Positions 1 to 45,449 of a stretch of 45,449 bases of DNA are shown here, piece by piece. Source of the stretch: an uncultured Rhodospirillaceae bacterium. GTDB lineage: Bacteria; Pseudomonadota; Alphaproteobacteria; Rhodospirillales; Magnetospirillaceae. The notes beneath the pieces were generated by a model. It was not told the DNA's origin and ran no database searches. It saw nothing but the letters and a program-made list of their open reading frames with translations. The stretch lies in the NCBI GenBank assembly GCA_903941095.1, contig CAJANN010000204.1, forward strand, positions 1 to 45,449, read 5' to 3'. A program made the position numbers and the translations under genes. Position 1 is the stretch's first letter; each line of letters starts with the position of its first letter.

Positions 1-111
1 CGTAACGCCATCATCGACGCCTGCTGCGATGCATGGAATGCACTCGTTGCTGACGCAGACAGGCTCAAAAGCCTTTGCTTCCGGCCCTGGGTGCAGAAGG
101 TCATTTCATAG
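1..111 (+). CDS. IS630-family transposase, C-terminal end (partial)
   Basis: Frame 1 is open from the window edge to a TAG at 109-111 and encodes 36 residues. The segment DACCDAWNALVAD resembles the conserved extreme C-terminus of IS630/Tc1-like DDE transposases, which usually read close to 'DACCDAWN' shortly before the stop. Only the tail is in the window; the catalytic domain lies upstream. IS630 elements insert at TA dinucleotides, and a TA occurs at 121-122, just where the neighbouring oxidoreductase reading frame begins to match its family. The element is therefore probably inserted in, or has deleted into, that gene. Family recall from a short tail is reasonable but not certain. Confidence 0.65.
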   Translation, partial: RNAIIDACCDAWNALVADADRLKSLCFRPWVQKVIS

Positions 112-121
112 GTTCGTCGGT

Positions 122-532
122 ATGAGCTGCCAGGGTGTTCGCCATTCCCGCCAGGATCTAGCCCTTGACGATATTGTCACAGCCACCATCGGGTTCGACG
201 ATGGTTCCTTGGGTACTATTCATTATTGGTCGAATGGCGATCCGTCCCTTCCGAAGGAGCGGATCGAAGCTTTCGCCGAGCAGCGAGTGGCCATTTTGGA
301 CAATTTCCGCAAACTGACCCTTGCCGCCGGTAATTCCTGTCGGACGGTGTCGGCCTTCGGCCAGCAGAAGGGGTTCCAGGAGGAAGCGCAGGCGTTCGCC
401 GACATGTGTCAGAACGGCCAAGCTCCGATCGACCTACAATCCCTTGTGGACACCACCATGGCCACAATCCTCGCGGCTGAGGACCTGCGCGATCCGTTCT
501 CGGCCGAGGAATTGCGGCATGACACGCCCTGA
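122..532 (+). pseudogene. Gfo/Idh/MocA-type oxidoreductase, C-terminal fragment
   Basis: About 136 residues of the C-terminal substrate-binding domain of a Gfo/Idh/MocA sugar oxidoreductase remain. The stretch TIGFDDGSLGTIHYWSNGD followed by LPKERIEAF is typical of the beta-sheet domain of these proteins, especially the long two-domain dehydrogenase/oxidoreductases found in LPS loci. The NAD-binding Rossmann domain is absent, and upstream sequence is the IS630-like transposase end. The frame stays open back to position 29 but stops resembling the family near 122, where an in-frame ATG occurs by chance. The stop at 530-532 overlaps the next gene's start, as expected for an ancestral operon. 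It is most likely a dead remnant. Confidence 0.7.
506..510 (+). promoter_or_regulatory. Ribosome binding site deciding the methyltransferase start
   Basis: GAGGA lies 8 bases before the ATG at 519. This supports that start over a longer open frame reaching back to 321, whose extra residues are arginine-rich out-of-frame sequence of the oxidoreductase fragment. Confidence 0.6.
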
Positions 533-1421
533 TCCAAGGTCGGAAGGCAGTTCGTCCATAGAGGACGGCCCCGATTGCGTGTTCCCCACCTGCGGTTCGC
601 GCCGTTGGACAGTGTGCTGCCGGACCAGCGTGGGGATCATCGGCCGTTGCTCCACATGCGGCGTGATACGGGTTATTCCACCTCGCAACGCCGAGGCGCT
701 GGCAAATTTGCACGCCACCCCGGAATACCAGTCCCACCCGTATTTCGAAGCCCGGCGTACCGCGGATCTCCGACAAAAGCGGCATGACCGTGTTCTGTCC
801 CTATTGTTTCCAGAAGGAATCCCGGCCACGGGATCTGTTTTGGATGTCGGCTGCGACACGGGCGACTTCTTGGCAGCGGCCAAGGCCGCCGGGTTGGAGG
901 CTTTCGGCGTTGAAGTCTCGGAACATTCAGCTCGAGTTGCCCGCCGACGCGGAATCGACGTGGCGGTCGGCGATGTCTTGACTCTTGACCTGGCGGCGGC
1001 GCCCTTCGATGCGATCACCTTGATCGACGTGATCGAGCATGTCGCATCCCCCCTTGCCTTGCTGCGGGGTCTTGTGCCGCTGCTCAAGCCAGGAGGCCGC
1101 ATCTATATCAACACGCCCAATCCCGACGCCCTGATCTTTTCTGCCGGAAATCTTCTGCACGCGTTGATCGGCGATAGGGCGCGGTGGGTGCTCGACAAGC
1201 TCTACGTTCCTTACCATGAACACTATTTCCCCGAAGCATCCTTAAAAAGGTTGGTCGGGGAAGCGGGCTTGTCTGGCCGACACTATCAGCGGTATGAGTT
1301 TCCTCTGTCCGACTTTGGCCATGGACTTGTGTTGAAGGCGGCAATAGTCCCGATATTTTTCATGCAGGCTGCGCTATCGCGGCAAAGTATTCATGAAATA
1401 GTTTCCATTCGTCAGCAATGA
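519..1421 (+). CDS. Class I SAM-dependent methyltransferase
   Basis: The 300-residue protein has a cysteine-rich N-terminus (C20-x4-C25 and C44-x2-C47, a likely zinc-ribbon remnant) followed by a Rossmann methyltransferase domain. SAM motif I is LDVGCDTGDF. A DVIEH motif and a KPGGRIYINTPNPD segment are typical of the Methyltransf_23-like proteins found in glycan clusters. The likely substrate is a sugar hydroxyl or other glycan-precursor group in the cytoplasm; the exact acceptor cannot be read. The start overlaps the preceding oxidoreductase fragment by 14 bases. The stop lies only 3 bases from the end of the convergent membrane-protein gene, leaving no room for a separate terminator. Confidence 0.85.
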   Translation: MTRPDPRSEGSSSIEDGPDCVFPTCGSRRWTVCCRTSVGIIGRCSTCGVIRVIPPRNAEALANLHATPEYQSHPYFEARRTADLRQKRHDRVLSLLFPEGIPATGSVLDVGCDTGDFLAAAKAAGLEAFGVEVSEHSARVARRRGIDVAVGDVLTLDLAAAPFDAITLIDVIEHVASPLALLRGLVPLLKPGGRIYINTPNPDALIFSAGNLLHALIGDRARWVLDKLYVPYHEHYFPEASLKRLVGEAGLSGRHYQRYEFPLSDFGHGLVLKAAIVPIFFMQAALSRQSIHEIVSIRQQ

Positions 1422-1424
1422 CGA

Positions 1425-3926
1425 CTATTTACTATGGGCGGTGTCGCGTAGGTCGATGATGACGAAGATGTCATTCTCGAAGGCTATGGGCAGCGCTGCC
1501 GGCGAGGTGTTGCTTTTGACATTTGTGAGGAAGTCCGGCAGGCTTGACCCTTTCTTCACCGTGACGGCATATTCCAGATCTGGCACGCTATTTTTCACGG
1601 CCAACAGGCGATTACGGTTTGACATTAGGTCAAGATAGCGCATCTCGATGAGATTTAACCGCCCTCCGGCTTGGTCCATGGTCGCGTTGATTTCCTCCAC
1701 CGACATGGCGGCAAGATCGAGATCGAAAACCAGCTTGATCATCGCCAGTTCCCGCCCCGTGAAAGAAAGGCCGTAAACTGAAACGCCCATAGAACTGTCG
1801 CTGATGAGTCCGATTCTGGGCAGCCCTCTCGGATAATAGCTGCTAATAACTGGCGGCAGCAAAAGAACGCTTTCTGGTCTGGTGTGTTCGACTAGCCAGT
1901 CCTTCGTCTCATTCCATGCCGTTTGCACGCTGATTTCGGGCGCGGTCGAGGACACGTGGCTGGATGTGTCTCGATATTGACGCCATTTGACGGACCCCGC
2001 CTGTAAGATCAGCACTGCCGTCAGGATCACGACCAGCACTCGCGCCGCTAATCTGCCCACCGCCAACGCTTGGGGTGAAGATGGGCGGACACTTGGCCGC
2101 GGCAACTCCCGAAGCAGGGTGATGGCGGCTAGGATCAGGACTAACGCCTCCGGCAGCCAAGGGTAGCGAGGAGATGGGGAATACCAGGCTGGCTCAGACA
2201 ACGGTACCAGTGCCAAAGCCCCGATCGCCAAGACGGTGTTGATCCAACGGTTGGCGCCATGACGCCAGATCAGCCAGGGCAGTGCGACAAGGGTGATCAT
2301 GTAGATATTGAACGGCAGGAAGCCAGCCCTGGAAAGGACCATCCCGGCGACCCTGGGCGTTGGTACAAGTTTGATGCTGATATAACTGATGATAAAGAAT
2401 ATCGCGACGCAGCAGATGGTCATGGCGACCTTCAGAGTTCGCGCAGGTCCCAACGCCCAACGCGCGTTGAACACCAAAAGTCCAGACCCGATCAACAAGT
2501 TGGCGCTACGGAGGATCTCATCGCCATTCCACAGGAAAATATGGTGGGCCTTTCTGAACGCCATGAGCTTCCACCAATTTCCCGGGTCGAAATCTTGGGA
2601 AGCCAGACCGAGACTTCCTGGCAGACTAAGCCAGAACGGAAGCGTTGCCGCACAGAATGCGCAGCCCTTCACGACCATGCGCCGAAACAGCTGGAGCCGG
2701 TCGGAAGGTGAGATGAGCATTTCCCCCAGGTCGGCGAAGAAAAAAATCGCCGCCAGGATCGCGCCCATGGTGGGGTGGAGCGTGAACAGCAACCCGCTGC
2801 CGGCATAGGGAATGGCCGCATGCCAGCCCCTTCCAGGCTTGATCAGCCAAAGGCACCATAGACACATGGCCCCACCCTGCACCCATATCCCGCTTGCGGG
2901 GCTGACGATCCAGAATGACGAGACGTATCCCACCATCATGTGGGGTAGCCATCCCAGTGGATACAAAACCGCCAAGACCCCGATGGAGATGGCAGATCTG
3001 GACAGGGTCCAGACCAGCCAGCATGCGGCCAGGTAACCGACGGCAATGAAGGATCCGGCGAGGATGCGCGCGGCGTTCTCGGCCCCGGCGGAGGTGACGT
3101 GCGACAGCCAGGTCAACACGCTTGGGCCGACAGTCGCCGCCGAGCGAAAGAAGTCGCCAACGATCGAACCCGGAGGGAATGCGAGCTTTCCCTCTGCCAC
3201 GTTGGTCATGAGGCAGTAGTCGCAATAGGCGAGGTCGAAGGGACTGTGGGCGTTAAACCAGAGAATCCACGTCCCCCCCAGCACAGTCGCCGCTGCCCAT
3301 GCCAGGCGAGGGGCGAACGGTGACGGCAGGCGATCCGGCAAAATTCGCTCGATCGCGACGATCCAAGACAGAAAGCCTGTCAGCCGGACGCACGTCCTTA
3401 GCCACACGATACGAGTGATCGCTAAGGCGTGCTGCCTGAAAAAAGCGACCAGAAGCAATCCCGAGGAGGCCAGAAGGGCCAAGATCAACAATAGGCGCGG
3501 ATAGACAGGATAGGTAACCACCACATCCTCTGCCGAGCTCGCCGCTACCAGGGAAAAAAAGACGTGCCAATTGTTGTCATGGCGAAACCGCCCGTTTCCA
3601 AGGTGCGCCACATCGGCAACAACTGCATGGGGGGTGGGCAGGGCCGTGCCGCCAACTATCACCCTCAGATTTGAGAAACTGGGGCTCTCCGGGGAATCTC
3701 CGATCGGCACCCAGCCCTGAAGCAGCCCCTGGGGCGGCAATAGGGTGAAGACGAACGCCTTGCCGTCTGCCGGGCTAATTCGCGACGGGGCGACGTGTTC
3801 CTCAACGCTGACGCCGACCACCCGCAGCCCTCCCAACGTCATGGCGGCCAGGGCTGAAAGAATCGCCAAGCAGATGATGGTCCTGCGCAGACCAGTCTTT
3901 TGGGCAGCGCTCAGCAAACCACTCAA
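1425..3926 (-). CDS. Large polytopic membrane protein, GT-C-like
   Basis: This 833-residue protein has an N-terminal membrane segment (about 15-35), an extracytoplasmic loop of about 100 residues, roughly a dozen further hydrophobic helices, and a soluble C-terminal part from about residue 650. The plan matches GT-C glycosyltransferases and related uncharacterised membrane proteins of polysaccharide loci, which use polyprenyl-phosphate sugars on the outer face of the inner membrane. No family-defining motif was seen, so a polymerase or other role is possible. The start is a TTG whose bases overlap the upstream methyltransferase stop (TTGA), which implies translational coupling. It is the last gene of a five-gene minus-strand run beginning at 8695. 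Confidence 0.75.
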   Translation of the reverse strand: MSGLLSAAQKTGLRRTIICLAILSALAAMTLGGLRVVGVSVEEHVAPSRISPADGKAFVFTLLPPQGLLQGWVPIGDSPESPSFSNLRVIVGGTALPTPHAVVADVAHLGNGRFRHDNNWHVFFSLVAASSAEDVVVTYPVYPRLLLILALLASSGLLLVAFFRQHALAITRIVWLRTCVRLTGFLSWIVAIERILPDRLPSPFAPRLAWAAATVLGGTWILWFNAHSPFDLAYCDYCLMTNVAEGKLAFPPGSIVGDFFRSAATVGPSVLTWLSHVTSAGAENAARILAGSFIAVGYLAACWLVWTLSRSAISIGVLAVLYPLGWLPHMMVGYVSSFWIVSPASGIWVQGGAMCLWCLWLIKPGRGWHAAIPYAGSGLLFTLHPTMGAILAAIFFFADLGEMLISPSDRLQLFRRMVVKGCAFCAATLPFWLSLPGSLGLASQDFDPGNWWKLMAFRKAHHIFLWNGDEILRSANLLIGSGLLVFNARWALGPARTLKVAMTICCVAIFFIISYISIKLVPTPRVAGMVLSRAGFLPFNIYMITLVALPWLIWRHGANRWINTVLAIGALALVPLSEPAWYSPSPRYPWLPEALVLILAAITLLRELPRPSVRPSSPQALAVGRLAARVLVVILTAVLILQAGSVKWRQYRDTSSHVSSTAPEISVQTAWNETKDWLVEHTRPESVLLLPPVISSYYPRGLPRIGLISDSSMGVSVYGLSFTGRELAMIKLVFDLDLAAMSVEEINATMDQAGGRLNLIEMRYLDLMSNRNRLLAVKNSVPDLEYAVTVKKGSSLPDFLTNVKSNTSPAALPIAFENDIFVIIDLRDTAHSK

Positions 3927-4852
3927 GCCGTTGCTCTGCGGGCTTCAAAATTGACGATGCCGGTGGCGCCGAAACACCAAGCCAGCAACTCGAACGGCGC
4001 TACCGCCAACAGCATCAGGCTATAAGCCGGGCATTTGCCGAACTTCATGGGTGGGTTCCACCCTTGACCGATCAAGGTATTCTGCAAGGACAGCGCCGAT
4101 TGCAGATGCGGTGCCGGGATGACTTTGACATCGACGAAGCCCGTTTCGTCCAGCAGGCGCTTCAGCCCCGTGCGAGAGAACATCTGAAGATGGCGCGGAT
4201 AATGATATCCGGCCCAATAACGGCCGAAGATGCGTGCTTCCCAGGATGTGTTGCAGGGCAATTGGCCGATGGCATAGCCACCCGGGCGAAGAAGCTCCAG
4301 GGCGCGGCTCAACATGAGCCTGGGTTCGACCACATGCTCCAGCACATGGTTCATCGAGACGACGTCATAACGGCCCCGATGGTCAGAGATGTCCATGGAT
4401 TCGAGGGTTCCAAGGGTAACGTCATAGCCCAGTGCTCGAGCCTTCGCGAAGATATCCTTGTTGATTTCGACCCCGGCGAACTTGAAGTCTCCGAACTCCT
4501 CGAGTGCCTTGAAATGCCGGCAGTCTCCGGTACCGACGTCAAAGATGGAACTTTTCACGCCACCGCATAATTTTCGATAGTAAGTGGCTCTTTGCCGACT
4601 GCGCATTGAAACGAGTGACTTGGCAAGCGCTGAATGATCGTCGTGATACGCATGATAATGGCTGGGGTAGAATGCGGGCAGGTCTTCCTCGCTCGGGCGT
4701 GGCGCAAGGAACTCTGACCCACACTGGCGACAGGCGAAAACATCCGGACGCCTTTCTGGCTCGACAGAATACTCGAAGTCGCGGACGTCAGTGCGGTGCA
4801 GTCCCACATCTGGCGAGGCGCAAACGACACATCGGGGGTGTTCGGCCGTCAT
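3923..4852 (-). CDS. SAM-dependent methyltransferase with N-terminal zinc ribbon
   Basis: The 309-residue protein starts with a CxxC pair (C8, C11) and a second CxxC in the segment FACRQCG, together a likely zinc ribbon. A Methyltransf_23-type domain follows, with motif I IFDVGTGD, the acidic strand end GVEIN, and the segment MNHVLEHVVEP. This architecture is common among methyltransferases in O-antigen and sugar-modification clusters. The C-terminus contains a hydrophobic stretch (LMLLAVAPFELLAWCF) that may be membrane-associated. The ATG overlaps the stop of the upstream radical SAM gene by four bases (ATGA), and its own stop overlaps the next gene's TTG. Its substrate is not deducible; a sugar residue or a radical SAM-made intermediate are candidates. 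Confidence 0.85.
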   Translation of the reverse strand: MTAEHPRCVVCASPDVGLHRTDVRDFEYSVEPERRPDVFACRQCGSEFLAPRPSEEDLPAFYPSHYHAYHDDHSALAKSLVSMRSRQRATYYRKLCGGVKSSIFDVGTGDCRHFKALEEFGDFKFAGVEINKDIFAKARALGYDVTLGTLESMDISDHRGRYDVVSMNHVLEHVVEPRLMLSRALELLRPGGYAIGQLPCNTSWEARIFGRYWAGYHYPRHLQMFSRTGLKRLLDETGFVDVKVIPAPHLQSALSLQNTLIGQGWNPPMKFGKCPAYSLMLLAVAPFELLAWCFGATGIVNFEARRATA

Positions 4853-5916
4853 TCCTTCGGTCCATCGGCCTGCCGGAGCGCTTCGATTTTCGTCACTGGG
4901 TATGGCGTGACTGGCTGTTCAGATGCGATCATCTGATAATCCTCGATATATTCGTCATCCATGGCGATCAGACAACGGGAGGAACGCTTTTTGAAGTGTT
5001 TGAACTCCCTCATGCGCGCGACAATATCGGCCAAGGGTTCCTCACGGATATTTCCGAATGACACGCTTTGCAAGGAGCATCCGGTCACATCGCCGAACGG
5101 CGCGATGTGGACGCGTTCGTACCCGGCTGGGCACTGAACCTTCATGGTAAAATTGAGATCGAAATCCGCGCGCAGGCCGGGGTTTTTCGCGTAAAGCTCG
5201 CACAGGGCCTCCCAGAACTCAGCGTCGAACTGATCGGCACGCTCTTTCTTGGCCCGTCCTTGCAGCGAAAGCAGGTTCATGGTGACCGTGAATCCATGCT
5301 TCTTTCCGAACTCGATCATCTTCATTGTTTCTTGCAGATGCGACTTGGACGTGACGACCGGCACGCAGACATCAAGGCCATACTTCCGACACAGCTCCAC
5401 TGCTTTCAGCGCTGCTTCAAAATGCCCTAAATAGCCCCGTCGGCGATCGTTCAAGGCGGGATCTGTCGAATCTATGCTGATGTTCACCAAAAAAACGCCC
5501 AGCCGTTTCAATTCACGCACAATTTCTTCGGTGAGCGAAATCCCGTTGGTCGTGAAGGTGACGAGATTCTTTTTCGGCTCAAGGGTCGAGATGATGTCCA
5601 GGAAATCCTGGCGCAAAGTGGGCTCGCCACCGAGCACCAGCGCCGAGAAAGCCCCCATCGCCGTGGCCTGGCGCCACATCTCGCCAATTTCTTTCACGGT
5701 CATGAGTTGCGCGCCGGATTGCTTGAAGCTTTCGGCATAGCAATAATTACACTTGGACTGGCAGGCAGTGTTGATGGAAATATCGACCACCCTCAACACT
5801 GTCTTGCGAAGGACCAGAGTGTTAAAATACCCAGAGGCGATTTTAGCAAGCATCGCCGGCCGAAAGCGCAGTTTGTTGATCTGGTGCGCTGCCTTTAAAT
5901 ATGCGTGTCCGATCAT
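4849..5916 (-). CDS. Radical SAM protein with SPASM-like C-terminus
   Basis: This 355-residue protein carries the radical SAM cluster motif C52-x3-C56-x2-C59 (CQSKCNYC), then the GGEPTL motif and the strand VNISIDSTDP. Near residues 262-290 the segment CPAGYERV, APFGDVTGC and FGNI matches the auxiliary-cluster region of SPASM/twitch proteins. These enzymes make a 5'-deoxyadenosyl radical in the cytoplasm to modify peptides or small molecules; in glycan loci they can act on sugars or lipid carriers. I chose ATG 5916 over an in-frame TTG at 5934 because a GGTGG sequence sits 7 bases before it. The substrate is unknown. The gene overlaps the methyltransferase downstream by 4 bases, suggesting sequential action. 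Confidence 0.85.
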   Translation of the reverse strand: MIGHAYLKAAHQINKLRFRPAMLAKIASGYFNTLVLRKTVLRVVDISINTACQSKCNYCYAESFKQSGAQLMTVKEIGEMWRQATAMGAFSALVLGGEPTLRQDFLDIISTLEPKKNLVTFTTNGISLTEEIVRELKRLGVFLVNISIDSTDPALNDRRRGYLGHFEAALKAVELCRKYGLDVCVPVVTSKSHLQETMKMIEFGKKHGFTVTMNLLSLQGRAKKERADQFDAEFWEALCELYAKNPGLRADFDLNFTMKVQCPAGYERVHIAPFGDVTGCSLQSVSFGNIREEPLADIVARMREFKHFKKRSSRCLIAMDDEYIEDYQMIASEQPVTPYPVTKIEALRQADGPKE

Positions 5917-6041
5917 AGGAAAGCCACCGAGCAAAGGGGGTGAATAGGCGGGGCCAAACCAGCAGCGACGCCGCGAAAGCGGTAACGTTACGGGTAAAGC
6001 CTAGCTGGTCGCAAGCACGATTCATCGATGGCAAGGCGCCA

Positions 6042-7664
6042 TCACGGGGCAGCAGGGATGACGATCCGTCGCTTCCAATGTCCGTCTTGCCGGAGGGGTG
6101 GCTGGGGGCGGTGCGTGGGTCCGATCCCCTGCAATAAAGAACAATAGCGGCTGGACCCCATATGATAGGGCAACCCATCGGCGATAGCGACCGGGGGCGC
6201 AGGCAATGAATCAAGTGCGTCCGTTACGGTCAACGCGCCATCACCATGGAAGCAAATCTCGCGGACGAGGCGCCCCGAGGCTGGCCGCGTCCGGCTGACG
6301 AGAAGGCGAACCAGAAGGGATTTCAGCCAGCGCGCCACCGTGGGGATGCGGCCTGCTGTCGTCGTAAACAGCCGGAAGCAGATGAATCGCATGGGATCGA
6401 AACGTTGGGACGTGACCCAGCAAAAGCCAGTCTCGATCCTTAATCGCAAGCAATCAGCCAGATCCACCGCTTCGGCCTGGCGCCGATCATGGCTGATTGC
6501 TGCCTTGGCATTCTCCCGCACGAGGTAGCCCGCATCTTCGTAGACCAGCGTGCCATCGGCTAGCCAATGCTTGAGCACCCCGTTGGCCAATCCGACTGCA
6601 ATTACGCTGTTGCCTGACCGTGCCACCGCCAATCCTGCATCGGGATAGACGATCCGGGCTCCGTCGCGGTGCCACGGAAGGGCGTGGTCCCCGAGGGAAG
6701 TTGACGACATCTCTGCCGCGAACAACAAGTTATTGAGCAGGGGGAAGAAATTCCAGACATCCATCTGGGCCGCGCCCACGCAGCCTTCGCCGGCCATGCT
6801 TCGCCGTAAATGACCGGCTACCGCTGCGGCGTCGTCAAGCTGCGGTGCAAGGATTTCAAATCCAGCCGGAAAAGAGAATGTGGTTCCCCGGCTGCAATGC
6901 TCACCGCCCATGCTGCCATCGGGATGGGCGAACCAGGCCGAGAACGCGCAGGCCAGGCGCAAGGCTTCCCGCAACCGACCATCTTGCGTTCGCCGCCAGA
7001 TCTCGGCCAGGTAGAAAATAGCGTGGCCCTGATAGCCGGGGTCGGCACCCGCGTACTCCCGAAACCATCCCTCTTTGGCGTGCTGCTCGGCCAGGATCTT
7101 CCCGATATATCGATCTCGAGCGGCCTTGAAGCGATCCGTGCCAAGAATGTCTCCGGCCAATTGAAGTGCGCCGGCCGCAGCTGCCAGGTGGTTGCTCAGA
7201 ACTCCATGCCACTCGCCGTTGCGGTCAAGCCAAGTGGCGCCGCGCTCTATGGTCTTCATAGCCGTGTCACGGGTGCCCGCATCCAGGATGGGCCGCAATC
7301 GCTCCAGGGCGGCGCCGACATAAAAGCCCGTGAATGCTGTGGCGGCCAGGCTGCGTTCAAATGGGTAGGCCTCGTCGAAGCATCCATCCGCGTGCTGCAA
7401 TCGTGCCCAGAATCCGATGGCACTTGCCGCACCGTCCAGCAGCCGGCCGCTGTTCCTCATTTCGACATTCGCCAAGGGGGATGTCAGGCAGAACGCCAGG
7501 GGGTAGATGCCCTCCTGCATGCGTGGGGCGGAGAAATCGGTAAATTTCCAACACCACCATGTGCGGTCGAAGCTTCCGCGGCTAACCGAGCCCTCTTCCC
7601 GGTCGAGCATCGAAAAAGCGCGCCCAAGTAGAGTGCGGGCGATCGGCCAATAGGGCGGAGTCAT
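6042..7664 (-). CDS. Putative carbohydrate-active alpha-helical barrel protein
   Basis: This 540-residue protein has a first two-thirds rich in repeated amphipathic helices with aromatic and acidic clusters (WARLQHADGCFDEAYPF, WLDRNGEWHGV, HPDGSMGGEH). This resembles the (alpha/alpha)-toroid of polysaccharide lyases, heparinase-like proteins and glucuronyl epimerases. The last third looks beta-rich, which also fits heparinase II/III-like architecture. I cannot assign a family or identify catalytic residues with confidence. No signal peptide is evident. The start is ATG 7664, overlapping the upstream GT2 stop (ATGA); a longer frame to 7751 only re-reads the GT2 C-terminus. Co-transcription with a glycosyltransferase and a radical SAM gene suggests glycan modification or trimming. 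Confidence 0.6.
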   Translation of the reverse strand: MTPPYWPIARTLLGRAFSMLDREEGSVSRGSFDRTWWCWKFTDFSAPRMQEGIYPLAFCLTSPLANVEMRNSGRLLDGAASAIGFWARLQHADGCFDEAYPFERSLAATAFTGFYVGAALERLRPILDAGTRDTAMKTIERGATWLDRNGEWHGVLSNHLAAAAGALQLAGDILGTDRFKAARDRYIGKILAEQHAKEGWFREYAGADPGYQGHAIFYLAEIWRRTQDGRLREALRLACAFSAWFAHPDGSMGGEHCSRGTTFSFPAGFEILAPQLDDAAAVAGHLRRSMAGEGCVGAAQMDVWNFFPLLNNLLFAAEMSSTSLGDHALPWHRDGARIVYPDAGLAVARSGNSVIAVGLANGVLKHWLADGTLVYEDAGYLVRENAKAAISHDRRQAEAVDLADCLRLRIETGFCWVTSQRFDPMRFICFRLFTTTAGRIPTVARWLKSLLVRLLVSRTRPASGRLVREICFHGDGALTVTDALDSLPAPPVAIADGLPYHMGSSRYCSLLQGIGPTHRPQPPLRQDGHWKRRIVIPAAP

Positions 7665-8695
7665 TCGCTGACCGGCGGCCTCTTTCCCGTCGCCAGAAGG
7701 CGCCCTTGCAATGCCGATGGTGGCCAAGGATGTGGATATGGGCGCATCCAATTTTCGCGCATTACTTCCTTTAGCTGCGAAAAGACAACAGCAAATCCAG
7801 CTAACGTCAATGCGAACATGTACCCAAGAATAGCTATAAGTGCGACATATATTGCGACGTCACCTGTGAGGAGGCGCCAAATGGAGTCTAAAAGTAATAT
7901 TGATGATATTGCTATCGATAAAATTGATGCCACACCAAAGTACCTGGATGGGTGGCCAATTGCAACAAATATCACATGGCTATTTATGGTTTTTAGCAAA
8001 TTTGTTTTTGACTTTCTCGCCTGACCGGGAGTGTTATTCTCAAGCCTGTGGCTATCCCATGTAATTGTCGCTGGTATTTCATCGATTCTGAAGCCTAGTG
8101 TGCGTAGCTTCAAAATTACCTCGAGATGGAATTCCTTTCCGTTTTCATTGACAATAAGCGGCTGGATGACCTGTCTCCGATAGGCTCGGGTCATTCCGGT
8201 GCTCATGGAGATTTTCGGATCGACGAGCAGCCGGATCAGGGCGTTTCCATACGACGTCAGCAAACGGCGGATGAGGGGCACGTTGATCAATCCACCGCCT
8301 GGCGCATGGACGGACGCGGCGACCATGTGGGGTTTGGACGGAGCCTCCATCGCATCCACCAGCCGGCGAACGATATCGTCCCCCCACGAGCAATCGACCT
8401 CGGTGGTTACGATGATATCGGCCCGGGCGGCCATGATTCCGCTCATCAGCGCGCGGCCGCGACCCTGGTTCCTATCGTAGCCGACCAAGCTGACCTGCGG
8501 AAATTCTTCGGTCTGCAGGAGTTCCGTGACGATCCGCCGGCTATCGTCGGTCGAGCCGTCATCGACCAGGATCAGCTCCCAGTCCGCCCCAAATTGTGCA
8601 TCCAGATTTCTCGCCATCCGGCAGACGGCGTTGCGAATGATCGACGCTTCATTGAAGAATGGTGAGACGACGGAGACGCCTAGCTGCGCGCTCAT
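7661..8695 (-). CDS. GT2 glycosyltransferase with two C-terminal membrane helices
   Basis: The 344-residue protein has a GT-A fold with the start VSVVSPFFNEASII and the nucleotide-binding segment LVDDGSTDD. At the place of the usual DxD metal motif it reads TEVDCSW. Two hydrophobic helices near residues 255-310 give it the layout of dolichyl-phosphate-mannose synthase/GtrB-like enzymes, which transfer a sugar from a nucleotide donor to polyprenyl phosphate at the inner membrane. It is the first gene of the minus-strand run ending at 1425, and lies just downstream of the decayed IS3 element. The part covering 7801-8040 is only about 40% GC, clearly lower than its flanks. Sugar specificity is unknown. 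Confidence 0.85.
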   Translation of the reverse strand: MSAQLGVSVVSPFFNEASIIRNAVCRMARNLDAQFGADWELILVDDGSTDDSRRIVTELLQTEEFPQVSLVGYDRNQGRGRALMSGIMAARADIIVTTEVDCSWGDDIVRRLVDAMEAPSKPHMVAASVHAPGGGLINVPLIRRLLTSYGNALIRLLVDPKISMSTGMTRAYRRQVIQPLIVNENGKEFHLEVILKLRTLGFRIDEIPATITWDSHRLENNTPGQARKSKTNLLKTINSHVIFVAIGHPSRYFGVASILSIAISSILLLDSIWRLLTGDVAIYVALIAILGYMFALTLAGFAVVFSQLKEVMRENWMRPYPHPWPPSALQGRLLATGKRPPVSE

Positions 8696-8739
8696 GTTAC
8701 CCCATGGAATGCTGCTGTGCGGACAGAGGAGACTCGCTC

Positions 8740-9121
8740 CTATAGCATCAATTCATTTTCGATCATAGCTCGGTCGCAGGTTGTCAGCTGGGAGACGGCT
8801 TGGCTGCGTGATTGCCAGATGGTGCGCCAAATCATCTCGGATTTGATGGTCTTGAACACGGTTCCGACCATGGCGTTGTCGTGTCAGTTGTCGTAGCAAT
8901 TGCCCTTGCCGCTCATCGAGGCGACGATCTCGTGGTCCTTCAGGAGCTTGCGTTAGGCGTCGGGGCAATATTGGCTGCCGCGATCGGAATGGTGGATGAT
9001 GCCCGCCGCCGGCTGGCGCACCGCCAAGGCGCGTTTCAAGGCCGTGAGCGCTGTCGGCGGCGTTCTAGAAACGGCACTTTTGCAGTGTCTCCTTGGCGAA
9101 GAGGGCCGGGGTCGCAGCACC
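8740..9121 (-). pseudogene. IS3-family transposase OrfB remnant
   Basis: The minus strand encodes recognisable DDE-domain fragments: IIHHSDRGSQYC, then SMSGKGNCYDN, then KTIKSE. In this reading frame there is a TAA at 8953-8955 where a codon is expected, and a TGA at 8884-8886 inside a short duplication-like insertion after the CYDN motif. The catalytic glutamate position, usually E in a segment such as NAMVETVF, reads G here. The first roughly two-thirds of OrfB is missing and the C-terminus degenerates before a stop at 8740. It cannot encode an active transposase. Confidence 0.75.
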
Positions 9122-9373
9122 TTATTGCAAATCACGCTTCGCCCGCAGGATCTCGTTCTCCTTGCGCAGGCGCGCCAATTCCTTCGCCATGTCGGCATGC
9201 TGACCGGACAGCAAGTCCGTTTCCCGTTCGCGGGTCAGCCATTTGCCCAGCGTTGAACGTCCGATCCCAAGATCGTCGGCGACCTGCTCAATGGTCCGCC
9301 CGCTGGTCTGAACCAGCCAAGCCGCCTCCCGTTTGAATCCGTCGGTAAGTGTCCTCTTTCCGGGCAAGTCCAT
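9122..9373 (-). pseudogene. IS3-family transposase OrfA, frameshifted at its end
   Basis: The 83-residue frame has the helix-turn-helix of IS3 OrfA proteins (TIEQVADDLGIGRSTLGKWL) and the start of the leucine-zipper region (AKELARLRKENEILRAKRD). The family normally continues into a segment such as LKKATAFFAKE. Here the nucleotides for that ending can be seen just downstream in other frames, so small indels have shortened the product. It starts at ATG 9371-9373, next to the visible terminal repeat. Confidence 0.75.
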
Positions 9374-9402
9374 TCAGCCTCCGGCAATCCTGAGACGGTT
9401 CA
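9374..9402. repeat. Single surviving IS3 terminal inverted repeat
   Basis: Read on the minus strand this begins TGAACCGTCTCAGG and runs up to the OrfA start codon. Starting with TGAAC and lying immediately before OrfA is typical of IS3-family left ends. No partner repeat was found on the other side of the remnant. Confidence 0.6.
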
Positions 9403-9656
9403 GTTTACGGCCGAAGGACGCTTTGAGGCGAAAATAAGGGGCTGGTGTGTCCGAGCCGTTCTGCGGCATTATGCCGAGACTTGCGCACGCGTCATTAGAG
9501 CGTTTTCACGCAAAGCGTGAACGCGCGACGAGCCAGAGCGGCGCCTGAGCGGTCCGGCACGGGCCAAGCGTAAGACTCTAGACCGGTTTCCGCTCGAGCT
9601 GAAAATAGTCTAGTGCCCAATCCCGACGGTTCGCAAGCGGAAGAGTTGTTGCCAGG
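9403..9656. other. Intergenic spacer between IS3 remnant and glycosyltransferase
   Basis: About 254 bases hold no credible gene. They contain a hairpin at 9500-9526 and two CTAG-bearing segments (near 9578 and 9611), a composition that resembles palindromic intergenic repeats of alphaproteobacteria. Any promoter for the plus-strand gene at 9657 should lie here, but no clear -35/-10 pair was seen. Confidence 0.5.
9500..9526. repeat. Hairpin-forming palindrome
   Basis: TTCACGC (9505-9511), loop AAA, GCGTGAA (9515-9521) form a perfect 7-base stem. It can be extended by three more pairs (9500-9502 with 9524-9526) across one mismatch and one wobble pair. It lacks a U-run, so it is not a typical terminator. 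It may be a copy of a genome-wide repeat; copy number cannot be judged from this window. Confidence 0.55.
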
Positions 9657-10937
9657 ATGTTGGATTTTCTTGCCGTTTCGATGTGGATGCCGCCTACTCT
9701 GACGCCGCGGGCTATTCAGGTCAGCCGTTTGTTGACCCATTTGCGGTCCGCGGGCTGGGCGGCCAAGGTGGTTACCCAAAATGCCGACACCTACCCATCC
9801 CACCAAATTCTGGACTTCGATCTTTGTGAATCGTACATCGAAATCCTCCAGCATCGGGAACAGGTGTCGTTGGTTCCGATCCTGAGGGAATCCCGTAGGG
9901 ATCTGGTGCGTCACTTACTCAAGCGCGATGTCGAACAGCCGCTCATGGCCCGGTGGCATGAACGGTCGCTGGCCGCAACGATGCGATTGGCGGCAACTGG
10001 GCGCTATGTCGCCCTCGCAACATTCGCAGGTCCCTGGGAAACGCATGAAATGGGGCTTGAGGCGGCAAAGCGAACGGGTTTGCCGTGGGTGGCGCACTTT
10101 GCGGATCCGTGGGTAGACAATCCGTATTTCGCGAGTATAGACCCGAACGTTATGGAGCGTTGGCGTGCAGCCGAGGCTTTGGTCGCTGGCCAAGCCGATG
10201 CATTGGTTTTTGTCTCCGAGATGACTCGCGATCAAGTGATGGCAAAATACCCTCGCGAATGGCGAGAGCGTACCTATGTTGTCCCCCATGCCTTCGAAAG
10301 CGTGACACTTCCCGGCAGGTCGGCCGGCCCAGCCCGGCGGCGGATGCGAATCGTCCATACCGGCAATTTTTACGGTCTTCGATCCGCGCAGCCATTTCTT
10401 GAAGGGTTGCTGCAATTAAAGGACAATTATCCGAAAGTTGCAGCAAACCTAGACGTGCGATTTATTGGGCTCGTCGAGCCAGGGTTGCGTTACCGAGTTG
10501 CCGAGATGGGGCTTGATGACATGGTGGTCCTGTGTGGCCATCGGCCTTATCGCGAAACTCTGTTTGAAGCCGCTTGCGCCGATCTGGCCCTGGTGATCGA
10601 TGCCGATCTCGAGGTCAGTGTGTTTCTCCCCAGCAAAATCGTCGATTACATGGGCTTGCACCGACCAATATTGGGGATAACCCCAACCGATGGGGTGACG
10701 GGACAGCTCTTGAAGCGACTGCAATGCCCCGTTCTTTCGCCGGGTGACAGTGTGGGGTTGATGAACGCTCTGGTTGCTCTTCATCAGGATTGGTCCGTGG
10801 GCGAGCTCCAGGTTGGAAGTGCGTACCACAGGGTTGCGCAAGACTTTGCCCCAGAGCAGGTGTCTCGCCGTTTTGCACTGGTCCTGCAGCAAGCCGTCAT
10901 CACCAATCAGGAGCGACGCCGGGCCGCGAGCCTTTAA
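9657..10937 (+). CDS. GT4-type glycosyltransferase
   Basis: The 426-residue protein has a GT-B fold. The N-terminal segment MWMPPTLTPRAIQVSRLL is the typical acceptor-domain start of GT4-like enzymes. The segments HFADPWVDNPYF, VFVSEMTRDQVM and VVPHAF belong to the linker between domains, and PSKIVDYMGLHRPILGI is the donor-side motif region. It should transfer a sugar from a nucleotide donor to a lipid-linked glycan at the cytoplasmic face of the membrane. The start ATG 9657 has an AAGAG sequence about 11 bases upstream. It is a lone plus-strand gene with its end 34 bases from the convergent gene at 10972, and no terminator hairpin was seen between them. Confidence 0.85.
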   Translation: MLDFLAVSMWMPPTLTPRAIQVSRLLTHLRSAGWAAKVVTQNADTYPSHQILDFDLCESYIEILQHREQVSLVPILRESRRDLVRHLLKRDVEQPLMARWHERSLAATMRLAATGRYVALATFAGPWETHEMGLEAAKRTGLPWVAHFADPWVDNPYFASIDPNVMERWRAAEALVAGQADALVFVSEMTRDQVMAKYPREWRERTYVVPHAFESVTLPGRSAGPARRRMRIVHTGNFYGLRSAQPFLEGLLQLKDNYPKVAANLDVRFIGLVEPGLRYRVAEMGLDDMVVLCGHRPYRETLFEAACADLALVIDADLEVSVFLPSKIVDYMGLHRPILGITPTDGVTGQLLKRLQCPVLSPGDSVGLMNALVALHQDWSVGELQVGSAYHRVAQDFAPEQVSRRFALVLQQAVITNQERRRAASL

Positions 10938-10971
10938 GCTCTGCGAAAAAACAGGCCTTGTGCCGGCACCA

Positions 10972-12366
10972 CTATTTGGAAACCCACAAGCCGATCTCAT
11001 CGATCAACTCATCGACGCGGCCGGCGAGGTCATAATGGCGCGACACGTAATCCAGCCCCGCCAAGTGGCAGGTCTGCCACGCGGCGTCGTCGGACAGCAA
11101 CAGGCGCAGTCGGTCGCGTGTCACGTCCAGGCTGCCCTCGCCGAAGAAGCCGCATCCTTCACGGGTCAACATGCCGTCGGGATCGACCGATACTGCGACG
11201 ACCGGCGTGCCGGCTCGGAAGGCTTCCAGGAACACGTTCGGCAGGCCCTCGAACGCCGAGGTGTTGACCAGAGCCGCCGCCCGTTCCATCAAAGCGGGGA
11301 CATCGGCGCGGCTGACCCGCTCGATCAATTCGACATTTGCGGGCGGATCGGTCAAGCAGCGTTCCATGACGTCGGCCCGGTTGGGGTTGACGACCATCTT
11401 GAAGCGGATATCCGGCAATTGGCTGGCGATTTCGATGAGGTCGTAGGGCCGTTTGACGTTATCGGCCTTGCCGATCCACAGGACATAGTCGCGATCGTTC
11501 CGTGGAGTGTGGGGATTGGGCTGGATCGTCAGGTCGATAGGGTTGCGGATCAGGCGAGACATCCTGCCAAAGCGTCGCCAAATCAGTTCGGCCTGGATCT
11601 CGGACTGTGCGATCAGTCGGGTGGCCGCGGTGATCGCGAACCAGCAGCGGTCGTGGCGGCAGCCCCATTGGTTGCGCCCCCATGACCAGCGGCGATACTC
11701 GCTCGAAAAATCGGCGTCGCTCGCCCCGAACAAAAGCAGTGGCCGCTTCATTTGCCGGCAAGTCGCGGCTAGTTCCGCGGTGATTTCGCTGGCCCCAAAA
11801 CTTATGAAGATGTCGGCGTCGATGTCGGCATAGGTGTAAATCCGTCCCAGGTCACGGAAAATGGACGCCATCAAGAGCGGTTTCACACCGCCCAAAGGCT
11901 TCTCTCCTGTAGCGAGTGCGAGTAAAGGCCGGATGGTTCGCTCGATCCTCAGCGCGAAATTGATGCTGCCGATGGCAACCTTCGCGGCCGGCCGAAGGGT
12001 GCGATATTCGCGGGCGCGCTTGAACTTGTTGGCCAGCCAGGTCATGCGCGCCACGATGTTGGGAACCAGCGACACCTCGGGCGAGAGGGCCGTCCGCGGG
12101 ATGGGAGGCTGGATCGGAGTTGCACGCCGGCTCGACCAGCAATAGGGGATGACCTCGATGGCACCGAACTGGCGGCGGGGCTGGCCATGGTCCAGGACCA
12201 CGAACGACACCTCGAACCCCGGGCGTCGAGCCAGTTCTACGGCCAGCAGGTGGGATTGGACTTCGATGCCGCCGAACGCGAAAGAGGTCGTGGGATCGAA
12301 CAGGGAATAGGTATGGGGTGCCACGAAGCAGACACGGATGGGGCGCTGCAAGCGGGGCGCGCTCAT
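10972..12366 (-). CDS. GT4 family glycosyltransferase
   Basis: The 464-residue GT-B protein begins with RVCFVAPHTYSLF and a glycine motif FGGIEVQSHLLAVEL, typical of GT4 N-domains. The C-domain includes VLWIGKADNVKRP and the E-x7-E region EGLPNVFLEAF followed by GTPVVAV, the signature of retaining GT4 enzymes binding a nucleotide-sugar donor. A middle insertion (about residues 90-210) is longer than usual. The ATG overlaps the stop of the upstream gene (ATGA), so the two transferases are translationally coupled and likely add consecutive residues. Donor and acceptor are unknown. Confidence 0.88.
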   Translation of the reverse strand: MSAPRLQRPIRVCFVAPHTYSLFDPTTSFAFGGIEVQSHLLAVELARRPGFEVSFVVLDHGQPRRQFGAIEVIPYCWSSRRATPIQPPIPRTALSPEVSLVPNIVARMTWLANKFKRAREYRTLRPAAKVAIGSINFALRIERTIRPLLALATGEKPLGGVKPLLMASIFRDLGRIYTYADIDADIFISFGASEITAELAATCRQMKRPLLLFGASDADFSSEYRRWSWGRNQWGCRHDRCWFAITAATRLIAQSEIQAELIWRRFGRMSRLIRNPIDLTIQPNPHTPRNDRDYVLWIGKADNVKRPYDLIEIASQLPDIRFKMVVNPNRADVMERCLTDPPANVELIERVSRADVPALMERAAALVNTSAFEGLPNVFLEAFRAGTPVVAVSVDPDGMLTREGCGFFGEGSLDVTRDRLRLLLSDDAAWQTCHLAGLDYVSRHYDLAGRVDELIDEIGLWVSK

Positions 12367-13583
12367 TGATCCACTCGCAAGCCATCGAAGCGGGCCATGG
12401 TCCGGGTGTTCTCGCCGGCCTGAAGTGCCTGGTACATGGCGATCAGCCGGCGGGCCAGCAGGCCGTTGTCGTGAATGGCGCGAATCCGCTCGGGTCCTTC
12501 CTGCTGCAGCAATTGAAGCCTATCCGGGTTCGACATCAAGGTCCCGACGACATCTTCTATGGATTCCATGTCGCACAAGACCACGCCGCTTTCGCGCACC
12601 GCGTCATCGATCAGATCGGGGCGGACCCAGGTCAAGGTGGGGGTGCCGCAGCAGATCGCCTCGATCTGGGCGTTGGCGTAATAGCCCATTTTCATCTTGC
12701 CGATCGACAGGTCGGCATCGGCAAATTCCTGAAGGACCTGGCGGTACGGGGTGCGGTAAAGGTGCCTGAATTCGATGGGTAGGCCTTTTCCCGCCAACCG
12801 CTGGATCGCCTCCGCGATCTGGCCGGTCCCCTCGATGCCGGGATGGTTGGTCGCATGAACCACGCGAAAGAGGCCATTGGCCGGCCAATGGGGCCTGGTT
12901 CGGGAGGGCACGATCTGGGCGGGTGGCGCAAAGAACGGGAAATGAATGGCGTGGGGGACGAAATCCTTCATATCGGGTGTCGTCACCAATTCAAGGTCGG
13001 CATAGCGCTGCGCCAATTTTCGGCGCAACTGGTTGACGGCGCCGTCGCACAGGACGGCGTTATAGTCACATTCCTCGCAGATGTTGAAGTCCGGGTGGAA
13101 CTGCTTGTTCAGAGCGGAATCCCGCGTCTCGCAGCCGCTGTAATAGACGACGATCTTGCGGCCCAGACGCTTCAGGATCGGCCATTCCCAGCCGCTTTGC
13201 GAAATACCCGTCATGAAGTGGAACTGGACCGTCTGGTATTTCGCCAGAACGCGCCAGAAATACCAGAACTCCGTCAAGGTCAGAGGAATCCACTTCTTCC
13301 ACCGGCGCAAGCGGTAGTCGCACAGGGTCCAGTCGGTGGAATCGCCCAATGCCAGGTAGTCGGCGTTGAAACCTTCGGCCCGCAGCAATTCCACGGTGTA
13401 GTGGACGATGTGCACCGGATAGCACACATGCAGGACAGAATTCGGTTTGACCCGACCACGCAGGAAAATGACCAGGACTTGGTTGATCGGCCACAGCATC
13501 AGCGCGGTCAGCGCCTCGACGCCACGCCAAAGCGGCTGGGTGAAAATTCGATATGAAAATGACGGGCCAGTCCCTGGCGACAC
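12363..13583 (-). CDS. Putative GT-B glycosyltransferase
   Basis: The 406-residue protein resembles the GT4/GT1-like group only loosely. The segment VLHVCYPVHIVHYTVELL looks like an N-domain start, GLFRVVHATNHPGIEGT like the start of the donor domain, and YYANAQIEAICCGTPTLTW like the donor-site helix with its glutamate. The C-terminal half has the alternating pattern expected of a GT-B fold, but no canonical E-x7-E is present. I chose GTG 13583 because GGGAGAG lies 6 bases upstream; a longer frame begins at GTG 13637 with no evident ribosome binding site. It is the first gene of a two-gene minus-strand unit diverging from galE. Confidence 0.75.
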   Translation of the reverse strand: MSPGTGPSFSYRIFTQPLWRGVEALTALMLWPINQVLVIFLRGRVKPNSVLHVCYPVHIVHYTVELLRAEGFNADYLALGDSTDWTLCDYRLRRWKKWIPLTLTEFWYFWRVLAKYQTVQFHFMTGISQSGWEWPILKRLGRKIVVYYSGCETRDSALNKQFHPDFNICEECDYNAVLCDGAVNQLRRKLAQRYADLELVTTPDMKDFVPHAIHFPFFAPPAQIVPSRTRPHWPANGLFRVVHATNHPGIEGTGQIAEAIQRLAGKGLPIEFRHLYRTPYRQVLQEFADADLSIGKMKMGYYANAQIEAICCGTPTLTWVRPDLIDDAVRESGVVLCDMESIEDVVGTLMSNPDRLQLLQQEGPERIRAIHDNGLLARRLIAMYQALQAGENTRTMARFDGLRVDQ

Positions 13584-13589
13584 CCTGTT

Positions 13590-13596
13590 CTCTCCC
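13590..13596 (-). promoter_or_regulatory. Ribosome binding site supporting GTG start at 13583
   Basis: On the minus strand GGGAGAG ends 6 bases before the GTG. It favours the shorter protein over one starting at GTG 13637. Confidence 0.55.
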
Positions 13597-13640
13597 TGAT
13601 CTGGAAAAGCGTGGGCAGGGTATGGCGCCAAACTCACTAT

Positions 13641-13668
13641 TTCAAGCCGAATAAGAAGCCGCTATAAC
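13641..13668 (+). promoter_or_regulatory. Possible promoter for the galE operon
   Basis: A TATAAC at 13663-13668 is close to the -10 consensus and lies about 22 bases before the galE start. The best -35 candidate, TTCAAG at 13641-13646 with a 16-base spacer, is weak. It lies in the short divergent gap, so a promoter is expected here. Confidence 0.3.
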
Positions 13669-13690
13669 CTCGTCCTGCACCAGTGGAGAT

Positions 13691-14725
13691 ATGAGTGTGC
13701 CGCCCTCGATTGCCGTTCTCGTCACCGGCGGAGCCGGATATATCGGGAGTCACGCGGTACAGAGCTTGTTGGCCGCGGGCCACCGGCCTGTCATCTTGGA
13801 TGATCTATCGACTGGCAGCGTGCAAGCGATTCCCGCCGGGGTCTTGCTGATCAGGGGGCGGGTCCATGATTCTGCCTTGGTGGCATCGGTGGTGCGTGAG
13901 CACCGGATCGAGGCGGCCCTGCATTTCGCCGGCAGCATCCTGGTATCGGAATCGGTCGATAATCCGCTGAAATACTATGACAACAACGTCGCCGGAACCA
14001 TTGGCCTGGTCACCGGTTGCGTCGAGGCGGGCGTCCGCGCCATCTTGTTTTCATCGACTGCCGCGGTTTACGGCGATCCCGAGAGGCTGCCGGTGCGCGA
14101 GGACGATCCGGTGCGGCCGGGCAGCCCCTATGGCTGGTCGAAACTGATGGCCGAACGCATTTTGGCCGATGCCGCGGGCCGGCACGGCTTTGCTCACTGC
14201 GCTCTGCGCTATTTCAACGTCGCCGGTGCGGACCCGCAAGGGCGGACCGGGCATTTTGGCCCGGTCACGACCCACCTCATCCGGACGGCCTGTCGCGTCG
14301 CTCTTGGATACGAGAAGGTTTTTCAGGTCTTCGGCGACGATTACGACACCGAGGACGGGTCGTGCGTGCGCGATTTCATCGATGTGCGGGATTTGGCCGA
14401 CGCCCACGTCGCCGTGCTGCAGGTCTTGCTGGCCGGGTGTTCCCTGCCGGTGCTGAATTGCGGATACGGCCATGGCTATTCGGTGCGTCAGGTGGTGGCC
14501 GCGGTCCAGCGGGTGGCGGGCGGTCCGTTCCCGGTGACCATGGCGCCGCGCCGCGCCGGCGACATCAAGGCGATGATTGCCGATGTCGGCCTTATACGTC
14601 GTGCGGTGGGCTGGGTGCCTGCGCACGACGACCTTGACGCCATGATCGCCGCGACCTTGGCAAGCGAGCGTCGGCGCGCACAGTTGCTGGGGGAAGTACC
14701 GTCATGTGCGGCATCGCGGGGCTGA
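13691..14725 (+). CDS. galE: UDP-glucose/UDP-GlcNAc 4-epimerase
   Basis: The 344-residue extended SDR enzyme has the NAD-binding motif TGGAGYIG (12-19), the segment ALHFAGSILVSESV, and the catalytic Y147-x3-K151 pair (YGWSK) with an upstream SSTAAVYG serine/threonine motif. RYFNVAGADPQG is the hallmark of GalE. It interconverts UDP-glucose and UDP-galactose, or the N-acetyl forms, in the cytoplasm, supplying galacto-configured donors. The length matches GalE (about 330-350 residues). GGAG lies 3-7 bases before the ATG. The end overlaps the following asnB by 22 bases, so the genes are co-transcribed. Whether it prefers UDP-Glc or UDP-GlcNAc cannot be told from these motifs. Confidence 0.92.
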   Translation: MSVPPSIAVLVTGGAGYIGSHAVQSLLAAGHRPVILDDLSTGSVQAIPAGVLLIRGRVHDSALVASVVREHRIEAALHFAGSILVSESVDNPLKYYDNNVAGTIGLVTGCVEAGVRAILFSSTAAVYGDPERLPVREDDPVRPGSPYGWSKLMAERILADAAGRHGFAHCALRYFNVAGADPQGRTGHFGPVTTHLIRTACRVALGYEKVFQVFGDDYDTEDGSCVRDFIDVRDLADAHVAVLQVLLAGCSLPVLNCGYGHGYSVRQVVAAVQRVAGGPFPVTMAPRRAGDIKAMIADVGLIRRAVGWVPAHDDLDAMIAATLASERRRAQLLGEVPSCAASRG

Positions 14726-16650
14726 TCGGTCGGGTCGAGCCGGACGAGGCAAGAAACGCGGTGGCGGCGATGATCGCCGCCCTTGGTCATCGCGGGCCCG
14801 ATGGCGAGGGAATGTGGTCCGACGAAGATGGGGGTGCGGTGCTGGGGCATCGCCGATTGGCGGTGATCGATCTGTCGCCGGCCGCCGCCCAGCCGATGCG
14901 GTCAGGCTGTGGCCGTTACGTCGTCGTCTACAACGGAGAAATCTACAACGCAGCCGCCCTGCGCCGCGAACTCGAGGCGGCGGGCGTCGGCTTCGGCACC
15001 CGCTCGGATACCGAAGTGCTGCTGGCGGCCATGGCCCATTGGGGGGTGGCGGCAGCCCTTCCCCGCCTGAACGGGATGTTCGCCTTCGCCTTGTGGGACC
15101 GCCGCGAACGGCGGCTGACGCTGGGACGGGATCGGATGGGGATCAAGCCGCTTTATTGGTCCCTGGACGGCGGCAGGTTGATGTTTGGCTCGGAACTGAA
15201 GGCGTTGCGCGCCTGCCCCGGGTGGCAGCCGATCCTTGATCATGATGCTTTTGCCGCCTATCTGACGCGACTGTATGTGCCCGCTCCGGCGACGATCTAT
15301 CGGGGCGTTCAAACCCTGGCGCCGGGCTCGTTGCTGAACTGGCAAGTCGGCCAGCCGCCCAGCCTGGTCCGGTGGTGGAGCCTGGCCGACACCGTGGCGG
15401 CCGGCCAACGCGATCGCCTGCCATCGGATCCCGACACCATCGACCAAGCCTTGCAATCATTGCTGGGGGAAGTCGCGGCCGATCATCTGATTGCCGACGT
15501 GCCGGTCGGCGCATTCCTTTCAGGAGGGATCGATTCGTCCGTCGTCGTTGCCTTGATGCGGGATCATTCCCGATCGTTGCACACCTTTTCCATCGGCTAT
15601 GACGAGGCCGACCACGACGAAAGCGCCCATGCCCGCGCGGTCGCCGCGCATTTTGGCGTCACTCACCACGAATTGCGGATCGATGCCGCCTTGGCGGCGG
15701 GCACCATTCCGGATCTGGCCGGCATTTACGACGAACCATTCGCGGACGGATCGCAATTGCCCACCGTGCTGGTGTCGCGGCTGGCGCGTCGGCAGGTGAC
15801 CGTGGCGCTGTCGGGCGATGGGGGCGACGAGCTTTTCGCCGGCTATGACCGCTATTGGGAAAAGGCGGCGTTGTGGCGCCGCGCCGCCTCGGTGCCGGCA
15901 TGGCTTCGCCCGCCGCTGGCCGCGGCCCTGGATCGGGTGCCCGCCGGCATGGTCCATGGCATGCAATCGATGATGCCTGCGCGCCTGCGCCTGTTGGCCG
16001 ACGCGCGCCAAAGCCTGCCGGTGTTGCGCCGATTGTTGCGGCTGCCGGTCATCGACCGCTTCTATGCCGATACCCAACGAGTGTGGCCAAACCCGCCGGT
16101 CCCGGCCGGCGCCGTCAGCCCCCTGCACCCCTGCGAGTGGCCCGAATTGTCGGCGGCGGTGGCCGACCCATTGGATCGGATGCAATATGCCGATGCCGTC
16201 ACCGTGTTGCCCGACGACCTGCTGGTCAAGGTCGATCGCGCCAGCATGGCGGCCGGTCTAGAGGTTCGGGTGCCGCTGCTCGATCATCGGGTGGTGCAGT
16301 TCGCCTTCCGGGTCGCACCGGCGGGGCGGGGCCGGGCCGGTGTCGGCAAGGCGCCGCTGCGGCGCCTGTTACGACGGCGGCTGCCGCGAGAGCTGATCGA
16401 ACGTCCCAAGATGGGCTTCGCCATGCCCATGAGCCGCTGGCTGCGCGGGCCGCTGCGCGGGTGGGCCGGTGATCTTTTGTCGTCTCGGCGGCTGGGCGAG
16501 TGCGGTCTGTTCGACGCCGATGCGGTGCGGCGGGAGTGGCAGGCCTTCCAAGACGATTCCGGGCGGACCTACGATTCGCTCTGGGGTGTTCTGATGGGCT
16601 TGGCCTGGCTGGATCGGTGGGGGGCGGGGCTGTCCGTCGAGGGGCCATGA
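14704..16650 (+). CDS. asnB: AsnB-type glutamine-dependent amidotransferase (copy 1)
   Basis: The 648-residue protein starts MCGIAGLI, with Cys2 as the glutaminase nucleophile once Met1 is removed. HRGPDG, YNGEIYN and the NGMFAFALWD segment complete the class II glutaminase domain. The synthetase domain has the ATP-binding motif FLSGGIDSS near residue 272 and SGDGGDELFAGYDRY. AsnB makes asparagine from aspartate, but members in glycan loci (for example WbpS of Pseudomonas aeruginosa) are proposed to amidate uronic acids. With two more paralogs at 35891 and 37910, and a uronic-acid pathway at 40921-44749, the glycan role is more likely than asparagine supply. It overlaps galE upstream, and a GT4 gene downstream by 4 bases. 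Confidence 0.9.
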   Translation: MCGIAGLIGRVEPDEARNAVAAMIAALGHRGPDGEGMWSDEDGGAVLGHRRLAVIDLSPAAAQPMRSGCGRYVVVYNGEIYNAAALRRELEAAGVGFGTRSDTEVLLAAMAHWGVAAALPRLNGMFAFALWDRRERRLTLGRDRMGIKPLYWSLDGGRLMFGSELKALRACPGWQPILDHDAFAAYLTRLYVPAPATIYRGVQTLAPGSLLNWQVGQPPSLVRWWSLADTVAAGQRDRLPSDPDTIDQALQSLLGEVAADHLIADVPVGAFLSGGIDSSVVVALMRDHSRSLHTFSIGYDEADHDESAHARAVAAHFGVTHHELRIDAALAAGTIPDLAGIYDEPFADGSQLPTVLVSRLARRQVTVALSGDGGDELFAGYDRYWEKAALWRRAASVPAWLRPPLAAALDRVPAGMVHGMQSMMPARLRLLADARQSLPVLRRLLRLPVIDRFYADTQRVWPNPPVPAGAVSPLHPCEWPELSAAVADPLDRMQYADAVTVLPDDLLVKVDRASMAAGLEVRVPLLDHRVVQFAFRVAPAGRGRAGVGKAPLRRLLRRRLPRELIERPKMGFAMPMSRWLRGPLRGWAGDLLSSRRLGECGLFDADAVRREWQAFQDDSGRTYDSLWGVLMGLAWLDRWGAGLSVEGP

Positions 16651-17816
16651 GCCTGGCGATCCTGGCCATCGGCAATGGACGCAGCGTCCACGTCCAGACT
16701 CGGCTGGCGGCGCTGTCCGCGCGTGGGCATAAGGTGAGCCTTCTGACTGAAAATGCCGGGCAGGATTGTCCGGTTCCGCAGATCGCGCCGCCACCGGGAA
16801 GCGGCACCATGGCGGCACTCAAGCTGCTGTGGCGGACCATCGGGACCTATCCGGCCGATCTGCTTCACGTCCACTATGCCGCCGGCTACGGGGCCTGGCT
16901 GGCCGCGGCGTCCCGGCGTCGGCCATTGGTGATCAGCGTCATGGGCGGTGACGTCTTGCCCGAGGAACAAGGCGGGCATACACCGGCGAGCTGGTGGCTG
17001 ACCCGTCGATTGCTGGCCCGTGCAGATCTCGTGACATCGAAATCAGAGTATCTGAGCGAGAAATTACGCCATCTCGGCGTGGACGACGAGAAAATCTTGC
17101 CGCTGGTCTGGGGTGTCGATCTGAACCGGTTTCGTCGCGTCGATGCGTCCGGGCTGCGGCGGCGGCTGGGCATTCCGGCCAGCGCTCCCATTGTTCTGAG
17201 CCCCCGCATCCTTCAGCCATTCTACAATATCGAGCTGATCATCGAGGGATTCGCCCGCGCCGGAATATCGGATGCCGTGCTGGTGGTGCTGGAACACGGC
17301 GCCGATCCGGCCTATCGGAGCTGGCTGCAGGAGCGGGTGGCGCAATTGGGGCTGACCGGGCGGATTGTGTTCGCCGGCAGCGTCGGGACGGCCGAAATGC
17401 CCGATTTCTACAGCATGGCCGATCTGGTGGTTGGGGTGCCGCCATCGGACGGCATGCCGCAGACCTTGCTCGAGGCGATGGCGTGCGAAGCCCCGTCCAT
17501 CCTGGGCCGGTTGCCGCGCTACCAGGAAATGGTCCAGCACGGGCAAACCGCGTGGTTCGTCGATCTGAACGCGGATTCGCTGGCCCAGGGGATCGCCACC
17601 TTGCTGGCGGACCCGACACGGCGGGCGGCCATGGCCGCGGCCGGCTTGGCGACGGTGCGCGAAAAGGCCGATCTCGGGCGGCAGATCGAGGCCCTGGAGC
17701 GCAGGCTGGACGTTGTGCTCGCGCGGCGCCGCCGTGCGGGGATCGATGTCGCGATGCTGGCGGCAATCGCCATTTTCGCCGGTGTCGCCTGGTTCGTCGG
17801 CAGGCCAAAGGCATGA
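16647..17816 (+). CDS. GT4 family glycosyltransferase
   Basis: The 389-residue GT-B protein has an N-domain with SVHVQTRLAALSARGHKVSLL, a VSVMGGDVL-like loop (ISVMGGDVL), the interdomain segment VTSKSEYLSEKLRHLGV, and a donor-domain motif SDGMPQTLLEAMA, in which the first glutamate of the E-x7-E motif is an aspartate. A hydrophobic helix at the C-terminus (about 365-385) may anchor it to the inner membrane. The start ATG 16647 overlaps the asnB stop (ATGA); a longer open frame to 16500 only re-reads asnB sequence. It likely adds a sugar to the lipid-linked repeat unit; the donor is unknown. Confidence 0.88.
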   Translation: MSLAILAIGNGRSVHVQTRLAALSARGHKVSLLTENAGQDCPVPQIAPPPGSGTMAALKLLWRTIGTYPADLLHVHYAAGYGAWLAAASRRRPLVISVMGGDVLPEEQGGHTPASWWLTRRLLARADLVTSKSEYLSEKLRHLGVDDEKILPLVWGVDLNRFRRVDASGLRRRLGIPASAPIVLSPRILQPFYNIELIIEGFARAGISDAVLVVLEHGADPAYRSWLQERVAQLGLTGRIVFAGSVGTAEMPDFYSMADLVVGVPPSDGMPQTLLEAMACEAPSILGRLPRYQEMVQHGQTAWFVDLNADSLAQGIATLLADPTRRAAMAAAGLATVREKADLGRQIEALERRLDVVLARRRRAGIDVAMLAAIAIFAGVAWFVGRPKA

Positions 17817-17875
17817 TGCCGTCCGGGCGAGTATGATATAGTCCCGCCGCTTGAGAGATTTTGGGGATCGTGGGA

Positions 17876-19699
17876 ATGTTTGGGCGTGTCGGCTGGATGG
17901 CTCTGGTCTTGTTTCTGGTGGGGCTGGGTGCGGCCATCCTCGCCGTGGGGGCGCCTGCCATCGGGCTTGGCGAGGGGGACGACTTCCTGTTCTGGAAGCT
18001 CGCCGGGCTGTCGCGATCCTCGATGGTCCGCCTCGGGCTTGGCCTGTCGATGGCGGTTGCGGCAGCGGCCTTGGCGGTCAGCATGGGGCCGCGCGTCGTT
18101 CCGATCGTTCGCAAGACCGCACCTTTCAGCATTCGCCTTTGGGCGTGGATCAATCGCGATTGGCGGGTGGCGGCGGTGTTGGCGCCATTTGGCTTGTATA
18201 TCGTCGTCTTCATGACCACGGCGATGCCCGGAGTGCCATGGATCGCACCCGACAGCGCTACCTATATCGGGTTCAGTCCGACGCGAACCCTGCTTTATCC
18301 GGTGTTGCTGCGCTTTCTTGCTTGTTTGTCCGACGATCCTAAGGTTCTGGTCTGGCCTTTTCTAATGCTTGGAGTTGTCGCCACTCTGGCGTTTGCCGAG
18401 GTGGCACAGAGGCTATTCCGCAACGTTCTGGTCACGGTGCCGGCCGGTATCGCGATTCTTTTTTGCTGGTCTTTGCTGGAGCATGCCGCCTTCGTGCTCA
18501 GCGATTATCCGTTCTTCGCGGTTTACACCTTGGCCTTGGCGGCGGCTCTGGCTGCCTTTCGCCATCCGTCGCGCGCCATGTTGGGGCTTGTGGGAGTGAT
18601 GATCGGCGTTTCGATCGCTATCCGGCCGGTGGGAATCGTCTTGCTGGTGCTGCCGGTCTTTCTCGCGCTCGTGTATTGGAGAGATTGGCGCCGATTGGCG
18701 ATCTGGCTGGTGGTGCCGCTGGGACTGGGGCTGGCGGCGCAGATGGCGGCCAATCAGGCGGTCTTCGGTTTTTTCGGCCTCTCGCGCTTCTCGGGTTATC
18801 CCTGGGCGGGCAATACGGCGCTGATGTTGACGCCGACCACCCCTGTCGCCCATCCTGAACTTCGCGATCGGATCGTCGCGATGGCCAAGCCCTACCAGGA
18901 CGAGCTGGCCGAGATCGATTCCGCGCAGGCGCGCTATATTCACCTCATCAATACAGCCAATCCGCTGATCGGCAATACCGGCAGCCTAGCCATGCAATAT
19001 GGCCAGGAGAAGGGGATCATCACCCTCAACGACGATCAGAGCCAGCGGCGCCTGGTGAACTGGATGAACAGTCTGTCGCCGCTCAATGGCGGTCTTGGCG
19101 CGCTGCCGCCCATGACCTTCCGGCAATCCATCTGGCAAGACGGGATCTTGCTTGAATTGGGGCGCCAGGCGCATGTGGCCAACCTTGACCAATTCCTGTC
19201 GCTTACCCTGTTGAAGCTGCGGTTTTCTTGGCAATCAGTCTTGCCGTGGAGTGGCATCGGACCTGACTTTTCAAGTTACCGGACACTCACGCCCGGTGCG
19301 CCTGATCTTGGCATGACCACGATCGTCGCCGAGCCGGCAAAGTCACCGATCACGGGCGTCAGCATCCGGGGGTTCAATCTGGTCGCCGAACGCTTGATCA
19401 GCTTGGCCCGTGTCGTTCCGGTTCCGGGGGTGATCCTGGTTTCGACGATGGTCGGGCTCGGTTTGGTCGCGGTGGCGCTGGCGCGGCGGCGGGCGGTGAG
19501 TGCCCGGGCCGCCGCCGCGGCCTGTCTGGGCACCGTCACCATCCTTTATCACCTGATGATGTGCGTCGCACAGATTCCCATCGGTCGCTTCCTAGTGGTG
19601 GTCGCGTCGGCGCCGTCGCTTCTGTTGTTTCTGCCGGTGGCCGGCCTGGGCTGGCTTATTGGCAGAAGGGTCCCAAGTCCCTCGGTCCAAGGGCAATGA
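17876..19699 (+). CDS. GT-C-like polytopic membrane glycosyltransferase
   Basis: About 608 residues contain roughly ten or more hydrophobic helices and an early periplasmic loop carrying aspartate in WIAPDSATYIGFSPTR. An acidic first loop is characteristic of GT-C enzymes of the ArnT/PMT type, where the aspartate acts in catalysis with a polyprenyl-phosphate sugar. A larger soluble loop spans about residues 315-440, and the last two helices are near residues 515-600. Starts at TTG 17861, GTG 17870 and ATG 17876 are in frame; I chose the ATG with TTGGGGA about 8 bases ahead. A DPM1-like GT2 at 21345 in the same operon could supply its lipid-linked donor. Family assignment is by topology, not by a recognised signature. 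Confidence 0.75.
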   Translation: MFGRVGWMALVLFLVGLGAAILAVGAPAIGLGEGDDFLFWKLAGLSRSSMVRLGLGLSMAVAAAALAVSMGPRVVPIVRKTAPFSIRLWAWINRDWRVAAVLAPFGLYIVVFMTTAMPGVPWIAPDSATYIGFSPTRTLLYPVLLRFLACLSDDPKVLVWPFLMLGVVATLAFAEVAQRLFRNVLVTVPAGIAILFCWSLLEHAAFVLSDYPFFAVYTLALAAALAAFRHPSRAMLGLVGVMIGVSIAIRPVGIVLLVLPVFLALVYWRDWRRLAIWLVVPLGLGLAAQMAANQAVFGFFGLSRFSGYPWAGNTALMLTPTTPVAHPELRDRIVAMAKPYQDELAEIDSAQARYIHLINTANPLIGNTGSLAMQYGQEKGIITLNDDQSQRRLVNWMNSLSPLNGGLGALPPMTFRQSIWQDGILLELGRQAHVANLDQFLSLTLLKLRFSWQSVLPWSGIGPDFSSYRTLTPGAPDLGMTTIVAEPAKSPITGVSIRGFNLVAERLISLARVVPVPGVILVSTMVGLGLVAVALARRRAVSARAAAAACLGTVTILYHLMMCVAQIPIGRFLVVVASAPSLLLFLPVAGLGWLIGRRVPSPSVQGQ

Positions 19700-19789
19700 A
19701 CCGCGGCGCTTCGATCCTTCACCATTGACCTGGGGCGCGGGCTGTCGTCATGGTCGCCTTTCGAAACGGATAGCATCGAGATCGTTTGA

Positions 19790-21343
19790 ATGAAAAAGGC
19801 TCTTCTGATCAATCCTTCCTATTCGCCCAGCTATGGCGGCGCAAAGGCCTCGATCGTCAATCCGATCCACCCCACCCTTGGCCTGGCGACCATCGCCGCC
19901 GTCGCCCGCGAGCGCGGCCACGAGGTCGATATTCTCGACATGTCCTGGCGGCCCTACGACTATGCCATGGTCCGCCGTCGGATCGAGGAATCACGGCCCG
20001 ACATCGTCGGCGTCACCGCCACGACGGCGCTGATGAACCAGATGCGTGACCTGTCGGTGATGATCAAGGAATTCGCACCGCACATCACCGTGGTATCCGG
20101 TGGCGCCCATCCTTCGTCCATGCCGTTTGAAACGATGATGGAAAGCCGTTGCGACGTGTTGTTCGTCGGTGAGGCGGACTATTCCTTCGCCGAACTGATG
20201 GATGGCAAGCCCCTGCCCGAGATCGCGGGGATCTTCTACCGTGACGGCGATCAGGTGCTATCGACCGGTCCGCGGGCGCCGATCCACAATCTCGATGACC
20301 TGCCGATGCCAGCTTGGGACCTTTACGGGATTGAGGACTACAAGCAAATCTCGCGGCTGATGGCGCGGCGGCCGCCGGTGACGATGGCGGAATTCTCGCG
20401 GGGGTGCGTTTTCACCTGCGACTTCTGTGCGTCGAAGGTGACGATGGCCAAGGGCTATCGCAAGAAAAGCCCGGAACGGTGCGCGGCGGAAGTCGTGCGC
20501 ATGCACGAACTGGGGTTCCGGGAATTCATGTTGGCGGACGACATCTTCACCTCGGACCAGAAGTGGGCCCGGGCGGTCTGCGAGGCGATCATCGCGACCG
20601 GCATCGATATGGCGTGGAGCTGTACCAACGGCATTCGTGTCGAAAGCGCAGACGAGGAATTGTTCCAGATCATGCGCAAGGCCGGTTGTTACCGGGTATC
20701 CTTCGGATTCGAATCGGGCAATGACGAGGTCTTGAAGAAGTTCGGCAAGGGTGGCCGCGCCTCGGTCGAGCAGGGGCGCGCGGCGGTGAATATGGCCCGT
20801 CGCGCCGGCATCGACACCAATGGTTTCTTCCTGCTGGGGCTGTCCCCCGACACCGAGGAAACCATGCGCGACACGATCGAGTTCGCCAGCAAAATTCCCG
20901 TGGATATGATGAAGTTCGGCCTTTCCATCGCCTTCCCGGGCACGGCGATGTTCAATGAATACGTTGCGAAGGGCTTGGTCCGGTCATATGACTGGGATGA
21001 ATATTTTATCTATACAGACAAGCCTCTATTTTCTCATAAGAATCTTACCATTGACGTGATCCAGAAGTGCCTTGATCTTGCTTACAAGAAATGCATTCTG
21101 TACAACCCTGGATTTATCAAAAGAAGATTGCTTAGGGGGCTTAGGACTGGCGAGTTCTTCTGGGACATCTACTATGCTATGAAGTTCTTCTTCATGCCGT
21201 CCATCGGCGAAAAGCAAGAATCGCTCTATTATGCCAGGGACCGTTGGCCGATCTGGGACTTCAAGAACAATCCGCCGACGCCGGCAAGTTATCAAATCGT
21301 CCACAAGCAGGCCGATGCCGGAGCCACTTCCAAGGGGGACTAA
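19790..21343 (+). CDS. B12-binding-type radical SAM protein
   Basis: The 517-residue protein has a Rossmann-like B12-binding domain (about 1-145), with GLATIAAVARERGHEVDILD and VVSGGAHPS, then a radical SAM domain whose cluster motif is C206-x3-C210-x2-C213 (CVFTCDFC). The radical SAM core continues through FMLADDIFTSD, RVSFGFESGND and GFFLLGLSPDTEET. The D-x-H-x-x-G motif that ligates cobalt in methionine synthase is absent, as in many members, so B12 may be bound base-off without a protein His, or not at all. In this context it may methylate or rearrange a sugar or lipid carrier. The stop is one base before the next gene's GTG. The stretch at 21001-21180 is only about 39% GC, by hand count. 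Confidence 0.88.
   Translation: MKKALLINPSYSPSYGGAKASIVNPIHPTLGLATIAAVARERGHEVDILDMSWRPYDYAMVRRRIEESRPDIVGVTATTALMNQMRDLSVMIKEFAPHITVVSGGAHPSSMPFETMMESRCDVLFVGEADYSFAELMDGKPLPEIAGIFYRDGDQVLSTGPRAPIHNLDDLPMPAWDLYGIEDYKQISRLMARRPPVTMAEFSRGCVFTCDFCASKVTMAKGYRKKSPERCAAEVVRMHELGFREFMLADDIFTSDQKWARAVCEAIIATGIDMAWSCTNGIRVESADEELFQIMRKAGCYRVSFGFESGNDEVLKKFGKGGRASVEQGRAAVNMARRAGIDTNGFFLLGLSPDTEETMRDTIEFASKIPVDMMKFGLSIAFPGTAMFNEYVAKGLVRSYDWDEYFIYTDKPLFSHKNLTIDVIQKCLDLAYKKCILYNPGFIKRRLLRGLRTGEFFWDIYYAMKFFFMPSIGEKQESLYYARDRWPIWDFKNNPPTPASYQIVHKQADAGATSKGD
21332..21339 (+). promoter_or_regulatory. Ribosome binding site deciding the GT2 start
   Basis: AAGGGGGA ends 5 bases before GTG 21345. It makes this the likely start rather than ATG 21315 or 21231, which lie inside the preceding gene. 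Confidence 0.7.
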
Positions 21344-21344
21344 G

Positions 21345-22208
21345 GTGATCAGTATCGTCATTCCGGCATTCAACGAAGAGAACGCCATCGCCGACACCGT
21401 CGCGACCCTTCGGTCCAGGTTGGATGCTGCCGGGATCACTGGTGCCGAAGTGGTCGTAGTCGATGACGGGTCTAGCGACCGCACCGGCGAGCGGGCGGTC
21501 GGTGCCGGCGCCCGGGTCTTGCGCAATCTGGAAAACCTTGGCTATGGCTTTTCCTTGAAGCGTGGCATTACCGAAGCGGCCAACGATACCATCGTGATTT
21601 CCGATGCCGACGGCACCTACCCGATCGACCGCATTCCCGATCTGCTCAGCCGGTACCGGGAAGGCTGGGACATGGTGGTCGGCGCCCGGACCGGCTCGCA
21701 TTACCGGGAAAGCGCCATCAAGGCGCCGTTACGCCGCCTGTTGCAGGGGCTGGTCGAGTTCACCGCCGGCCGATCGATTCCTGACCCGAATTCCGGATTG
21801 CGGGTGTTTTCCCGCAAGACCATCATGCCGTTCTTTCCCCACCTGTCGGACCGCTTCAGCTTCACCACGTCCAGTACGCTGGGCTATATGCTGAAGAAGA
21901 AGACTGTTCTGTACGTCCCGATCGATTATCACAAGCGGATCGGGTCATCCAAGGTGCGGCTGGTGCGCGATTCGTTGCGGACGCTGCAATATATCGTCTC
22001 GGCGATTGCCTATTATAACCCGCTGAAGCTGTTCATTCTTTTGGCGGGAATCCTGGCGGCCTTCGGCGTGGGGGGCTTCATCGCCGCCGCCCTGGGGGCC
22101 GGCGAAGCGGCCATTTCCGGTGGCATGGTGGCCGTGGTCGCGGCCGTCCTGGTCTTCGCCATCGGCCTTCTTGCCGAGCAGATCAATCAAATATCCCTGA
22201 AGGAATAA
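21345..22208 (+). CDS. DPM1/GtrB-like GT2 polyprenyl-phosphate glycosyltransferase
   Basis: The 287-residue protein reads (V)ISIVIPAFNEENAI at its start, VVVVDDGSSDRT for nucleotide binding and the metal motif ISDADGTYP. Two hydrophobic helices near residues 220-280 are placed as in DPM1/GtrB proteins, which load a sugar from a nucleotide onto polyprenyl phosphate. The product is then flipped (GtrA-like proteins; one lies at 44802) and used by a GT-C enzyme on the periplasmic side. The GTG start has a strong ribosome binding site. It is the last gene of the plus-strand operon; its stop lies 15 bases from the convergent gene ending at 22224. The sugar is unknown. Confidence 0.88.
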   Translation: MISIVIPAFNEENAIADTVATLRSRLDAAGITGAEVVVVDDGSSDRTGERAVGAGARVLRNLENLGYGFSLKRGITEAANDTIVISDADGTYPIDRIPDLLSRYREGWDMVVGARTGSHYRESAIKAPLRRLLQGLVEFTAGRSIPDPNSGLRVFSRKTIMPFFPHLSDRFSFTTSSTLGYMLKKKTVLYVPIDYHKRIGSSKVRLVRDSLRTLQYIVSAIAYYNPLKLFILLAGILAAFGVGGFIAAALGAGEAAISGGMVAVVAAVLVFAIGLLAEQINQISLKE

Positions 22209-22223
22209 GCGGGCGCGCCCTGT

Positions 22224-24434
22224 TTATTCCTTCATGGTTTTTTCGATCTGGGCCTTCGTCGCCTGGATTTCCGCCATCAGGGCTTCAATCTCGGGAGCGG
22301 CCGTTTCGGACCGGCGTAGCGTGCTGTCAAGGCGGCGCAACTGTCCCGAGATGTTTGCCAGCAAGTAGCACATGACCGCGTTGCGATAGAACTGCCCGAG
22401 GGCTTGCTTCAGACTCGCGTTCAGATTGCGCGGCGGATGAATCCAGCAGGCAGCACCGGCAATGGCGGCCAGGATCAGAAGGGTCTGGAGCCAATTCTGG
22501 CGCTTGTGATCGACCTGTCGATTCTTGATGGTGCTAATTCTATCGTAAAGGCGCAGTTCGTAGTCGGGAATCGTCTCCAGCCAGTCCTGGTTCTGCTGCT
22601 TTCGCTCTAGCATCATTTCGCTGGTCGTACGCTTACGCACCAGCGGCTCTGCCGCTGCGAGCGCAGCCGCATTCTCCGGGGGAGGCGCCTTGGAGGTGAA
22701 ATTCACACCATCGGCGAGCCCATACGAGTCGATCAGGCACCGGGACGGTGGGTTCAGATATTCCGGGAAATACGCGCCATAGATATTGAAGCCGATAATG
22801 GGTCCGACCGTTGCGAAGTCGATAGGAGCGTGTCTCTTGCCTGGTCCGGTATGAAGGTTGACGAAGTCTGTCAGGAACTTCTGCTCATTGGATTTGGTCC
22901 GCGGGCTGTCGAGTTTGAAGAAGATCACCCGCTTGCCGGCGTATGAGAAATCATCGACCAGATCGAATTTATCAGGATATAGCCGCGTCTCCTTCTTGGA
23001 GAACGGGTCGCCGCCACTCAGCGGCTTGTAAGGGATCTTGTACTTCTGAAAGAAGGTCTCGATGACATACTGGTGGAAGAAGTTGACGGAATCTCCACCG
23101 TTCAGAAACACGATCAACGTGCTCTTGTCGGACCCCAGGAAGTTGCTGGCGGTATCCTTCATGAAGCTCTCGCAATAGCCAAAGCTAAGTGCGCGCTTCA
23201 GGTTCATGTAGGGCATGACGCCGGAGAAGGTAAACGAATAGAAATGATGTTCGTTCTGGTTATAGGCGACGCGCTCGATCAGGTTGTTGGACTGCAGGCC
23301 GCGATAGTTCATCAAAATCGGATAGGGATTGAAGACCAGAACGACGGCTCCGGCGATGAACAGCGGGCGCCACCAGCGCAGCCGGGCGCGTAGCGTCGCG
23401 ATCATGAAATCGACCGCCTGGATCGACATGATCATCAGGAACGGCGCCGCATAGATGACGTAGCGTGGCTGGTTCATGCCCAGAAGATAGGCGTAGACAT
23501 AAACCAGGATCGGGACCACCGGCCAGAGTTCCAGCAAGGTCCAGGTGGACAGTCGCGCCCTTTGGACCGTGCGGGCGACGTAGAACGGCAACAAGACCAG
23601 CCACGAGATGGTGAAAACCTTCAGCCACGAATCGACGATCCAGAACGGCAGCACTTCATAGGCGCCGATATCTGCGAAGATCGAGCGGACCAATCCGATC
23701 GGGTCCAGCTTGAAGGGCAGGCCGACGATATAGCCGGCCAGGTAAAGGAAGATCCAGAACGCCCCGGTCTGGACCAGAACCATCAGGATTTTCCGGTCGT
23801 ACAAGAAGTCGCCCAGGCCGTTCCAGTACCGGCCCTCTTCAAGGCGAAGCTTGACGGCGTAACCCAGCAAGGCCATCGGCAGGGCGCCGAAAATAGCCAT
23901 GGCGTCACCGCGAAAGCCGATGGCCAGGCCGGCCGCCAAGCCGGCCAGCGGCATCAGCCATGCCGATTTCAAGGCCAAAGCGATGGACATGATGAAGAAC
24001 AAATAGGCGGTCGAGCTGTCGCCCAAGGTCTGGGCCGAAATCAGCCAGTAAGGCGCGACAAAGGCATAAAGCAGGAAGGCCAGCGGGCTGACGGCCTGAA
24101 AGCGGCGAACCACGAGGTAGGTTAGCCCGATGGCGATCGGTCCGCACAGGGCGGTGGACCACGCCATCAAGGTCCAGATGGAAATATTGAAATATTCGGA
24201 CGCATGAGTCAGCAGGAACCGCATCAAGGCCCGGCGACCATAATTAAGTTGTGCTATGCCGTGCGCCGATTCCCAGATGATGCGGGATTCGAACCCCTCG
24301 TAGGGAACGATCCAGAAGGACGGAAGAAGCACGTAGACAATAAGGAGGACGGTGAGAACGCGCTTGAGGACAGGGGCGTCGAAAAGGCGCAAGAACGTGT
24401 TTTCCGTTAGCTTCTTCAGCAAAGCGCTCGCCAT
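22224..24434 (-). CDS. Polytopic membrane protein with C-terminal coiled coil
   Basis: This 736-residue protein has about ten hydrophobic helices in the N-terminal 400 residues, then a soluble region of about 230 residues, another hydrophobic helix near 650-675 (WLQTLLILAAIAGAACW), and a charged helical tail (EIEALMAEIQATKAQIEKTMKE) that looks like a short coiled coil. An early loop holds acidic residues before the second helix (EGFESRIIWES), as in GT-C proteins, but no signature motif was found. ATG 24434 is preferred over TTG 24452 because of a GAGG just upstream. It is the final gene of the long minus-strand run, directly after the double nucleotidyltransferase gene, and converges on the GT2 at 22208. 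A transferase or polymerase role is inferred. Confidence 0.7.
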   Translation of the reverse strand: MASALLKKLTENTFLRLFDAPVLKRVLTVLLIVYVLLPSFWIVPYEGFESRIIWESAHGIAQLNYGRRALMRFLLTHASEYFNISIWTLMAWSTALCGPIAIGLTYLVVRRFQAVSPLAFLLYAFVAPYWLISAQTLGDSSTAYLFFIMSIALALKSAWLMPLAGLAAGLAIGFRGDAMAIFGALPMALLGYAVKLRLEEGRYWNGLGDFLYDRKILMVLVQTGAFWIFLYLAGYIVGLPFKLDPIGLVRSIFADIGAYEVLPFWIVDSWLKVFTISWLVLLPFYVARTVQRARLSTWTLLELWPVVPILVYVYAYLLGMNQPRYVIYAAPFLMIMSIQAVDFMIATLRARLRWWRPLFIAGAVVLVFNPYPILMNYRGLQSNNLIERVAYNQNEHHFYSFTFSGVMPYMNLKRALSFGYCESFMKDTASNFLGSDKSTLIVFLNGGDSVNFFHQYVIETFFQKYKIPYKPLSGGDPFSKKETRLYPDKFDLVDDFSYAGKRVIFFKLDSPRTKSNEQKFLTDFVNLHTGPGKRHAPIDFATVGPIIGFNIYGAYFPEYLNPPSRCLIDSYGLADGVNFTSKAPPPENAAALAAAEPLVRKRTTSEMMLERKQQNQDWLETIPDYELRLYDRISTIKNRQVDHKRQNWLQTLLILAAIAGAACWIHPPRNLNASLKQALGQFYRNAVMCYLLANISGQLRRLDSTLRRSETAAPEIEALMAEIQATKAQIEKTMKE

Positions 24435-24478
24435 TTTTGCCTCATCGCACAAGCAGGTTCAGAAATGACCTGCGATCG

Positions 24479-26038
24479 TTATTTGGCGCCGGTCGCGCCG
24501 AAATAGTCGGTCCAGTATTCCAGCACCTTCAGTTCGAACGGATCGCCGAACGACACCCATTGCTGGACGTCGAAGATGACGAACCTCAGCCCCTCTTGCA
24601 GCAAACCATTGATGCTTGTGCCGACGTAATGTTCACCGTTCACCGTGACGCCGGCTTCGATCATCTTGCGGACGCCACGCTTGAAGTCGCCGGCCCGACG
24701 ATACCAGAAGGTGCCGACCACCAATGGGTCGGCGCCGGGATTATCGCTGATGGTGCGCTTTTCCGCGACCTCGGTCACGGTGCGGCCGTCGGCGGCGGTG
24801 TCGCAATAGGCGAAAGCGCGGGGATCGCGGACCAGTCCACTTCCCATGCGATAGGTCCAGATCGCCCCGTCGATGGTTGGGTCATTCAAGATCGCCTGCC
24901 ACTGCTCCGCATCGTAGAAATGCTCGTAGTCGCAAGAGGCGATCATCAACGAGCAATCATCGGCCAGCACGTCGGCCGCCAGCATGCAGGTGGCCGCTTG
25001 GCCAGACGTCAGGCCCGGCACCGGCACAACGGTACAGTTGGAATATTCCCGCCGAAGCATCCGTTCCAGCGGATGCTTGTCGAGATCCTCGCTTCGGGGC
25101 AGGAAAATCCACCCATCGGATGTGGGCATGGACTGGGCGGCGCGCACCACCATCGGCACGCCATGGACTTGGATCATCGGCTTGGCGACGCGATAGCCAT
25201 ATTGCCGGAATCGGCTGCCGGCGCCGGCCATCGGCAGCAGATTGACCGATCCGGGCGGCGGGGCGTGGTGGATCTCGGCCGTGCGCTGGGCCAGCCGGCA
25301 ATGATAGTGATACCAGTACTGGTATTGTTCATAATCCTCGGGGGTGCCGAGGCAAATGAAATGCTCGACCTCGTGCACCGAGACGTCATAGCCGTCGGCG
25401 ATCAGGTCGTTGAACACCAAGCTGACATAGGCCTCGGGCAGATCCCGGTTCTTGGCGGCCATCAGGCGGCGCCCATACTCGCGAAACAGGGACCAAGTAC
25501 GGAAATAATAGATGCCGACCGAGGCATGTTCCTGGGTTCTGTCCTCGGTGAAGCTGGCCTTCTCGCGCAGTTCCAGCATACGGTTGCCGTCGGTACGCAT
25601 ATAGGCATAGTAGGTCGAGCCGAAAGACGCCGGATGGAATCCCTTGAACGAGGGAACGACCGCGTCGTGGGTCCGGGCGTGGCGCAGGAAGCGGGCATAG
25701 TCCCAGGTGACGGTGAAGTCGCAATAGGTGACGATCACCTCGTCGTCGTCGGCGATGCCGGCAACCTGCAAAGCGGTCCAGGTCGGACCCTCTTCGTGTT
25801 GGGGGATCGCCACCACGTTGACCCGGCGAGCCAGCCCTCTCAGGAATTGTTCCAGGTCGGGGTTTGCCGCCAACTGAGCGGTACTGACGACAAAATGGTA
25901 ATAATCCTCGGGGCCGAACATTTCCACGACGTGCTGGAGCATCGTCGCATCGCCGACCGGCAACAGGAATTTCGGCCCCTGGTACCCGGCTGCGGCGAAG
26001 CGGCGGGAATGACCGGCCATGGTGACGACGATGTTCAT
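24479..26038 (-). CDS. Tandem double sugar-nucleotidyltransferase-like protein
   Basis: This 519-residue protein consists of two RmlA/GalU-type NTP-transferase domains in one chain. Domain 1 (about 1-250) has MAGHSRRF (7-14), PKF (22-24) and the acidic segment TYCDF (D107). Domain 2 (about 264-519) has MAGAGSRF (270-277), KP (286-287) and ASCDY (D370). Both end with similar segments, ICLGTPEDYE and VSFGDPFELK. Such domains join a sugar-1-phosphate or sugar-alcohol phosphate to an NTP. Both keep the G-rich loop and a lysine, so both may be active, perhaps on one shared substrate or as a catalytic and a regulatory half. The ATG is clear. It lies 13 bases after the isomerase gene and forms a module with the three genes upstream. 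Confidence 0.88.
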   Translation of the reverse strand: MNIVVTMAGHSRRFAAAGYQGPKFLLPVGDATMLQHVVEMFGPEDYYHFVVSTAQLAANPDLEQFLRGLARRVNVVAIPQHEEGPTWTALQVAGIADDDEVIVTYCDFTVTWDYARFLRHARTHDAVVPSFKGFHPASFGSTYYAYMRTDGNRMLELREKASFTEDRTQEHASVGIYYFRTWSLFREYGRRLMAAKNRDLPEAYVSLVFNDLIADGYDVSVHEVEHFICLGTPEDYEQYQYWYHYHCRLAQRTAEIHHAPPPGSVNLLPMAGAGSRFRQYGYRVAKPMIQVHGVPMVVRAAQSMPTSDGWIFLPRSEDLDKHPLERMLRREYSNCTVVPVPGLTSGQAATCMLAADVLADDCSLMIASCDYEHFYDAEQWQAILNDPTIDGAIWTYRMGSGLVRDPRAFAYCDTAADGRTVTEVAEKRTISDNPGADPLVVGTFWYRRAGDFKRGVRKMIEAGVTVNGEHYVGTSINGLLQEGLRFVIFDVQQWVSFGDPFELKVLEYWTDYFGATGAK

Positions 26039-26051
26039 TGTCGGCGCGGCT

Positions 26052-26975
26052 TCAGTTGGGGATATCGGAGCGCCAGAAGGCGACGGATTCCTTCAAAACC
26101 TCGACCACCGTGCTGTCGGCCGGCTCTCTTTCACGGAAGCTCAGCTCCAGCAGCATCTCGATGGGGCCGTGGGCGTCGCCGGTCTTCAAGGCGTCCAGCA
26201 CCAGCCTGGGTTGAATGCGGCCGTTTTGGTTATTGGCTTTGGTGAACGGCCAATGGCCGCCCTTATCCTTCGATGATTGCTTCAGGTGGATCTGCGGGCT
26301 GTCGGCGGCGAAGCTCGACAACCAGGCATAAGGGTCGGTGTCCGAGGGGTTGGGCGAGCTGACGTCGCCGTGATCCACATCCAGGCAGACGCCGAAACGG
26401 ATCGGGGCGCCGGCATTGACGTCGTCTTGCAGGCGGCGACACTCGGCCAGGGTTTCTCCCTGTTCGCGCCCGATGGACATCGGTTCCCAGGTCAGGTAGC
26501 CCAGGCCGCGTTCCTTGGCGTAGCGCCCGATCTCGTGCCAATTGTCGATGTTCTGGCGGCGCCGCTCCTCGCGGCGGGCCGGGTCACCATTGTCGCGATG
26601 GGTGAAGATGCCGAAATGGCTGCCCATAGCCCGCGCGCCCAGATCGATTGAGATGTCCGCGAACCGCTTGAACCAATCGATCCAGTGGAGCTGAACCTCG
26701 CGATCGGGGTGGGCCAGATGGTTGACCCGGGTGAACGCGCCGGTAAACGTGCTGGTGATGGCGGTGCCGTGACGTTCACAGGCTGCCGTGATACGCTTGA
26801 CGTTGTCGGCGACGATCTTGGCCGGCAGGTCGGGATTAAGCATGTCGGCGGTGAACTGGATCGCCTTCAGGCCCAATTCCGAGCCTACGATTCGCACCCA
26901 CTCGTCGGGTTCGGAATAGCGGTTGACCGCGAATCCGGTATTGATGCCCAGGGTGTAGGTTGGTGCCTCGGTCAT
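26052..26975 (-). CDS. TIM-barrel sugar-phosphate isomerase/epimerase
   Basis: The 307-residue protein belongs to the xylose-isomerase-like/AP endonuclease 2 TIM-barrel superfamily. Segments at expected strand ends are AMGSHFGIFTH, LTWEPMSIG, VCLDVDHGD, QIHLKQSSKDKGGHW and MLLELSFREREP. They carry the His, Asp, Glu and Gln residues that bind a divalent metal in this fold. Members isomerise or epimerise ketoses and their phosphates, including erythrulose- and pentulose-type substrates. The true substrate is not readable. The ATG overlaps the upstream epimerase-like gene's stop (ATGA), so the two are coupled. Together with a dehydrogenase and a nucleotidyltransferase it points to a biosynthetic rather than catabolic role. 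Confidence 0.82.
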   Translation of the reverse strand: MTEAPTYTLGINTGFAVNRYSEPDEWVRIVGSELGLKAIQFTADMLNPDLPAKIVADNVKRITAACERHGTAITSTFTGAFTRVNHLAHPDREVQLHWIDWFKRFADISIDLGARAMGSHFGIFTHRDNGDPARREERRRQNIDNWHEIGRYAKERGLGYLTWEPMSIGREQGETLAECRRLQDDVNAGAPIRFGVCLDVDHGDVSSPNPSDTDPYAWLSSFAADSPQIHLKQSSKDKGGHWPFTKANNQNGRIQPRLVLDALKTGDAHGPIEMLLELSFREREPADSTVVEVLKESVAFWRSDIPN

Positions 26976-27673
26976 ATGCGCTCCAATCCCAATTCGATGC
27001 AGTCTCTCAGCCTGGCGATGGCGTCCTCGAGGGACATGTCCGACCGGAACAGCCCCGACGATCCGCCGACCAGGATATCGGCGCCGGCCGCGACCATGTT
27101 GGGCACGTTTTCATAATTCACATTGCCATCGACCGCAATGCGGATATCCAGCTTCATGTCGCCGATCAATTGGCGCAGTTTTTCGACCTTACGCAGCGTT
27201 TGTGGGACCAACTGTCCCCCCATGTAGCCCGGATTCACGGTCATCACCAGCACGACATCGACATCTTCGATCACGTATTCCAAGGCGTCGATCGGGGTGC
27301 CGGGGCAAATCGCCACGCCGACCTTTGCCCCCATCCGGCGCACCGTCACCAAGTCGCGGTGAAGATTGCGGCAGCATTCCTGGTGAATGGTGAAGGTGTC
27401 GCCCTCTTGGACCTGGAAGGCCGGGAACAGGCGATTGGGCTCATCGACCATCAGGTGGTAATCCGACGGCAAGCGCGAATTGGCTCGGAATCGGTTGATA
27501 ATGCTCGAGCCCATGGTGAAATCGGGGGCGAAGCGGCCGTCGATGACGTCGAAGTGCAGATAGTCGATGTTCTGCTCGTCGAGAATACGAAGCTGGCGCC
27601 CGGCATCAAGCCAGTCGATGCACATGATCGAAGCAGATATTTCGACTTTCTTCCTGGTCACCGGATCCCCCAT
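26972..27673 (-). CDS. Ribulose-phosphate 3-epimerase family protein
   Basis: The 233-residue protein matches the Rpe fold. It has S15 in ISASIM, H40 and D42 in LHFDVIDGRFAPDFTMG, H73 in HLMV, the loop MTVNPGYMGGQ, D182 in VDGNVN, and the phosphate-gripping LVGGSSGLF. All metal and acid-base positions known for Rpe appear to be kept, so it is probably an active ketose-5-phosphate 3-epimerase interconverting ribulose- and xylulose-5-phosphate, or a related ketose phosphate. Housekeeping Rpe is normally elsewhere in the genome; this copy sits inside a glycan module, overlapping the isomerase gene, and lies 5 bases after the dehydrogenase gene. It likely serves the synthesis of one specific precursor. 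Confidence 0.85.
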   Translation of the reverse strand: MGDPVTRKKVEISASIMCIDWLDAGRQLRILDEQNIDYLHFDVIDGRFAPDFTMGSSIINRFRANSRLPSDYHLMVDEPNRLFPAFQVQEGDTFTIHQECCRNLHRDLVTVRRMGAKVGVAICPGTPIDALEYVIEDVDVVLVMTVNPGYMGGQLVPQTLRKVEKLRQLIGDMKLDIRIAVDGNVNYENVPNMVAAGADILVGGSSGLFRSDMSLEDAIARLRDCIELGLERI

Positions 27674-27678
27674 CGTAA

Positions 27679-28734
27679 TCAGGCGTTCGGCCGCACGATC
27701 ACTTTTATTTCTGTCCCGCTACGGGCGATTTCCAGCCCTTCGGCCAGATCGTCGAGCTTAATGGTCCGGGTCACCAACCGCGCCGCGTCGATGGAGCCGC
27801 TCTCGATCAACTCCAGCGCTTCGCGGTGATGGGCCGGTGTCGAACCGTGCGAACCGGTCACATAGGCTTCGCGATAGTGGAGATGGTTCGACAGGAAGGT
27901 GATGGGGCGGGCCGATTTCGCCAGACCGCCGAACAGGTTGACCACGCCTCGCTTGGCCACGGCGGCGATTGCCTGTTCATGGGTTTCGACCGCGGGGCAG
28001 GCCGTGAACAAGACGTCGGCACCGCGGCCGGCGGTGGCGTCGATGATCGCCGTCACCGGATCGACCGCGCCGGGATCGATGGTGCGCAGGCCCAAACTTT
28101 CGGCCTGGGCGCGCCGGGCCTCGGACGGCTCGACGATCAAGACCTGGCTGGCCTGATAGCGCCCCTGCCCGAGCAGGCCGAGCATGAGCCCGATGGGGCC
28201 GGCGCCGAAAACGGCCACCGAGCAGCCGGGCCGTGCCAGGGCCACTTCGTATCCGTTGATGCAGCAGGCCAGCGGCTCGGCCAGGGCGGCGGCGTCGAAC
28301 GAGATATCGGTGCGGATCAGCGAGATCGGACCATGCTCGACCACGACCGGGTCCAGGCGCAAATACTGGGCATAGCCGCCATCGAACTGGTAGCCGATGG
28401 CGAAATTGGTGTCGCAGCAATTGCCCCTGCCGTTCAGGCAATGGTCACATTCGCCGCAGGGGACATCCGCACCGACGGCGATGCGGTCGCCGGGCTTGAT
28501 CCGGGTGACGCCCTGTCCCACCGCGACCACCTGGCCCGAGACTTCGTGGCCGATGATGCGGGGGGGCGAGATGCGCGGGTTGCCCTCGCGGAAGATACGA
28601 ATGTCCGACCCGCAGACCGCGCAGGCCTCGACCTTGATCAGTGCCGATCCGGGCAAAACCTGCGGGACGGGCACCAACTCGATTTCCAGCTTCTGCGGGC
28701 CGTGCCAGCGGGCCGCCTTCATCAACTCTGTCAT
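27679..28734 (-). CDS. Zinc-dependent medium-chain dehydrogenase (module)
   Basis: The 351-residue MDR enzyme has catalytic zinc ligands C41 (CAVCGSDI) and H63/E64 (GHEVSG), and a structural zinc site CGECDHC with a further C at 106/107. The Rossmann motif is VFGAGPIGLMLG. These enzymes oxidise or reduce polyols, alcohols and sugar phosphates with NAD(P). In the CDP-ribitol pathway, TarJ (a zinc MDR) reduces ribulose-5-phosphate before TarI (a nucleotidyltransferase) activates it. Here the dehydrogenase is followed by an Rpe-like epimerase, an isomerase and a double nucleotidyltransferase, which suggests an analogous polyol-phosphate or keto-sugar route. The reaction direction and substrate are inferred. 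It lies one base after the membrane gene upstream (TGACATG). Confidence 0.88.
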   Translation of the reverse strand: MTELMKAARWHGPQKLEIELVPVPQVLPGSALIKVEACAVCGSDIRIFREGNPRISPPRIIGHEVSGQVVAVGQGVTRIKPGDRIAVGADVPCGECDHCLNGRGNCCDTNFAIGYQFDGGYAQYLRLDPVVVEHGPISLIRTDISFDAAALAEPLACCINGYEVALARPGCSVAVFGAGPIGLMLGLLGQGRYQASQVLIVEPSEARRAQAESLGLRTIDPGAVDPVTAIIDATAGRGADVLFTACPAVETHEQAIAAVAKRGVVNLFGGLAKSARPITFLSNHLHYREAYVTGSHGSTPAHHREALELIESGSIDAARLVTRTIKLDDLAEGLEIARSGTEIKVIVRPNA

Positions 28735-28735
28735 G

Positions 28736-30622
28736 TCACCAATCCAAACGGTAAAGGATTCCCGACCCGGTGTCCTGGGAGAACGCCACCGGGAGACCGG
28801 GAGGGAGGGGGGCTTGCGTCAAGATGCGGCGAACGCGCAAACGTTTGGCCGTTTCGACGACATCGATATCGCGATACCGGGACCGGATCAGCAGATCCCA
28901 GGCACTTGCCCACAAGGGGGCCAAATCCATCTTATGCAGCGTCAGCCAATAACCAAGCCCGGGTTCTGATTGGTCGGGGCGGATTCGCAACCGTCCTTCC
29001 AATGGCGGCGATGGGCGGGCCATGAAGCTGGCGAAACGTTCTTCGCTCCAGCCCAGCAGGTGTGCGCGCAAGGCCATGCGCTCGATCGCCTCGGGCAACG
29101 GGATGGCATTCGAGAATCGCGATGGCAGCAGGTTGGTCTGCGGGCCGGCGATCGGCACCAGAATATCGACCGTCAAACTGTTCGACACCAGGACTTCGCC
29201 CGCTGCGGCATCTTTGGAAAGGGCTTCGTACAGCCGGGTCAGGCGAAGATTCTCGGCCGCGTCGGCCTGTACCACGCCGGTCCACACCGCGCGGGCACCG
29301 GACAGCAGGAAGAGGGTCAGAAGGACCAGCAGCAGCGGCAGATAAGCCAGCGACGCGTCGCGAACGATCCAGGCGAAACCAAACCGCGCCTTTTCTGCCC
29401 ACGCCGATCCCTCGATTCCGCTGGGATAAAACCGAGCCGGACGGCACATGTAATAAACCACGGGTGTGAAGTAATATATATGCAGGAACGGCATTCCGAT
29501 CCGCGAGAACATCAGGTCGGATGGGATGCCGACGTGAAAGACCTTCTGCAGGAGAAGCCAGAACAGTTCGATCGCCATCAACAGGAAGGCAGGCGAGAAT
29601 TTGAACAGTAATTCGTAGCCGTCGATGCGATCGACGCGATAGAGCAGGCCCAGCAAACCCAGCGGTACCAAAAAGTAGGCCAGATAGGAGTAACTGCTGT
29701 AATGATCGCCCGGGACTTCCGACGCCAGGCCGAGAAACGCCAGGCCGCCGGCATCATCGCCGGCTCCGACATAGCCGGCGATGGCTGGGGCGCTGACCAG
29801 GATGGCGATCAGCAATTGGCAGGCCAGCGCGACAGCCAGGGCTCCGTCGATCCGTTCCTTGTTGTGCCGCCACAGTCTGATAGACAGGACGACGAACCAG
29901 AACGGCAGGCCGATGGCGGCATTGATGACGTGAACCTGGCTTTGTAGGGCCCAAAGGACCGTCAGCACCGACACGCGGCGCATATCCAGGCGGGGACTTG
30001 GCCGAACGGTCAGATAGAAGGCCGCCAGGAAGAAGACCAGGGTCACCGAGGGCACCGGAAACGACAAGATGTCCGGTTCGGTCGGCCAGTTCAGGCTGGC
30101 TTGATCCAGCAATCCGGCCAGGAAGGCGCGAAGCGGAAGGGCGGCGAATCCCATCAGGCTGACCGCCGTCATCGCCACCGCCCACCTTTTGGTCACATAG
30201 CGCATGTGGATCGCCAAGATCAGGGCGAAGGCGGCGGAAGGGAACAGCAGGCGGCCGACGGTGTCGGCCCCGACATGACCTAACAGGCCGATCAGCGCTC
30301 CTTGGGTCCACAACACGAGATAGGGGTAGAAGGACATCTGCGCCAGCGAGGAATCGACCGCTGGGGTCGCCGGAAACAGATTGCCGGCGGCGACCTTGGC
30401 TGCCAGCGGCAGCCAGTTGGCGAATTCAGCGAAGTCCTGATAACTCGCGGGCAGCGCGGTCCGCCAAGGCCCCTCACCGAACAGGGCGGCAGGCAGGACC
30501 CAGGCCGAGAAGACCGCCGCGGCCCAGACCACGGAAAGCGCCAGCACGATCCAGCCCATGCGGTCGCGCGGTTCGTGACGCTTTCTGACAGGTGCTTCAT
30601 TGCGGTTGGTTGTGATCGACAC
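28736..30622 (-). CDS. Polytopic membrane protein, GT-C-like
   Basis: This 628-residue protein has about 10-12 hydrophobic helices in the first 430 residues, the first at about 22-47, and a soluble C-terminal region of about 195 residues. That plan is the same as the 833-residue protein at 1425-3926, and the two C-terminal regions begin with a similar pattern. An early loop (ALPASYQDFAEFANW) is acidic. A role as polyprenyl-dependent glycosyltransferase or glycan polymerase is likely but not proven; no signature was identified. The start is GTG 30622 with GGAG about 7 bases upstream. It lies 12 bases after the GDPD-like gene and one base before the dehydrogenase gene. Confidence 0.75.
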   Translation of the reverse strand: MSITTNRNEAPVRKRHEPRDRMGWIVLALSVVWAAAVFSAWVLPAALFGEGPWRTALPASYQDFAEFANWLPLAAKVAAGNLFPATPAVDSSLAQMSFYPYLVLWTQGALIGLLGHVGADTVGRLLFPSAAFALILAIHMRYVTKRWAVAMTAVSLMGFAALPLRAFLAGLLDQASLNWPTEPDILSFPVPSVTLVFFLAAFYLTVRPSPRLDMRRVSVLTVLWALQSQVHVINAAIGLPFWFVVLSIRLWRHNKERIDGALAVALACQLLIAILVSAPAIAGYVGAGDDAGGLAFLGLASEVPGDHYSSYSYLAYFLVPLGLLGLLYRVDRIDGYELLFKFSPAFLLMAIELFWLLLQKVFHVGIPSDLMFSRIGMPFLHIYYFTPVVYYMCRPARFYPSGIEGSAWAEKARFGFAWIVRDASLAYLPLLLVLLTLFLLSGARAVWTGVVQADAAENLRLTRLYEALSKDAAAGEVLVSNSLTVDILVPIAGPQTNLLPSRFSNAIPLPEAIERMALRAHLLGWSEERFASFMARPSPPLEGRLRIRPDQSEPGLGYWLTLHKMDLAPLWASAWDLLIRSRYRDIDVVETAKRLRVRRILTQAPLPPGLPVAFSQDTGSGILYRLDW

Positions 30623-30634
30623 TGTCCGTCTCCG

Positions 30635-31216
30635 CTACCAGAGATGGGGATGTTTGGTGCAGACCGCATCGACGGTCAGGTTGCGCCGATCCATTTCAGA
30701 CCGCATCGCGGCGATTTCGTCCACCGGGCGACCGTGCAGTTCGGGGCTGACCAGGCATAGTTTGAAGCCGGCCCGCCGCAAAGCGTTCCAGGAATCGTCA
30801 TCGATGGGCAGGCCGTGGAACACGTCCAACCATACCCACTCGGCCTGGCCGGCCAAGGTCAAGGCCCCCGCAGCCGGCTCGTATTCCGAGACCCGCAGGG
30901 CGACCCGGCGTTCGCCGGCCATCACCATCTTGATCAAGGCCGGGAATGACAGGTCCAGCATGAAGAAATCGTCGATGCCCCGGCGCAGGACAATCTCGCG
31001 CACCCTGGTCTCGATGCCTTCTTCCTTGATGTTCAAGATGACGAAGGCATGCCGGTACGAATCCAGCCATTCCTCGAAATCCACGGCGTCGGCGAAGGCG
31101 TCGTGGTGAACCACTAGGCGGTCGCCATAGGCGTGCAGATCCATCTCGACGCCCAGATCCGGCGACAGATCGCTCAGGGCGCGTGGATTGTTGATCCGGT
31201 GGGCGATCTTCAGCAC
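30635..31216 (-). CDS. GDPD-like phosphodiesterase
   Basis: This 193-residue protein has the N-terminal features of glycerophosphodiester phosphodiesterases: H6-R7, the metal pair E24-x-D26, and H37/H38 in LVVHHD. The following strand VILNIKEEG resembles the lysine-bearing strand of the family. It is shorter than usual GDPDs (about 240 or more), and the C-terminal half is only loosely alike, so it may be a minimal member acting on a small phosphodiester. No signal peptide is seen, so action in the cytoplasm is likely. The start is GTG 31216 with AAGAGA upstream, and it overlaps the GT2 stop by 7 bases. Proximity to a polyol-phosphate-like module makes a nucleotide- or glycerol-linked substrate plausible. 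Confidence 0.72.
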   Translation of the reverse strand: MLKIAHRINNPRALSDLSPDLGVEMDLHAYGDRLVVHHDAFADAVDFEEWLDSYRHAFVILNIKEEGIETRVREIVLRRGIDDFFMLDLSFPALIKMVMAGERRVALRVSEYEPAAGALTLAGQAEWVWLDVFHGLPIDDDSWNALRRAGFKLCLVSPELHGRPVDEIAAMRSEMDRRNLTVDAVCTKHPHLW

Positions 31217-31941
31217 GAGGTCTCTTTCAGCAAGCGGCGGCGCAAGGCGAAGGAATATAGAATGGTTCGACGGGAATAGCGCAGTTTTGCCGCCAGGGTT
31301 TCATTGTGCCCGGTGCCCGACAGGCGAGGGCCGAAATAGACCGGGAACCGCCTGATGGTCATGCCGTCGGCGACCGCTCGCCAATAGGCGAACAGATCCA
31401 GGGAAAAGTCGTGCGGCGGCTCGGCCCAGGCCCGGTAGACGCTGTGATGGAACAGTGCCGGCTGCGCGTGGATATCCCACAGCCGTTTGCCCAGGATCAG
31501 GAATTCGAACGCCGCCATGCCCCAGGCGAACAGGCGGTCGCGCAGCGGCCGGCCATAGCGCGAGCCCTTGGCGAAAACCCGCACAGGATCGGGCGACGAC
31601 AAGATCAACTCAAGCCCTTTCAAGGCGTCGGCGGGGTCGGTTTGCAGATCGGCATGGGTCCAGCCCAGATATTCGCCCGTAGCTGCCCGCAGCCCGGACA
31701 GAATGCCGAAGCCGTAACCCTGGTTCACCTCGACGCGGGTAGTGCGCAGGAACGGGTAGGGTTCGATCAGGCCGGGCAGAAGGCGGGCGGTGTCGTCGGT
31801 CGAGCCATTATCGACCAGCACCACCTCGTGGCCGCTGCCAGCGAAGACCTCGACGCAGCGCGCCACCAGACGCGGCAGGTTCCCCGCCTCGTTGTAGCAC
31901 GGAATGATCAGGGACAAGGTGGGGGGCGGCATGGCGGGCAT
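31210..31941 (-). CDS. GT2 family glycosyltransferase, soluble
   Basis: The 243-residue protein has the GT-A start LSLIIPCYNEAGNLPRL, VLVDNGSTDDT for nucleotide binding, and the metal-binding region WTHADLQTDPAD. It lacks the C-terminal membrane pair seen in the DPM1-like proteins of this locus, so it is a soluble or peripheral transferase. The start is uncertain among GTG 31944, ATG 31941 and ATG 31932; ATG 31941 is chosen because it shares one base with the upstream stop (TGATG). It overlaps the GDPD-like gene by 7 bases. The donor sugar is unknown, and an activated product of the 24479-28734 module is one candidate. Confidence 0.85.
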   Translation of the reverse strand: MPAMPPPTLSLIIPCYNEAGNLPRLVARCVEVFAGSGHEVVLVDNGSTDDTARLLPGLIEPYPFLRTTRVEVNQGYGFGILSGLRAATGEYLGWTHADLQTDPADALKGLELILSSPDPVRVFAKGSRYGRPLRDRLFAWGMAAFEFLILGKRLWDIHAQPALFHHSVYRAWAEPPHDFSLDLFAYWRAVADGMTIRRFPVYFGPRLSGTGHNETLAAKLRYSRRTILYSFALRRRLLKETSC

Positions 31942-33014
31942 CACGCGTTGGGACGAGCCACGGCCTTGAGGACCGGATAGGACATTTGCCTTCGCTTGTG
32001 GGCGGCCAGGTTGGCCAGCAAGTCGCCGATGCCGTCCAGCCCGACGAACTTATCGACCAATCGTGACGGTGCCAGGCCTTGGCGCATCATATCCAGCGCC
32101 ACCGTCCAATCGCTGAGTTCGCGGCCGCGCCAAGTGGAATTCCAGGTCCCGGAGATGGTGATTTCCCGACGCAGGACCTGAGACACCAAGCTTTGCGGCA
32201 AGGTCAGATCGCCCGAGATGTTGCCCATCCAGACCACTTGTCCGCCGTGGCGGCACAAATCCAGGGCATGGCGGAAAGTGTCGGGAACCCCGGCGGCTTC
32301 CAGCACCATGGGGAAGCTGGCTCGATGGGACTGGGCGAAGGCGTCCCAATCTCGGGGATCAGCAAGATGAATGGCCCGCGCGCCATCGGCGGCGGCAATC
32401 GCCAGTTTCCCGGCGTTGCGATCGATGATGGTCACGGCGATATCGGGGGCGCACAGCCGCAGGATCTTGACGGCCAGCAGCCCCAGGAAGCCGGCCCCCA
32501 GAATCAGCAGCGGTCCGGTTCCGGCTTGGCTGGCCCCGACCAGTCCCAGGCGGTCCAGTGCGTGCACCACCACCGAGACCGGTTCGGCCAGGGCGCCGTC
32601 ATCGGTGCCGACCCCATCGGGCAGCGGCAGCAGGTTCCAGGCCTTGACCGTCAGATATTGGGCGAATCCGCCGTGCCGGCGTGAGCCGTAATAATCATAG
32701 GACCGGCACTGGGCGTAGCGTTCGTTGGCGCAGGCATCGCAGGCGAAACACGGCAGCAACGGAAACACCGTCACGGCTGTCCCAGGCGTGAGGTCGTCGG
32801 GGGTCTCGGCGCCGCGCATGACGACCGTACCGGCCAATTCGTGACCCATGATCAGGGGGTAGAAATAGGCCCCCCGGTCGGACGACCGGGCGATGTCCGA
32901 CGAGCAGATCCCCGCCGCCTCGATCCTGACCAGACATTCGTCCGCGGCCGGCGGCTGACAGGGAACTTCGGTCAATTGGACGCTGGCGTTGTCGACCAGC
33001 ACCGCCGCCACCAT
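31941..33014 (-). CDS. Zinc-dependent medium-chain dehydrogenase (second copy)
   Basis: The 357-residue MDR protein has catalytic-zinc residues in GICSSDI and IMGHELAG, structural zinc cysteines in LPCFACDACANERYAQC, and the Rossmann motif ILGAGFLGLLAVKIL. It resembles polyol and threonine dehydrogenases in general layout. It differs clearly from the MDR at 27679, so it is a second recruited dehydrogenase, not a recent duplicate. I start it at ATG 33014; the frame stays open to 33446, but that extension is the arginine- and proline-rich antisense of the GMC gene. The upstream ribosome binding site is weak. The next upstream gene is a GMC oxidoreductase, so successive redox steps on one substrate are possible. 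Confidence 0.85.
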   Translation of the reverse strand: MVAAVLVDNASVQLTEVPCQPPAADECLVRIEAAGICSSDIARSSDRGAYFYPLIMGHELAGTVVMRGAETPDDLTPGTAVTVFPLLPCFACDACANERYAQCRSYDYYGSRRHGGFAQYLTVKAWNLLPLPDGVGTDDGALAEPVSVVVHALDRLGLVGASQAGTGPLLILGAGFLGLLAVKILRLCAPDIAVTIIDRNAGKLAIAAADGARAIHLADPRDWDAFAQSHRASFPMVLEAAGVPDTFRHALDLCRHGGQVVWMGNISGDLTLPQSLVSQVLRREITISGTWNSTWRGRELSDWTVALDMMRQGLAPSRLVDKFVGLDGIGDLLANLAAHKRRQMSYPVLKAVARPNA

Positions 33015-33138
33015 GGTCTGGGGGAAAAAGTCTAAGGAATCCTCGCGAGCCACGCGGTGCTTCTCATGAACGAATGATGCGGGTGCGAGACTATATCTAC
33101 CAAGTCTCTGCCATCTCAACGATATTCGCCAGATTCCG

Positions 33139-34671
33139 TTACGAGGAGGCTTCGCCGGCCAACTTGCAGGCGATGCGGTCGGCGTTGGCCATGACGGCGA
33201 AGGTATGGTGCTTGGCCGGAACCCGGGGCAACACGGCTCCGTCGATGACGTGGACGCCGGGCACGCCCGGCAGTTCGCCCAACGCGGAAACCACTTGGCC
33301 GACCGGCAGGACGGCGCCGTAATGGACCTCGGCCCCCGGGAGGTAGGCCGATGCCGAGCCGGGCAGGATCCACGCCCCCAGTCGGCGGAAATTCCGGCCA
33401 AGGCCGGCCAGTGTCCGGCGCATGGCTGGGTAAAAATCGGGGGCATGGCCGCCCTGGATGTCCAGAATGCCGTCGGCGCGCAACGTCACGCTATTGGCGC
33501 TGTATTCGCCGGGAAGGTAGACCAGGCCCAGCGCCAGTCCAGGCATCAGGGCGCGCAGGAAGTCTGCGGCGCCCCTTCGGGTCAGGGGCAGGTGGGCGGC
33601 GATGTCGGGCGCGGCCAAGGTCGCCGCGTCGTAAAGCAGGCCCAGTGCGTGGTTGCGCATGGGGCCACCTAGATCCAGGCGGAAACTCAATTGCGACAGC
33701 CCGAATCCCCGGTTCGGCAATCCGCGGCCCAAGCGCGCAGGCAAGGCCATCGCGAAGGCGAAGGCCGGGGCGTTTCGGATGGGCAGCCGCTTGTCGACCC
33801 AGCCCATGGCGGCCAGCGCCAGCCGGGCCGATGCGGGCGGCCCGGCCGCCAGTAGGACGCGATCTCCCCGGAAGGACAATATTTCGCCGTCTCGGACCGC
33901 CTCGGCCCAGCCTGGGCCGACCCGGGTCACGGTGACGGACGGCTCGACGGTCAGGTGGGGGAAGGCGCGCAATTGGTCCAACTCGTCGGCGGAATTGTAA
34001 ATGGCGCCGACGCCGCATCCCCATAGGCACAATTGGTCCAGGACGCAGGCATGGGCGCCTTCGCTTCGCACCGCCAGCCGCGATCGACCGAGCGAGAAGT
34101 CCCCGGCCCCGCCCTGCTGCCGATAGCGGTCCAGCAGGCCCTGGGCCATTGGGGTCAGCGGCAAGGCGGGCTGCAGGGGCAGTCCCCGCCCGTGAAAGCT
34201 GGCCATGTCGTCGCCGTCCGTGCCGCTCAGGCCCAGGCGCTGCGCGACACGGCGGTAGGATTCGTCCAAGGCGGCGGCAGGCAGCGCCCCGCCCAGGTCG
34301 TCGTCGTCAAAGGCGCTGCAGACGGCTCCCCACAGATTGGACAGGCCGCCGGCCGCCATGGTGCCGACCAGGGCGAATCCATGCGGCTCCAGGCGATTGC
34401 CGGGCGCATAGCCATCGACGAAGTCCGGAGACGCGCAGGTCCTCAGTTTCGGGCTGTAGGCAGCCATATCGCGCAAGCCGCCCAGGTCGGGGCCCAGCAA
34501 GTGGCTGCGGCCCAGGCGCCGCTGATCCGGCAGGGCCGGGCGGTCGGCGGGCGGTGGGGCCAGCCGGCCGGTTCCGGCATCCAGAAGCACGACCTCGTGA
34601 CCGGCCTCGAGCAGGGGCCGCGCCGCGGAAATTCCCGCCGGGCCGGTGCCGACGATGACGAAGCGTGTCAT
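33139..34671 (-). CDS. GMC-type FAD-dependent oxidoreductase
   Basis: The 510-residue protein has the FAD-binding Rossmann motif VIVGTGPAGISAARPLLEAG and a second segment around GLSNLWGAV that matches GMC oxidoreductases. At the C-terminus VIDGAVLPRVPAKHHTFAVMANADRIA gives the family's His-bearing active-site end. GMC enzymes oxidise alcohols, sugars or polyols using FAD. No signal peptide is seen, so it probably works in the cytoplasm. The ATG overlaps the upstream SDR gene stop (ATGA), so it is translationally coupled. GMC enzymes are not common in O-antigen loci, so it may be part of an unusual sugar oxidation. Confidence 0.82.
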   Translation of the reverse strand: MTRFVIVGTGPAGISAARPLLEAGHEVVLLDAGTGRLAPPPADRPALPDQRRLGRSHLLGPDLGGLRDMAAYSPKLRTCASPDFVDGYAPGNRLEPHGFALVGTMAAGGLSNLWGAVCSAFDDDDLGGALPAAALDESYRRVAQRLGLSGTDGDDMASFHGRGLPLQPALPLTPMAQGLLDRYRQQGGAGDFSLGRSRLAVRSEGAHACVLDQLCLWGCGVGAIYNSADELDQLRAFPHLTVEPSVTVTRVGPGWAEAVRDGEILSFRGDRVLLAAGPPASARLALAAMGWVDKRLPIRNAPAFAFAMALPARLGRGLPNRGFGLSQLSFRLDLGGPMRNHALGLLYDAATLAAPDIAAHLPLTRRGAADFLRALMPGLALGLVYLPGEYSANSVTLRADGILDIQGGHAPDFYPAMRRTLAGLGRNFRRLGAWILPGSASAYLPGAEVHYGAVLPVGQVVSALGELPGVPGVHVIDGAVLPRVPAKHHTFAVMANADRIACKLAGEASS

Positions 34672-35903
34672 CGTCCCCGCCCAAGGATCAGGCGGATCGG
34701 CAGCAATAATCCCTCGACGGCCAGCGTTCGCACCAGACCCAGGACCGCCCTGACCCGGCCCTCGCCATTCTGGGCATAGGCGGTAGCGCCCCCATGCGCC
34801 CCGATGTCGGCGATGGTGAAGGCCATGGACAAACGGCCCTTCAACCGAGTCGGGTCGGCGGGGCCGGAGATCGGTTCGAAGGCCCGCAGCGCCGTCGGGC
34901 AGGTGGTGGGCAACGACAAGGGCTTGGCGCCGCCGAAACGCTCGACACCACGGGCATAAGCGCGCAAATGGCGCAAACGCGGGCGGCTGCCGGCGACGGC
35001 GCGCAGCAAGATGACGCCCTCACGCAACAGCAAGCGGCGTGGCCCCGGTCCCTCGGCGGCCAGGGCCAGCTCAACCGGGCGCAGGGCAAGGCCCAAGGCC
35101 GTCAGGTCGCCCGAGCTGTCGATGGTGGTGATCCCGGCCAGGCCCATCACGCGCTCGGGATCGACCTTGATCGGCAGCGGGAGTGCGTTGACCACCCGAA
35201 CCGCCAGCAAGACCAGCAGCAACGGCAGCGGTACGACGATCAGGCGCTTGTGGTGGATGGTGCGCGCCAGCAGGCGCAGCCACGCACCGAAAGTCACGGA
35301 AACCGGGTCGGCCAGCCCCCAGGTCTTTCGATCCATCTCGGACCGCTCGGCTAGGCGCAGCAATCCCTCGCACAGATCGTCGAGGTGGATGGGCTGGATT
35401 CCCTTGTCGGTGCCGATCATCGGCAAAATCGCCAGTTTGCCGGCCAGCGCGCACATGGTTCCCCATTGGCCGAGCCGCGGCCCGCCATAAACGAGCCCGA
35501 TGCGGGCGGCGACCTCGTCCGTCCCCGTCAACTCGGATGTCAGGGTCCATTTAAGGCGGCCGTAACGGTTCAGCGCCCCCTCGCGGGCCGAGATGCTGGA
35601 CGCCAGCACGAAGCGCCGAATCCCGGCTTGGCGAGCGGCCGCCAGCAGGGCGCGCGTGCCGATCAGGTTCTCGTCCTCGGCCTCGGGGCGCGAGCTGTCC
35701 CATTGATGGGCCAGATGCAGCACGGCGTCGATGCCGGCCAGGCAATCCCGGGGGACCGGGGCGGTCAAATCCCATGGGAACCATTGTACCGGCGCGGCCG
35801 GGCGTCGCCGGGACAGCACGACCACCTCGTGCCCGCGCGCCATCGCTGCCGCCAGCAAGGGGGTGCCGATATAGCCGCTGCCGCCGGTGATCAGGATGCG
35901 CAT
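34668..35903 (-). CDS. NAD-dependent epimerase/dehydratase-like SDR with C-terminal extension
   Basis: The 411-residue protein opens MRILITGGSGYIGTPLLAAA (extended SDR NAD-binding motif) and continues with DAVLHLAHQ and FVLASSISARE. The active-site region reads NRYGRLKW, with Y and K in the YxxxK order. After about residue 300 it has an extra 110 residues, rich in Leu and Arg, including SLPTTCPTALRAFEPISGP, that are not part of a normal SDR and whose role is unknown. ATG 35903 has GGAGGG just upstream and overlaps the asnB stop by 13 bases; a longer frame to 35987 re-reads that gene. It likely acts on a nucleotide sugar; the coupled GMC oxidoreductase suggests a shared pathway. Confidence 0.8.
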   Translation of the reverse strand: MRILITGGSGYIGTPLLAAAMARGHEVVVLSRRRPAAPVQWFPWDLTAPVPRDCLAGIDAVLHLAHQWDSSRPEAEDENLIGTRALLAAARQAGIRRFVLASSISAREGALNRYGRLKWTLTSELTGTDEVAARIGLVYGGPRLGQWGTMCALAGKLAILPMIGTDKGIQPIHLDDLCEGLLRLAERSEMDRKTWGLADPVSVTFGAWLRLLARTIHHKRLIVVPLPLLLVLLAVRVVNALPLPIKVDPERVMGLAGITTIDSSGDLTALGLALRPVELALAAEGPGPRRLLLREGVILLRAVAGSRPRLRHLRAYARGVERFGGAKPLSLPTTCPTALRAFEPISGPADPTRLKGRLSMAFTIADIGAHGGATAYAQNGEGRVRAVLGLVRTLAVEGLLLPIRLILGRGR

Positions 35904-37789
35904 GTGCCCTCCATCCACAATCCCAACATGGTCAGGCCGCCCAGGCGATGGCTGTTGTCGCGCCGCCGGGTCCGGTGCTCCGCCCACAAGGCGTCGATGG
36001 CGTCGCGGCGAAACCAGTTCAGCATCGGCCCAGAGGTGGTGGCGCTATAGGCCATGTCGGCCAGCCCGCCGGTCAGCCAGTGGCTCACCGGTGCGTTGAA
36101 GCCGCGCTTGGGACGGTTCAGCACCTGATCGGGCAGGCGGCCGGCCTGAGACAGTTTCAGGAGATGCTTCTTGCGGCCGCCCTTCAATTTCCATTCGGGC
36201 GGCAGCGCCGCGGCGAACTCGATCAGCCGATGGTCGAGGAAGGGGGCACGGGCCTCGAGCGAGCAGTCCATGGTCGAGCGATCAACCTTGACCAGCACGT
36301 CATCGACCAGGAAGGTCTTGATATCGACGTAACAGGCGCGATCGAGCCAGTCGCATCCCTGGACGCCGTCGAAGTGGCGGCGGAAACTGTCGAAGGGGTC
36401 GGTGGCCAGGACTGCCTCGGCCCGGTCGGGGCGCAGCAGCATCGCCCGTTCGCTGCCGGCGAATATTTCCCGCCAGCTGGCATGCGCTTGTTCGAACGGC
36501 AAGGCCAGGCCGGCCAGGAACTGCTTCAGCTTGTAGTCGAAAGTGACCTTGCCGAAACTGGTGGGGACCAGCGCCCGGGCCGTCGCCGCCAGCCCGCGTG
36601 CCAGCCGGGGTGGCACCAGTGGTGCCGCCCGTCGGTGCACCCGGTCGGCGGCATAGGTCTCGTAGCCCGCGAATAATTCGTCGCCGCCGTCCCCCGACAG
36701 CGCCACCGTCACCTTCTTGCGCGCGAAGTCGGCCAGGAACCAGCATGGGATGATCGAGGTGTCGGCGAACGGCTCGTCGGCCATCGAGGTCAGCATGGGC
36801 AGGATGCGGGCCATTTCGCCATCGACCATCCGGGCGTGATGATCGACCTTCAGATGGTGGGCCATGGCTTGGGCTTCAGGCAGCTCGCTGAAGCTCTTTT
36901 CCGCGAAGCCGATCGAGAAGGTGAGAATGCTGCCCGCGGCCTGGTTGCGAACCATCGAGGCCACGATCGCCGCCGAATCGATGCCGCCGGATAAAAACGC
37001 CCCCAGCGGAACGTCGCTGACCATGCGCAGCCGTACCGCGTCGTCCAGCAGGGCGCTCAATTCCTCGGCGGCGTCGGCCTCGCTGGCGAATTGGCGTTTG
37101 GTGGCGAAGCATCGGGCGAGGCTCCAGTACTCGAACGGTTCGCCCGAGCCATCGGCCTCGACCACCATGGCATGGGCCGGCGGCAGCTTTTCCACACCCT
37201 GCAGGATGCAGCGGTCGCCCAGCACGTAATTGTGTCCCAGATATTGGGCCAGGGCGCCAGGATCGATGACGTCCGAAACGGCCGGATGCAGGCGAAGCGC
37301 CTTCAGTTCCGAGGCGAAGACGAGGCCGCCCCCGGGCAGTCTGGTGAAGAACAACGGCTTCTCGCCGGCACGGTCGCGGGCCAAGATCAGCTGCCGCGTG
37401 CGGCCGTCCCACAGCGCCAGGGCGAACATACCGTTCAGGCGGCTCAGGAAATCCATGCCCCAGGTGGCATAGGCGTTCAAGATGACCTCGGTGTCGCCGC
37501 GCGTGCGAAACCTGACCCCCATCCCCTCCAATTCGTCGCGCAACGCGACGAAATTATAGATTTCACCGTTGAAGACGATCCACAGATCCCGGTCGGGCAG
37601 GGCCATCGGCTGGTTGCCCGACGGGTCGAGGTCGATGATCGCCAGCCGGGCGTGGCCCAGGGTGACCGGGGCTTGCTCGATCACCGCCCGGTGATCCGGG
37701 CCGCGATGGGCCATCGCCGCCGCCATGCGGCCGACCAGATCCGGCTGGGGCGCGCTGCGCGCGTCAAGTATTCCTGCGATGCCGCACAT
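35891..37789 (-). CDS. asnB: AsnB-type glutamine-dependent amidotransferase (copy 2)
   Basis: The 632-residue protein begins MCGIAGIL with nucleophile Cys2 and has HRGPDHRAV, FNGEIYNF and NGMFALALWD in the glutaminase domain. Its synthetase domain has FLSGGIDSAAIV and SGDGGDELFAGYETY. All key motifs look intact, so it should be an active amide-forming enzyme. As for copy 1, amidation of a uronic acid in the glycan is more likely than asparagine synthesis, since three paralogs lie in this locus. I start at ATG 37789; a 33-base extension to 37822 is non-homologous. It lies 120 bases after copy 3. Confidence 0.9.
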   Translation of the reverse strand: MCGIAGILDARSAPQPDLVGRMAAAMAHRGPDHRAVIEQAPVTLGHARLAIIDLDPSGNQPMALPDRDLWIVFNGEIYNFVALRDELEGMGVRFRTRGDTEVILNAYATWGMDFLSRLNGMFALALWDGRTRQLILARDRAGEKPLFFTRLPGGGLVFASELKALRLHPAVSDVIDPGALAQYLGHNYVLGDRCILQGVEKLPPAHAMVVEADGSGEPFEYWSLARCFATKRQFASEADAAEELSALLDDAVRLRMVSDVPLGAFLSGGIDSAAIVASMVRNQAAGSILTFSIGFAEKSFSELPEAQAMAHHLKVDHHARMVDGEMARILPMLTSMADEPFADTSIIPCWFLADFARKKVTVALSGDGGDELFAGYETYAADRVHRRAAPLVPPRLARGLAATARALVPTSFGKVTFDYKLKQFLAGLALPFEQAHASWREIFAGSERAMLLRPDRAEAVLATDPFDSFRRHFDGVQGCDWLDRACYVDIKTFLVDDVLVKVDRSTMDCSLEARAPFLDHRLIEFAAALPPEWKLKGGRKKHLLKLSQAGRLPDQVLNRPKRGFNAPVSHWLTGGLADMAYSATTSGPMLNWFRRDAIDALWAEHRTRRRDNSHRLGGLTMLGLWMEGTCAS

Positions 37790-37909
37790 AAGAATCCAGA
37801 GGGTTAACGGTGTGCCTCTCACGCTTGGGCATGTTGCACCATGGACCGGGCTGTAAGGTCCAGCATTTCCTCTTCTCGCTCGGTACGGGGCTTGTCCGGG
37901 GGCAAGACG

Positions 37910-39754
37910 TCATGGCGAGATTCCGGCGACCCGGCCCCAGGCGGCGAAGCTGACGATCCGCCACAAGGTGAAATCAAATGGCCGCACGCCTTCCAGCACG
38001 TCCGACGCTATTGATTGCAAGGCCGGCCCATTGAAGAATTCAGGAAAGCGCAGCGTGGCCTGGGCCACGGAATCGCGCACCAGATCGCGGGCCGGTCCGG
38101 CCAGCCAGCGGCGCTCGGGTGTGGCGAAGCCGACCTTATCCTGCCGATGGCGAATCTCGGGAGGCAGGATCGCCTCCATGGCGTGGCGCAAGATCCACTT
38201 GGTCTCGCCATCGACGATCTTGTGGCGCGATCCCAGGCCGACCGTCAGCTCCACCAAACGATAATCCAGGAATGGCAGGCGGCTTTCGACACCGTGGGCC
38301 ATGCTGTTGCGGTCCTCGTAATGCAACAGCATGGGCAGGCTGGTTTCCTGCATCTGGCTGGTCATAAGGGTGTCGAGATCGGCGGTGGCCGGCAGCGGGA
38401 CATGGTGACCGGCGGCGAAGTCGGCGTGCAGCCAGGCGGGGCGGTGAATACCGCGCAGGCGGCGCAAGGCCTGGCGTCCCACCTGGGGCAGCAGGGCGCG
38501 GCCCAGCACGGCGGCCTGCCAGATCCGCCCGGTTCCGTGGCGCCGCCGCTGCGCCGCCAACTCCCGCATCAACAGGGACAGGCGTGCGGTCCGCAGCAAA
38601 TCCGCGTGGTAGGCGGTGAATGCCGGGTGATAGCCGGCCAATTGTTCGTCGGCCCCCTGACCATCCAGCATCACCGGCACCCCTTGGGCGCGGGCGGCCT
38701 GGAAGACGCACCATTGGGCGAAGACGCTGGTGCTGCCGAAGGGACCGTCCTGGTGATGGACCAGGGTGTCGAGAAGCGTGGAAAGATCCGCGCCGTCGGG
38801 AAACACGTGGACCGGCCGGGTCGGTCGGGCGGCATTGACGATGTCGATGAAATGCCGCTCGTCGATGGCGTCGTCATCATAGCAGGCGCTGACCGTGACC
38901 ATCGGCTGCTGCAGTCGGCGGGTGGCCAGGCAGACGATGGCGCTGGAATCCAATCCGCCGGACAGGCAAGACCCCACCGGAACATCCGAGCGCAGTCGCA
39001 GACGGACCGAATCATCCAGCAGATGCCTGAACGTCTCGGCAGCCTGGCTTGCCGGCATCGTCAGTGACCCCGGGCGAGGCAGCGCATACCACCGCCTCAC
39101 CTCTATCTGGCCGCGGCCGTCCAGCGTCAGCCCGGCACATTCGCCGCCACGCAATTGGCGCACTCCGGCCAGCAAGGTGGCTGCCGAGTGGTCGAAGACC
39201 CCCCAGGCTAGGAAATCATAGGTGGCACTTCGCTCAAGCCTGGCTTCAAAGCCGGCTACCGTGGCGAATTGCTTGATTTCCGAGGCAAAGGCGACGCCCC
39301 CCGTCTCGGTGCGCCACCAATAAAGCGGCTTGACTCCGAAACGGTCGCGGGCCGCGAATAGCCGGTTGCGGCGACGGTCCCACAGCACGAAGGCGAACAT
39401 GCCGTTCATTCGGTCCAGGCACGCCTCGCCCCATTCGGCATAGGCGGCCAGCAGGACTTCCGTGTCGGTTCGGGTGACGAAACGGTGGCCCTTGGATTCC
39501 AGTTCGTCGCGCAACTCGACATGGTTATAGATTTCGCCGTTATAAACGATCCGCAGGTCGTGGCCGGGCAGACCCATAGGCTGGGCGCCGGCCGCCGACA
39601 GATCCAGGATCGATAGCCGGCGATGGCCCAACAGCAGCGGACCGGCCGGGCTGTCGTGCGATTCCCATCCCTGGCCGTCGGGGCCACGGTGGGCGACCGC
39701 TTGGATGGCGGCGGTGGTGGCGTCGATACCCACCGAAGCCCAAATGCCGCACAT
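37910..39754 (-). CDS. asnB: AsnB-type glutamine-dependent amidotransferase (copy 3)
   Basis: The 614-residue protein starts MCGIWASVG (Cys2), with HRGPDGQGW, YNGEIYN and NGMFAFVLWD in the glutaminase half. The synthetase half has CLSGGLDSSAIV and DGQGADEQLAGYHP in place of the SGDGGDELFAGY of the other two copies. This divergence suggests it is an older, separate paralog with a different acceptor. It lies 3 bases after the GT4 gene at 39758-40921 in the same operon. Amidation of uronic acid residues made by the diacetamido-uronic acid genes at 40921-44749 is the best guess. Confidence 0.9.
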   Translation of the reverse strand: MCGIWASVGIDATTAAIQAVAHRGPDGQGWESHDSPAGPLLLGHRRLSILDLSAAGAQPMGLPGHDLRIVYNGEIYNHVELRDELESKGHRFVTRTDTEVLLAAYAEWGEACLDRMNGMFAFVLWDRRRNRLFAARDRFGVKPLYWWRTETGGVAFASEIKQFATVAGFEARLERSATYDFLAWGVFDHSAATLLAGVRQLRGGECAGLTLDGRGQIEVRRWYALPRPGSLTMPASQAAETFRHLLDDSVRLRLRSDVPVGSCLSGGLDSSAIVCLATRRLQQPMVTVSACYDDDAIDERHFIDIVNAARPTRPVHVFPDGADLSTLLDTLVHHQDGPFGSTSVFAQWCVFQAARAQGVPVMLDGQGADEQLAGYHPAFTAYHADLLRTARLSLLMRELAAQRRRHGTGRIWQAAVLGRALLPQVGRQALRRLRGIHRPAWLHADFAAGHHVPLPATADLDTLMTSQMQETSLPMLLHYEDRNSMAHGVESRLPFLDYRLVELTVGLGSRHKIVDGETKWILRHAMEAILPPEIRHRQDKVGFATPERRWLAGPARDLVRDSVAQATLRFPEFFNGPALQSIASDVLEGVRPFDFTLWRIVSFAAWGRVAGISP

Positions 39755-39757
39755 CGG

Positions 39758-40921
39758 TCAGACTCCCTTCAAGGAATCGAACAAGGCGACCAGCTTCCGG
39801 CTTTCCTGCTCCCAGCACAGCGTTCTCGCGGTTTCGAGCGAGCGACGCTTGCACCCGTCGATGCGGTCGCGGGTGAAGCCGTTGACCGCGGCGGCGATGG
39901 CTTCGGGCGAGAGGCCGGCAATGGACGCGCCCAGATCGTGGGCACGCAACAGGCGGCCCATTTCCTCGGCGTCGCTCAGGCACAAGGCTAGGCCTGCCAT
40001 CACATACTCGAAGAACTTGTTGGGCAGGCAGAAGCGGGTTTGACGCGAGGTCGGCGGAATCGGGTGGATGCCGATGTCCGAACGATTGGCCGCCTGGACC
40101 ACCCGATCGGGCTTGACCGCCGGTTCGAAACGGATGCGATCGGGGGCGGTGGCGGCGGCCGACGATCTCAGTCCGTCGACCACCGTTTGTTCGCCAAAGC
40201 CGCGAATGAGCAGATGGAATTGCGGTGCCCAGTGGCGCACGCTTTTGACCAGGGCGCACAATCCACGATCGTCGCGGATGGTCCCGTGGTAAAGCACCTC
40301 GATCCGCTCGCCGGTCGGGCGGAACGCCGTTTCGATGAAGGGGACGATGTTGCGGACCACCTGCGGGCGGGCGGCAAGACGGTAATCGGCCTGGATCAGG
40401 TCGGCAATGCCGTCGGCCACGGTCATCACCGCTGCCGTCTGGCCGATGTGGCGTTGCTCCAGGGCGCGGATATAGGTGGGAAACAACAAGCGCCAGGACA
40501 GCCGGTCAATCCCTTCCTCGACGGCGTATTCGTGGCTGTCATAGACGACGATGCCGCCCTTCTCGCGGGCCAGTCGAACAGCCGCCGGCAGCGCCAGCCA
40601 ATCGTTGGCGACCCAGATGTCGGCCTGGGTGCGCAGTCCCGCCTTATACAGCTCGGCATTGGCGCCCGAGTGCCAGTAGGCGAATTCGGCCAGTGCGGGC
40701 ACCATTCTGGCGGCGGCCAGTGACGCCATGCGCTGGGCATAATAGAGCAGACCCGAGCCGCCCGGTCCCATGGCGATGATCGGCCAGACCGGCAAGGTGC
40801 CGCGACCGCCGCCCAAGCCGACGGCGGTGACATCGTATCCCGCAGCGGCCAGTGCGTCGCCGTGACGCCGGATTCTGGCGTCGTCCGCGATGATCGAGAT
40901 GGCGAGCAGGCAGACGCGCAT
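39758..40921 (-). CDS. GT4-like glycosyltransferase
   Basis: The 387-residue GT-B protein begins [20 protein letters not shown], a start typical for GT4 proteins of O-antigen clusters, followed by IWVANDWLALPAAV. The second domain has LYHGTIRDDRG, LLIRGFGEQ and the donor-binding segment CLPNKFFEYVMAGLALCLSD. The ATG at 40921 shares one base with the upstream aminotransferase stop (TGATG); the longer frame to 41071 re-reads that gene. It should add a sugar to the lipid-linked glycan in the cytoplasm. Because it directly follows the diacetamido-uronic acid genes, transfer of that sugar is a reasonable but unproven guess. Confidence 0.86.
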   Translation of the reverse strand: MRVCLLAISIIADDARIRRHGDALAAAGYDVTAVGLGGGRGTLPVWPIIAMGPGGSGLLYYAQRMASLAAARMVPALAEFAYWHSGANAELYKAGLRTQADIWVANDWLALPAAVRLAREKGGIVVYDSHEYAVEEGIDRLSWRLLFPTYIRALEQRHIGQTAAVMTVADGIADLIQADYRLAARPQVVRNIVPFIETAFRPTGERIEVLYHGTIRDDRGLCALVKSVRHWAPQFHLLIRGFGEQTVVDGLRSSAAATAPDRIRFEPAVKPDRVVQAANRSDIGIHPIPPTSRQTRFCLPNKFFEYVMAGLALCLSDAEEMGRLLRAHDLGASIAGLSPEAIAAAVNGFTRDRIDGCKRRSLETARTLCWEQESRKLVALFDSLKGV

Positions 40922-42042
40922 CAGGATTTCAGGAATTCGCTGACGATCGCCACGACACGGTCGATTTCCGTCGTGGTCAATTCCGGAAAGATCGGCAACG
41001 CCAGGGTTTCCTTCGCCCCGGTCTCGGAGACCGGAAGGCTGCCGGGCCGGTAGCCCAGATCGGAGAAGCATTCCTGAAGATGCAGCGGCAGCGGATAATA
41101 GATCTCGCAGCCGATCCGGGCCTTCTTCAGGTGGTCCTGCAGCGCGTCACGCCGAGGTGTGCTGATAACGTATTGATTGAAGATGTGGCGGCGCCCCGGC
41201 AGGCTGGCCGGCAGGCCCAGCCGGACCCCGGCTTCGGCGAATTTACGGTCATAGAGGGCGGCATTGGCCTGGCGTGCCGCGGTCCATTCGTCGAGATGGG
41301 GCAGTTTGACCCTGACGACCGCCGCCTGCAGGGCATCAAGCCGGAAATTGCCGCCGACGATCTTGTGGAAGTATTTGGGCTTCGAGCCATGGCCGCGCAG
41401 CACCCGCATCCTTTCCACCAAGGAATCGTCGTTGGTGACGGCCATGCCGGCGTCTCCGAAGGCACCCAGATTCTTCGAGGGGAAGAACGAGAAGCAGCCG
41501 ATGGTTCCCATCGATCCGGCCCGACGTCCCTTGTACTCGGCGCCGATGGCCTGGGCGGCATCCTCGACCACCGCCAATCCGTGTCGGCCGGCGATCGCGA
41601 GGATCGGATCCATATCGGCGCATTGCCCGTAAAGATGCACGGGAATGATCGCCTTGCTGCGCGCGGTGATGGCGGCCTCGATCCGGTCGGGGTCGATATT
41701 CCAATCTTCGGACCTGACATCGACGAAAACCGGCTTGGCGCCCAGGCGAGCAACCGCACCCGCGGTGGCGAAGAAACTGTAGGGAGTGGTGATCACCTCG
41801 TCACCCGGCCCGATATCCAGGGCCATCAAGGCCACCAGCAGCGCGTCGGTCCCGCTGGAAACGCCGACCCCATGGGCACAGCCGCTATAGGCGGCGATTT
41901 CACGTTCGCAGGCTTCGACCTCGGGTCCCATGATAAAGTGCTGGCTGACCAGCACCCGGTCGATGGCGGCGCGGATATCGGAGTCGATCAAGGCGAATTG
42001 CCGCTTCAAATCCAACAGCGGTACTTCAGTGGGCGGGCTCAC
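40921..42042 (-). CDS. wbpE: DegT/DnrJ/EryC1 PLP aminotransferase, WbpE-like
   Basis: The 373-residue sugar aminotransferase has [29 protein letters not shown] (D161) and the PLP-binding lysine K190 in [16 protein letters not shown]. The start [13 protein letters not shown] and the segment [10 protein letters not shown] are typical of WbpE-like enzymes. WbpE converts the 3-keto form of UDP-GlcNAcA to the 3-amino sugar using glutamate. It follows the fused dehydrogenase-acetyltransferase gene, which is consistent with that role, although other keto-sugars cannot be excluded. The GTG 42042 start overlaps the upstream stop (GTGA); the open frame to 42453 re-reads that gene. Its own stop overlaps the following GT4 start. 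Confidence 0.87.
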
Positions 42043-43640
42043 CGGACGCCTGCCTTCGGGGCCACCCGGCCTTCGATCTTCAGATATTGGTCGCCGCAGG
42101 CCGGGCAGGCGGTTTCGGTCCAGTCGCCATCGGCTAGGCGGATGCCGCACGTGCAGACATGGCCGATCACGCGCGCCGGGTTGCCGACCACCAGGGCGTG
42201 GTCCGGCACGTCGCGGGTGACCACCGCGCCGGCTCCCACCAACGCATAGCGGCCGACGGTGTGGCCGCAGACCACGGTGGCATTGGCGCCGATGGTGGCG
42301 CCGCGCTTGACCAGGGTCGGGCGATATTCGTGCTTGCGCTCGATTTCGGCACGGGGGTTGAAGACGTTGGTGAACACCATGCTGGGGCCGCAGAACACGC
42401 CGTCCTCCAAGGTCACCCCCGGATAGACGCTGACATTGTTCTGAATTTTGCAATGGTCGCCGATGGTGACGTCTGGCCCGATCACCACGTTCTGGCCGAT
42501 ATTGCAGCCCTGGCCGACCCGGCTGTTCTTCAAGACGTGGCTGAAATGCCAGATGCGGGTTCCGTCACCGATCTCGGCGGGCTGATCGACGATCGCCGTC
42601 TCGTGAAGAAAATAGGGGCGCACGATCGGCGGCGCGGCGGCGCGCAGGCTCACCGGGGTCTTGGTTTCGATGGCCTTCTGTGCCGCGTCCAGGATGCGCA
42701 GCACCCTCAGTCCTTCCCGGCCGTTGGTCAGCGGTGTGTCCCCGGTGGCGACCGAGGTCAGGAAGTGTGCGCATTCCAAGGCCAGTGGCTCGCCCGGTTC
42801 CACTGGGATGTCGATGGCCTCGGCCCGGGCCGGTTCCGGTGTTCGACCGCGCCATTCGACGGTGTGCGGGAACAGGCGCAATTTCTTGTCCCAGTCCAGC
42901 GTGTCTTCGAATACCGCCATGCCGCGGTCGCCGACCACCACCAGCCGCTGTTCCTTGAACGGGTTGAGCCACGACACGAAGATATGCGCTGCCTGGCCGC
43001 CGGCAAAGGTGATGTGCGTGGTAGTCACGTCCGAGATGGCCTTGTGCAGATAATTGTGGCCGACCGCCGCGACTTCCTCGACCTCTTCGCCAAGCAAGGA
43101 CAGGATCATCGAGATGTCGTGGGGCGCGAAGCTCCACAAGGTGTTCTCTTCGGTACGGAATTTCCCCAGGTTGAGGCGGTTGGAATAGACGTATTGCAGC
43201 CGGCCCAGTCGTCCTTCATCCAGGCAAAGTGCCTTCAGGCGGCGAAAGGCCGGGTGATATTGCAGAAGATGGCCAACCATCAGGGTCAGGCCGAGGCCTT
43301 CGGCCAACTCGCACAATTGCTGCGCCTCGGTCAGGTCCAGGGCCAGCGGCTTCTCGACATAGACATGCTTGCCGGCCAGCAGGGCCCCGCGGACCAGGGC
43401 GGCATGGGTCTCGGCCGGGGTGGCGATGGCGACGGCGCGAATGGAACTGTCGGCCATCACCTCGGCTGACGACAAGGCGGGGACGCCATGAACCGAGGCC
43501 ATTTCAGCGGCCAGGACGTTATCGCGGTCGGTGATGGCGGCCAAGGCGCCCAATCGGGCGAAGTTGCGGACCAAGTTTTTACCCCAATACCCGCAGCCAA
43601 TCACGGCTAGGCGAGGGGCGGACTCTTCGGCTGAGCGCAC
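42039..43640 (-). CDS. Fused Gfo/Idh dehydrogenase and hexapeptide acetyltransferase (WbpB-WbpD-like)
   Basis: This 533-residue protein joins two enzymes. The N-terminal part (to about 340) has the Rossmann motif [15 protein letters not shown], then EKPLAL and [10 protein letters not shown], which mark a Gfo/Idh/MocA sugar dehydrogenase such as WbpB. From about 350 a left-handed beta-helix of hexapeptide repeats follows ([30 protein letters not shown]), as in the acetyltransferase WbpD. The end holds cysteines CTC and CPACG, a probable zinc-binding tail. WbpB oxidises C3 of UDP-GlcNAcA and WbpD acetylates the 3-amino product, with WbpE between. Fusion couples the first and last of these steps. 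It starts at GTG 43640 with GAGG upstream. Confidence 0.9.
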
Positions 43641-43675
43641 GGCGTGGCCTCATTTGATTGCGAGGACAACGGAAG

Positions 43676-44749
43676 CTAAGGGGTTTCGGATACTAAGGCA
43701 ATGGTTCGCGCGATCTTTTCCCCGGCATATCCGTGGCCGAATGGCCGCGCCGCGTCGGGTTGGGGGCGGCTTGCCCAGTCCGCCGATTCGACCAACGCGC
43801 GGGCATCGGCGCCGACCACGCGGGTCGTGCCGGCCGAGATCAATTCCGGCCATGGGCTTTCCGACGAGACGGTCAGGCTGCGCTTGCCCAGGAAGCCGGC
43901 CTCTTTCGGCAATCCGCCGGAATCGGTCACGACGAAGGCGCATTCCTGCACGGCGCCCAGCAAAGACAGATAGTCCAGCGGTTCGCTGGGGATGACAGTG
44001 GGCGGCAGGTCCAGCCCGTAACGGACAAGGGCGGCGCGCGTGCGCGGATGACAGGCGAACAGGACCGGCCGGCCCAGCGCGCCCAGCCCATCGACCAGGG
44101 CCGCCAGCCGGTCGCGGCAATCGGTGTTCTGCGGGCGGTGAATGGTGGCTAGAACGAAGCCCGAGGGTAAGTCGGGGCGGCGCCCGAAGGGAAGGAAACG
44201 GCGGACGACATCCAACATCACATCGCCGCAGACCTCGATGGTGCCGGTCACGTTCTCGCGGCGCAAATTGTCCGCCGCCAGCTCCGATGGGCAAAACAGC
44301 CAGCGTGCCGCGTGGTCGGCGACGATGCGGTTGAATTCCTCGGGATGGTCGCGGTTGCCCATGCGCGGCCCCGCCTCGACATGGGACATGGGCAGGCGCA
44401 ACTGCTCGGCGGCGATGGTGGCGGCAAGGGTCGATGTGGTGTCGCCATAAAGCAGCACCAGATCCGGCCGGCGCTCGGCGAATTGGCCGGACAGCGCGAC
44501 GATCATCGCTGCGGTGTTTTCCGACGCCGTACCGCCATGGATGTTCAGGTCGATGGCGGGGGTCGGGATGCCGAGTTGGCGGAAGAACACGCCGCTCATG
44601 GCGTCGTCATAATGTTGACCGGTATGCAGGATGGTTTCGCGGACGGCATTGCCGCCGGCCGCGTTCCATTCGGCAAAGGCCGCCGACACCGCTGCCGCTT
44701 TCACGAATTGCGGCCGTGCTCCGACGACGGTGCAGACATTGATGGTCAT
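43676..44749 (-). CDS. wbpI: UDP-N-acetylglucosamine 2-epimerase family, WbpI-like
   Basis: The 357-residue GT-B-fold epimerase begins with VCTVVGARPQFVKAAAV; the GARPQFxKAA form is typical of WbpI-type enzymes, whereas WecB proteins usually read GTRPEAIK. It also has LLYGDTTSTLA, HVEAGPRMGNRDHPEE and VTDSGGLPKEAGFLGK. WbpI epimerises UDP-GlcNAc(3NAc)A at C2 to UDP-ManNAc(3NAc)A. Together with the fused WbpB-WbpD-like and WbpE-like genes this fits the UDP-ManNAc3NAcA pathway; the UDP-GlcNAc 6-dehydrogenase WbpA is not in the window. The ATG 44749 is preferred over a 15-residue extension. The proline after EAG is a deviation from EAGLR. Confidence 0.87.
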   Translation of the reverse strand: MTINVCTVVGARPQFVKAAAVSAAFAEWNAAGGNAVRETILHTGQHYDDAMSGVFFRQLGIPTPAIDLNIHGGTASENTAAMIVALSGQFAERRPDLVLLYGDTTSTLAATIAAEQLRLPMSHVEAGPRMGNRDHPEEFNRIVADHAARWLFCPSELAADNLRRENVTGTIEVCGDVMLDVVRRFLPFGRRPDLPSGFVLATIHRPQNTDCRDRLAALVDGLGALGRPVLFACHPRTRAALVRYGLDLPPTVIPSEPLDYLSLLGAVQECAFVVTDSGGLPKEAGFLGKRSLTVSSESPWPELISAGTTRVVGADARALVESADWASRPQPDAARPFGHGYAGEKIARTIALVSETP

Positions 44750-44801
44750 GATGGGCCGGGATTCGGGCGGCGGGCCGGGATCCGTCGAGCGCAAGGCCTC
44801 A

Positions 44802-45215
44802 TCAGGGCGCTCCGGTCGGGTCGGCTTGCCGGAATACCACCGTGTGGGCCAGCACGAAACTGATCACCGCGGATACGGCGATGCCGAAGATCTGCGAGAA
44901 CATCTCGGGAATTCCGACCACCGCGCTCACGAACCATTGGGTCGCCGAGTGGCATCCCAAAGAAAACAAGGTTGTCGCAACATACCGAGGCATCCCAGAA
45001 AGAAAAGATACAGAAGATTGGAATGTCCAGCTACGGTTCATCATGAACACGACCGGGAGGGGGAGCAGGAAACCGGCGATGCCGGCCAGCAGGTAGTTGG
45101 TTCCGAGTAATTGGAAGAACGCCAGGAAAATCGCGTAATTCATGACAACGCCGGCCAAGCCGACAAGGCCGAAGCGGGCGATCTTACCGTGTAGGGATTC
45201 CGAGGACAGGTTCAT
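44802..45215 (-). CDS. GtrA-like membrane protein
   Basis: The protein is 137 residues from ATG 45215 (143 from an in-frame GTG at 45233; neither has a strong ribosome binding site). It has four predicted membrane helices: about 15-37, 38-58, 78-98 and 106-126 by the ATG numbering. The region GLAGVVMNYAIFL, the segment LLPLPVVFMMNRSWTF, and the C-terminal pattern FVLAHTVVFR are typical of GtrA/DPMS1-like proteins (PF04138). These are proposed to flip polyprenyl-phosphate-linked sugars across the inner membrane for glycan modification. It is the first recognisable gene of the long minus-strand run, 52 bases before the wbpI-like gene. The DPM1/GtrB-like partners lie at 7661 and 21345, so pairing is inferred. 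Confidence 0.85.
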   Translation of the reverse strand: MNLSSESLHGKIARFGLVGLAGVVMNYAIFLAFFQLLGTNYLLAGIAGFLLPLPVVFMMNRSWTFQSSVSFLSGMPRYVATTLFSLGCHSATQWFVSAVVGIPEMFSQIFGIAVSAVISFVLAHTVVFRQADPTGAP

Positions 45216-45449
45216 CTTTGCCGGCTTTTCCACCAGGGTCTGGCCGCATGATGCCAGTCCCTGTCGCGGGTGGTCAACGTCTGCAAGCGTCGGGCAGGGC
45301 TCCGAACTCAGGTTAATTCTACTGTGTCACAAGTTGACTGGATTGGGGTGCCGGCCGTTGGCAGCAGGGGCACCGTGGTAATTTCCGTGCGAGTGCCCGG
45401 GTCAATCTGAGGCGGATGGTGGTTGTCGACGTTGTGACATGGCGCTCAG

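Follow-up and report, generated by a model that had tools for sequence, protein, structure and literature searches.

Results

An eight-gene run in a polysaccharide locus

The stretch of DNA analysed here (the window) comprises 45,449 nucleotides of an uncultured Rhodospirillaceae bacterium. Eight genes on its minus strand, spanning positions 24479-33014, follow one another in the order ADH2-GT2-GDPD-like-GTC628-ADH1-Rpe-EryC-NT2 (Table 1). The initial annotation had singled out four adjacent genes, spaced by -4 to +13 bases, as a unit. These open reading frames exist as described, with gaps of 13, -4 and 5 bases, and the unit is conserved, but it is only the 3' half of the longer run. Four further genes lie upstream, with successive gaps of 1, 12, -7 and -4 bases, and a gap of 124 bases precedes the run at its 5' end. 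The start of ADH2 was set at 33014 by alignment with its counterpart in another genome (locus L002); the longer open reading frame, 31941-33446, carries PF08240/PF00107. GTC742 is possibly co-transcribed with the run, and had no match in 21.5 kb of L002 (E<=1e-15).

Table 1. Genes of the run and its downstream neighbour
Feature	Coordinates	Strand	Basis or remark
NT2, nucleotidyltransferase	24479..26038	-	two NTP-transferase domains, about 1-240 and 265-519
EryC-type TIM-barrel, probable ketose(tetrulose)-1-phosphate 3-epimerase	26052..26975	-	PDB 4k3z_A, EryC identity, tree
Rpe/AlsE-family ketose-phosphate 3-epimerase	26972..27673	-	PF00834 (Ribul_P_3_epim), 3.8e-55
ADH1, zinc MDR dehydrogenase	27679..28734	-	PF08240/PF00107
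GTC628, 628 aa, inferred GT-C-type membrane glycosyltransferase	28736..30622	-	position, 57% in L002
GDPD-like protein, 193 aa, conserved core	30635..31216	-	homologue annotation
GT2, probable polyprenyl-phosphate glycosyltransferase	31210..31944	-	PF00535, profile matches
ADH2, zinc MDR dehydrogenase, GatD-like	31941..33014	-	PF08240/PF00107; first gene of run
GTC742, 742 aa	22224..24452	-	outside conserved cassette; 26 bases downstream of NT2

A single genome from a second genus (L002, the same 65,080-base contig as G432 and L034 and counted once) preserves the order and orientation of all eight genes, and there too the run lies within a homologous polysaccharide locus (comparison over 21.5 kb of L002). 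The eight proteins share 57-83% identity between the two loci, Rpe being the most conserved (83%), at pN/pS values of 0.17-0.44. The run is under purifying selection between the two genera, and given this conservation of order, orientation and sequence its arrangement is not a matter of chance. In the samples searched, all eight genes occur together in two genomes only; in a third genome, EryC adjoins a transferase split into two open reading frames. The transferase is absent from 12 of 12 sampled genomes of the same genus (E<=1e-60) and is thus accessory. The four proteins singled out initially gave no PADLOC match (E<=0.001), and a role in anti-phage defence was dismissed.

Two predicted 3-epimerases

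The gene first described as a TIM-barrel sugar isomerase does encode a TIM barrel (PF01261, xylose-isomerase-like; E<=0.001), but its product is, judged by sequence, specifically a member of the EryC epimerase family. It matches PDB entry 4k3z_A at E=2.5e-89, the sole other PDB match (E<=0.01) being a putative xylose isomerase (4.9e-26), and it is about 48% identical to plasmid and rhizobial EryCs of polyol operons (best 20 of 142 records). Four plasmid EryCs compared individually were 48% identical as well, and all four inspected plasmid contexts look catabolic. EryC is described as the D-erythrulose-1-phosphate 3-epimerase of erythritol catabolism (PMC10733421). The window protein is accordingly named a probable ketose(tetrulose)-1-phosphate 3-epimerase, and the tetrose option of the initial annotation gains strength from this identity. 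Motif blocks are common to the window EryC and five others; in the EryC of L037, NVFSH stands in place of the KGGH block and KQS has lost its Ser. Glycan-linked EryCs split from catabolic ones in the tree with support of 100/100 and, given an identity of 39-48% between the window protein and catabolic members, the substrate may have changed.

The window EryC is the sole copy in its own genome (E<=1e-10). In an order-level sample the gene was found in 7 of 317 genomes (E<=1e-40), three times beside the transferase and four times in eryB-eryC-eryD runs; in a class-wide sample of 385 genomes it was found in the window genome only.

The neighbouring Rpe had been credited with all catalytic residues. 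The Ser, HxD, HLM and VDG positions, which we take to be the catalytic ones, are retained in alignment with relatives, but Ile replaces the Met present in 8 of 11 aligned rows (D[VI]MDG to DVIDG); L002 also has Ile there, and L048 has Cys. Another rpe elsewhere in the genome (G000:C209), 35% identical to the window protein, was taken as the housekeeping copy. In the Rpe tree, the window row stands apart from housekeeping rows. It falls in a group of AlsE and sugar-operon Rpe rows supported at 95/96, where its neighbour is an AlsE row on a long branch (86/88, below the starred level). Its best curated model is ribulose-phosphate 3-epimerase TIGR01163, at 193.6 bits and thus below the cut-off of 212.6; it scores above the cut-off of PRK05581.1-4, a broader subfamily model (177.3 against 165 bits), and below that of the curated alsE model (173 against 271 bits).

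Nucleotidyltransferase and dehydrogenases

The reading of NT2 as a double nucleotidyltransferase was borne out: this protein of 519 aa matches two NTP-transferase models, PF12804 (7.9e-17) and PF00483 (2.7e-10), with both matches falling in the first domain, and its full-length homologues are 32-76% identical across both halves. At E<=0.001 these were the only Pfam matches, and no IspD-family model was among them. Invariant G..R, PK/KP and Asp positions, presumably the functional motif of such enzymes, are present in both halves; in the first, the loop has Ser instead of its second Gly. The tree unites the EryC-linked transferases in a clade of their own (support 96/89).

ADH1 proved to be a zinc dehydrogenase as annotated. 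Its best NCBIfam model is IolM/TDH, far under the cut-off, and what we take to be its zinc motifs (Cys/His and four-Cys) are intact by eye. The best model for ADH2 is galactitol-1-P 5-dehydrogenase (206 bits against 550). In both proteins the second Rossmann strand ends in an acidic residue, which usually indicates NAD(H) and suggests its use here. Neither ADH1 nor ADH2 was matched in any of 19 other loci besides the window and its orthologue. The reduction step proposed initially was not borne out by these two observations. Some plasmid relatives of ADH1 adjoin kinase or glycerol-3-phosphate-dehydrogenase genes.

Putative transfer proteins

GT2 is probably a polyprenyl-phosphate glycosyltransferase, as its profile matches suggest. 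Chondroitin synthase heads them (2.4e-17, positions 4-109 only), accompanied by dolichol-P-mannose synthase (4.7e-17, 2-221 of 240) and ArnC (5e-15). Homologues of the GDPD-like protein, at 48-51% identity, are annotated PI-PLC/GDPD by NCBI. No GDPD model of Pfam matched the protein itself (E<=10), and its family profile found nothing in the PDB at E<=1. With a weak structural model (pLDDT 60), the best GDPD row in Foldseek was 2oog (E=0.027; none at <=0.001), and VIA gave mixed rows, the best (Z 4.6) being another fold and the best GDPD reaching Z 4.0. GTC628 had no Pfam match at E<=10. It is placed after GT2 and the GDPD-like gene, like the kinase fusions in L003 and L004, one of which matches GT87 weakly (19.5 bits against a cut-off of 25). 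A single GtrA query found no match in the window (E<=1e-6) and matched 6 of 21 related loci.

A proposed shared core with exchangeable supply genes

We compared 21 NT2-family loci, the window included. Outside this table are five half-length transferase matches (G148, G010, G299, G047, G130; flanks of about 1.5 kb) and 28 of 33 plasmid records, five having been inspected. Splitting of the gene set in relatives had been named as an argument against the proposed pathway, and the set does split in part. In 19 of 21 loci the nucleotidyltransferase is accompanied by the GDPD-like gene, and in 15 of 21 by GT2, whereas the supply genes vary; the four genes therefore combine a supply module with some members of a core and are not a self-contained pathway. 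EryC occurs in three loci and the combination of PRK, HAD and aldolase in eight; EryC was never found together with any of these three (0/21). On our reading of the sequences, NT2, GT2 and the GDPD-like protein would form the common core, the ketose-phosphate supply module being exchangeable. No prior description of this core was found in the literature searched.

The eight loci with the other supply module (type B) come from Azospirillum brasilense p5, an E. coli IncR plasmid, Hirschia pHbal01 and five further genomes. The three named ones share NT2 (32-37%), GT2 (51-57%) and the GDPD-like protein (48-51%) with the window. Their supply genes encode a PRK fusion, an RuBP-phosphatase-like HAD and a class II aldolase; GtrA is matched in six of the eight loci, and EryC, Rpe, ADH1 and ADH2 in none. 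In five of five tested cases each, the best NCBIfam model was phosphoribulokinase for the kinase and RuBP 5-phosphatase for the HAD, both below curated cut-offs, as were the aldolase matches. These best models point to a ketose-1-phosphate. One HAD of a distant type (L006) matched best beta-phosphoglucomutase-like models rather than RuBP 5-phosphatase. The name of the HAD model is reminiscent of the haloarchaeal ribulose-1-phosphate route, on which our literature search found no paper; the NCBIfam model names suggest that type B loci may use a ribulose-1-phosphate route.

Discussion

Biosynthesis or catabolism

Membership in the EryC family and the neighbours of some plasmid ADH1 relatives (kinase or glycerol-3-phosphate-dehydrogenase genes) would fit a catabolic erythritol or polyol operon placed by chance in a glycan locus. 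The genome, about 95% complete, contains no match to the FGGY kinase family PF00370 (positive control 11/14) and hence no EryA. Of the Rhizobium bangladeshense queries, EryC alone was found in the window, with no match to EryA, EryB, EryD, TpiB or RpiB (tblastn, E<=1e-8); an RpiB-family gene lies elsewhere in the genome (C214). The run continues with GT2 and NT2 and is conserved inside a polysaccharide locus. The missing kinase and the neighbouring genes lead us to dismiss the catabolic operon as extremely improbable. Biosynthesis, as the initial annotation had proposed, is the better reading.

Proposed pathway and its alternatives

We tentatively propose, with nearly even confidence, that the cassette is dedicated to the synthesis and activation of a small residue, derived from a ketose and most likely of four carbons (a tetrulose or tetritol), for a surface polysaccharide; we infer the carbon number, the nucleotide and the product. 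EryC, whose family function is known from elsewhere, would set C3 of a tetrulose-1-phosphate, and the Rpe/AlsE-type enzyme C3 of a distal-phosphate ketose (tetrulose-4-phosphate or pentulose-5-phosphate). ADH1 and ADH2 would interconvert ketose phosphate and alditol phosphate, and the two-domain nucleotidyltransferase would attach an NMP. As their families suggest, GT2, the 628 aa protein and the GDPD-like protein would pass the residue to a lipid carrier and on to the glycan. In other bacteria, the core would be fed by another ketose-1-phosphate source (PRK, HAD, aldolase). Against this stand the rarity of the cassette (two genomes with all eight genes, one more with EryC and the transferase), the accessory nature of the transferase, and a run devoid of an aldolase or an obvious source of tetrulose phosphate. 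Two 3-epimerases exceed the needs of a simple four-carbon route, and an alditol product is ill-suited to GT2 if this is a glycosyltransferase.

The assignment of four carbons would be wrong if the type B kinase and phosphatase, which indicate a five-carbon ketose (ribulose-1-phosphate), led to a product shared by both supply types. Rpe would then interconvert ribulose-5-phosphate and xylulose-5-phosphate, EryC would epimerise C3 of a pentulose-1-phosphate, and NT2 would activate a pentulose or pentitol phosphate. Such a five-carbon unit draws on the top model of Rpe, below its cut-off though it is, and on the GT2 and GDPD-like proteins that three of the PRK-containing loci share with the window. 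EryC enzymes are known to act on a tetrulose, however, and the motif blocks are retained here and in five others; the window Rpe is not among housekeeping rows; and the low identity between the NT2 proteins of the two supply types allows different substrates. We regard a five-carbon unit as rather unlikely. Distinctly less probable still is that no single linear route exists, EryC and NT2 making the unit while Rpe and the dehydrogenase(s) act elsewhere in the glycan or at the NDP-sugar level. In the third genome, EryC and the split NT2 share a contig of 4.6 kb and no Rpe match was found (E<=1e-10), which says little in an assembly 80% complete where the housekeeping rpe was not found either; among other core loci, Rpe is matched in L048 only and ADH in none. 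The overlap of Rpe with eryC by 4 bases, the 5 bases to ADH1, the retention of both genes in the run of the second genus and the high conservation of Rpe argue for a joint route, as does a fusion in L048 that joins an Rpe domain to a region matching FBP-aldolase and adjoins NT2, GT2 and GDPD.

The enzymes of CDP-ribitol synthesis are known as TarIJ or Bcs1. With them the window shares, as proposed, a dehydrogenase and a nucleotidyltransferase acting on ketose-derived phosphates, here adjacent to a ketose epimerase; the initial annotation had drawn the parallel from the gene order. CDP-ribitol synthesis involves an NADPH-dependent reduction of a pentulose-5-phosphate, and the MDR dehydrogenases of the window, by their acidic residue, suggest NAD(H). 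It differs in transferase family, two transferase domains, two 3-epimerases and delivery by GT2. The parallel was rejected on the transferase family (no IspD-family match at E<=0.001); TarI/TarJ-type models were absent from the NCBIfam matches of NT2, ADH1 and ADH2, and the route has no place for EryC. We give hardly any credence to a CDP-ribitol or CDP-pentitol pathway of the known kind run by divergent enzymes. CDP-ribitol is made by reduction followed by cytidylyl transfer (PMC10918830). The Campylobacter jejuni HS:5 CDP-6-D-glucitol pathway resembles the window in combining a ketose phosphate, a nucleotidyltransferase and an oxidoreductase for a capsule alditol; it is set apart as a two-enzyme route in which an SDR reduces CDP-6-fructose after activation (PMC10918830).

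Set against GtrABC-type O-antigen modification (GtrA flippase, GtrB-like GT2, GT-C), the window has a GT2 that is DPM/ArnC-like, gave no match to the one GtrA query (E<=1e-6) and encodes a putative GT-C protein, GTC628, to which no Pfam model matched. The erythritol operon eryABCD-tpiB-rpiB occurs in Brucella and rhizobia, and its EryC has the same motif blocks. The window genome has no match to an EryA-type kinase and the window none to EryB or EryD, and its EryC belongs to a separate clade and sits with nucleotidyl- and glycosyltransferases.

Implications

A broader view, which we hold possible but doubtful, is that a shared surface-glycan core accepts ketose-1-phosphate units, either ribulose-1-phosphate from PRK and RuBP 5-phosphatase or tetrulose-1-phosphate from a recruited EryC. 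Neither nucleotide-activated tetritols nor CDP-erythritol or CDP-threitol in glycans appeared among the literature matches listed, in a search with most subscription journals outside its range. If this broader view is correct, the EryC-fed type would be, as far as those matches show, the first route defined by its genes that leads to a nucleotide-activated tetrulose or tetritol outside isoprenoid synthesis, and surface-glycan synthesis would have taken over a catabolic tetrulose-phosphate epimerase. The nucleotidyltransferases, which occur across several families of Proteobacteria and on plasmids from two E. coli strains, would gain a testable substrate class, the ketose-1-phosphates, and the genes would provide a signature by which to find polysaccharides that contain tetrose, tetritol or pentulose.

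Organization and conservation of the cassette

The four ORFs that the initial annotation had placed at 24479-28734 were confirmed on the minus strand, with intervals of 13, -4 and 5 bases. Pfam matched their products to two NTP-transferase models (the two-domain nucleotidyltransferase, NT2), a xylose-isomerase-like TIM barrel (EryC, first called a sugar isomerase), ribulose-phosphate 3-epimerase (Rpe) and zinc alcohol dehydrogenase (ADH1). The run extends upstream with intervals of 1, 12, -7 and -4 bases before one of 124 bases, the start of ADH2 being placed at 33014.

Features of the cassette and of compared loci
Locus	Position	Strand	Feature
Window	24479-33014	-	Full unit in order of transcription: ADH2-GT2-GDPD-like-GTC628-ADH1-Rpe-EryC-NT2
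Window		-	Upstream additions: 628 aa protein (GTC628), 193 aa GDPD-like protein, GT2, second zinc dehydrogenase (ADH2)
Window	30635-31216		193 aa GDPD-like protein
Window	26 bases downstream of cassette		742 aa protein, no match in L002
Window	14704-16650, 35891-37822, 37910-39754		Asparagine synthases (glutamine-hydrolysing), one polysaccharide locus
L003 (Azospirillum brasilense), L004 (E. coli plasmid), L005 (Hirschia), L039, L040, L041, L045, L046			PRK-type kinase, HAD phosphatase, class II aldolase
L044			Kinase, aldolase
L042			Aldolase only
L043	5160-6518		FGGY_C_2-type kinase gene between GT2/GDPD-like pair and transferase; the only partner matches are GDPD-like and GT2, PRK/HAD/aldolase set absent
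L035, L036, L038, L006, L007 (distant)			Transferase and GDPD-like matches only; L036 also weak GT2
L048	4775-8656		1,293 aa fusion: P-loop kinase-like stretch, class II FBP-aldolase match, Rpe domain
L008 (NZ_CP145712.1, E. coli IncR plasmid)	4986-17325		Cassette region with two IS26 copies
L008	6022-14984		Complete type B cassette
L010 (S. meliloti Ak57)	3814-6149		Aldolase adjoining xylulokinase-like FGGY kinase

All eight genes are kept in order and strand in L002, a 65,080-base contig of an uncultured Rhodospirillaceae MAG (identical with G432:C57). Protein identities between the window and L002 are 76% for NT2, 77% for EryC, 83% for Rpe, 73% for ADH1, 57% for GTC628, 76% for the GDPD-like protein, 70% for GT2 and 70% for ADH2, with pN/pS ratios of 0.17-0.44 that are rough because synonymous sites are near saturation. 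The two loci also have in common, at 51-76%, two asparagine synthases, DegT, Gfo/Idh-hexapeptide, WecB and glycosyltransferase genes, differently arranged around the cassette; two of the three window asparagine synthases have close L002 counterparts (65 and 72%). The transferase profile (E<=1e-60) matched four of 55 family genomes, two strongly and two distantly, and none of 12 same-genus genomes other than the window's own; the cassette is therefore accessory.

In a third genome, G611, contig 556 (4,630 bases) has an EryC 46% identical to the window protein; transcribed away from it are two ORFs, one matching the first half of NT2 at 42% and the other the second half at 43%. Rpe, the housekeeping copy included, had no match in this assembly at E<=1e-10; since the assembly is 80% complete, the set may be split in G611 or merely unseen.

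EryC and its genomic contexts

The best solved relative of the window EryC is 4k3z (E=2.5e-89; the second-best reaches 4.9e-26), deposited as 'D-erythrulose 4-phosphate dehydrogenase'. We take 4k3z to be Brucella EryC, which agrees with the operon contexts of plasmid-borne EryCs. Among the matches listed (20 of 142 records), plasmid proteins are 47-49% identical to the window EryC. Four of their contexts were examined: L009, L011 and L012 have a run of FGGY kinase, glycerol-3-P-dehydrogenase-like protein, TIM barrel and sugar-binding regulator, with TpiB and RpiB present in the stretch for two and absent from it in the third, and L010, a different polyol-type locus, has genes for both TpiB and RpiB. 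WEPMS, DHGD, HxKQS, KGGHxPFT and ELSFxERE are among the blocks invariant across the window EryC and five others; KGGH and the KQS serine are both missing from the G611 protein. EryC activity is given as D-erythrulose-1-phosphate 3-epimerase in PMC10733421.

EryC is rare: at E<=1e-40 it was found in seven genomes among the 317 searched in the order, and in 1 of 385 in the class sample. Four of these seven order-level genes lie between eryB and eryD, and three (window genome, G432, G611) beside a nucleotidyltransferase. These three glycan-linked EryCs stand apart from catabolic EryCs in the tree (100/100), the exact place of the G611 protein being unsure because of its long branch, and the three EryC-linked transferases form one clade (96/89). 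The window genome has no second EryC at E<=1e-10 and no match to FGGY kinase, for which 11 of 14 control genomes were positive; EryA is therefore missing.

A shared core with different putative supply genes

By tblastn at E<=1e-6, we compared 21 loci including the window (stretches of 4.6-45 kb), with 15 queries that came from the window and from L003 and L004. GDPD-like matches were found in 19 and GT2 matches in 15. The full set of kinase, phosphatase and aldolase (type B) occurs in eight loci and EryC in three, and in none of the 21 does EryC occur together with any of these enzymes. L047 had no partner gene matched within its stretch. The L048 fusion gene immediately precedes those for NT2, GT2 and the GDPD-like protein; its P-loop kinase-like stretch was read by eye, profile matches being only weak and AAA-type.

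No GDPD model of Pfam matches the GDPD-like family, and the Asn in its aligned ILNVKEEG-type stretch presumably occupies the usual metal-binding Glu position of GDPDs. On L008 the type B cassette is flanked by two IS26 copies, one frameshifted; its transferase gene is 99.9% identical in a second E. coli record. The type B transferase gene was found in 2 of 5,426 E. coli genomes, plasmid-borne in both.

Five of the eight type B phosphatases were tested (L003, L004, L005, L041, L046), and for each of them the highest-scoring NCBIfam model was ribulose-1,5-bisphosphate 5-phosphatase (162.6-190.4 bits, below the cut-off of 330). The five kinases scored best with a phosphoribulokinase model (172.5-205.5 bits, below the cut-off of 236). 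The one distant-type HAD examined, from L006, scored highest with other HAD models. The two aldolases tested (L003, L004) fitted RhaD-type aldolase/dehydrogenase models best, far under cut-off; that of L003 was also weak against ribulose-1-phosphate aldolase (23.8 bits, cut-off 300) and is 45% identical to the aldolase of the EryC-bearing S. meliloti polyol locus, L010. The type B route would thus lead from ribulose-5-P by way of RuBP to ribulose-1-P, and a ketose-1-phosphate aldolase would also belong to it. FucA and RhaD can also form D-erythrulose-1-P from DHAP and formaldehyde, according to PMC10733421. Enzyme families and this chemistry together point to ketose-1-phosphates in both supply types, judging by family names a pentulose in type B and a tetrulose in the EryC type.

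Possible pathway of the EryC-type cassette

EryC would set the C3 configuration of a tetrulose-1-P, and the Rpe paralogue might act on C3 of a ketose phosphate with distal phosphate; in the tree this Rpe clusters with AlsE and with Rpe rows from sugar operons (95/96), apart from the second rpe that the window genome carries. ADH1 and ADH2 would shuttle between ketose phosphate and alditol phosphate, NT2 would attach NMP, GT2 would load a lipid carrier and GTC628 would transfer the unit. In the profile search GT2 matches ArnC and, along 2-221 of 240, dolichol-P-mannose synthase, although the top row is chondroitin synthase (over 4-109). No aldolase lies within the eight-gene run; an RpiB-family gene is present elsewhere in the window genome. 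The second Rossmann strand ends in an acidic residue in both dehydrogenases (IVEPS, IIDRN). Such a residue usually favours NAD(H), a mild argument against biosynthetic reduction by ADH1 and ADH2.

The parallel to CDP-ribitol synthesis drawn in the initial annotation fails. There, as PMC10918830 describes it, a pentulose-5-phosphate is reduced and CMP added afterwards; NT2 has two domains and no IspD-family match at E<=0.001. In the C. jejuni CDP-6-glucitol route of the same source, fructose-6-P is activated first and reduced later, which shows that an alditol can be activated by way of ketose phosphates; the likeness is one of described chemistry.

Both the observation and the conservation of the unit are well founded, and the cassette is probably biosynthetic. 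A C4 product is our best single guess, a tentative one. The main idea of the initial annotation stands: a small sugar or polyol of unusual kind, activated for a surface glycan. What was found is better regarded as one of a number of supply modules that can replace each other on a common core.
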